Of a stretch of DNA of 35,514 nt, positions 1 through 35,514 are shown one piece after another. This DNA is from Bacteroidales bacterium. Its GTDB lineage: Bacteria > Bacteroidota > Bacteroidia > Bacteroidales > VadinHA17. The stretch is taken from the NCBI GenBank assembly GCA_025454795.1, contig JALONT010000030.1, forward strand, positions 1-35,514. The letters are read 5' to 3'. The position numbers and the translations under genes are program-made. The stretch's first letter is position 1. The number at the start of each line of letters is the position of its first letter. Under the pieces are notes generated by a model that was not told the origin of the DNA, did no database searches, and was given only the letters and a program-made list of their open reading frames with translations.

Positions 1-135
1 GAACATACTCGTCATAGAAGTCAGGAAGGATTTATTATCAATCTGTTATCTGGGTTAATTGCTTATTTCTATCTACCTAAAAAACCATCTCTTAACCTGC
101 AAATTATTGATCAATCAATGGGATTATCTTTTTAA
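1..135 (+). pseudogene. IS982-family transposase, C-terminal end (cut by window edge)
   Basis: Frame 1 is open from the first base to a TAA at 133-135 and encodes 44 residues. It contains [20 protein letters not shown] and PKKPSLN, which is the characteristic tail of Bacteroidota IS982-family transposases (DDE enzymes of about 300 residues). The rest of the gene lies outside the window, so it cannot be said whether the element is intact. The right end of the IS should fall within about 140-215, between this stop and the end of the convergent metallophosphoesterase gene; no terminal repeat could be confirmed without the left end. Identity is from recognised sequence; intactness is unknown. Confidence 0.75.
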
Positions 136-215
136 CTTTATATCGAACTCACGTTAACATAATATGATTCTCAATGATTCTTATAAGTTAATTTCCAGAC
201 CAGAGTTTTTATCAG

Positions 216-1172
216 TTATTTCTTTGATTTGGCTCCAACAAACCCGACGTTGGAAAAAAAGAACTGGGAAACATCTCTCTTTGTGCTTTTAGTATACGGT
301 GAATACATCTTAGCAGTTATGGTACCATTACCCGGATCAATTTCGAGAAGACGAATGTATCCGCCGCCCCTGTTTTCACCCTGATAATCCTGCAGCAGCT
401 CATAGATATGATTTCCTTTGACCCCTACATCATCGCGAAAAGCTGAAGATTCTTCATGACCACTTAGAACTAAACGTACATTGGCATACTGTTTAATTAC
501 CTGATCGAATACTTCCTGAGGGCTCAGATCACCATATCCGGCATTATCGGTCCCTATCATACCCCTACCGTTTAGGAAGTAATGAGTAAGGATTATTACA
601 TTATAATCAGAATTTTTTGAAATAATTTTCCCGGCCCAAACTACAGGTGCCTGACGGGGACAAAATTCCAGGGTAATAACCATCCATTTCAAGCCACCTG
701 CCTTGAAGGTATAATATGCATTGTCGCTTTTATTCTTTTCAAACCTGCCCTTTTGAGCTCTAAATCGTTTTACAGGAAAATATGTATTAAACTTACCCGT
801 TTTCCTCAAGTTCTGGTTTACATTTCCGGGAGCAACACTTCCACTATGTTCTCCGACAGCTTCTGTATCGTGATTACCCAAAGTTATGGCATAGGGGATC
901 TTAGCTTTATCCAGTATACTAAAGCCTGCGCTTGCCCGGATATAATGGTTAATATTATTAAAATCCACCAAGTCACCGACGTGAAGCATGATAGGGAATT
1001 TTAATGAGTCTTTTTTGTCTGCAATCCATTGCATCTGACTCATAAACATTTCAGGTGCCAATTTTACCTCAACCTGTGTATCAGGTAGAACAGGTATTAC
1101 AAACTTTTGAGCTGAAGCAAGCTGTGAGACTAATAATTGAACACCAATTAATAAATAAATATTCAATCTCAT
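216..1172 (-). CDS. secreted calcineurin-like metallophosphoesterase
   Basis: A 318-residue protein with an N-terminal signal peptide of about 21 residues ending near ASAQ, so it is exported. It shows the metallophosphatase blocks in order: Asp31 in PDTQ, GDLVD at 66-70, GNHD at 99-102, a His at 197 in LTHYF, and GHEE at 238-241. These bind a two-metal centre that hydrolyses phosphomonoesters or diesters; the substrate is unknown. The last block is normally GHxH; here the second His is Glu, which may alter one metal site. It is the last gene of the SusCD locus, 153 bp after susD. A role in removing phosphate from the locus's glycan, or general phosphate scavenging, is inference. Confidence 0.8.
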   Translation of the reverse strand: MRLNIYLLIGVQLLVSQLASAQKFVIPVLPDTQVEVKLAPEMFMSQMQWIADKKDSLKFPIMLHVGDLVDFNNINHYIRASAGFSILDKAKIPYAITLGNHDTEAVGEHSGSVAPGNVNQNLRKTGKFNTYFPVKRFRAQKGRFEKNKSDNAYYTFKAGGLKWMVITLEFCPRQAPVVWAGKIISKNSDYNVIILTHYFLNGRGMIGTDNAGYGDLSPQEVFDQVIKQYANVRLVLSGHEESSAFRDDVGVKGNHIYELLQDYQGENRGGGYIRLLEIDPGNGTITAKMYSPYTKSTKRDVSQFFFSNVGFVGAKSKK

Positions 1173-1325
1173 TTCATTATTCTTTTAATTATTGATTATT
1201 ACTCATTTATCTTAAATAATGAGATTTAACTATTTGACAATCAATTGTTTTCTAGAACTTATGAACATCCCTATTTCATTCCGGAGCAATTTATCTTTAC
1301 TTCAGAATTTCAAAATTTATGTTGT

Positions 1326-2894
1326 CTATTGCCATGCCTCGTTTTGAACAAGATTTTTGTTATTGATGATTTCATCAGGAGGCAACGGAAAATACTTATG
1401 CTTTACAGGGTTATAATTTAATTTTTGTGCAGCAGTTCCGTGATCCTGAATTGCTGCTCCCAGAAGGCCCCATCTGATCAGATCAAAATACCGGGTATTC
1501 TCATAAGCGAACTCCATTAATCTCTGATGCATGATTTCTTCCATCAATGCATTCGCATCAGCATAGGTTTTTACAGGTAAGTTGGCCCGGTCCCTAACTT
1601 TCTTCACAGCGGCAATAGCATCAGTAAGATCTGATGGGGCAGACTGAACTTTTGCTTCTGCATACATAAGCAGGACATCTGCATAGCGCAGGATGCGTTC
1701 ATTATTTTCAGCAGTGCCGCCTGTCATTGCTGGCTCGGCAGGCAAATTTACATTCAGGTATTTTCTCCACCACGATCCTACGGTAGTGCCTGAACCATCT
1801 GGTAATGACCCGACCACAACTCCTCCTACTATTTTAAGGCCGTCTCCCAATTGATTAAATGGAACACCGAATAAAGGAAGACCACCATGAAAATAAACCG
1901 TCTCCAGGTATCTTGGATCGTATATATTATCAATAGTCTTTTCCATGGCCATCTGGTCCATTAACCAGGAAGATGGACCTGTTATTATCTGAAAAGCAAG
2001 ACCCGGTACACTATTTGAGATTCTTCCCTGGGTTGGTGTACCCAATGTGGCGTCATACTTATACTGAAGTTCATACAGGGATTCCTTGTTGTTTTCATTA
2101 TTAGCAGTAAAATTGTCTCGATATGCAGGAACGAGGTCATAAATGCCCAGATCCATCACTTCTTTGAACTCTACAGCTGCAAGGGCATAATTATTATTTT
2201 GACCAAGATATCCCGCCCTGTACAGATAAACTTGTCCTAAAAAGGCTGTTGCAGCTCCTTTTGTAACTCTTCCTTTGTCGGTTTGCGTTGTTGGTAAACC
2301 GGCCTTTGCCAGTTTAAGATCGGCAATGGCCTGGTCATAAACTTCATCAATGGTCTTTGCTTTGGCCGGATTAAAATCTTCCTCTGTCACAGCGGGTTTG
2401 GTTACAATAGGGACCCATCCAAAATTAAAAGCCAGGTAAAAGTAAGCAATTCCCCTGAAAAAATAGGTTTGAGCGCTAATAGAAGTTTTCAGGTCTTCCT
2501 TGTCTGTCCAGTCAAATTTATCAAGATACCATAAAATGTAATTTGCCCTGTATATCATTGCATAAAGATTACCATACAAGCCGTCACTAGGATCGTTTTG
2601 AGCAGTAGTTTGATAACTTGCGTAGTTTACTGAAGTCTCGAATGCTCCTTCTGTTATTCTGGCATCGTCGCCTCTTCCTTGTTGAACAAAATTTGATCTG
2701 AGACTACCCGAACTTCGGTACAAGGTATTTACGGCAGCTTTGAAATCATCGGATGTCTGGAAAAAATTTTCAGTGTTGATATCATTAGGATTCTTAAGGT
2801 CTAAGAAATCCTTGTTACAGGATACCGATACCAATAATAATAGCATTATTGTTACCTGTAATTTGCTAATGGATCTGTTTATCTTTGTTTTCAT
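1326..2894 (-). CDS. SusD-like outer-membrane glycan-binding lipoprotein (locus 1)
   Basis: A 522-residue SusD/RagB family protein. The signal peptide ends in a lipobox with Cys26 (SVSC), so it is predicted to be lipidated and displayed on the outer membrane. The family's N-terminal NKDFLDLKNP block, the TPR-like helical part and the C-terminal RYADVLLMYAEA and RYFDLIRWG blocks are all present. SusD proteins form the lid over a SusC channel and bind oligosaccharide before import. The gene starts 18 bp after its SusC partner, the usual translationally linked pair. The neighbouring fucosidase and rhamnose mutarotase suggest a fucose- or rhamnose-containing ligand; the exact ligand cannot be read from sequence. 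Confidence 0.92.
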   Translation of the reverse strand: MKTKINRSISKLQVTIMLLLLVSVSCNKDFLDLKNPNDINTENFFQTSDDFKAAVNTLYRSSGSLRSNFVQQGRGDDARITEGAFETSVNYASYQTTAQNDPSDGLYGNLYAMIYRANYILWYLDKFDWTDKEDLKTSISAQTYFFRGIAYFYLAFNFGWVPIVTKPAVTEEDFNPAKAKTIDEVYDQAIADLKLAKAGLPTTQTDKGRVTKGAATAFLGQVYLYRAGYLGQNNNYALAAVEFKEVMDLGIYDLVPAYRDNFTANNENNKESLYELQYKYDATLGTPTQGRISNSVPGLAFQIITGPSSWLMDQMAMEKTIDNIYDPRYLETVYFHGGLPLFGVPFNQLGDGLKIVGGVVVGSLPDGSGTTVGSWWRKYLNVNLPAEPAMTGGTAENNERILRYADVLLMYAEAKVQSAPSDLTDAIAAVKKVRDRANLPVKTYADANALMEEIMHQRLMEFAYENTRYFDLIRWGLLGAAIQDHGTAAQKLNYNPVKHKYFPLPPDEIINNKNLVQNEAWQ

Positions 2895-2912
2895 TATATT
2901 TTAAATTAATTG

Positions 2913-5900
2913 TTAAAATGTAACGTTTACTCCGATCTGGAAGGATCTGGCCTGAGGATTACTATCCCGATCAATGCCAGCTTCATATAATAAAGGAGAA
3001 TAACTTCGCTTAGAAGAAATCCAAGGAGACGCTCCAAGTTCAGGATCTGTACCGGTATAAGAGGTAAAAGTGACAAGATTCTGTGCCCTTACAAATATCC
3101 GGGCAGAACTCATTCTTAAACGATCTTTAATGTTGGCAGGGAGGGTATATCCCAACTCCATATTTCTGATTTTTATGTAATCTCCTTTTTCAAGATACCG
3201 ATCAGAAGAAGAACGTGAATTAAAATTTTCCTCGGGATCATAAGGATTATTCCTTGGAAAATCGGAATTTGGGTTTGTCGACGCATCGAAGGCATTAAGC
3301 AAATTGGTGCTAAAGTTATCGTAACCATAGGGTTTTTCGGACAGGCGCTGGTTTGCATTATAAATAACATGGCCAAAAGCTCCGGTTGATCCAACAAACA
3401 AGTCAAAGTCTCTATACGTAACGGAAATATTTAATCCCAGATTAACTTTCGGAACTCCGCTGCCGCAATATTGACGATCGCCATCAGAACTGATCTCTCC
3501 GTCATCATTAAAATCTACAAACTTTATATCCCCGGGTTTGGCATTAGGTTGTATAACAGTGCCGTCTGAACTTTTATAATTATCAATTTCTGACTGCGAC
3601 CTGAAAAGGCCTTCCGTTTTAATAAGCCAGAATTGAGAGAAACCATAGCCCTTATGGAGTTCGGTTATCCATTCTGTATCATATTCAGCCTCTCCATTAT
3701 CACCAGGAGGAATGGCAATGTCTGTGCCAATATTTACAATAGTTGTTTTTGTTGTACCCAAATTGAACCCCACAATATAACTCAATTCACCTATCGAGTT
3801 TTTATAGTCTATGGCCATTTCGAAACCTTTGTTGTCAATCTCACCGACATTCCTATTAATTGAACCTCCTCCCACGGAAGGTGGAATTACTACACCTAAA
3901 ATCATTTCACTGCTTTTATTACTATATAAATCAAATGAGCCACTCACTTTCCCTCCATACGATTCATAATCTAAACCGAGTGTCTTAGAAATCATTTTCT
4001 CCCATGATATGGCTCCATTAATAGGAGTACCTATTATCAATCCAGGTTGAATAGATGTCCCAAACACAGCTGCCTGATAAATTAAATTTGGCGAATAATC
4101 GTAATTTCCAACATTCTGTCTCCCCAGTTCCCCGTAACCTGCTCTGATTTTTAAATCATTGATTACTTTAGCTAAGCCACTGTTCTTCCATATATTCTCG
4201 TTAGATAATCTCCAACCCAGGGATACTCCGGGGAAATTACCCCATCGATAAGCAGGAGCAAAACGGGAAGACCCGTCACGCCTGAAATTAACGGTTAATA
4301 AATAACGGTCATTATATGAATAGAAAGCCTGGCCTATAAACGAAAGCAATGCATTTTCCTGGATGTTACCCCCGGTTGTGGCATTTGCTCCACCAGGGCC
4401 ATCCAGAGTAGAAGTTATAGTTGAGATAAAATCTCTCTTATAACCAGTCAATCGTCTCGCCACAAATTTTTGGGAAGTAAATCCCAAAGTAACATCCACA
4501 TAATTTTTACCAAAGGCATTCTGGTATCTCAATAAATTATCAATATTCCAGTTATAACGTCTGGATTCTATTACGGTTAATGCTTTGTCGCGGCGGCCAT
4601 ATTCTACACGTCTTATTCCATCGTACTCGCTTTGATGATCGTCAATATTAGAGTAGGCTCCATTTATCTTATAGGAGAGACCTTTGAAAATATCCACTTG
4701 AGCATACATGTTCATTGCCAGTTCACGCTGGGTATTTTCCGTTCTCCGAATACTAACAAAATGAAAAGGATTCCTGATAAGGTTTTCACTATTGTCTCCT
4801 CCCCCATAATAGAAGGATGAAGTGCGCCAAGCGCCGTCATCTAATTTTGGAGAGAAATAGGGGTACATTTTAATGGCCTGAGATAACAAAGATCTACTCC
4901 AGGCATAAGATTCAGGTTGTAGTGATGATCCTGTATATGCAATGCTTTGACCAATCTTTATATGATCACTTACATTAAAGTCTGAATTTGCCCTAATGTT
5001 AACTCTTTCATAACCCGTATTATAAGCAATACCTTTCTGGTTAACATAACCTGTTGATAACCTGTAAGTACCAGAATTGCCTCCTCCAGAAACAGACAAA
5101 TCGTGACTTTGCATAGGTGCGGATGAATAAATCATTTTTTGCCAGTCGTAATCTTTGAATGTACTCGGATCAGCGATATAATCCAATGCTGCCTGAGGAG
5201 GAAGGGTAGCTCCACTCAGGTCATTTCCGTACATTCTTTGCAGAACCGTAATATATTCTTTCGAATTGCAAACACTAATTCCCTTGTATGGTAGCTGAGT
5301 TCCAAAATAGTTCTGATAGTTCACTGAAGCCTTGGAACTAGATTCACCCTTCTTAGTGGTAACAAGTATTACGCCGTTGGCAGCCCTTGAGCCATAAATT
5401 GCAGCAGAAGCAGCGTCCTTTAATACCTGGACTGTCTTTATATCATTGGAATTAATATTTTTAAGTCCACCTTCTACCTGAACACCGTCAACTAAGACTA
5501 ATGGATTGCCATCTCCAGTATAAGCAGAAATTCCTCTGATATTGATATTCATTGCTGAGCCCGGGTTACCATTAGTTGCAATCACATTTAAACCCGCAAC
5601 GTTTCCCTGAAGAGCCTGCGCCACATCTGTAACAGCTTTTTTCTGCAAACTTGCAACATTGGCTGATGCAATTGCAGATGTCACGTTTTTCCTGACTGTT
5701 GTGGAATAACCAGTAACAATAACCTCTTCCAATCCTGTAATATCAAGGGCCATTTGTACGTCGAGTGTGGTGTTATTGCCAACAACTATGCTTTGTGAAG
5801 CATACCCCACATACGAAAATGTAAGTGTGGAATTCGCATTGGCCACCTCAATGGTATATTTCCCGTCGAAGTCTGTAATAACTCCGGTAGTGGTACCGCT

Positions 5901-6071
5901 TACTGAAACGGTTACACCTGCCATAGGTTCCCGGGTAACAGCATCAATAACAGTGCCGGTTACTTTCCTGGCCTGTTGGGCTGCCACTTGTGCACCTGTT
6001 AAAGAAGTAATTGTTGTTAACAGAATTAATAACAAAAACTTCAGTTTTTGATTCCTGATAAGTCTGCTCAT
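2913..6071 (-). CDS. SusC-like TonB-dependent receptor (locus 1)
   Basis: A full-length SusC/RagA TonB-dependent transporter. After a signal peptide ending at about VAAQ come a carboxypeptidase-regulatory-like domain (GTVIDAVTREPMAGVTV onward), a Ton-box-like EEVIVTGYS, and a plug domain with VLKDAASAAIYGSRAANG. The beta barrel ends in an aromatic residue (GVNVTF). The product moves glycan fragments across the outer membrane using TonB energy, with SusD as lid. The frame is open back to an ATG at 6113. I prefer the ATG at 6071 (MSRLIRNQKLKF) because it gives a conventional signal peptide; the longer form would put 14 unusual residues before it. A 217-bp gap separates it from the upstream fucosidase gene, so it may have its own promoter. 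Confidence 0.93.
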   Translation of the reverse strand: MSRLIRNQKLKFLLLILLTTITSLTGAQVAAQQARKVTGTVIDAVTREPMAGVTVSVSGTTTGVITDFDGKYTIEVANANSTLTFSYVGYASQSIVVGNNTTLDVQMALDITGLEEVIVTGYSTTVRKNVTSAIASANVASLQKKAVTDVAQALQGNVAGLNVIATNGNPGSAMNINIRGISAYTGDGNPLVLVDGVQVEGGLKNINSNDIKTVQVLKDAASAAIYGSRAANGVILVTTKKGESSSKASVNYQNYFGTQLPYKGISVCNSKEYITVLQRMYGNDLSGATLPPQAALDYIADPSTFKDYDWQKMIYSSAPMQSHDLSVSGGGNSGTYRLSTGYVNQKGIAYNTGYERVNIRANSDFNVSDHIKIGQSIAYTGSSLQPESYAWSRSLLSQAIKMYPYFSPKLDDGAWRTSSFYYGGGDNSENLIRNPFHFVSIRRTENTQRELAMNMYAQVDIFKGLSYKINGAYSNIDDHQSEYDGIRRVEYGRRDKALTVIESRRYNWNIDNLLRYQNAFGKNYVDVTLGFTSQKFVARRLTGYKRDFISTITSTLDGPGGANATTGGNIQENALLSFIGQAFYSYNDRYLLTVNFRRDGSSRFAPAYRWGNFPGVSLGWRLSNENIWKNSGLAKVINDLKIRAGYGELGRQNVGNYDYSPNLIYQAAVFGTSIQPGLIIGTPINGAISWEKMISKTLGLDYESYGGKVSGSFDLYSNKSSEMILGVVIPPSVGGGSINRNVGEIDNKGFEMAIDYKNSIGELSYIVGFNLGTTKTTIVNIGTDIAIPPGDNGEAEYDTEWITELHKGYGFSQFWLIKTEGLFRSQSEIDNYKSSDGTVIQPNAKPGDIKFVDFNDDGEISSDGDRQYCGSGVPKVNLGLNISVTYRDFDLFVGSTGAFGHVIYNANQRLSEKPYGYDNFSTNLLNAFDASTNPNSDFPRNNPYDPEENFNSRSSSDRYLEKGDYIKIRNMELGYTLPANIKDRLRMSSARIFVRAQNLVTFTSYTGTDPELGASPWISSKRSYSPLLYEAGIDRDSNPQARSFQIGVNVTF

Positions 6072-6288
6072 TTTTCTTAGGTTTAGGTTAATTTTAGACA
6101 CGCATAAATTCATTTAGTGAAATGTATAGATTAGAACATTATAAGACTGCTTATTTATCAATATTTGTATCATTATTACAAACTTCATTTTATTGCAATT
6201 TTACTTAGCTATTCTTCACCAATTCAACCATTTCATCCTCCGCATCAACTCTATAAGATAAATTTACTACTGTTGCTTCATGATATGG

Positions 6289-7809
6289 TTAAAACGGGTT
6301 TTTTCTCACTATTTTGAAGACGTAGGCAGGCCAATCGCCTGGTTTTGTTTTCGGGGTCTCAATGCTCAGACCTTCCTTCGTCATCTCCCACTTCAGCTCT
6401 TTCCCGTCTCCGAGCATCGTTACAGATGCGATTTCTGACGGGTATAAACCAGTCCAGGTACGCCCTTTTGGGACCAGAGTCTTTATGAGTACCTTTTCGC
6501 CGGGCCATGCGAGAGCTGTAGCATACAGGTTATTACCATTAACAGTGAAGCGAATATCTTCTCCAGTAAATCTAAGGGTATTATTCTCGTTGAATCCGGG
6601 ATTACCTGATGCCCTGAGCTGAGCTATCTTTGTGGGACCTTCTCCCGCTACACTCCATGCCGTTGTATTGTAAATTGCCTCACCGTTCATCTTCAGCCAG
6701 TCTCCCATGCCGAGAAGAAGCTTTTTGACTTCGTCGGGAATAGTACCGTCAGCCTTCGGACCTACATTCAGCAGAAGATAACCGTTCTTGCTGACCCTGT
6801 CAACGAGGTTGTCGATGAGATTGTCAAGTGACTTGAAGCCTACCCCATCAACAAATCCCCATGCACCTACGCTGTCAATCGAGGAATCTGTTATCCATTC
6901 GTAATATGTCAGATCGGCTTCCTGCCCCAGTTCCAGATCGAGTAGACCTGCTCCCGGAGGCAAATCGTGTCCTTTATATGTAACAACAACCTCTTTTTTT
7001 TCAGCGGCCGCATGATTATAAAAGTATGAAAGGACTTCTTGCTTGTAACTGTCGGTTATTAGCTTCAGTCCAAAATCGAACCATATCATATCAGGATCAT
7101 ATTTGTCGATGACTTCTATGATCTTACCCTTCCACTGGTCAAGGAATGCCATGTCGGGCAGGGCACCTTTCTCATGAATAGGACCATAAAGACCGGAGTA
7201 CTTAGGGTTACTACAGTCTAAAGTTGAGTCCCAGGTTGGAAAATAAAACCAGTTTTCAGCATGATGGAAAGCTGTGACATACTTCATGCCTTTCTTTTTT
7301 ATGGCAGTTGCAAGCTCGCCTACAATATCCCGTTTTGGCCCCATTTTGGCTGCATTCCATTCATCCCATTTTGTGTCCCACATGGCAAATCCGTCGTGGT
7401 GTTCAGCTACAGGCCCGGCAAAGCGGGCGCCTGACTTTTGAAACAGGTCGGCCCATCCATCAGCGTTGAATTTCTCAGCTTTAAACATGGGCACGATATC
7501 CTGATAACCGAATTTGTCAAGAGGACCGTAAGTTTTTTCCCACCATTCTCTCGCTTCTGAATCTGGCTGCGTGTAAACTTTATTGGCAACCCATGTTGCG
7601 TTTCTGCCATGTGCCATAACCGAATAGGGACCCCAATGGGTGTAGATACCAAACTTCCCATCCCTCAGCCACTGTGGGGTGCGGCTATACTTCAGGGAAT
7701 TCCATGTAGACTGGTAAGGCGCTTTCGCATCTTGTTTAGCCTGTGCATAGAGTGTCATTTGAACAGCCGCTAAAATCAACGATAATAAGAATAATACTTT
7801 TGCTTTCAC
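6289..7809 (-). CDS. GH29 alpha-L-fucosidase, secreted
   Basis: A 506-residue glycoside hydrolase family 29 protein with a signal peptide of about 22 residues ending at LYAQ, so probably periplasmic or surface-located. Family blocks in order: FGIYTHWGPYS at 53-63, EHHDGFAMWD at 136-145, then MIWFDFG at 241-247, whose Asp245 is in the position of the catalytic nucleophile. A C-terminal beta-sandwich follows from about 400. GH29 enzymes release alpha-L-fucose with retention of configuration. The acid/base residue is not conserved enough to assign by eye. The gene sits between the rhamnose mutarotase and SusC on the same strand, as a catalytic member of the polysaccharide locus. It appears somewhat more GC-rich than its SusCD neighbours, by eye only. 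Confidence 0.92.
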   Translation of the reverse strand: MKAKVLFLLSLILAAVQMTLYAQAKQDAKAPYQSTWNSLKYSRTPQWLRDGKFGIYTHWGPYSVMAHGRNATWVANKVYTQPDSEAREWWEKTYGPLDKFGYQDIVPMFKAEKFNADGWADLFQKSGARFAGPVAEHHDGFAMWDTKWDEWNAAKMGPKRDIVGELATAIKKKGMKYVTAFHHAENWFYFPTWDSTLDCSNPKYSGLYGPIHEKGALPDMAFLDQWKGKIIEVIDKYDPDMIWFDFGLKLITDSYKQEVLSYFYNHAAAEKKEVVVTYKGHDLPPGAGLLDLELGQEADLTYYEWITDSSIDSVGAWGFVDGVGFKSLDNLIDNLVDRVSKNGYLLLNVGPKADGTIPDEVKKLLLGMGDWLKMNGEAIYNTTAWSVAGEGPTKIAQLRASGNPGFNENNTLRFTGEDIRFTVNGNNLYATALAWPGEKVLIKTLVPKGRTWTGLYPSEIASVTMLGDGKELKWEMTKEGLSIETPKTKPGDWPAYVFKIVRKNPF

Positions 7810-7870
7810 TGAATTATGATTTGATTCAATAATGCTTATAGGTTATAATTCTTGTACACTTCACTTTGAA

Positions 7871-8332
7871 CTATTTATTAAAATAAATCTGCTCCATTTT
7901 TTTCCAGGAGGTCTCTCCTTTTAATGGTATTTGCAATGGATCACATCTTCTCAACCACTCCTTATTTCTGGGTTCGGCATCTAAAGCTGCCATATCTTTT
8001 TCATAATTGGAGCCTGTATACTCATAATAGCCAAACTCATAATAGTTTCCGTCTTCCAATTGTGTTATGAAAATGGAGAAATTCTTCATATGATACTTGC
8101 TTAGAAGATCGCGAACACCAGGATTTGAATCAGCATGGAGACTAAAGTATTCCTTTAATCTCGATGAATCTATTTTAATTACCATGCCAATTCTCTTTGC
8201 TTCATAATTTAAATCAACTACACTATTAATAGAATTCTTTTGTGGATTTCCGGAACAGCTTGTAATGAAGGCATATATTCCTGCCAGTATTAGTATTATA
8301 GAAAAACCTTTAAGGAGATGCCTTGTTTTCAC
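7871..8332 (-). CDS. L-rhamnose mutarotase family lipoprotein
   Basis: A 153-residue protein whose first 26 residues form a lipoprotein signal with Cys26 (ITSC). The mature part matches the L-rhamnose mutarotase family (RhaM/DUF718): RIGMVIKID, a His at 66 in FSLHAD at the position of the RhaM catalytic His, the FSIFITQLEDGNYYEFGY strand region, WLRRCDPLQIP, and a C-terminal MEQIYF. RhaM interconverts the alpha and beta anomers of L-rhamnose, and some relatives act on L-fucose. E. coli RhaM is cytoplasmic, so the lipid anchor here is notable. The gene is first in the locus, 61 bp before the fucosidase, which suggests it acts on monosaccharides released at the cell envelope. Confidence 0.82.
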   Translation of the reverse strand: MKTRHLLKGFSIILILAGIYAFITSCSGNPQKNSINSVVDLNYEAKRIGMVIKIDSSRLKEYFSLHADSNPGVRDLLSKYHMKNFSIFITQLEDGNYYEFGYYEYTGSNYEKDMAALDAEPRNKEWLRRCDPLQIPLKGETSWKKMEQIYFNK

Positions 8333-8708
8333 TTTTTGTATGTTTTTAAGTTATAGGTAACAATCTTGTGCAATTTATATCTTTAAATTGTAAATGCCAA
8401 ACTTTTTTATAATTAATTATAAAGATAAATATTGCAAAGGTTTTCATGCTTTTATAAATTGAAGACCACAGGATTATAGTTACAATATGCTCAATTATAC
8501 TTTGGATTCTTAAATTATATCCCCATTATTTTAAACAAATATTATTATAAAAGTCATTATGACCCTTAAAAATCAATTTCTAATAGTCACTTTCTGCCAG
8601 AAAGATTTTAAAATTCCTTTAATAAGTCAGTATTATTTATTATGAGAGCCCCATATTTGAAGGCATATAAATGATCCACTGTTACATCAGGGATCTGCAT
8701 TTTCCTTT
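8333..8708. other. AT-rich intergenic stretch upstream of locus 1
   Basis: No coding sequence could be supported here. It should contain the promoter of the leftward locus. One TTTG (minus strand, near 8398) lies a plausible distance before a poor -7 match near 8370, too weak to call. An 18-base palindrome at 8406-8423 is listed separately. The rest appears featureless. Confidence 0.4.
8406..8423. promoter_or_regulatory. 18-bp perfect A/T palindrome, possible operator
   Basis: The sequence TTTATAATTAATTATAAA is a perfect palindrome about 75 bp upstream of the first gene of locus 1. Its position would suit a regulator-binding site, but it is made only of A and T in an AT-rich spacer, so chance is a real possibility. 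Confidence 0.2.
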
Positions 8709-8879
8709 TTACCAAAGAATATTCCTTCTAGTATCTTGACATATGGTGCCGGAGCCAAAAGCCATGTACATCTCTCCTTTATCATCTGTAAATACAGAAG
8801 GATAGATGGCTACAGGACATGAGATTGTGTTGGGCAGGCATGCAGGCATTATTAAAACAGGTCCGTCATCCAGGGGGAT
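8709..8879 (-). pseudogene. fragment of a beta-propeller glycoside hydrolase, GH43-like
   Basis: An open stretch of 56 codons without a start encodes PLDDGPVLIMPACLP and then AIYPSVFTDDKGEMYMAFGS. The second block resembles the DPSVF-DDDG-YM-YGS signature of GH43-type five-bladed propellers, with the usual catalytic-base Asp replaced by Tyr (IYPS for IDPS). It ends at a TAA at 8709, and another frame then seems to continue with APYVKILEGIFFG. No complete gene can be rebuilt. Family assignment is tentative; it could be a related propeller enzyme. Confidence 0.35.
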
Positions 8880-8909
8880 TCAGGTTAAAATCTTTTTAAG
8901 GCATTGAGC

Positions 8910-9238
8910 TCAATTTTTTACATGATACAGGTACCTGGACAGAAACGAGTGATGAAAACCCATCGAATTAATTGCCATGCCCTTGATACCAGGGACAGAC
9001 ATGGTCAACCCTCCAATTATTAATTCAATGCCTGATTTTGATTTTTGTGAAATCACCGTGATATATCCCGAAAACTGTCTCTTTGGGTAAGCTGGGCAAA
9101 GCTCATGACATAGAAATGATCCCGGCAAGTAAAATGGCGGACTCGATGGTTCCCGTTATAGCGGTCAACACATTTATCGAATTCATATTCGGGGATCATG
9201 GACATAAGATAAGCAAAGACGATATTCCCTTAATCCAT
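8910..9238 (-). pseudogene. IS4-type transposase N-terminal remnant
   Basis: On the minus strand from ATG at 9238 the reading is MD-stop, then an uninterrupted stretch to a stop at 9053. That stretch contains NIVFAYLMSMIPEYEFDKC, VDRYNGNHRVRHFTC and FYVMSFAQLTQRDSFRDI. This is the DUF4372-type N-terminal domain of Bacteroidota IS4-family transposases; a premature stop replaces a Lys at codon 3. Downstream, to about 8910, only frameshifted hints remain (for example KLYH-like YLYHV). The DDE catalytic region is absent, so this is a dead element. It lies between locus 1 and locus 2 and may mark an old insertion boundary. Confidence 0.65.
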
Positions 9239-9334
9239 GGCGATAATCGTCATGACCTCGCCTTTAATATATATTTCAAACCGTTTAAAAAATCAATCTT
9301 TGTAATGTTTTTATTACTAAATGATTATATGTTA

Positions 9335-9467
9335 ATCTCCCGATCTTAACGGGACATCAGTGATTTTCAATAACTGATTGACCATCTATTCGAAGCTGAG
9401 CAATTCCCTTGCTATATTGATGGGGATCTTCAAAATAAGCAATGCCATAATTAGATCTCCCGATCTT
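9335..9467. repeat. 13-bp direct repeats bracketing a gene fragment
   Basis: The sequence ATCTCCCGATCTT occurs at 9335-9347 and again at 9455-9467, 120 bp apart in the same orientation. The repeats bracket a short coding remnant. They may be a footprint of duplication or excision, but no element lies between them. Confidence 0.4.
9356..9467 (-). pseudogene. short C-terminal remnant, possibly GH94-like phosphorylase
   Basis: A 37-codon stretch on the minus strand reads SNYGIAYFEDPHQYSKGIAQ followed by LRIDGQSVIENH and a TGA; CPV follows the stop in the same frame. The pattern (Tyr-x-Ile, Glu-x-Pro, Lys-Gly, VDG, Asn-x-x-Pro-Val) resembles the C-terminus of GH94 cellobiose-phosphorylase-like enzymes. 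It is too short to be certain, and the remainder of any gene has been lost. Confidence 0.25.
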
Positions 9468-9552
9468 TTAAGTACTACTGTTACCTCATGTCTTTTAATT
9501 TAAACATCTCTTTTTTGTAAGCAGTTACTATCATATCTGTTGTCATAAAAAC

Positions 9553-11973
9553 TTAGTCTTTCAAAAGAACAATGGGTAGATCCGTGGGCTTGAGCAGTTT
9601 GTAAATTGGAACTAAGACGTTGGGGCCGGGCTCAGGGAGGAAGCCATCCATAGTGTTCCAAATAATTATGTTTTCAGGAGATTCCGGCTCGAGCATGTGG
9701 CTGATTATTCGACCCATCACCTGCCCGGTTCTAACAACGTAAGTTCCTTTCGGGAAAGTCATTACCTTCTTTACCGTCTTATCAGCAACCGTTATAAATG
9801 TCGCTTCAGGATGATTAAATTCTTCCTTGTACTCGATATCCTCGAGGACATACGCTACTATGACCAGAGGAGCATCTTTTTGAAGAACTTCCACGGTGAT
9901 ATTGTGCTTCTTCAGCAGGTCGATCGCTTTAACGGCATTGTGAGGCAAAAGATAAGCATAGGGCCTCGGTCTGGTATTGGTTGCAACCGGTTTTTTGAGC
10001 AGATCGGCGCCGGTTATTTTAGTTGATATCCTGCCGACACTCGGCTCTTCGTCGGGATCAACACCGGGCCGTCCCATTCCGAGAGGGGATGCGCTCCGGT
10101 AGTTCTGCTCTGCGTCGGTAGCGAAAGAGAGAACAATTGTCATATCCTGTCCAATGCCGATTTTTTCACCGAAATCGCCGGTAATTTCACCATAGTCGTT
10201 CTCGCCGTCTAGGAGCAGCGCACCGTTTGACAATTCAGCGTCTCCAAACAGCTCCAACTCATTGCCGAGGGGATCCTTCAGTTCATTGAAAGTCATCTGC
10301 ACAAGCATATCCCTGGTTACCTCTGACCTGTTATTCCCGGCTATATCCAGCAGCGATACATCACCGAGTTCAGACCGTGAAAGTACACGATTCCAGACAC
10401 CGACGAAACCGATTTTTCCCTCCCAGAAACCATTCGCCCATTCAGCAAGTGCGCCGCCGTCACCGACATTTATCTCAGCCTTCGTCCAATCGCCACCGGG
10501 AATCATAGTGTCGTCGCTCCCCAGGGAGATGGCGGATCTGTTTTCAATTAACCATAGTTCTGAGCCGTCCGCTGTTGTCGTAAGAGCGACAAAGTGCATC
10601 TTTCCGTCACATAGCTCAAGGTCCGTCGCATAGTCTTCAAAATCACCGACATGCCAGAAATCAGCTCGAAGCTCGTCATCAGCATCCGGCAGGGGCGCCC
10701 ATAATGTAATGGAGGTCGGGTTACCTTTCTTGACGGGTACTCCTGCTTTTTTGCTAAGAAAATATGAGACCTTATTATCTTCCGGAACATACTTCATTTG
10801 AACGGGTATCTCTCCCTCGGCTTTTTGCCCCAGCTCAACGGTTTTTTTACGTGCTGAGTTGACGACATTCATAACCTTTTCGTGATTTTCCGAGCAATAT
10901 TCGAGAATGGATTTATACGATATGATCCCGCTTTTGACACCGTCTTCCAGGCTTTGTCCCCTGGGGGATTCAAAGACGATAGAGATGTAGTTGCTGATCC
11001 CTCCGTAATTTCGGAAGATATTGGGAGAAGGACTTCCGGCTTCCCATCTTTCTTCATCGCCATCGCTGTAATAGAATGACTTGTAGCCGGCGGCTTCCAG
11101 ATTATTAGCAATCAATGGAAATATTTCCTCATCGCAAATTTTCGATAACGCAGGATCGGCGGCGGCGTTTGTGGGAGCCAGATAAAGCATGTTATAATAA
11201 CGATACGAGGCATTGTGGCCGCCGATCTGGATGTGCGGGTGCCATTTCTGGAGTAAATTGCTGACATAACCTTGAGTCTCGGGTTCGTCGAGTTTGATGT
11301 AATCCCGGTTGATATCTTGATCGTTGGCGTTTCCCCGTTGGTCTTGTTCGGTACCGTCAGGATTTAAACAAGGCGCCATGATCACCACCAGGTCATCAAG
11401 CAGAGCGTTCATTTTGGTGCCTTTTTGTGCCAGCTCCCGGATCAGAATCAAATTCGATTCCCTTAGGACTCGTTCATCGCCATGGACGCCCGCATCTAGA
11501 ACAACGATGGGTTTACCGCTGGTCATAGCTTCGAAGGGATTGGTTACCATCGGTCTGCTGAAAACTGCATACACCAACTCTCGGCCTTTAACGGATTTTC
11601 CATAGGTGGAAAGGAGCATATCCTGTGAACCGGCAACGACTTCTTCGAGATAATCCATCATCTCTTGGTGGGTGCAGTTTCTTTGGAAATCGCTTTCTTC
11701 GCAGGCGGTACGTAACTTCTCGTTTGTGTGGGTAAGCGTCTCTAAGCCCCTCTTTTCATGTCTGTTTGACAGCGGCTTCAGACGTGCCTGCGTTTGACTT
11801 GTCGAGGAAAGCAGATCGGTGCGAAGCCCTGACCGATCATCCACTTTTAATCGGTTTGAACCTTCATCTTGTATTTTCCCCACAACATCCCAATGAATTT
11901 TCTCTTGTGAGAAAACTGCAAGGCATATGAATAGAAAGACTAACGAAAAACTGGTTTTTAAGCATTTTTTCAT
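9553..11973 (-). CDS. secreted M14 zinc carboxypeptidase with LamG-like insertion
   Basis: An 806-residue exported protein (signal peptide ends at VFSQ, about residue 23). The M14 catalytic domain runs from about 98 to 380. Zinc ligands appear as His164 and Glu167 in GVHGDERV and His253 in GGHNA; NANDQDINRDY carries the substrate-binding Arg, and Glu335 in VFESPRG is the catalytic Glu. About 418-645 is concanavalin/LamG-like (GFWEGKIGFVGVWNRVLSRS; NGALLLDGENDYGEI), and the M14-associated C-terminal region resumes at about 668 (RPRPYAYLLPHNAV). The 509-residue paralogue at 19433-20962 lacks the insertion. Residues 24-44 resemble the start of M28 peptidases (IHWDVVGKIQDEG), and 45-97 match nothing I recognise. 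It is the last gene of locus 2 and appears GC-richer than its neighbours. It probably trims peptides or amide-linked sugars at the surface; the substrate is unknown. Confidence 0.85.
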   Translation of the reverse strand: MKKCLKTSFSLVFLFICLAVFSQEKIHWDVVGKIQDEGSNRLKVDDRSGLRTDLLSSTSQTQARLKPLSNRHEKRGLETLTHTNEKLRTACEESDFQRNCTHQEMMDYLEEVVAGSQDMLLSTYGKSVKGRELVYAVFSRPMVTNPFEAMTSGKPIVVLDAGVHGDERVLRESNLILIRELAQKGTKMNALLDDLVVIMAPCLNPDGTEQDQRGNANDQDINRDYIKLDEPETQGYVSNLLQKWHPHIQIGGHNASYRYYNMLYLAPTNAAADPALSKICDEEIFPLIANNLEAAGYKSFYYSDGDEERWEAGSPSPNIFRNYGGISNYISIVFESPRGQSLEDGVKSGIISYKSILEYCSENHEKVMNVVNSARKKTVELGQKAEGEIPVQMKYVPEDNKVSYFLSKKAGVPVKKGNPTSITLWAPLPDADDELRADFWHVGDFEDYATDLELCDGKMHFVALTTTADGSELWLIENRSAISLGSDDTMIPGGDWTKAEINVGDGGALAEWANGFWEGKIGFVGVWNRVLSRSELGDVSLLDIAGNNRSEVTRDMLVQMTFNELKDPLGNELELFGDAELSNGALLLDGENDYGEITGDFGEKIGIGQDMTIVLSFATDAEQNYRSASPLGMGRPGVDPDEEPSVGRISTKITGADLLKKPVATNTRPRPYAYLLPHNAVKAIDLLKKHNITVEVLQKDAPLVIVAYVLEDIEYKEEFNHPEATFITVADKTVKKVMTFPKGTYVVRTGQVMGRIISHMLEPESPENIIIWNTMDGFLPEPGPNVLVPIYKLLKPTDLPIVLLKD

Positions 11974-12157
11974 GATGGTATTTTATTAATTAACTCAAGT
12001 TGCTAGTTATAGAATAATATAATAATTATAAAATATTGGAAATCAATATAATATGTTTATAAATAATGTTAATATGTAGATAATCAAATACATATAAATT
12101 AGGAGTACCTAAAAAATCCTCCTGATTTAAGTTGCGAAACCATATAACCTGAAGGAT

Positions 12158-12265
12158 ATGATAGAAAGATTTATCGCAATTTACGTTTTTATTGATGATA
12201 TCATGATAGAAATAGGTCATAAAGAACATGCATGGTACACAAGGCAGAGGCCAACCCCGTATTAG
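12158..12265 (+). pseudogene. transposase N-terminal remnant
   Basis: A 35-codon ORF from ATG 12158 begins MIERFIAIYVFIDDIMIEIG and continues HKEHAWYTR before TAG at 12263-12265. The first 23 residues match the start of Bacteroidota transposases that begin MI-K-IAIYCFVDDLLK-IGHKEP (IS982-like/ISNCY DDE enzymes). Nothing beyond the first 25 residues remains. It lies downstream of the SusD stop of locus 2, antisense to that operon. Confidence 0.45.
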
Positions 12266-12277
12266 AAGATGGCCTCT
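12246..12277 (-). terminator. inverted repeat downstream of SusD (locus 2), weak terminator candidate
   Basis: AGAGGCCA at 12246-12253 pairs with TGGCCTCT at 12270-12277 across a 16-base loop, 40 bp after the susD stop. There is no T-run on either side, so intrinsic termination is doubtful. It may instead belong to the overlapping transposase remnant. The rest of the 12000-12316 gap is AT-rich with nothing else seen. Confidence 0.25.
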
Positions 12278-12316
12278 TACTTGATAACCAGAACTAAAAC
12301 TATGATCTATCTATCA

Positions 12317-13813
12317 CTAATAATTTGGATTCTGGATCAGATTGCTATTTAAATTGAGTTCCCTCTGTGGGATTGGAAGAACCTCGTCCTTACCTACTGT
12401 GAATGTCAAAAAGTTTGGATCATGCACTGCAGATTTCGGTCCATAGTCTCCCCAACGTTTCAGATCATCAAAACGAACAAGTTCACTGGCCAGTTCAACC
12501 AGCCTTTCATGCTTAAGTTGCTCATGGAAATCTGACTTGCTCAATCCAGGCATAACAGTACTTAATGGATTCATATTCGCCCTTTCGCGGACCATATCCA
12601 CATAGGCATAAGCATCATTGGTCTTATCATTCTGATTAAGGGCTTCAGCATAGAGTAACAGTACATCGGCGTACCGGATGATAATGAAGTCCGTTCCTGT
12701 CGTCAAGGCCTTAATCTTACCGCCATTCGCATTGACACTTTTTTGGTCCGAGTATTTATAATACATGGTGGTTATTTCTGGATTCTGAACTCCATCAATC
12801 CAATAATTCCAATTCTTTCCATAATAAGTCTTTGAGGAATTCTCATGAAAGATGGTCTCATCGAGCCTGGGATCAGGATTGCCGTCCTTATTATTTTCAG
12901 TTTGAAAGGATTCAAGTATAAAGTTTGACGCCTGAATATCACCATATGTCCCTAATACTTCCTTCAATGAGTTAAACTTGGGCCTCCGACTGTCGTCATT
13001 TGCTTTCGTACCTTCCGTACCAAAGAAAACAAAATTTGCAATCAGAATTGCTTCTGGATTAACAAATTCAGTGCCGTCAAAATTGATAGCATAATCCACA
13101 TTCAGGGAATACTCCCCCGAATTGATTACCTTATTCAGTTCAGCTTCAGCTTCGGTATATTTATGTTGTTGCATATACACTTTCCCCAGCAAGGCCTGGG
13201 CAGCACCCTTTGATACGAGACCATATTCACCCTCTGTATATTCACTGGCCAGCGGAAGTTCGGGAATGGCCAGTTTCAGCTCCCTTTCCATAATCTTATA
13301 AATCTGACCTTCCTCTGCCCGCAGTGGTTTATCAGCCGGGCTCTGTATTCCTTCTACAAGGGCCACATGATCACCAAAGAGCAGCTGCAGGTTATAGTAA
13401 CCAAGAGCAACGAAGAAACGTGCTTCTGCGGTGATCGCAGCTACATCTGGACCCTCAATGCCAGGTGCCCGCTCGATCACCTGGTAGGCCCTGCCAATCA
13501 TTTGATACATTTTAGTCCAATTATCTGCATACGTGCCGTAATCCTCCGAAAGGAATCTGAATTCGTTATAGACACTACTATTGGGCCATTCATTAGTGCC
13601 TTCATCAGTCAGACCCGTAATTCTACAAGCCTCGTCACCCCAGTAGTCCTGCAATACATCATAACAAGCATAAGCGCCACTGCGAAGTTGTTCCTGGGCT
13701 TGCCAAAATGTATCTTCGTTCAGATGGTTGGGATCGATCTTTTCTAGATCAAAACAAGATGAAAGAGAAAATGTCACAAGGACCACCAATGTTTTTGCAA
13801 ATATATTTTTCAT
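12317..13813 (-). CDS. SusD/RagB-like outer-membrane lipoprotein (locus 2)
   Basis: A 498-residue SusD/RagB family protein with lipobox Cys20 (LSSC). The N-terminal block (DLEKIDPNHLNEDTFWQ), central GAAQALLGKVYMQQ, IIRYADVLLLYAEALNQ and LVELASELVRFDDLKRWG are typical. It should be the surface substrate-binding lid of the SusC encoded 25 bp upstream. The gene downstream is an M14 peptidase rather than a glycosidase, so this pair may handle peptides, as RagAB does in Porphyromonas gingivalis; that is inference from context. The pair is clearly a different subfamily from the locus 1 pair. Confidence 0.92.
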   Translation of the reverse strand: MKNIFAKTLVVLVTFSLSSCFDLEKIDPNHLNEDTFWQAQEQLRSGAYACYDVLQDYWGDEACRITGLTDEGTNEWPNSSVYNEFRFLSEDYGTYADNWTKMYQMIGRAYQVIERAPGIEGPDVAAITAEARFFVALGYYNLQLLFGDHVALVEGIQSPADKPLRAEEGQIYKIMERELKLAIPELPLASEYTEGEYGLVSKGAAQALLGKVYMQQHKYTEAEAELNKVINSGEYSLNVDYAINFDGTEFVNPEAILIANFVFFGTEGTKANDDSRRPKFNSLKEVLGTYGDIQASNFILESFQTENNKDGNPDPRLDETIFHENSSKTYYGKNWNYWIDGVQNPEITTMYYKYSDQKSVNANGGKIKALTTGTDFIIIRYADVLLLYAEALNQNDKTNDAYAYVDMVRERANMNPLSTVMPGLSKSDFHEQLKHERLVELASELVRFDDLKRWGDYGPKSAVHDPNFLTFTVGKDEVLPIPQRELNLNSNLIQNPNY

Positions 13814-13838
13814 GATATCTGGATTTTTTGTTTTGCGA

Positions 13839-16800
13839 TTATAGTGTCAAATTTACTCCTGCACTTAACATTCTTACCTGCGGATAATTCATTCGATCGA
13901 TTCCCGGATTAAATACACCTCCTTCGAATTCAGGATCCACACCCCGGTATTTAGTGATTGTGAAGAGATTTTGGGCGCTCAGATACACCCTAAGCTTTGT
14001 GAATTTTTCAAAGGGTATCGAGTAGCCGATTTGTAAATTCTTCAGTCTTAAATAAGCCCCATTCTCAACAAATCTAGTGCTGGGAAAGTTATTGGCTACA
14101 TCGCCGTAAACAGGCCTGGGGTCTGTACCCACTCCATCAATATATGGATCATAATCTATAGAATAATTGGTGATGTGACTGGCATTCAATTCATAATAAT
14201 AGGAATTGTAAACATCTCGTTTCGTAACTCCCTGGAAGAAACCATATAGATCAAATCCCTTCCAACTGACTTCGAAATTCAGGCCGTACTGCATCTTGGG
14301 GATCGGATTCCCCCATATCTGACGGTCATCATCGAAATTGATGTTGCCATCCGGTTCTCCGGTCAAATTACCATCTTCGTCCCTGCCATTTACATCCCTG
14401 TAGCGGGCATCACCAATGACAGGTACCTTACCGGTGATGGTTACCCCATCCATATTGATCTGATCCTGACTGGTATATATCCCCAGATATTCAACGAGAA
14501 AGAGTTGTCCCAGAGGTAAACCCAGTCGCGAGGTGGAATTAGTTCCCGGGAATTCATCAACCCCAAAGGGAAGATAGGTGATCTCGTTGTTGGTATGGAA
14601 GGCATTGGTAGTTACACTGAAACTGAAATCACCAATGACCCTCCGGTAAGTAAGACTTGTTTCCCATCCATTTCTTGTCATATTTACCGCATTCACTGTC
14701 ACTGTAGTAGCATCTGCAGGTCCTATGGTTCCGGGTACAGGAACAGCGACAAGTAGGCCCTCCAGGTTCCCCATATAGTAATCGGCGTTAAATTCAAGCT
14801 GGCCCTCAAATAGCCTCAGGTCCAGGCCTAAATTGGTTTCCCTTAGTGTCTCCCAGGAGATGTCCCTGTTGGACAAGGCTCCCCTTGTCGTACCGATCAC
14901 CAATGCACCTTCAGGCCCCATGTTATAATTCACACCATCAGCCACTCCGGATCGAACAAGTGATTGATAAGCATAATCTCCAATACTCGAGTTTCCAACT
15001 ACACCATACCCTGCCCTGATTTTCAGATCCGAGATAGCATCCAAAGTAAAGAAATCCTCCTTGGCAATGTTCCAACCTGCCGATACTGAAGGAAAGGTAC
15101 CCCAGCGGTTTTCGGAGGCAAATTTTGAGGACCCATCGCGCCTCAGAATGGCAGTTAAAAGATATCTGTCTTTAAATTTGTAAGTAAATCTTCCGAGATA
15201 CGAGCGGATAGCAGAACTGAATTGACCACCTTTAGATTGAGAGGATGCTGAACTGGCACTAATTTCCCAGAAATAGGGCTCTTTCAGATGGCCGTCTAAG
15301 GTTTCGGTCTCCTGATATGCCCCATTTATCTCCTGTTCTGCATGTGTTACCATTGCAGAAATCTCATGGTCCCCAAAGGTTTTCGTATAAGTAAGACGGT
15401 TCTCGAGGGAGATCGTGGAGGATTCTCCGCGTTCTTGAAAAAGTCTTGACTGAATATCGGACCCCCCCATCCGGATTAGGAATCGCGGATTGTATGCTTT
15501 GGATTGGTTGAAGTTTGAATTGACTCCTACACTGAAATGATATTTCAGACCATCCAGGATCTCAAGATCCAGGTAGACATTGCTCAGGATTTGGGTTTCC
15601 CTGTCCATGGATTTCATTAAATCCTGCTGAGCCACAGGGTTGGGTACAAAAGTGTATGCAGCTTCCACGTCTCCATATCCATACCCACTTGTTTTATAAG
15701 GATCATAGACAGGAATAATAGGCAGATTGCTGACAGTATAGGTTGCAATTGTTCCCGAATATTGTTTGGACAGGCCTGAGATTCTTGACCTGCTTACCGA
15801 TAGGTTTTGCCCAATGATCAACCGTTTCCAGGGTGTAAAATCAGTATTCACTCTGGCACCTATCCTGTCAAAAAGTGATCCCTGGATGGTACCTTCAGTG
15901 TATGTATTGTTCAACGAGATATAGGCATTGTATTTTTGGCTGCCACTGGAAACACTCAGATTGAAATCCTGCATCAATGCCTGCTTATTAAACACCTCTT
16001 CCTGCCAGTCGGTATTTACATCAGGATCAAAATCCACATCAGCCTTGCTCATCCGGGGAATTCCACTGTTATCATGAGCCACATTATTGATCCTGGCAAA
16101 TTCATAATTATCCGTTACATCAATTCTCCCCGGAATGCGCTGCAATCCCACCTGTGCAATCGCATTCACAACTGGGTTTCCTGATTTCCCCTTTTTAGTG
16201 GTAATCACCACCACTCCGTTTGCGGCCCTTGAACCGTAGATGGCGGAAGAAGATGCATCTTTAAGGATCTGTACCGATTCAATATCGTACGGATTTAAAT
16301 TTGGGCTGTCGTCGGTGAGGACCCCATCCACCACATAGAGTGGATTGTTGCCACCAAAGAAAGAAGTCCCCCTAATCTTTATGTCTCCAGTGCCACCCGG
16401 TTGTCCCGAGGTTACCACAGATACCCCGGCTACTTGCCCCTGGAGCCTGTCGGTCAGGTTTGTAGAGGTACTACGGTCCAGATCCTCAACATTTACCGCC
16501 GACACAGAACCTGTCAGATCGCTTTTCCTCTGGGTCCCGTAGCCAACTACTACGACTTCTTCCAACGATTCGAGATCCAACAAAAGTGAAACATTTATTT
16601 GTGTTCTGCGCCCAACGGTTTCATCCAGGCTTATATATCCAATAAAACTAAAGCTAAGTATAGCATCTTGTTCGGTAACTGCTATTGAGTAGTTACCGAA
16701 GGCATCGGTAAAGGTACCCTGGGTCGTCCCCTTTATTATCACGGTTGCACCGCTCAAAGGTTCCTTATTTTCATCGGTGACTGTTCCTGTTATCACGGTC

Positions 16801-16871
16801 TGTGCAAATAACGGTGACAGGCCAAGGAACATCAGCACGATTATACTGAATAATCTATGTAGTCTTTTCAT
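13839..16871 (-). CDS. SusC/RagA-like TonB-dependent receptor (locus 2)
   Basis: A complete SusC-family outer-membrane transporter of about 1010 residues. MKRLHRLFSIIVLMFLG to LFAQ is a clean signal peptide. A carboxypeptidase-regulatory-like domain (GTVTDENKEPLSGATV), Ton-box-like EEVVVVGYG, the plug with ILKDASSSAIYGSRAANG, and a barrel ending in AGVNLTL follow. The start at 16871 is chosen for the signal peptide. The frame also has an ATG at 16892 whose A overlaps the upstream stop as TAATG; that would add MTLNKEE and couple translation to the preceding lipoprotein gene. It pairs with the SusD gene 25 bp downstream. Substrate is unknown, with peptides a possibility given the peptidase gene after SusD. 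Confidence 0.92.
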   Translation of the reverse strand: MKRLHRLFSIIVLMFLGLSPLFAQTVITGTVTDENKEPLSGATVIIKGTTQGTFTDAFGNYSIAVTEQDAILSFSFIGYISLDETVGRRTQINVSLLLDLESLEEVVVVGYGTQRKSDLTGSVSAVNVEDLDRSTSTNLTDRLQGQVAGVSVVTSGQPGGTGDIKIRGTSFFGGNNPLYVVDGVLTDDSPNLNPYDIESVQILKDASSSAIYGSRAANGVVVITTKKGKSGNPVVNAIAQVGLQRIPGRIDVTDNYEFARINNVAHDNSGIPRMSKADVDFDPDVNTDWQEEVFNKQALMQDFNLSVSSGSQKYNAYISLNNTYTEGTIQGSLFDRIGARVNTDFTPWKRLIIGQNLSVSRSRISGLSKQYSGTIATYTVSNLPIIPVYDPYKTSGYGYGDVEAAYTFVPNPVAQQDLMKSMDRETQILSNVYLDLEILDGLKYHFSVGVNSNFNQSKAYNPRFLIRMGGSDIQSRLFQERGESSTISLENRLTYTKTFGDHEISAMVTHAEQEINGAYQETETLDGHLKEPYFWEISASSASSQSKGGQFSSAIRSYLGRFTYKFKDRYLLTAILRRDGSSKFASENRWGTFPSVSAGWNIAKEDFFTLDAISDLKIRAGYGVVGNSSIGDYAYQSLVRSGVADGVNYNMGPEGALVIGTTRGALSNRDISWETLRETNLGLDLRLFEGQLEFNADYYMGNLEGLLVAVPVPGTIGPADATTVTVNAVNMTRNGWETSLTYRRVIGDFSFSVTTNAFHTNNEITYLPFGVDEFPGTNSTSRLGLPLGQLFLVEYLGIYTSQDQINMDGVTITGKVPVIGDARYRDVNGRDEDGNLTGEPDGNINFDDDRQIWGNPIPKMQYGLNFEVSWKGFDLYGFFQGVTKRDVYNSYYYELNASHITNYSIDYDPYIDGVGTDPRPVYGDVANNFPSTRFVENGAYLRLKNLQIGYSIPFEKFTKLRVYLSAQNLFTITKYRGVDPEFEGGVFNPGIDRMNYPQVRMLSAGVNLTL

Positions 16872-16891
16872 TTCTTCTTTATTTAAGGTCA

Positions 16892-17443
16892 TTAGAATAT
16901 CTGGTTTTTGGCAAAATCGAGAACTCCGCACCGTACCGTGATCGATGCTCCATCGAATCCTTCATAAGAAAAGGGGGCTCCGTTTTGGTTTAGACCCAGA
17001 AGTACTGTAATATCCTGGAAATCAAACATTGGGAACCAAGTGAGACCTTTAGCATTCACAATGACCTTAAATTCAGTGGATGTAACATTTCCTTCAATCC
17101 CATCGGTAGCTGTGACCTTAACCGTTGAAGACCCTGCTCCAACTTCAGTAATTTTGAGGATAGAACCATTTAACGTGATTTTGACAACAGCATTATCGCT
17201 GTTAGTAGCAGTATATTTAATTAAGTCACCCTCAACATCAAATATATACTGATTTAAATTTAGTTCGTAAGTTCCGAAACCCTGGGTCAGCAAAACATCC
17301 TCGATGGGCTTTGATACTTTCGGTGGATTGTTTCGGATCTCAACATCCGCAAAATCCGGTGAAAATTCCTCTCTGCAAGCATTCATGGATATAAGAATCA
17401 CCATGCCTGCGAGCATATGAATCATTGCAATAAATCTTTTCAT
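16892..17443 (-). CDS. small Ig-like/cadherin-like lipoprotein preceding SusC
   Basis: A 183-residue predicted lipoprotein: the signal ends in SMNAC with Cys23. Residues 38-135 look like one Ig/cadherin-like beta-sandwich repeat (NNPPKVSKPIEDVLL, FDVEGDLIKYTATNSD, GAGSSTVKVTATDGIEG), a fold common in surface adhesion and glycan-binding proteins. The last 50 residues match nothing I recognise. It is the first gene of locus 2, and its stop overlaps a possible SusC start (TAATG), so the two are surely co-transcribed. A role as a surface accessory or substrate-capturing protein for the SusCD pair is inferred from position only. Confidence 0.75.
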   Translation of the reverse strand: MKRFIAMIHMLAGMVILISMNACREEFSPDFADVEIRNNPPKVSKPIEDVLLTQGFGTYELNLNQYIFDVEGDLIKYTATNSDNAVVKITLNGSILKITEVGAGSSTVKVTATDGIEGNVTSTEFKVIVNAKGLTWFPMFDFQDITVLLGLNQNGAPFSYEGFDGASITVRCGVLDFAKNQIF

Positions 17444-17486
17444 AGTTAGGAAGTTTAATTTATTATTGAGTTTAGTAATTACTGAT

Positions 17487-17518
17487 CAAAATTATGCTAT
17501 TTTTATTATACTTACAAA
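17487..17518 (-). promoter_or_regulatory. Bacteroidota promoter, repeat unit 1 (gene-proximal)
   Basis: On the minus strand TTTG (17518-17515) is followed after exactly 20 bases by TAATTTTG (17494-17487). This fits the Bacteroidota primary sigma consensus TTTG, about 19-20 bases, TAnnTTTG. Transcription would start near 17480, giving a leader of about 37 bases to the ATG at 17443. It is the best-placed of the three copies. Confidence 0.6.
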
Positions 17519-17569
17519 CATTAAAAAAGAAAGTTACTGTATTTTAAATTGAGTTTCGCAATTACTGAT

Positions 17570-17601
17570 CAAAATTATGCTAATTATTTTATAATTAAAA
17601 A
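17570..17601 (-). promoter_or_regulatory. promoter-like site, repeat unit 2 (degenerate -33 box)
   Basis: The equivalent positions in unit 2 read TTTT then, after 20 bases, TAATTTTG. The -7 box is perfect but the -33 box has lost its G, so this copy should be weaker or inactive. Confidence 0.35.
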
Positions 17602-17652
17602 CATTTTAGAAAAAAATTACTATATTTTAAACTAAGTTTAGTAATTACTGAT

Positions 17653-17684
17653 CAAGATTATGCTAATTATTTTATACTTACAAA
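17653..17684 (-). promoter_or_regulatory. promoter-like site, repeat unit 3 (one -7 mismatch)
   Basis: In unit 3 the boxes read TTTG, 20 bases, TAATCTTG. The -33 box is intact and the -7 box has a single T-to-C change. A start here would give a leader of about 200 bases through the two downstream copies. Confidence 0.4.
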
Positions 17685-17716
17685 CTTCAAAAAAGAAAGT
17701 TACTATATTTTAAAAA

Positions 17717-17983
17717 GTAACTAATAGATCAACACTTTGTTCTATTAAGAAACCAACGCATCGTTGTGAACCCTAGTAAAAACCATTGTCAAAGACTTGT
17801 ATCTATCAATGAATCACTGGAACAGTTTCTTAGGCAATACATATACTATCAAAATAAGATACCAATATACGGCACTGCACATTTATAACCACATAGACTG
17901 ATACCACCCACCGGCGAAAAACGCTACCACCTTTAATAATACCGATAAAACGTTAATCTTTCGTTCCCTGGAAGATTACGAAA
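17717..17983. other. intergenic stretch, nothing assigned
   Basis: Between the tandem repeats and the Cys-rich ORF no gene, RNA or terminator could be supported. A plus-strand reading of about 60 codons (containing IDQHFVLLRNQR) is open here but lacks a start and a family match beyond that stretch. Confidence 0.35.
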
Positions 17984-18388
17984 ATGATATCCACATTTAC
18001 CTGCCTGCATTGTTGTTACACATATCCATCCCATCCCTGTGTAAAAGATCAAAAATATTGTAATGTTAAAGAATGCCGTAAAGCAAGTAGACGCGCCTGG
18101 AAGAAGAAAAATCGCGCTACAAATAAATCCTATCGGCAGCAGTGTCTGAATCATCAGAAGAAGTGGCGTGAGCATCGTCCGGCCCATCAATACCAGAGAG
18201 AATACTGCGAGAGTCGTCCCGATTATGAAAGGCGCAATCGTGAGGTCGCTTCTGAGATCAGGATGGTCACACTTACAAGTAGCCATGCGCGAGCACTGAT
18301 ACGGTTGCCGCGCGGCAACCAGTTGAAAGTTGCCCGTGTCATTACCACTTTTGGTCTTAGCAGCCCCCTTGTTCACATACCAGATTAA
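17984..18388 (+). CDS. small Cys-rich, basic protein (putative zinc-binding), function unknown
   Basis: A 134-residue ORF, convergent with the S51 peptidase gene. The N-terminus has CLHC, then VKDQKYCNVKECRKASRRAW, a CxxC...CxxxxC arrangement that could bind zinc. A strongly basic repeat-like region follows with WREHRPAHQYQREYCESRPD. I recognise this pattern (CPHC, then RVKxQxYCxxxxCQxARxxxW, YRxxxPxYxxxNRE) from uncharacterised small proteins in several phyla, often near mobile DNA; I cannot name a function. The homologous part seems to end at RRNRE, and the last 45 residues look unrelated, so a frameshift or truncation is possible. It appears more GC-rich than its surroundings and contains an 18-bp perfect palindrome. 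Confidence 0.5.
   Translation: MISTFTCLHCCYTYPSHPCVKDQKYCNVKECRKASRRAWKKKNRATNKSYRQQCLNHQKKWREHRPAHQYQREYCESRPDYERRNREVASEIRMVTLTSSHARALIRLPRGNQLKVARVITTFGLSSPLVHIPD
18303..18320. repeat. 18-bp GC-rich perfect palindrome
   Basis: GGTTGCCGCGCGGCAACC is its own reverse complement and lies inside the Cys-rich ORF. It is the most GC-rich palindrome noticed in this AT-rich window. There is no following T-run, so it is not an obvious terminator. Confidence 0.6.
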
Positions 18389-18473
18389 TCCTGATTCAAA
18401 AAATTTAATTTGGATATTTAAGTAACATTTTTATTCACTAAAAAATGATAACATGCTTCTCCTGATGAGTTCC

Positions 18474-19250
18474 TTAGAGTTCCGCCAACGGAATTATATC
18501 TCCATCCTCAAAGGCATCAATTTTTATTTCACCTTCTATCACTTCAACACGCAAAACATACGAATTTCCAACAATTTTGTACTCGTTACCGCAAACAACG
18601 ATAGCAGTCCCCTCATCAATACCGTACCCTATCAGTTCTGGATGAATTCGAACAGCAGCGATAAGCCTGGAAATTCGATTTCTTTTTAGAAAGTGTTGAT
18701 CTATGATAGCACCAGGTAGCAACTCCAGTCCGGTCGAGATTTTTGGCTCATTACCTCCTCCTCCTATCATAACCCTAGACTGTATTGCTGCCCCAGCCGA
18801 GCTTCCGCCAATAACTCCACCGCGTTGCAGTAGTTGATACAATTCCGTTTCTACGGGTGTGCCAATATAGGCGTCGGCAATTTTGTTTTGTGAACCCCCG
18901 CTGAACCAAACTGCCGTTGCTGTTCTTAATGGCTCTGAGAACTCGGTAGTTGATGCGACTTCCCGGTCGTTCGTGTGCAGAACAGTAATGTTAAGGAATC
19001 CGCGAGAATGCCAATTATCCTGGATTTCTTCAACATCCATTTCATCACCAGAAGCGGTTGGAATTACTACAAGCTTTGCAACTGGCCCTGTTAATTTAAG
19101 AAATTCCTTGAACATTGAATCGGGCAAAGCACCCCCGCCAATAAATAATTTTGGTGCAGACTTAACATCCTGACCACTCGCCGTTGAGTTAAACGCTGGA
19201 CTAACAATTAATGTCAGGACCATCAATAATACTGATAGAACTTTTCCCAT
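18474..19250 (-). CDS. secreted cyanophycinase-like peptidase, family S51
   Basis: A 258-residue protein with a signal peptide ending near STASGQ (residues 23-27), so exported. It has the class I glutamine-amidotransferase-like fold of family S51: IGGGALP at 37-43, the WFSGGSQNK segment, the nucleophile elbow GGSSAGAA with Ser151, DQHF with His186, and GYGIDEGTAIVV with Glu213. S51 covers cyanophycinases, which cleave beta-Asp-Arg bonds, and PepE alpha-aspartyl dipeptidases; the DQHF and DEGTA blocks favour the cyanophycinase side. It is last in the leftward peptide/amino-acid run, 182 bp after an M14 peptidase. It may free aspartyl or isopeptide-linked amino acids outside the cytoplasm; its true substrate is not known. 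Confidence 0.82.
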   Translation of the reverse strand: MGKVLSVLLMVLTLIVSPAFNSTASGQDVKSAPKLFIGGGALPDSMFKEFLKLTGPVAKLVVIPTASGDEMDVEEIQDNWHSRGFLNITVLHTNDREVASTTEFSEPLRTATAVWFSGGSQNKIADAYIGTPVETELYQLLQRGGVIGGSSAGAAIQSRVMIGGGGNEPKISTGLELLPGAIIDQHFLKRNRISRLIAAVRIHPELIGYGIDEGTAIVVCGNEYKIVGNSYVLRVEVIEGEIKIDAFEDGDIIPLAEL

Positions 19251-19324
19251 TTTATTAGTTTTTTGTTATAAATTTATTAACCCCTTTTTTCGACCCAAAA
19301 TATCTTTTGGGATCGTGTATCCTG

Positions 19325-19360
19325 GTGGCTCAGTTTACTCAGGAATGAGTGGCTCAGTTT
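19325..19360. repeat. pair of GTGGCTCAGTTT repeats, possible IS21-type end relic
   Basis: GTGGCTCAGTTT occurs at 19325-19336 and 19349-19360, 24 bp apart. Spaced short repeats of this kind are typical of the ends of IS21-family elements, where IstA binds. No istA or istB sequence is nearby, so this would be a solitary end. It lies in the 182-bp gap between the M14 and S51 genes. Confidence 0.35.
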
Positions 19361-19432
19361 GATCAAGATTATTCACCTATTTATTATTATTATACGTCGT
19401 CAAACTAATTTGGACTTTTTCTTAAATAGTAT

Positions 19433-20962
19433 TTAGTTTATGAATGATACTATTCTTTCAATAGGATACATTTTACCTTCCTGCAAGTATTGTGCAAAGC
19501 GGTATTGCAATCCGCTATTGAGGGAAACAAAACCCCATGATGACTGAGGTTCAAGCAAAAGAGGAATTAATTTCAGTGCGGGTTGTTTCGTTTTCACTAC
19601 GATACAGTTTTCAGGAACTTCTGCAACTTTTCTAATCACTTTTACATCAACAAATTCAACTGTTTTGTCTTCTTCGATCATTTTTGATACATGGTTGATA
19701 AAGTACTGCTCTATTTCAGCCTTACGAACTTTACTGGTTTTTTCAAACTCAATTTGATGTCTTTGAAGCAACTCAATCAGCTTGGTTTCATCAGCACTAA
19801 AAACATAAGCTTCGGGTAGAGTAACACTTTGAATCGTTTTAACCAATGCATAAAAGTTCTTGAATTGCTTAACCTCATGATGCCAGTTATTCAGGTTGAA
19901 GACCGGATAGTTAATGACCGGATTCTTTTCATCTTTAAAATAATCCATTCTGATACCAATTTCACTTCCAACATAATTTTCGGTAAGAAGTTTCTTGCGT
20001 GCTGTTTTAACAATAGACATCATTTCAGTATTGTTTTCAGCAACCGTTTCTAAAAATGAAAGGAAGGCAACCTGTTGACTATAAGTACGACGTTCGATGT
20101 TTGTAATTAAATCTCCGTATCTTTTGCCCTCTATTATAAATGATAATGTATTATAAATTCCAAAACTTTGGCGGCCATCATTAATATTGATAGTGCTATA
20201 TCTGATTCTATTATTCTCAAAGGGTGATCCTACAACATATTCATGAAATCTTACACCTGCATTAATAACTTTTTTACCGAAGTCAGGGATAAAAATATTA
20301 CTTGAGAATTCCCTGATATTCTCGTCAATATTTAAGTTTGAATTCCCACCTAACATTTCCTCGGCATCTTTTATTATACCTTGGCTAACCCAGTCTTTTG
20401 TAATAGCATTAAATTCATGTATATCAAGGGTAATTTCGGGTTTCCACTTTTGAAATAGCTGATGAACAGCTTGTGTTTCCGGTTCACTTAGTATTACATA
20501 ATTTCGGTTTAAATCCACATCATTGGCATTTTGCCTTTGTCCCAATTCTCCACCATCAATATTCACCGATGGAACAAGGGCAATATCCATTTTGGAGAGC
20601 AAATTAGGTTTTTCGTTGATGAGTTGCCGTGCAACAATAAGTGCGGCTTCTTTTCCAGAAGGTTCGTTGCCATGTTGTTGACAAATAACCATAACCAAGG
20701 GTTTGGTATCTCTTTGATTACCAAAATCATTTTCGGAGAAATACAAGATTGGGATTTTTTTCCCGCTAGCTGCCGATCCGATATAATCCATCTTTACCTG
20801 ATTACTTGTTTGCACCAATTCTTGCAAATAATTAATCATCTCCTGGTAAGAAGTAAGTTTTGTAAAATTTGATTTTTCTAAATCGGTTTTTAAATTGCTT
20901 TGCGCCACTAACGATAAATTCAAAATCATCAAACAGATTGGCACTAAATTGATTTTTTTCAT
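19433..20962 (-). CDS. secreted M14 family zinc carboxypeptidase
   Basis: A 509-residue exported protein (signal peptide to about LVAQ, residue 21). M14 blocks: CQQHGNEPSG with zinc-binding His and Glu, VNIDGGELGQRQNANDVDLN then RNY with the substrate-binding Arg, DIHEFNA with the third zinc ligand, and FIIEGK with the catalytic Glu. The C-terminal part from about 380 (LPEAYVFSADETKLIELLQR) aligns with the end of the 806-residue M14 protein encoded at 9553-11973, so the two are paralogues; this one has no LamG-like insertion. It lies between an aspartate aminotransferase and an S51 peptidase on one strand. It likely supplies amino acids from peptides to the downstream catabolic enzymes. Confidence 0.87.
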   Translation of the reverse strand: MKKINLVPICLMILNLSLVAQSNLKTDLEKSNFTKLTSYQEMINYLQELVQTSNQVKMDYIGSAASGKKIPILYFSENDFGNQRDTKPLVMVICQQHGNEPSGKEAALIVARQLINEKPNLLSKMDIALVPSVNIDGGELGQRQNANDVDLNRNYVILSEPETQAVHQLFQKWKPEITLDIHEFNAITKDWVSQGIIKDAEEMLGGNSNLNIDENIREFSSNIFIPDFGKKVINAGVRFHEYVVGSPFENNRIRYSTININDGRQSFGIYNTLSFIIEGKRYGDLITNIERRTYSQQVAFLSFLETVAENNTEMMSIVKTARKKLLTENYVGSEIGIRMDYFKDEKNPVINYPVFNLNNWHHEVKQFKNFYALVKTIQSVTLPEAYVFSADETKLIELLQRHQIEFEKTSKVRKAEIEQYFINHVSKMIEEDKTVEFVDVKVIRKVAEVPENCIVVKTKQPALKLIPLLLEPQSSWGFVSLNSGLQYRFAQYLQEGKMYPIERIVSFIN

Positions 20963-21084
20963 AAGATTAATTTATGATATATATTGAAATAAAATAATTT
21001 TAAGCAACAGATATTAATGATTGAAGCACACATGCAAAAGGAGTTTTTGTTTTTTTATATTCACAAGATGACTGATAGAATCAA

Positions 21085-22278
21085 TTACCTCAGCTTTGCA
21101 AGTGACTCTTTCATCCTACGGCAAGCCTCAATCAGTTCTTCATCGGATACAGAATAAGAAATCCGGATGCAGTCAGGTGCTCCGAATGCTTCGCCACCCA
21201 CAACTGCAACATGAGCATCCCCTAGAATATACAAGGTAAGGTCAGTTGAATCCTTTATTAAAGCATCTCCTTTTCTTTTACCAAAGAAATAACTTGCCTC
21301 CATAAATACATAGAATGCTCCCTGCGGAACAATGACCTTGAATCCTTTGATATCAGAAAGCAAGCTGCAGACCAAATCCCTTCTCTTCAGGTAGGCTGCT
21401 TTCATTTTTTCCTTTGAGTCAGACTTTGATGTAATTGCAGCAAGGGCAGCTCTCTGTGCAATGGATGAAACTCCCGATGTAAACTGACCCTGGAGTTTGT
21501 TTACGGCTTTCGCCAGCCATAACGGGGCTCCGATATATCCTATTCTCCAGCCTGTCATAGCATATCCCTTCGATACACCGTTTACTGTGATGACTCTGTC
21601 AAATATAAAATCAAATGAAGCCATACTGACGTGTTTCCCTGAAAAGGTGATATGCTCATATATTTCATCAGATATTACAAAAACACCTTCGTACTTTTCA
21701 ACTACTCTTGCAATAGCTTCCATCTCATCCCTTGTATAAACCATTCCGGTTGGATTTGATGGTGAGTTAAACAGGATCGCCCTCGTTTTTGATGTAATAG
21801 CACTTTCCAACTGATCAGGAGTAACCTTGAAATCATTCTCAATCGTAGTCTTCAATACGACCGGCTTTCCTTCAGCAAATATTACCTGGTCATAATAGCT
21901 AACCCAGTAGGGAGCCAGGATAATAACTTCATCGCCAGGGTTGATTATACTTAGAATCACATTGATAAGTGAGTGTTTCCCGCCGGCTGATACAACTATC
22001 TGATCAGGAGAATATTCCAGGCCATTCTCATTTTTAAACTTTTCTGAGATGGCTTTTCTCAGATCAAGGTATCCGGGAACAGGTGGATAGAATGAGTAGT
22101 TGTCATCAATTGCTCTCTTGGCTGCTTCCTTTATGTCGTCAGGAGTATTAAAGTCGGGCTCTCCTGTACAAAGGCTAATTACATCAATCCCGGCAGCCTT
22201 CAGATCGCGGCTCTTCTGAGCCATTTCTAGAGTTTGCGAGACAGAAATTGATTTAATTCGGTCTGATAAATATTCCAT
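21085..22278 (-). CDS. aspartate aminotransferase family (class I, PLP)
   Basis: A 397-residue cytoplasmic fold-type I aminotransferase of the Ib aspartate aminotransferase type, full length. Visible blocks: LCTGEPDFNTPD at 36-47, SPSNPTG with the PLP-contacting Asn175, SDEIYEH, and NGVSKGYAMTGWRIGY with the Schiff-base Lys237; RISYS near the C-terminus holds the carboxylate-binding Arg. The family transfers the amino group of aspartate (and relatives) to 2-oxoglutarate. In mammals, aspartate aminotransferase also converts 4-hydroxyglutamate to 4-hydroxy-2-oxoglutarate, the substrate of an aldolase like the one encoded at 25034-25930, so a role in that route is attractive. Gap to the transporter upstream is 110 bp, same strand. 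Confidence 0.88.
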   Translation of the reverse strand: MEYLSDRIKSISVSQTLEMAQKSRDLKAAGIDVISLCTGEPDFNTPDDIKEAAKRAIDDNYSFYPPVPGYLDLRKAISEKFKNENGLEYSPDQIVVSAGGKHSLINVILSIINPGDEVIILAPYWVSYYDQVIFAEGKPVVLKTTIENDFKVTPDQLESAITSKTRAILFNSPSNPTGMVYTRDEMEAIARVVEKYEGVFVISDEIYEHITFSGKHVSMASFDFIFDRVITVNGVSKGYAMTGWRIGYIGAPLWLAKAVNKLQGQFTSGVSSIAQRAALAAITSKSDSKEKMKAAYLKRRDLVCSLLSDIKGFKVIVPQGAFYVFMEASYFFGKRKGDALIKDSTDLTLYILGDAHVAVVGGEAFGAPDCIRISYSVSDEELIEACRRMKESLAKLR

Positions 22279-22388
22279 GGTTTATAATATTTTAATAATA
22301 ATAAATGAACTGCTGCCATTGCCATAATTGAAGCTATTCTTTTCACCATATTTAATTGTTGAATCCATTTTCCCTCTGTTTCTTAATA

Positions 22389-23618
22389 TTATCCCTTTAC
22401 ACCTGAAAAAACATCCCTGTCCATATCATTTAAGCGGGAACTGATAACTGCTGTTCCAACTAAATCGCCAGTCACATTGCAAGTCGTGTGTGCAATATCA
22501 ATCAGAGGCCAAATAGCTGCCAGTACTGGAACCAATGTTAAGGGAAGGTTCATTGTCTGAAGCAAAATGGTTGCCATTACAATTCCGGCACCTTTTATAC
22601 CGGCTGTTCCGATAGAAAGAACCAGCCCAAGAAAAATGAACTGAAGAATGTTGGATGATGTAATTGGCATGTTATAAAGATTCGCAGCAAACACAGCAAT
22701 AATACCTATCGCTGCAGCCATACCGTTCATATTTACAGTTGCACCCAATGGAAGTGTGAAACCATATATTTTTTCGGATGCCCCTAAATTGCTATGTGCA
22801 ACTCTCATCGCTTCCGGCAGGGTTGCGCTACTTGATGTAGTGCTTGCTGCGACAAGCATTGCAGGGGAGATATTCCTGTAAAAACGCATTACGCTAAGTT
22901 TTCCCCATTTTTTAATCACAATTGGGTAAACAATAGCCAAAATAATAATGATTGCTGTTGTATCGGCTAAAATGAACAGCCCCACTTCGGATAGAATTTT
23001 GGTGACCAAGGTTCCTACCATATTTGCAATTAGTGCAAGAATACCATAAGGTGAGGCTTTCATGACGAATTCAGTTATTTTAATCATTAAATCCGCACCC
23101 TCGTTTATTAGTGTTACCAGGTTCTTTGCTCTTTTCTCCAGAGCCAGTATGCCAATACCAACAATTATTGAAAAAAAGATAATCTGCAGCATGTTTGTGG
23201 TTACCATAGCTTCTATGGGATTAATGGGTATCCATTCCACAATGCTTTCAACAAAATTATAATGGCTGGGTTCGATTTCAACACCAGAGCTTAGGAGGCC
23301 CTGTGCATTCTTCCCCGGCATAAAAATAAGGGCGATAACCACTCCTATTACTGCTGAAACAAGAGATGAGGCAGCATAATAGAAAATTGTCATTCCCCCA
23401 ACCGAGCGAAGGGAACGCAAACTTTCCATTTTTGTCATTCCGCTTATTAATGTAAAAAAAGTTAATGGAACAATGAGCATTTTCAGCAACCTTATAAACA
23501 TATCACCGATAGGTTTTAAAAGGGTTGCTTTTGGTCCCAGGATAAACCCAAGTCCCACGCCAATAATAATGCAGATAAAAATTTGAATGTGAAGCTGCTG
23601 CCTAAACCACCATTTCAT
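22389..23618 (-). CDS. DAACS-family cation symporter (GltP/SLC1-like)
   Basis: A 409-residue inner-membrane protein of the dicarboxylate/amino acid:cation symporter family, full length, with eight hydrophobic segments and two re-entrant loops expected. Family blocks: the Ser-rich hairpin ASTTSSSATLP at 258-268, NMNGMAA at 296-302, and DIAHTTCNVTGD at 374-385. By alignment with GltPh (DMGRTMVNVTGD), the Arg that binds the substrate's side-chain carboxylate is His377 here, and the sodium-site Asp of NMDGT is Asn298. Substrate is therefore unlikely to be plain glutamate, aspartate or C4-dicarboxylate. Its place between two aminotransferase genes suggests import of the amino acid they degrade. 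It lies 110 bp from each neighbour on the same strand. Confidence 0.9.
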   Translation of the reverse strand: MKWWFRQQLHIQIFICIIIGVGLGFILGPKATLLKPIGDMFIRLLKMLIVPLTFFTLISGMTKMESLRSLRSVGGMTIFYYAASSLVSAVIGVVIALIFMPGKNAQGLLSSGVEIEPSHYNFVESIVEWIPINPIEAMVTTNMLQIIFFSIIVGIGILALEKRAKNLVTLINEGADLMIKITEFVMKASPYGILALIANMVGTLVTKILSEVGLFILADTTAIIIILAIVYPIVIKKWGKLSVMRFYRNISPAMLVAASTTSSSATLPEAMRVAHSNLGASEKIYGFTLPLGATVNMNGMAAAIGIIAVFAANLYNMPITSSNILQFIFLGLVLSIGTAGIKGAGIVMATILLQTMNLPLTLVPVLAAIWPLIDIAHTTCNVTGDLVGTAVISSRLNDMDRDVFSGVKG

Positions 23619-23728
23619 AATAAGTACTACTACCTTAAATTATTATATTTCTCCTCCGAATCAATTATACGCAGTAATTACCACATGAAACATTTGATTT
23701 TCGAAAAAAATATTTCTGTATTCAAAAA

Positions 23729-24895
23729 CTACTGATTAAGAATTTCCTGGGCAGCAACTAAGCCAATACCCGGTTTGATTTTATATCCACATGATAATAA
23801 GGCTGATTCTATTGCTGCAACTGACCCTAATATATCGCTCTGGTTTACAGATCCCATATGTCCAATTCTGAAATACTTGGTTTTAATGTCAGGTAATAAA
23901 CCTCCTGCCATAATAATTCCGGCCTTTGTGATTTCCGGCAGCAAGCTTCCTCCCTCAACTCCCTCAGGATAATAGGGTGCTGATAATGTATTAGCTGCAA
24001 CTTCTTCACTTACAGGAATCATTTTTAGTCCCATGGCACTGATTGCTGAACGAAATGCTTTTGCAATCTTCCGATGTCTTTGAAATCTGTTTTCCATACC
24101 TTCTTTAAGAATAATTTTTAAGCTGGTTTCAAGTGCGACAACCAGATTTACTGCCGGAGTTCCAAAATACGATGGTTTCCGTGCCTCATACGCTTCCATA
24201 ACCGGCAGCCAATTCCCCCAGTCGGCATAATAATTCCCAACAGGAGTTTTCCTGTTTTTCCACGCTTCAATCGCATTTTGGGAGGCTACCAACAGAGCAA
24301 GCCCCGGAGGAACGCCAATCGCTTTTTGTGAGGCGGTTAGAACAATATCAATTCCCCATTCATCCTGACGGATCTCTTCGCCGGCTACAGAGCAAACTCC
24401 ATCCAAAATAGTTAATACCTTATATTTCTTACCTAATTCACCAAATGGTTTGGGGTCATTCAGAACAGCTGTGGAAGTATCAACGTGGGTAAAGGTAAGT
24501 AGTTTATAGCTCTTCGATTTAAGCTTCTCTTCTACCTTGTCTACAGGAACAACTTCTCCTAGCGGCGCTTTCAAAATATCTACATTTGCACCATATCTTT
24601 TTAGTAGCTCAGCATACCTTTCTCCGAAGTATCCAGTTGAAATGACCAGGGCATTATCTCCAGCTTCAATTAAATTTGAACCAGCCAAATCCATTGCCAA
24701 TGTTCCAGTGCCGGCAATAATAAATGGTTGTCCTGAAGGAGATTGCCAGACTTTCCTCATTAATTCCAGGGAATTTCCAAATGAATCTATAAAATCCGGT
24801 GCAACATGACTTGTTGTTGGAATACTCATTGCCAACATTACTTCAGGTTCAAATTCTATCGGCCCTGGAATCATCAATAATTTTCTTGCTTTCAT
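23729..24895 (-). CDS. alanine-glyoxylate aminotransferase (class V, PLP)
   Basis: A 388-residue class V aminotransferase. PGPIEFEPEV at 10-19, TSHVAPDF at 28-35, GTGTLAMDLAGSNLIEAGD, THVDTSTAV at 136-144, LDGVCSVAGEE and ASQKAIGVPPG (Schiff-base Lys191) match eukaryotic and fungal AGX1-type alanine-glyoxylate aminotransferases, as does KTPVGNYYADWGNWLPVM. These convert glyoxylate plus alanine to glycine plus pyruvate; some relatives use serine as donor. It sits directly downstream of the 4-hydroxy-2-oxoglutarate aldolase-like gene, whose product would be glyoxylate, so the neighbours fit a detoxifying handover. Serine-glyoxylate or serine-pyruvate activity cannot be excluded from sequence. 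Confidence 0.85.
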   Translation of the reverse strand: MKARKLLMIPGPIEFEPEVMLAMSIPTTSHVAPDFIDSFGNSLELMRKVWQSPSGQPFIIAGTGTLAMDLAGSNLIEAGDNALVISTGYFGERYAELLKRYGANVDILKAPLGEVVPVDKVEEKLKSKSYKLLTFTHVDTSTAVLNDPKPFGELGKKYKVLTILDGVCSVAGEEIRQDEWGIDIVLTASQKAIGVPPGLALLVASQNAIEAWKNRKTPVGNYYADWGNWLPVMEAYEARKPSYFGTPAVNLVVALETSLKIILKEGMENRFQRHRKIAKAFRSAISAMGLKMIPVSEEVAANTLSAPYYPEGVEGGSLLPEITKAGIIMAGGLLPDIKTKYFRIGHMGSVNQSDILGSVAAIESALLSCGYKIKPGIGLVAAQEILNQ

Positions 24896-25033
24896 TCTGT
24901 TAAAATTTTCTATATTGTCAATTAAACCCTTTTCTTCTAAAGGATCCTGTTTATAAATTGGTAATAAAAATGATAATAATTCAGGATACTCAAATTTTGG
25001 TTACACTAGAAAATGCAATTTTATCGGTGAAAC

Positions 25034-25930
25034 CTAAACTACTTTTTTAAGATTGCAATCATTCAATAGTTTTATTAATTCATTCTTTATTTCCTTTTTT
25101 ATTGGAAGCATTGGTTTTCTTGGAGGCCCTCCGTAGTAACCCAAATAATCCATTGCTTCTTTTAAAGCAGGTACTCCCCATTTCCCGGTAACAGCAAGAT
25201 TTAAGGAAATCACTTTAAGCTGCATTTCACGAGCCTGAGTTAAGTTGCCTTCTGAAAAACTCTTGTAAATTTCAATACATTGCTCAGGAGCTATATTTGC
25301 CAGAGACACTATACCTCCGATAGCACCCACAGATAATGCAGGGAGAAGAAACCCTGCAGAGCCAGCCAGGACTTGAAACTCAGGTTTTACCCTTTGCCTG
25401 ATATCTCCCATTTTAACCAAATTCCCTCCTGAATCTTTAATCCCCATAATATTAGGATGAGCTGAAATGGCATGGATAGTATCAGCGTCCATATCCATTC
25501 CTGAATTAGCCGGCATATTGTATACTAATACCGGGATTGTCGAATTATCAGCAACCGTAAAATAGTGTTTTACTAATGCCTCCTTGGTCATAGCGCTTTT
25601 AAAATAAAAAGGATTTAAAACCAAAACAGCATCAGCTCCTGCTTCAGCAGCCATTTTTGACAGATTTATCGTTTCCCTTGTGGATTGGCCACCAGTTCCG
25701 GCAAGCATAATTTTATCTGAAGGTATTGCTTTTCTTGCAGCTTCATAAACTGATAGTTTTTCAGCATCTGAAAGATTTACTAACTCACCATTTGATCCTA
25801 ATGATAGGAAGCCTGCAAGATCGTATTGACTTAATTTTTCAATATTGGCTTGCATATTGCCTAATGACAGATTCTCATTGCTATCAAATGATGTAGCTAA
25901 AGGCGCAAATATTCCGTTTAATTTCAACAT
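25034..25930 (-). CDS. 4-hydroxy-2-oxoglutarate aldolase-like enzyme (DapA/NAL superfamily)
   Basis: A 298-residue class I aldolase of the DapA/NAL superfamily. Schiff-base Lys165 (GIKDSGG) and Tyr137 (YNMPANSG) are present. Instead of the GTTGE of dihydrodipicolinate synthases it has GSNGE at 45-49, giving Ser46 and Asn47, as in human HOGA1; Ser167 after the Lys also matches. Long blocks agree with HOGA1 as I remember it: FQVLAGSAGFL, HPNIMGIKDSGG, and a C-terminal DYLGYYGGPPRKP. HOGA1 splits 4-hydroxy-2-oxoglutarate into pyruvate and glyoxylate. It is the first gene of the leftward run, next to the glyoxylate-using aminotransferase and divergent from an Lrp-type regulator. Other DapA-superfamily activities are possible, but DHDPS itself looks unlikely. 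Confidence 0.8.
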   Translation of the reverse strand: MLKLNGIFAPLATSFDSNENLSLGNMQANIEKLSQYDLAGFLSLGSNGELVNLSDAEKLSVYEAARKAIPSDKIMLAGTGGQSTRETINLSKMAAEAGADAVLVLNPFYFKSAMTKEALVKHYFTVADNSTIPVLVYNMPANSGMDMDADTIHAISAHPNIMGIKDSGGNLVKMGDIRQRVKPEFQVLAGSAGFLLPALSVGAIGGIVSLANIAPEQCIEIYKSFSEGNLTQAREMQLKVISLNLAVTGKWGVPALKEAMDYLGYYGGPPRKPMLPIKKEIKNELIKLLNDCNLKKVV

Positions 25931-26104
25931 AATGGTAGGATTTTAATATGTTAATAATCGTAAATAAAATCAATAGACTGTATTTAATATAAATGGTTGC
26001 TGCAATGAAATGTCTATTACAGATCGGAGGCAAGTTATTTGATAATTTCAAAGAATCACTGATGTATTTTATTGAGAAAAGCGTATTTTCCCCTTTAATA
26101 ATAT

Positions 26105-26112
26105 TATTTTTG
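26105..26112 (+). promoter_or_regulatory. -7 box candidate for the Lrp/AsnC gene
   Basis: TATTTTTG matches the Bacteroidota -7 form TAnnTTTG, 20 bp before the start codon. No TTTG lies at the expected -33 distance, so the call is weak. Confidence 0.25.
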
Positions 26113-26132
26113 AATGTTTATACAACGATTCG

Positions 26133-26555
26133 ATGACAGATGTTTTGGACACAAAAATATTAGACATATTGAAAGCCAATGCACGGGCTTCTTATGCAGA
26201 TATCGGAAGACAAGTTAATCTTACTGCCTCTTCAGTGAGAGAACGCATTCTACGATTAGAGAATGAAGGTTTGATAACAAAGTATACTGTAGAATTAAAT
26301 CAGTCAAGACTGGGTTATAATCTGGAAGCTTTTATTCTCATCAATTTGTATACCGGTAATCTTAAGCCATTCCTTTCCATTGTTAAGAATTTTAAAGAGG
26401 TGCAACAGTGTTATCGGATTACTGGGGCACATAACCTGCAACTAAAAGTATTATTACGAGACCAAGCCCATCTCGTTCAACTTTTAGATAAATTAATGGT
26501 TTACGGAGATACTACAACTCTACTTATACTCACTGAGGTCATTAACCAAAAGTGA
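26133..26555 (+). CDS. Lrp/AsnC family transcriptional regulator
   Basis: A 140-residue Lrp/AsnC protein of near-usual length. Residues 1-60 form the winged helix-turn-helix (DTKILDILKANARASYADIG, then LTASSVRERILRLENEGLI), and 65-140 form the RAM ligand-binding domain (ILINLY, then YRITGAHNLQLKVLLRD, then LLDKLMVYGDTTTLLI). Such proteins bind amino acids and switch nearby metabolic genes. It is transcribed divergently from the aldolase-aminotransferase-transporter run with a 202-bp shared intergenic region, the classic arrangement for a dedicated regulator. The effector might be the amino acid carried by the DAACS protein; that is inference. Confidence 0.9.
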   Translation: MTDVLDTKILDILKANARASYADIGRQVNLTASSVRERILRLENEGLITKYTVELNQSRLGYNLEAFILINLYTGNLKPFLSIVKNFKEVQQCYRITGAHNLQLKVLLRDQAHLVQLLDKLMVYGDTTTLLILTEVINQK

Positions 26556-26560
26556 TTGCA

Positions 26561-26598
26561 GAGTGTTAATCGGGCTCCTAATAATTTTCTTAACACTC
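26561..26598 (+). terminator. inverted repeat after the Lrp gene
   Basis: GAGTGTTAA at 26561-26569 pairs with TTAACACTC at 26590-26598 over a 20-base loop, directly after the Lrp stop codon. There is no clean T-run, so it could be a terminator, or an end sequence of the adjacent transposon remnant. Confidence 0.35.
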
Positions 26599-26719
26599 CC
26601 TCCGCCACTCCTTGTATATCAGAGAGCTGCATGATTATTAACAAAAATAAAAGTTATGAGTCTCCCACCCTTTTCAACATATACACTTATATTTGATAAA
26701 TAAACTGTCCAGTCATATT

Positions 26720-27199
26720 AGACCATCTCATATCCCGACAGGTGGTATACTCTTGTAAAAGGATTTGGACAACAACAAATGCTGCTTTTAACCAATAAGG
26801 AAGTGAATATTAACAATAATAAACAACTCTGGCAGATTGTATAAATTTATCTGACCCGCTGGAAGTGCGATGAGTGTTATCGTTATATCAAACAATCATA
26901 CAACTTGGAAGACTTTAGAGTTCTTGGTTATACTTCTATACGAAATATAACAGTGCTCGTACATGCAATAGCTTATTTTACAAGTATATACCTCGGAATA
27001 TCCTTAAAACTGAAAATTATGGTGCAGAAAATTTTTATCCTTTCGAAAAGATTTTTTGGAGTCCCTCGTTCTACAATTATGCGATGGCTGACGGGATCTT
27101 TGAGTTATTAAGGTCTTCAAAGCAGGGATTAGCTGAATTTAAAAGTAAAATTGGACCTCATCATGATAAGTTCCAGCTATATTTATTCCCAGACTGATT
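26720..27199 (+). pseudogene. IS4-family transposase C-terminal remnant
   Basis: Reading the plus strand gives RWYTLVKGFGQQQMLLLTNK, then QLWQIV-stop-IYLTRWKCDE, YRYIKQSYNLEDFRVLGY and IRNITVLVHAIAYF, and after a one-base shift FYNYAMADGIFELLRSSKQG to a TGA at 27197-27199. This is the C-terminal third of an IS4-type DDE transposase containing the Y-R-E-K motif, where the catalytic Glu has become Asp (RWKCD). At least one stop and one frameshift make it dead. Its type differs from the DUF4372-type remnant at 8910-9238, so they are separate elements. A 68-codon ORF inside it (26905-27111) is not a gene of its own. Confidence 0.7.
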
Positions 27200-27252
27200 A
27201 TTTTTGAGGAAACTCCAGTAAATTAAGTTTTTTTAATAATATTGAGATTCAT

Positions 27253-27260
27253 TACCTTTG
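27253..27260 (+). promoter_or_regulatory. -7 box candidate for the ROK gene
   Basis: TACCTTTG fits TAnnTTTG and lies 65 bp upstream of the ROK start. Twenty bases further upstream the sequence is TTTT rather than TTTG, a partial -33 match. Confidence 0.3.
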
Positions 27261-27324
27261 GACTCGGGAAAATATTTTTTTTTATGAATAATGCCTCGAT
27301 TATTAAAATAATAAAATATTCTAT

Positions 27325-28551
27325 ATGACCCCAACCTATAAGAAAATTGATTCAACAATTATGAATAAAATGAATAAAATTCAGGTTCTGAATATTATTC
27401 ATGATAAAAAAATCATTTCACGAGCTGATATTGTCAAGATTACAGGATTGACACCGCCAACTGTATCCAGAATTGTAGAGCAACTCATCAACCAGGATGG
27501 TTTGGTAAAATATATCGGAGTTGGAGATTCCAATGGAGGGAGACCGCCGATTAATATCGCCTTTAACGGAAGTGAAAATTATGTGATTGCGGTTGACCTT
27601 GGAGCTACTTTAATCAGAGGTTTATTGTCAGATTTGAATAACGACATGCAAATGGAGATACAAGTCGCTACAGGCCTGGGAAAAAGCTATGAATCGATTA
27701 TGGACAATGTGGCTAATGTTATTGAACGTTTATTAAATAAAAAAGGCCTGAACAGAGATAAAGTATTAGGTGTTGGTATTGGCATTGCCGGGTTGGTTAA
27801 CATAAAGAATGGAATGGTTGACTTTTCACCAGACTTTGGCTGGGAAGCCATGAATATTCAAAATAGTCTAAAGCAGAGAATCAATCTTCCATTTATCTTT
27901 GATAATTCAACCAGACTAATGGCCCTTGGAGAACTGGACTATGGGCTTGGAAAGAAATACAGAGATTTTGTTGTAATCAATATAGGATACGGAATTGCGG
28001 CCGGAATTGTTATCGATGGCAAAACAGTGTGCGGTTCTAAAGGGAAAGCCGGAGAATTTGGACATATTTTAGTTGATTCAGATACCAATATCAAATGTGA
28101 ATGCGGAGCTTACGGTTGCCTTGAAGCTCTTGCATCAGGAAGACGTATCGCAGCGCTTGGGAAAGAACTTTTTGAGAAAAAAAAATCACAGAAATTAATG
28201 GAACTTTGCAGGAACGACCCTGGTTTAATTGATGCCAAGTTAGTTTTTGAGGCTGCCCGGTCGGGTGATAAGGATGCTAATGAAATACTGGAGACAGTAA
28301 CAAATTACCTTGGCATCGGAATAGCCAGTCTTGTGAATCTTTTGGATCCCGAAGTAATTTTCATGGGTGGTGGAGTCTCTTCTAATGGTGAAATATTTTT
28401 TAAGCCACTTATAAAAGCTATCAAAAGTCATTTAATTTCCAGGGATAAAAAACTTGATATTAAACCTGCAACATTTGCTGATTACGCTACACTCACCGGG
28501 GCCTTTTCCCTGGTAGTAAACAAAATTATCCGGCTTGAATCTCTTCGCTAA
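27325..28551 (+). CDS. ROK family transcriptional regulator (NagC/XylR type)
   Basis: A 408-residue ROK protein with an N-terminal winged helix-turn-helix (MNKIQVLNIIHDKKIISRAD, then ITGLTPPTVSRIVEQLINQD) and a sugar-kinase-like domain from about 85: the phosphate loop VDLGATLIRG, GIGIAGLVN, then the zinc motif GEFGHI...CECGAYGCLEALASG typical of ROK proteins. Such regulators repress sugar catabolic genes and are released by a sugar or amino-sugar ligand. Upstream ATGs (27325) and an internal one (27361) are both possible starts. It sits upstream of the sulfatase genes in the same direction but is separated by a dead transposase, so control of the sulfatases is plausible and unproven. Confidence 0.88.
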   Translation: MTPTYKKIDSTIMNKMNKIQVLNIIHDKKIISRADIVKITGLTPPTVSRIVEQLINQDGLVKYIGVGDSNGGRPPINIAFNGSENYVIAVDLGATLIRGLLSDLNNDMQMEIQVATGLGKSYESIMDNVANVIERLLNKKGLNRDKVLGVGIGIAGLVNIKNGMVDFSPDFGWEAMNIQNSLKQRINLPFIFDNSTRLMALGELDYGLGKKYRDFVVINIGYGIAAGIVIDGKTVCGSKGKAGEFGHILVDSDTNIKCECGAYGCLEALASGRRIAALGKELFEKKKSQKLMELCRNDPGLIDAKLVFEAARSGDKDANEILETVTNYLGIGIASLVNLLDPEVIFMGGGVSSNGEIFFKPLIKAIKSHLISRDKKLDIKPATFADYATLTGAFSLVVNKIIRLESLR

Positions 28552-28615
28552 AATCAACAAATCAAATCTGGTAGATTAGTCGGATAGCAATGATTAATAA
28601 TAATATATTAATAAG

Positions 28616-28647
28616 TTTGCATTTATTAAATTAATATTTTAAGTTTG
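28616..28647 (+). promoter_or_regulatory. orphan Bacteroidota-type promoter
   Basis: TTTG at 28616-28619 and TAAGTTTG at 28640-28647 are separated by exactly 20 bases, a perfect match to TTTG-N20-TAnnTTTG. TAAGTTTGCAT is itself repeated at 28612 and 28640. It points right, into the antisense strand of a dead transposase, about 1.1 kb before the first sulfatase. Either the gene it served has been lost or it makes a long leader or small RNA. Confidence 0.35.
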
Positions 28648-28703
28648 CATATAATATATAGATTTATACAATTGAATTAATAATGCGAATTAAGAGTTAG
28701 AGA

Positions 28704-29530
28704 TTACAAAAATGAAAGCTGCTGGATTCTACCAAAGACATGAACAAGAAGACCTTTTGTTGAACGCACTTTTAACGTTCTTTGAATATCTGTTTTTTTA
28801 ATGATCCAGTTAAATAACGATTATATCTGTTGCCTCCCACTTGAAACAGCTCTTGAGTATAGGTCATTGGCCGCCTTGTAGCATTGTTTCATTGTTTCCG
28901 ACTGATTTTTGACTGCCTTTACCGGCGTTACTACTTGAGAATTATTGGAACTTATCATATCCTTTAGCAGTTCATTATCATGATAAATCTTATCATTAAA
29001 GAAACTACGATTGGGTATGTCAGACCAGTTTTTTTCATGAGCATTCAAATCATCCTCAGAAGCCGGGGCAATAACTATGTTTTCCGGAAAAGACAAATGA
29101 TCTGGCCGGTGAAAAGCTAATGCATGCAGTTTAATCCATAATAGTACATGTTTTTAGTTGAGCAAAATCCTTTATCTGGATATTTTTTGCTACTTATGGC
29201 GTACGTTTCCATGAACGGGTAATTATGGGTATGGAATCCATCAAGCTGGTGTTCAAATCACAATCTTGTGGACAATATCCCGACAGTCGCTCATTAGCTA
29301 AATTCCTGATTGCCTCACTTAGTCAGTTTATTCTCATAATTAATGCTTTATAGGTGAGTAATAATGGGAACCGGGAACGACGATGATCGCTTGCGTATTC
29401 ATATATTGGCTTTTTTTTAATCGTTGTTCGACGTTCATCGCGTAGAGATAGATAGTTAAAACCTCCTGTTCAGTAAAATCAGGATTGTTATTATAACAAA
29501 ACGATCGCATGCGCTTCTTAATTTTGAATC
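28704..29530 (-). pseudogene. near-complete decayed DDE transposase
   Basis: Reading the minus strand across frames rebuilds almost a whole transposase: MRSFCYNNNPDFTEQEVLTI, then LSEAIRNLANERLSGYCPQD, LMDSIPIITRSWKRTP, DKGFCSTKNMYYYG, KLHALAFHRPDHLSFPENI, FFNDKIYHDNELL, VVTPVKAVKNQS and RQQI-stop-SLFNWIIKKTDIQR, then KVRSTKGLLVHVFGRI. Stops replace codons at three or more places (for example P-stop-VAK and I-stop-SLF), and several one-base shifts are needed. It is a DDE enzyme of the type ending ESLFNW-EKTDIQ-ASKVRS-GLLVH; I do not assign an IS family with certainty. The 91-codon ORF at 28821-29096 is only its longest open piece. Confidence 0.78.
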
Positions 29531-29737
29531 ATATATAATACAGATATAAAAATAGATAGAAATTAATTTAAGTTCTTGGGGATCATATTGTCTGACATAT
29601 TTATGAGTTATGACATAATATATATAATCAAGGTTTTAGTCAATTTTAAAATACGTAAAAAGTTGATAATTAGTATGTTAATTGTTAATTACTTATTATA
29701 CTTTAACGCTTAATTTGCATAAATAAATTTATATAAA

Positions 29738-31546
29738 GTGATAAATAATAAATTTGAATTTACCGGAATGCTTCTATTTCCAGCAATCTTATCTCTTGGA
29801 TGTCAAAGCCAATCCATCAAGAGTCAAGATAAACCTAATGTTATTTTCATACTGACTGATGATCAAGGTTATGGCGATCTTGCCTGTCATGGCAACCCAT
29901 GGATCAAGACCCCCAATATTGACAAATTATATTCGCAGAGTGTCCGATTTACTAATTTCCATGTCGGGACAACCAGTTCCCCAAGCCGGTCCGGATTAAT
30001 GACCGGTAATTATTGTAATAAAGTTGGCGCTTGGCATACAGTAAAAGGACGGGAAATTATGGATGCAAACCAGACAACTATTGCAGAAGCATTTAAGGAG
30101 GATGGTTATACCACGGGTATTTTTGGAAAATGGCACCTGGGAGATAATTATCCGTACCGTGCTCAAGATCGCGGGTTTGACGAATCACTGGTTCTGAAAG
30201 GTGGTGGGATTGGTAATGCTCCCGATTATTGGGACAACGATTATTTCGATGATACTTACTTTCACAATGGGAAACCTGAAAAATTCAATGGCTATTGTAC
30301 TGATATTTGGTTCGACAATGCCATGAAATTCATCAAGGCTAATAAAGATGAACTGTTTTTCTGTTACCTGTCAACCAATGCACCTCACAGTCCTTATCGT
30401 GTAGCAGAAAAATATTTCAAGCCGTATTTGGATAATGATTCAATTCCAAATCCTGTCTTTTACGGAATGATAGCTAACATCGATGAAAATATTAAAAAAC
30501 TCCGGGAATTTTTAGAAAAAGAAGGTCTTGCAAAGAATACTGTTCTCGTTTTTATGACTGATAATGGAACGGCAGCCGGGGTTAACGTGGATAAAAATGA
30601 GCGGGTTATTCTGGGTTATAATTCGGGTATGAGTGGAAAGAAGGGCTCTACTTTCGAGGGGGGCCACCGGGTTCCGTTCTTTATTTATTGGGAGAATGGT
30701 GGACTGACAGGGGGAAAAGATATCGGGAAACTTACATCGTATGTAGATTTTATGCCAACACTTCTTGATCTGTGTCATATCAAAGTTCCTGATGGGGTCG
30801 AATTTGATGGGAACAGCCTGGTTCCTTTACTGTACCATCCGGAAAAGGCTTGGCCGTCCCGCATCCTTTTCACAGATACCCAGCGGGAATACTACCTTAA
30901 AAAGTATAAAGATTATTGTATCATGACAGACCAATGGAGGCTTCTCAACGGGCGCTTGTATGATATACAGAATGATCCGGAAGAATTCAATGATGTATCG
31001 GCGAATTATCCTGAAGTCGTTACAAAACTTAATGCAGCTTATGAAGTATGGTGGAATAAGGTTAGCATAAATGAAGATAAGGTCAACGCAATATATTTAG
31101 GTTCTGAAAAAGCTACCGAAATTACCTTGTCTACCCACGATTGTCATATTGTTGAAGGCGGTGTTGCCCATTTACAGCGGATGATTCGGCTGGGGGAAGG
31201 CGCCAACGGCGGGCATTGGGTCGTTGAAGTGGTAAAGGACGGCAAATATCAAGTTGACCTTCGCCGCTGGCCGGTAGAGTCGGGTTTGAAACTGAGAGAT
31301 CCTGCTCCGGCAGGAAATCCGGTTCCGGGTGATAAACCTTATCATGAAGGAAAGGCATTGAATATTATCGAAGCCGGTATTAAAATCGGAGAACAGGAAT
31401 TCCATAATAAAGTTACTGATTCAGATGTTTATTCAAGGTTTAACATTGATCTAAAAAAAGGGACCTATGAAATGGAATGTCGTTTTACGGATGCAAAAGA
31501 AATAACCCGTGATGCTTATTATGTGTATGTAAGCTACTTAAAGTAG
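29738..31546 (+). CDS. S1-family sulfatase, Ser-type, lipoprotein
   Basis: A 602-residue family S1 sulfatase that hydrolyses sulfate esters from sugars. The start is GTG at 29738: it gives an n-region with a Lys before the hydrophobic stretch and a lipobox (LSLGC, Cys21); an ATG at 29768 would remove the charge. Metal ligands are in ILTDDQGYGD and FMTDNGTAAG. The maturation motif is SSPSR, with Ser80 to be oxidised to formylglycine. GKWHLGD and GGHRVPF are also typical. The last 150 residues form a separate beta-rich tail (RWPVESGLKLRDPAP) found in some arylsulfatases of this type. It is first of three sulfatases on this strand. The S1 subfamily and sugar target cannot be fixed by eye. Confidence 0.92.
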   Translation: MINNKFEFTGMLLFPAILSLGCQSQSIKSQDKPNVIFILTDDQGYGDLACHGNPWIKTPNIDKLYSQSVRFTNFHVGTTSSPSRSGLMTGNYCNKVGAWHTVKGREIMDANQTTIAEAFKEDGYTTGIFGKWHLGDNYPYRAQDRGFDESLVLKGGGIGNAPDYWDNDYFDDTYFHNGKPEKFNGYCTDIWFDNAMKFIKANKDELFFCYLSTNAPHSPYRVAEKYFKPYLDNDSIPNPVFYGMIANIDENIKKLREFLEKEGLAKNTVLVFMTDNGTAAGVNVDKNERVILGYNSGMSGKKGSTFEGGHRVPFFIYWENGGLTGGKDIGKLTSYVDFMPTLLDLCHIKVPDGVEFDGNSLVPLLYHPEKAWPSRILFTDTQREYYLKKYKDYCIMTDQWRLLNGRLYDIQNDPEEFNDVSANYPEVVTKLNAAYEVWWNKVSINEDKVNAIYLGSEKATEITLSTHDCHIVEGGVAHLQRMIRLGEGANGGHWVVEVVKDGKYQVDLRRWPVESGLKLRDPAPAGNPVPGDKPYHEGKALNIIEAGIKIGEQEFHNKVTDSDVYSRFNIDLKKGTYEMECRFTDAKEITRDAYYVYVSYLK

Positions 31547-31612
31547 TATTTAAAAATACATTTCAAAAACTTACCGATAATTGCGTTAAAAAAATCAATA
31601 AAAATTAATAAC

Positions 31613-33199
31613 ATGTTGACTATTAAACAAATATTCGTGGCATTAATGGCTAGTATTGGTTTGTTTTCGTGTGGAAAAACCACTAGATCCAAACCGAATA
31701 TCATCTACATCATGGCAGATGATCATACTTCTCAGGCTTTTGGAATATATGGAAGCCGGCTGGCATCCTTAAATCCAACGCCAAACCTCGATAATATTGC
31801 GAAAGAGGGAATTATTTTCGATAACTGTTTCTGTACCAATTCAATTTGTACGCCAAGCCGGGCTTGCATTATAACAGGACAGTACAACCAAGCCAACGGG
31901 ATTCTCGATCTGAATATGCCGTTGAAGCCCGAAAATCAATATCTTCCGATTGAAATGAAAAAATTGGGATATCAGACAGCCATGGTAGGTAAATGGCATT
32001 TAACAGATGAACCTGCGGCATTCGATTTTTATTGTGTATTACCCGGGCAAGGAGAATACTTTAATCCCAGCTTTTTGGTGCGTGGAGAAAAACCATGGAC
32101 CAAAAACATCATTGTAAAAGAAGGCCATTCAACCGATATTATTGCCAACATGGGAATCGATTGGCTTGAAAATAAACGCGACAAAAGTAAGCCGTTCTTT
32201 TTCATGCTTCATTTCAAGGCCCCGCACGATATGTTTGAATTTGCGCCGAGGTATAAAGATTATCTGGAAGATGTTGAAATTCCGGAGCCAGCCAGCATGT
32301 ATTACAATGCCAACAATGGTTCGGAGGCTACTCGTGGCAGAAACGATTCATTGATTCACGCCATCGGCGCCTCAGTTTCTTACAGAGATACAACTTGGGG
32401 ACTCGGAAGAAAGTTAGGAATAGATCAGCGCATTCCTGACCCTGGATACACCCATTTGGTCTACCAGGAATACCTGAAGCGGTATCTTCGCTGTGTAAAA
32501 GGTGTCGACGACAACGTGGGGAGATTGATCGAATACCTCAAAATGGAAGGCTTGTACGATAATACCATCATCATGTATACTGGCGATCAGGGTTTTATGC
32601 TTGGTGAACACGATTATACCGACAAACGCTGGATGTATGATGAATCGATGCGCATGCCTTTCTTCGTAAGGTATCCGAAGCAAATTCCTGCTGGAAAACG
32701 TACGGATGCAATCATCAATAACACCGATTTTGCACCAACAATTATTGCCCTTGCTGGTGGCACAGTTCCCGGATATATGCAGGGACACAGTTTTAAAACC
32801 ATTCTCGAAACCGGGAATGAACCTTCAAACTGGCAGCAGTCAACTTATTACCGCTATTGGATGCACATGGCGCATAATCTTGGCAATCCTGCTCATTTTG
32901 GTATTCGGACAAAGGAGTATAAGCTGATTTTCTTCTATGGGTGTTATTGGGTTGACCCATCCGACCACAAGTTTGAGAAGCTTCCCCATACCATGCAAAT
33001 CAGCACCCCCGTCGGCTGGGAATTTTATGATTTGAAAAATGATCCACACGAAATGGACAACCGTTATAAAGACCCGAAATACGCCAATATTATTAAAAAC
33101 TTAAAAATTGAATTGGCTGATAAACGAAAAGAGCTGAACGAGGAAGACCAGAAATATCCTCATATTCAGAAGATTATAGATCAATATTGGGATAAATAA
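31613..33199 (+). CDS. S1-family sulfatase, Cys-type, lipoprotein
   Basis: A 528-residue S1 sulfatase, 66 bp after the previous sulfatase gene and probably in the same transcript. Lipobox LFSC with Cys20 predicts membrane anchoring. Metal ligands are in IMADDHTSQ; the maturation motif is CTPSR with Cys79, unlike the Ser-type motifs of the two flanking sulfatases. GKWHLTDEP, YTGDQGFMLGEHDYTDKRWM and ESMRMPFFVRYP are typical of the iduronate/N-acetylglucosamine-6-sulfatase branch. The protein would remove a different sulfate ester from the same polysaccharide as its neighbours. The fine substrate cannot be deduced. Confidence 0.92.
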   Translation: MLTIKQIFVALMASIGLFSCGKTTRSKPNIIYIMADDHTSQAFGIYGSRLASLNPTPNLDNIAKEGIIFDNCFCTNSICTPSRACIITGQYNQANGILDLNMPLKPENQYLPIEMKKLGYQTAMVGKWHLTDEPAAFDFYCVLPGQGEYFNPSFLVRGEKPWTKNIIVKEGHSTDIIANMGIDWLENKRDKSKPFFFMLHFKAPHDMFEFAPRYKDYLEDVEIPEPASMYYNANNGSEATRGRNDSLIHAIGASVSYRDTTWGLGRKLGIDQRIPDPGYTHLVYQEYLKRYLRCVKGVDDNVGRLIEYLKMEGLYDNTIIMYTGDQGFMLGEHDYTDKRWMYDESMRMPFFVRYPKQIPAGKRTDAIINNTDFAPTIIALAGGTVPGYMQGHSFKTILETGNEPSNWQQSTYYRYWMHMAHNLGNPAHFGIRTKEYKLIFFYGCYWVDPSDHKFEKLPHTMQISTPVGWEFYDLKNDPHEMDNRYKDPKYANIIKNLKIELADKRKELNEEDQKYPHIQKIIDQYWDK

Positions 33200-33451
33200 A
33201 TCATTTGGTATAGGCGCTTAAACCGCACTTTCTTTGCTAATTTATATATAATTGATATACAGGCTTATATGATTCATTTAGTATTCAATCAACTTATAAT
33301 GAACGATTAAACGCGATTAACTGACGTAGTAAATGATGTTTATTTAATTTTTAAAGATTAATATTCAGGCATTTAAGACCTGCGATCTAAGTGCCTCTAC
33401 CAAAACAGATTTATCATTCCGAGCAATGTTTAATACAACGTAAAAAATAAA

Positions 33452-33580
33452 ATGAATATGGAAAAACAATGGCCACTGTTACTCAGAGGCAAAGTGATCA
33501 TCTTGTTGAATATAAGCTTGTTTTTTACAATCGGACCAGGATATTTTTTAATAAAGCAGAAAATTATACCAATGAAATAG
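33452..33580 (+). CDS. possible 42-residue hydrophobic peptide
   Basis: A short ORF (MNMEKQWPLLLRGKV then a hydrophobic stretch ILLNISLFFTIGPGYFL) lies in the 404-bp gap between two sulfatase genes. It looks like a positively charged end plus one membrane or signal segment, and resembles the leader region of SusC-type proteins, so it may be a truncated gene start. It could equally be chance. Nothing else was seen in 33200-33603. Confidence 0.25.
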   Translation: MNMEKQWPLLLRGKVIILLNISLFFTIGPGYFLIKQKIIPMK

Positions 33581-33603
33581 TGCAAAACCAGTAGCATAAA
33601 ACA

Positions 33604-35217
33604 ATGAAAGAACTACACACAATCCGCAAGATTATTTACACCGGTATAGCCTCCGTCATCGGAGGTTCAGCATGCATTTACGCTGGAAATACCAAGCCAG
33701 CTAAGTCATCCAGGCCTAACATCGTCTTCATACTTGCCGACGATCTGGGCTATGGCGACGTTGGCTGCTACAACTCCCAATCGAAAGTTCCCACGCCGAA
33801 CCTGGACCGGTTTGACTCTCAAGGTATGCGCTTCACCGATGCACATTCTCCGTCTACGGTAAGCACACCAAGCCGTTATAGTCTGCTTACCGGACAGATG
33901 GACTTTCGGATTGACTTTGCTTACACTTTCAATGGAGCGGAAGGCCCCTGTCTTATCAAGGAGAATCAACTCACACTTCCTCAAATGCTCAGGAACCAGG
34001 GTTACGCTACTGCAATGACAGGCAAATGGCATATCGGGCTGAGTTTCCTTGACAAGGATGGCCAGCGCATTACCAGGGAAGGAGTGGAAGGCGTGAAAAT
34101 GATTGATTACTCGCGGGCCATTCCGGACGCCCCGATCCATCGTGGCTTCGATCGTTTCTTCGGCACCTCCGGTTGTCCGGGTACGGACTTTATTTACGCC
34201 TTCATCGATGGCGATCGCATTCCTGTGCCACCTGCCGGGATGATCGACAAGACAAATCTCCCCATACATCCGTATTCGTCAAAAATCCGTGACGGCATGA
34301 TTGCTCCGGACTATGATCTGGAAGAAGTGGACATGGTCTTCCTGAAGAAGAGTCAGGAGTTTCTCAAAGAACATGTGCAGAAGCACCCGGACAAACCGTT
34401 CTTCCTTCTACATAGTACGGCGGCTGTGCATTTGCCTTCTATTGCTGCACGGGAGTTAAAAGGCAGTACAAAAGCTGGCCCGCACGGCGATTTTATTTTT
34501 GAGTTCGACTATATTGTCGGTGAACTTCTTAAGACGCTGGAGGAAATCGGCGTGGCGGACAACACAGTGGTGATGATTGCCAGCGATAACGGGCCTGAAA
34601 CAATCACGGTGTTTAATATGCGTGCAGACTACGGACATGATGGAGCCCGGCCGTGGCGCGGTATGAAACGTGACAACTGGGAGGGAGGCCATCGTGTTCC
34701 ATTCATCGTCCGCTGGCCAGGGAAGGTGGCTCCAGGCAGCACCAGTGACCAGACAATCTGCCTCACTGACATTATGGCTACCTTCGCTGCCATTACCGGC
34801 GCTAAACTACCAGACAACTCCGCTGAGGACAGTTTTAGCATTCTTCCTATACTGCTCGGAAAAGATGGCAGTAAACCAATCCGTCCATACATTTTACACC
34901 AGACGAATAGACTTGCCCTCGGTATCCGGAAGGAAATGTGGAAGTATCTCGACCACAAAGGCTCCGGTGGGAATAACTATGACAATGATATATTAGTGCC
35001 TTTTGCACTCCCTGAAACAGAGACTGACGCTCCCGGCCAACTTTACGATCTCGATCGCGATCCCGGCGAAAAGACCAACCTCTACTTTCAACACCCGGAT
35101 GTTGTCCGGCAGTTGAAAACACTTCTCGAAAACAGCAAGATGACCGGTCGCAGCAGGCCTCTTGCAAGGTCACAAAAGAACAATGTTCCTACAGGAACGA
35201 AATACAGGAAAGAATAG
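33604..35217 (+). CDS. S1-family sulfatase, Ser-type, secreted
   Basis: A 537-residue S1 sulfatase with an N-terminal signal segment (IIYTGIASVIGGSACIYAG). Metal ligands are in ILADDLGYGDVGC and IASDNGPE; the maturation motif is STPSR with Ser87; GKWHIGL and GGHRVPFIVRWPG are family blocks. The gene appears clearly more GC-rich than the two sulfatase genes before it, by eye, and is 404 bp from the previous one, so it may have been acquired separately. The presence of two Ser-type sulfatases implies an anaerobic sulfatase-maturating enzyme elsewhere in the genome. Substrate unknown; activity on the same sulfated glycan as its neighbours is inferred. Confidence 0.92.
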   Translation: MKELHTIRKIIYTGIASVIGGSACIYAGNTKPAKSSRPNIVFILADDLGYGDVGCYNSQSKVPTPNLDRFDSQGMRFTDAHSPSTVSTPSRYSLLTGQMDFRIDFAYTFNGAEGPCLIKENQLTLPQMLRNQGYATAMTGKWHIGLSFLDKDGQRITREGVEGVKMIDYSRAIPDAPIHRGFDRFFGTSGCPGTDFIYAFIDGDRIPVPPAGMIDKTNLPIHPYSSKIRDGMIAPDYDLEEVDMVFLKKSQEFLKEHVQKHPDKPFFLLHSTAAVHLPSIAARELKGSTKAGPHGDFIFEFDYIVGELLKTLEEIGVADNTVVMIASDNGPETITVFNMRADYGHDGARPWRGMKRDNWEGGHRVPFIVRWPGKVAPGSTSDQTICLTDIMATFAAITGAKLPDNSAEDSFSILPILLGKDGSKPIRPYILHQTNRLALGIRKEMWKYLDHKGSGGNNYDNDILVPFALPETETDAPGQLYDLDRDPGEKTNLYFQHPDVVRQLKTLLENSKMTGRSRPLARSQKNNVPTGTKYRKE

Positions 35218-35360
35218 AATACAGGTATGGGAATAAAAGCAATGTTAACCGACATCCGAAATTTTTGACAAATACAAGAATAGATGGAACGAGGGATCAG
35301 TGAAACTTCGTACGCGAAAACAGTAAGAAATAGTATCAATTATCACAATAAAACAAGCAA

Positions 35361-35514
35361 ATGAACATGCAATTTAATTTTAAGAACTTAATATTTGGAA
35401 TATTAGTTTTTCCCCTAGCAGTCCTGTTAGTGAGTTGCGACAGAAATAAAGCCCTAATCCCATCCCAAGATTTTGGGGCATACTACACCCATATCATTAC
35501 AAATGATGAATTTG
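35361..35514 (+). CDS. lipoprotein, N-terminus only (runs off window)
   Basis: From ATG 35361 the frame is open to the window end (51 codons). The first 26 residues are a lipoprotein signal ending in VLLVSC (Cys26), followed by QDFGAYYTHIITNDEF. The mature start is reminiscent of secreted glycosidase-like proteins in polysaccharide loci, but there is too little to name a family. It lies 143 bp after the third sulfatase on the same strand and probably belongs to the same locus. Confidence 0.7.
   Translation, partial: MNMQFNFKNLIFGILVFPLAVLLVSCDRNKALIPSQDFGAYYTHIITNDEF

What the first reader, a model, noticed from the sequence alone, without database searches (positions are those of the whole stretch)
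21085..25930. Possible bacterial operon for the lower half of mammalian-type hydroxyproline/4-hydroxyglutamate breakdown
Seen: on one strand, an aldolase with HOGA1-type active-site residues (Ser46, Asn47, Tyr137, Lys165, Ser167), an AGX1-type alanine-glyoxylate aminotransferase, a DAACS transporter and an aspartate aminotransferase, with a divergent Lrp regulator. Known: in mammals AspAT makes 4-hydroxy-2-oxoglutarate from 4-hydroxyglutamate, HOGA1 cleaves it to pyruvate and glyoxylate, and AGT turns glyoxylate into glycine. Inference: the cluster imports and degrades 4-hydroxyglutamate or a related hydroxy-amino acid by the mammalian route rather than the usual bacterial HypD route. No proline dehydrogenase or P5C dehydrogenase is in the window, which fits entry at hydroxyglutamate or genes elsewhere.
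Basis: partly seen in the sequence, partly recalled or inferred. Interest (0 to 1): 0.75.

Follow-up and report, generated by a model that had tools for sequence, protein, structure and literature searches.

The report
Bacterial version of human hydroxyproline breakdown
This bacterium carries a close relative of the human enzyme that makes glyoxylate from hydroxyproline (a collagen building block), next to an enzyme that would turn glyoxylate into glycine, and many distant relatives have such a pair among proline and hydroxyproline genes, so a pathway best known from mammals probably also exists in bacteria.

Summary
The aldolase belongs to the HOGA1 clade: human HOGA1 scores 250 bits against 134 for the next protein, 17 of 17 checked positions match human HOGA1, and a 37-row clade holding both has 100/100 support. 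Its partner is AGX1-type and adjacent in 7 of 13 close loci. Decisive context lies outside the window: of 22 distant loci, 17 have proline dehydrogenase within 8 kb, 14 an AGT of another subfamily, 11 P5C dehydrogenase, 7 HypD; of 63 comparison loci, none. The own genome has proline and P5C dehydrogenases elsewhere, but no HypD and no proline-racemase family gene. So the pathway reading stands, with corrections: the AspAT looks like a housekeeping gene (112 of 146 genomes), the transporter is local and lacks the acidic-substrate arginine, making 4-hydroxyglutamate uptake unlikely, and 10 of 13 related genomes tested also have HypD. No activity was tested.

The parts
25034..25930 (-). HOGA1-type 4-hydroxy-2-oxoglutarate aldolase (298 aa)
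   Evidence: best solved relative is human HOGA1; in a 100/100 clade with it; 17 of 17 checked positions identical to human HOGA1
23729..24895 (-). AGX1-type alanine/serine-glyoxylate aminotransferase (388 aa)
   Evidence: yeast AGX1 260 bits; adjacent to the aldolase in 7 of 13 close loci
22389..23618 (-). DAACS/SLC1-family symporter; amino-group Asp kept, acidic-substrate Arg replaced by His; substrate unproven
   Evidence: nearest relative in 145 other genomes 36% identical
21085..22278 (-). class I aspartate aminotransferase, probably the housekeeping copy; could make HOG from 4-hydroxyglutamate
   Evidence: matches in 112 of 146 genomes at 1e-60, on another contig than the aldolase in 6 of 6 other aldolase genomes that have it
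26133..26555 (+). Lrp/AsnC-family regulator, divergent; target unproven
   Evidence: no homologue reported in the other loci compared
19433..20962 (-). M14-family peptidase, likely signal peptide (by eye), same strand; role unproven
18474..19250 (-). S51-family (cyanophycinase-like) peptidase, same strand; role unproven

Best explanation
[quoted passage not shown] In this genome it would complete the oxidative, mammalian-type route for trans-4-hydroxyproline: proline dehydrogenase (contig C11) and P5C dehydrogenase (contig C25) make 4-hydroxyglutamate, the AspAT beside the module makes HOG, then aldolase and AGT finish. The neighbouring symporter more likely brings in a neutral amino acid, perhaps hydroxyproline as ASCT1 and ASCT2 do, than 4-hydroxyglutamate. 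Shown here: sequence membership, linkage, and presence or absence of the other genes. Inferred: all reactions, the transporter's substrate, regulation and co-transcription.
For: Human HOGA1 is the best solved relative by a wide margin, with 17 of 17 checked positions identical and a 100/100 clade. Riedel et al. (PMC3188589; passages and introduction) assign Lys196, Tyr168, Ser77, Asn78 and Ser198 to catalysis and HOG binding and lay out the pathway. In 22 distant loci, within 8 kb: PRODH in 17, AGT in 14, P5CDH in 11, Xaa-Pro aminopeptidase in 9, HypD in 7, proline-racemase family in 5; 0 of 63 comparison loci have any (representatives checked). The AGTs of the close and distant groups fall in different subfamilies, and one close relative has a GhrA-like glyoxylate reductase directly upstream instead: three kinds of glyoxylate-consuming enzyme beside one aldolase type. 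Close aldolase and close AGT co-occur in 8 of 146 genomes (12 and 10 carriers; hypergeometric p 5e-9); the 2 AGT-only genomes are cut by contig ends on the aldolase side. 7 of 12 aldolase genomes have aldolase, AGT, PRODH and P5CDH (over cut-off); 2 of these 7, the own genome and G070, have neither HypD nor a proline-racemase family gene.
Against: No activity data. PRODH is common (106 of 146 genomes) and P5CDH is also over cut-off in 3 of 6 genomes tested without the close aldolase (G062, G011, G045), so their presence in this genome says little by itself. In 4 of 12 aldolase genomes (74-89% complete) the close AGT and PRODH are both missing; G075, which has the pair and PRODH, has no P5CDH over cut-off. 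Two HOGA1-clade members among the comparison loci (L024, L025) have none of the pathway genes nearby, and a same-genus group in the clade (L098-L103) sits with a 2-hydroxyacid dehydrogenase and a PfkB-type kinase in the two loci read, with the same active-site letters (neighbours named by eye), so clade and letters alone do not fix the substrate. The co-occurrence p ignores shared ancestry.
Confidence: 0.75

Rival explanations
1. The aldolase works on HOG, but as a clean-up step: PRODH and P5CDH act by accident on hydroxyproline, and aldolase plus AGT or a glyoxylate reductase clear the by-products, while HypD carries the main flux where present.
For: HypD is within 8 kb of the aldolase in 7 of 22 distant loci and present in 10 of 13 other close genomes tested; HypD gives P5C (PMC11574389 passage), which would not yield HOG.
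Against: The window's genome (99% complete) and G070 (98%) have no HypD and no proline-racemase family member, yet keep the module.
Confidence: 0.3
2. It is a sugar-acid aldolase (2-keto-3-deoxy acid type), and the AGT neighbour disposes of glyoxylate derived from glycolaldehyde.
For: DHDPS-family aldolases often act on such substrates (recalled); a clade member in Desulfosporosinus with the same key letters (Ser-Asn, Lys, Ser) follows what reads like a dehydratase of the IlvD/EDD type (by eye); a fucosidase and sulfatases lie in the window.
Against: Grouping with YagE is rejected; 17 of 22 distant loci put PRODH near the aldolase. Sugar-acid genes near those loci were not searched for with models; none was noticed by eye in the listings (one search was partly cut).
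Confidence: 0.1
3. The whole run, with transporter, AspAT, M14 and S51 peptidases, is a peptide or amino-acid scavenging island for an acidic hydroxy-amino acid such as 4-hydroxyglutamate or 3-hydroxyaspartate.
For: One strand, gaps of 110-182 bp; the AGT's best NCBIfam model is BhcA.
Against: BhcA score 246 against a cut-off of 650; the transporter lacks the acidic-substrate Arg; AspAT and transporter were found beside the aldolase in none of the other loci compared.
Confidence: 0.1

Closest known systems
Mammalian trans-4-hydroxyproline pathway (hydroxyproline oxidase, P5CDH, AspAT, HOGA1, then AGT or glyoxylate reductase)
   Same: The genome has a PRODH-family gene, P5CDH, AspAT, the aldolase and an AGT; the pathway is as laid out in PMC3188589 (introduction). 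The aldolase is in the HOGA1 clade with identical checked positions.
   Different: Bacterial, aldolase and AGT are neighbours; PRODH is a short bacterial-type protein (303 aa, best model Thermus PRODH, under its cut-off) whose use of hydroxyproline is untested; the AGT scores higher with yeast AGX1 (260 bits) than with human AGXT (152 bits).
[quoted passage not shown]
   Same: Same presumed substrate; HypD lies within 8 kb of the aldolase in 7 of 22 distant loci.
   Different: No HypD match in the window's genome; HypD makes P5C directly and needs no aldolase.
Epimerase route of other bacteria (4-hydroxyproline epimerase, D-hydroxyproline dehydrogenase, deaminase, ketoglutarate semialdehyde dehydrogenase)
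   Same: Same presumed substrate; its deaminase is also of the DHDPS fold (recalled). PMC7883544 passages describe such a cluster in Colwellia.
   Different: The window's genome has no proline-racemase family match; the aldolase groups with HOGA1.
KHG/KDPG aldolase (Eda)
   Same: Also annotated as HOG aldolase (e.g. PMC9162365 and PMC4593210 passages).
   Different: Trimeric aldolase of another kind (PMC3188589 abstract); the window gene is DHDPS-family.

Membership tests
HOGA1 (4-hydroxy-2-oxoglutarate aldolase, DHDPS-family) | G-S-N-G-E loop, Tyr168, Schiff-base Lys196, Ser198 (human numbering) | tested here: met
   residue roles from PMC3188589 passages
HOGA1 (4-hydroxy-2-oxoglutarate aldolase, DHDPS-family) | Groups with HOGA1, apart from DapA, NanA and YagE | tested here: met
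   clade 100/100, 54 rows; DapA and YagE groupings rejected; a tree with human HOGA1 outside the bacterial rows is not rejected, p 0.106
HOGA1 (4-hydroxy-2-oxoglutarate aldolase, DHDPS-family) | Cleaves HOG to pyruvate and glyoxylate | not testable with these tools
   needs an enzyme assay
AGX1-type alanine-glyoxylate aminotransferase | Best solved relative and clade with yeast AGX1 | tested here: met
   (97/92); yeast AGX1 is a long branch, so the exact sister is less sure
Acidic amino-acid DAACS transporter (GltPh/GltP type) | Arg in TM8 that binds the side-chain carboxylate | tested here: not met
   His in the window; Arg in GltP, DctA, TcyP and 7 of 7 homologues; Glu in SstT; Asp for the amino group kept
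Mammalian-type hydroxyproline pathway | PRODH, P5CDH, AspAT, HOGA and AGT in one genome | tested here: met
   and the window
Mammalian-type hydroxyproline pathway | PRODH that oxidises hydroxyproline | not testable with these tools
   PRODH-family gene present; substrate unknown
HypD route | HypD gene in the genome | tested here: not met
   genome 99% complete
Beta-hydroxyaspartate cycle | AGT over the BhcA cut-off | tested here: not met
   246 of 650 bits; BhcB, BhcC and BhcD not searched

The most novel reading that the evidence does not exclude
A complete mammalian-type oxidative hydroxyproline pathway exists as a bacterial gene cluster (PRODH - HOGA1 - AGT - P5CDH), often beside HypD and proline peptidases as a two-mode (oxidative and glycyl-radical) collagen-peptide island; glyoxylate-removing enzymes were recruited to the aldolase at least twice; and animal HOGA1 is a close relative of, or was derived from, this bacterial lineage.
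Probability: 0.5. Interest if true: 0.7.

Novelty: new variant of a known kind. Interest (0 to 1): 0.6.

Why it matters
Hydroxyproline from collagen is abundant, and the bacterial routes usually cited (HypD, epimerase) do not make glyoxylate (recalled). A HOGA1-based route would make glyoxylate, the oxalate precursor behind primary hyperoxaluria, in microbes; would give HOGA1 bacterial orthologues to study; and would correct the annotation of these genes, for which the NCBIfam models searched offer only DHDPS-family names.

Tried and rejected
Housekeeping DHDPS: rejected; the own genome has a better DapA at C32 (334 bits against the dapA cut-off of 206; the window protein scores 173, under it; a third paralogue at C74 scores 220), and the tree separates them. 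Beta-hydroxyaspartate cycle: BhcA score far under cut-off. A fixed four-gene operon: no linked AspAT or transporter found elsewhere. PRODH or P5CDH presence alone as evidence: dropped, both occur without the aldolase. Promoter and terminator scan: counts near the shuffled mean, not used. No structure was predicted, because the rivals share one fold.

Literature: searches of an open-licence library gave no title or abstract start, among the rows listed (3 to 20 a search, of up to 815 papers), that tells of a bacterial HOGA1-type hydroxyproline cluster. Seen beyond listings: passages of PMC3188589 (plus its introduction), PMC7883544, PMC11123841, PMC11574389, PMC9162365, PMC5234801 and PMC4593210. 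The bacterial HOG aldolases named in PMC9162365 and PMC4593210 are of the KDPG/Eda kind in sugar clusters; PMC4593210 also mentions a plasmid cluster that may serve proline and hydroxyproline, with no HOG aldolase named in the passage. The two main HypD papers are not held.

Rows dropped: in the aldolase tree 4 odd-length or very divergent rows and 7 near-duplicates were left out before building. The AGT tree holds 11 of the 14 distant-group AGTs and 9 of the window kind. Of the 23 other phylum genomes, 22 neighbourhoods were fetched (G192, whose match is cut by the contig end, was not). Of the 64 loci, L023 was put in the window group and the other 63 served as comparison; they come from a pattern search, some are short or cut at contig ends, and two (L024, L025) turned out to lie in the HOGA1 clade. 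Part of the output was cut; one search gives gene order for all 22 loci.
Full report
What is there. The window is contig 56 of a 3.29-Mb assembly, 99% complete. Gaps are 110-138 bp, and two peptidase genes (M14, S51) follow on the same strand.

The aldolase. phmmer against solved structures gives human HOGA1 at 250 bits, then a DHDPS at 134 bits. At 17 of 17 checked positions the window protein and human HOGA1 have the same letter; E. coli DapA, NanA and YagE differ from both at the positions of Asn78 and Ser198. Riedel et al. 2011 (PMC3188589, passages) give Lys196, Tyr168 and Ser77 roles in catalysis, and Asn78 and Ser198 roles in binding HOG. In a 54-row maximum-likelihood tree a 37-row clade (100/100) holds human HOGA1, 12 window-group rows, 17 distant-group rows, 5 rows of a same-genus group, an Acidobacteria row (L025) and a Desulfosporosinus row (L024), and excludes DapA, NanA and YagE. 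Holding the window group together with DapA (p 2e-91) or YagE (p 0.005) is rejected. Human HOGA1 comes out as sister of the window group (99/95), and human plus distant group is rejected (p 0.02), but a tree with human HOGA1 outside the bacterial rows is not (p 0.106); it is the only eukaryotic row.

The partner. The aminotransferase scores 260 bits with yeast AGX1, 253 with an archaeal AGXT and 152 with human AGXT, and groups with AGX1 (97/92; long branches). Of 146 genomes searched (own included), 12 have a close aldolase (56% or more), and 6 more, all of the same genus, have a 37-40% relative. Ten have a close AGT (62% or more); both occur in 8. The pair is adjacent in 7 of 13 loci: the window, L087, L088, L089, L090, L092 and L097, out of the 12 genomes and L023. 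In G118 the AGT is on another contig and a GhrA-like glyoxylate/hydroxypyruvate reductase lies 12 bp upstream of the aldolase ORF instead (212 bits, under the 403 cut-off). The two AGT-only genomes (G062, G084) end within about 180 bp of the AGT on the side where the aldolase would be. By handle, the close aldolase is in 1 of 62 genomes of the window's genus (its own), 10 of 25 others of the family and 1 of 59 others of the order: patchy, by loss or transfer.

The decisive context. A search of 395 genomes across the phylum with the aldolase profile gave 24 carriers at 1e-75. Of the 23 besides the own genome, 22 neighbourhoods were read. Within 8 kb of the aldolase, proline dehydrogenase lies in 17 (in 15 of these directly upstream, in 2 with one small ORF between; in L203 the two ORFs as called overlap by 4 bp), AGT in 14, P5C dehydrogenase in 11, a Xaa-Pro aminopeptidase in 9, HypD in 7 and a proline-racemase-family gene in 5. 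Some loci also carry a POT peptide transporter or an S37 peptidase. One or two representatives of each kind were checked: PRODH (PF01619 over cut-off; best NCBIfam model Thermus PRODH, under its cut-off), P5CDH (TIGR01236, 785 bits against 614), HypD (NF043068, 1332 against 1100), HypD activase and Xaa-Pro aminopeptidase as best models though under their cut-offs, the racemase-family gene over the Pfam cut-off with trans-3-hydroxyproline dehydratase as best NCBIfam model, under its cut-off. The same scan on 63 comparison loci (the other aldolase-family hits) found none of these genes, and none on 8 loci of own paralogues and the same-genus group. The AGTs of the distant loci form a clade apart from the window's kind. 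So two AGT subfamilies, and in one genome a glyoxylate reductase, stand beside this aldolase type, as expected if its product is glyoxylate.

The rest of the route. In the own genome proline dehydrogenase is on contig 11 (PF01619, 133 bits) and P5C dehydrogenase on contig 25 (731 bits against a cut-off of 614), with no recognisable pathway neighbours by eye. AspAT is the window gene; its nearest paralogue in the genome is 30% identical, and 112 of 146 genomes have a match at 1e-60. In the 12 aldolase genomes it is on the aldolase's contig only in the window, on another contig in 6, and without a match at 1e-60 in 5. It is best read as a housekeeping gene that happens to lie here. HypD is absent here and present in 10 of 13 other genomes tested; the proline-racemase family is absent here and present in 10 of 13 others. 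Seven of the 12 aldolase genomes have aldolase, AGT, PRODH and P5CDH over cut-off; own and G070 have these with neither HypD nor racemase family. Thus the only hydroxyproline route that these searches found in this genome is the oxidative one.

The transporter. It keeps the TM8 Asp that binds the amino group, but has His where GltP, DctA, TcyP and 7 of 7 homologues have the Arg that binds the side-chain carboxylate; the Ser/Thr transporter SstT has Glu there (residue roles partly recalled, and PMC11123841 passages say that an Arg of SLC1A1 confers glutamate specificity). The same passages report that ASCT1 and ASCT2, of the same superfamily, take trans-4-hydroxyproline (Km 17 and 76 uM). A neutral substrate, perhaps hydroxyproline, is therefore likelier than 4-hydroxyglutamate. 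The nearest relative among the 145 other genomes is 36% identical.

What does not fit. Four of the 12 aldolase genomes (G074, G078, G083, G085; 74-89% complete) lack the close AGT and any PRODH match; three of them have HypD, and two (G074, G083) have a distant AGT-family gene elsewhere. Where HypD is present it would bypass HOG, so the aldolase may serve another growth condition or clear by-products. Clade members L024, L025 and L098-L103 have other neighbours. These points keep the confidence at 0.75.

Novelty. The chemistry and each enzyme family are known. A bacterial gene cluster built on a HOGA1 orthologue was not seen in the rows listed by eight searches (an open-licence library only, and the main HypD papers are not held). 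I rate it a new variant of a known kind.

Noticed in passing
L091, L093, L094, L095 (genomes G074, G085, G078, G083): Close aldolase orthologues whose genomes lack the close AGT and any PRODH match, although three of the four have HypD; what feeds the aldolase there is unclear.
   Followed up: partly
L098-L103: A same-genus group of aldolases (37-40% identical to the window's) with the same key active-site letters but another setting: in the two loci read (L099, L100) a 2-hydroxyacid dehydrogenase, a PfkB-type kinase and a SusC gene follow (by eye). Possibly a different substrate.
   Followed up: partly
L024:6681-10894: A Desulfosporosinus aldolase, 47% identical to human HOGA1 and at the base of the HOGA1 clade, lies downstream of what reads like an IlvD/EDD-type dehydratase (by eye); it may show an older sugar-acid role.
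   Followed up: no
window 17465-17714: Tandem repeat, three copies of an 83-bp unit, between the SusC gene and the S51 peptidase gene.
   Followed up: no
window 9553-16931: A SusC/SusD pair and an M14 peptidase on the same strand as the module, a few kilobases downstream; possibly peptide uptake, link to the module untested.
   Followed up: no
window 17984-18388: Cysteine-rich, basic 134-aa ORF on the plus strand, overlapping a minus-strand ORF; may be a mobile-element remnant (by eye).
   Followed up: no
window 29738-35217: Three sulfatase-like ORFs in a row (two checked, the first by eye) behind a ROK regulator (27325-28551), and an alpha-L-fucosidase at 6289-7809: a polysaccharide-degrader setting.
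   Followed up: no
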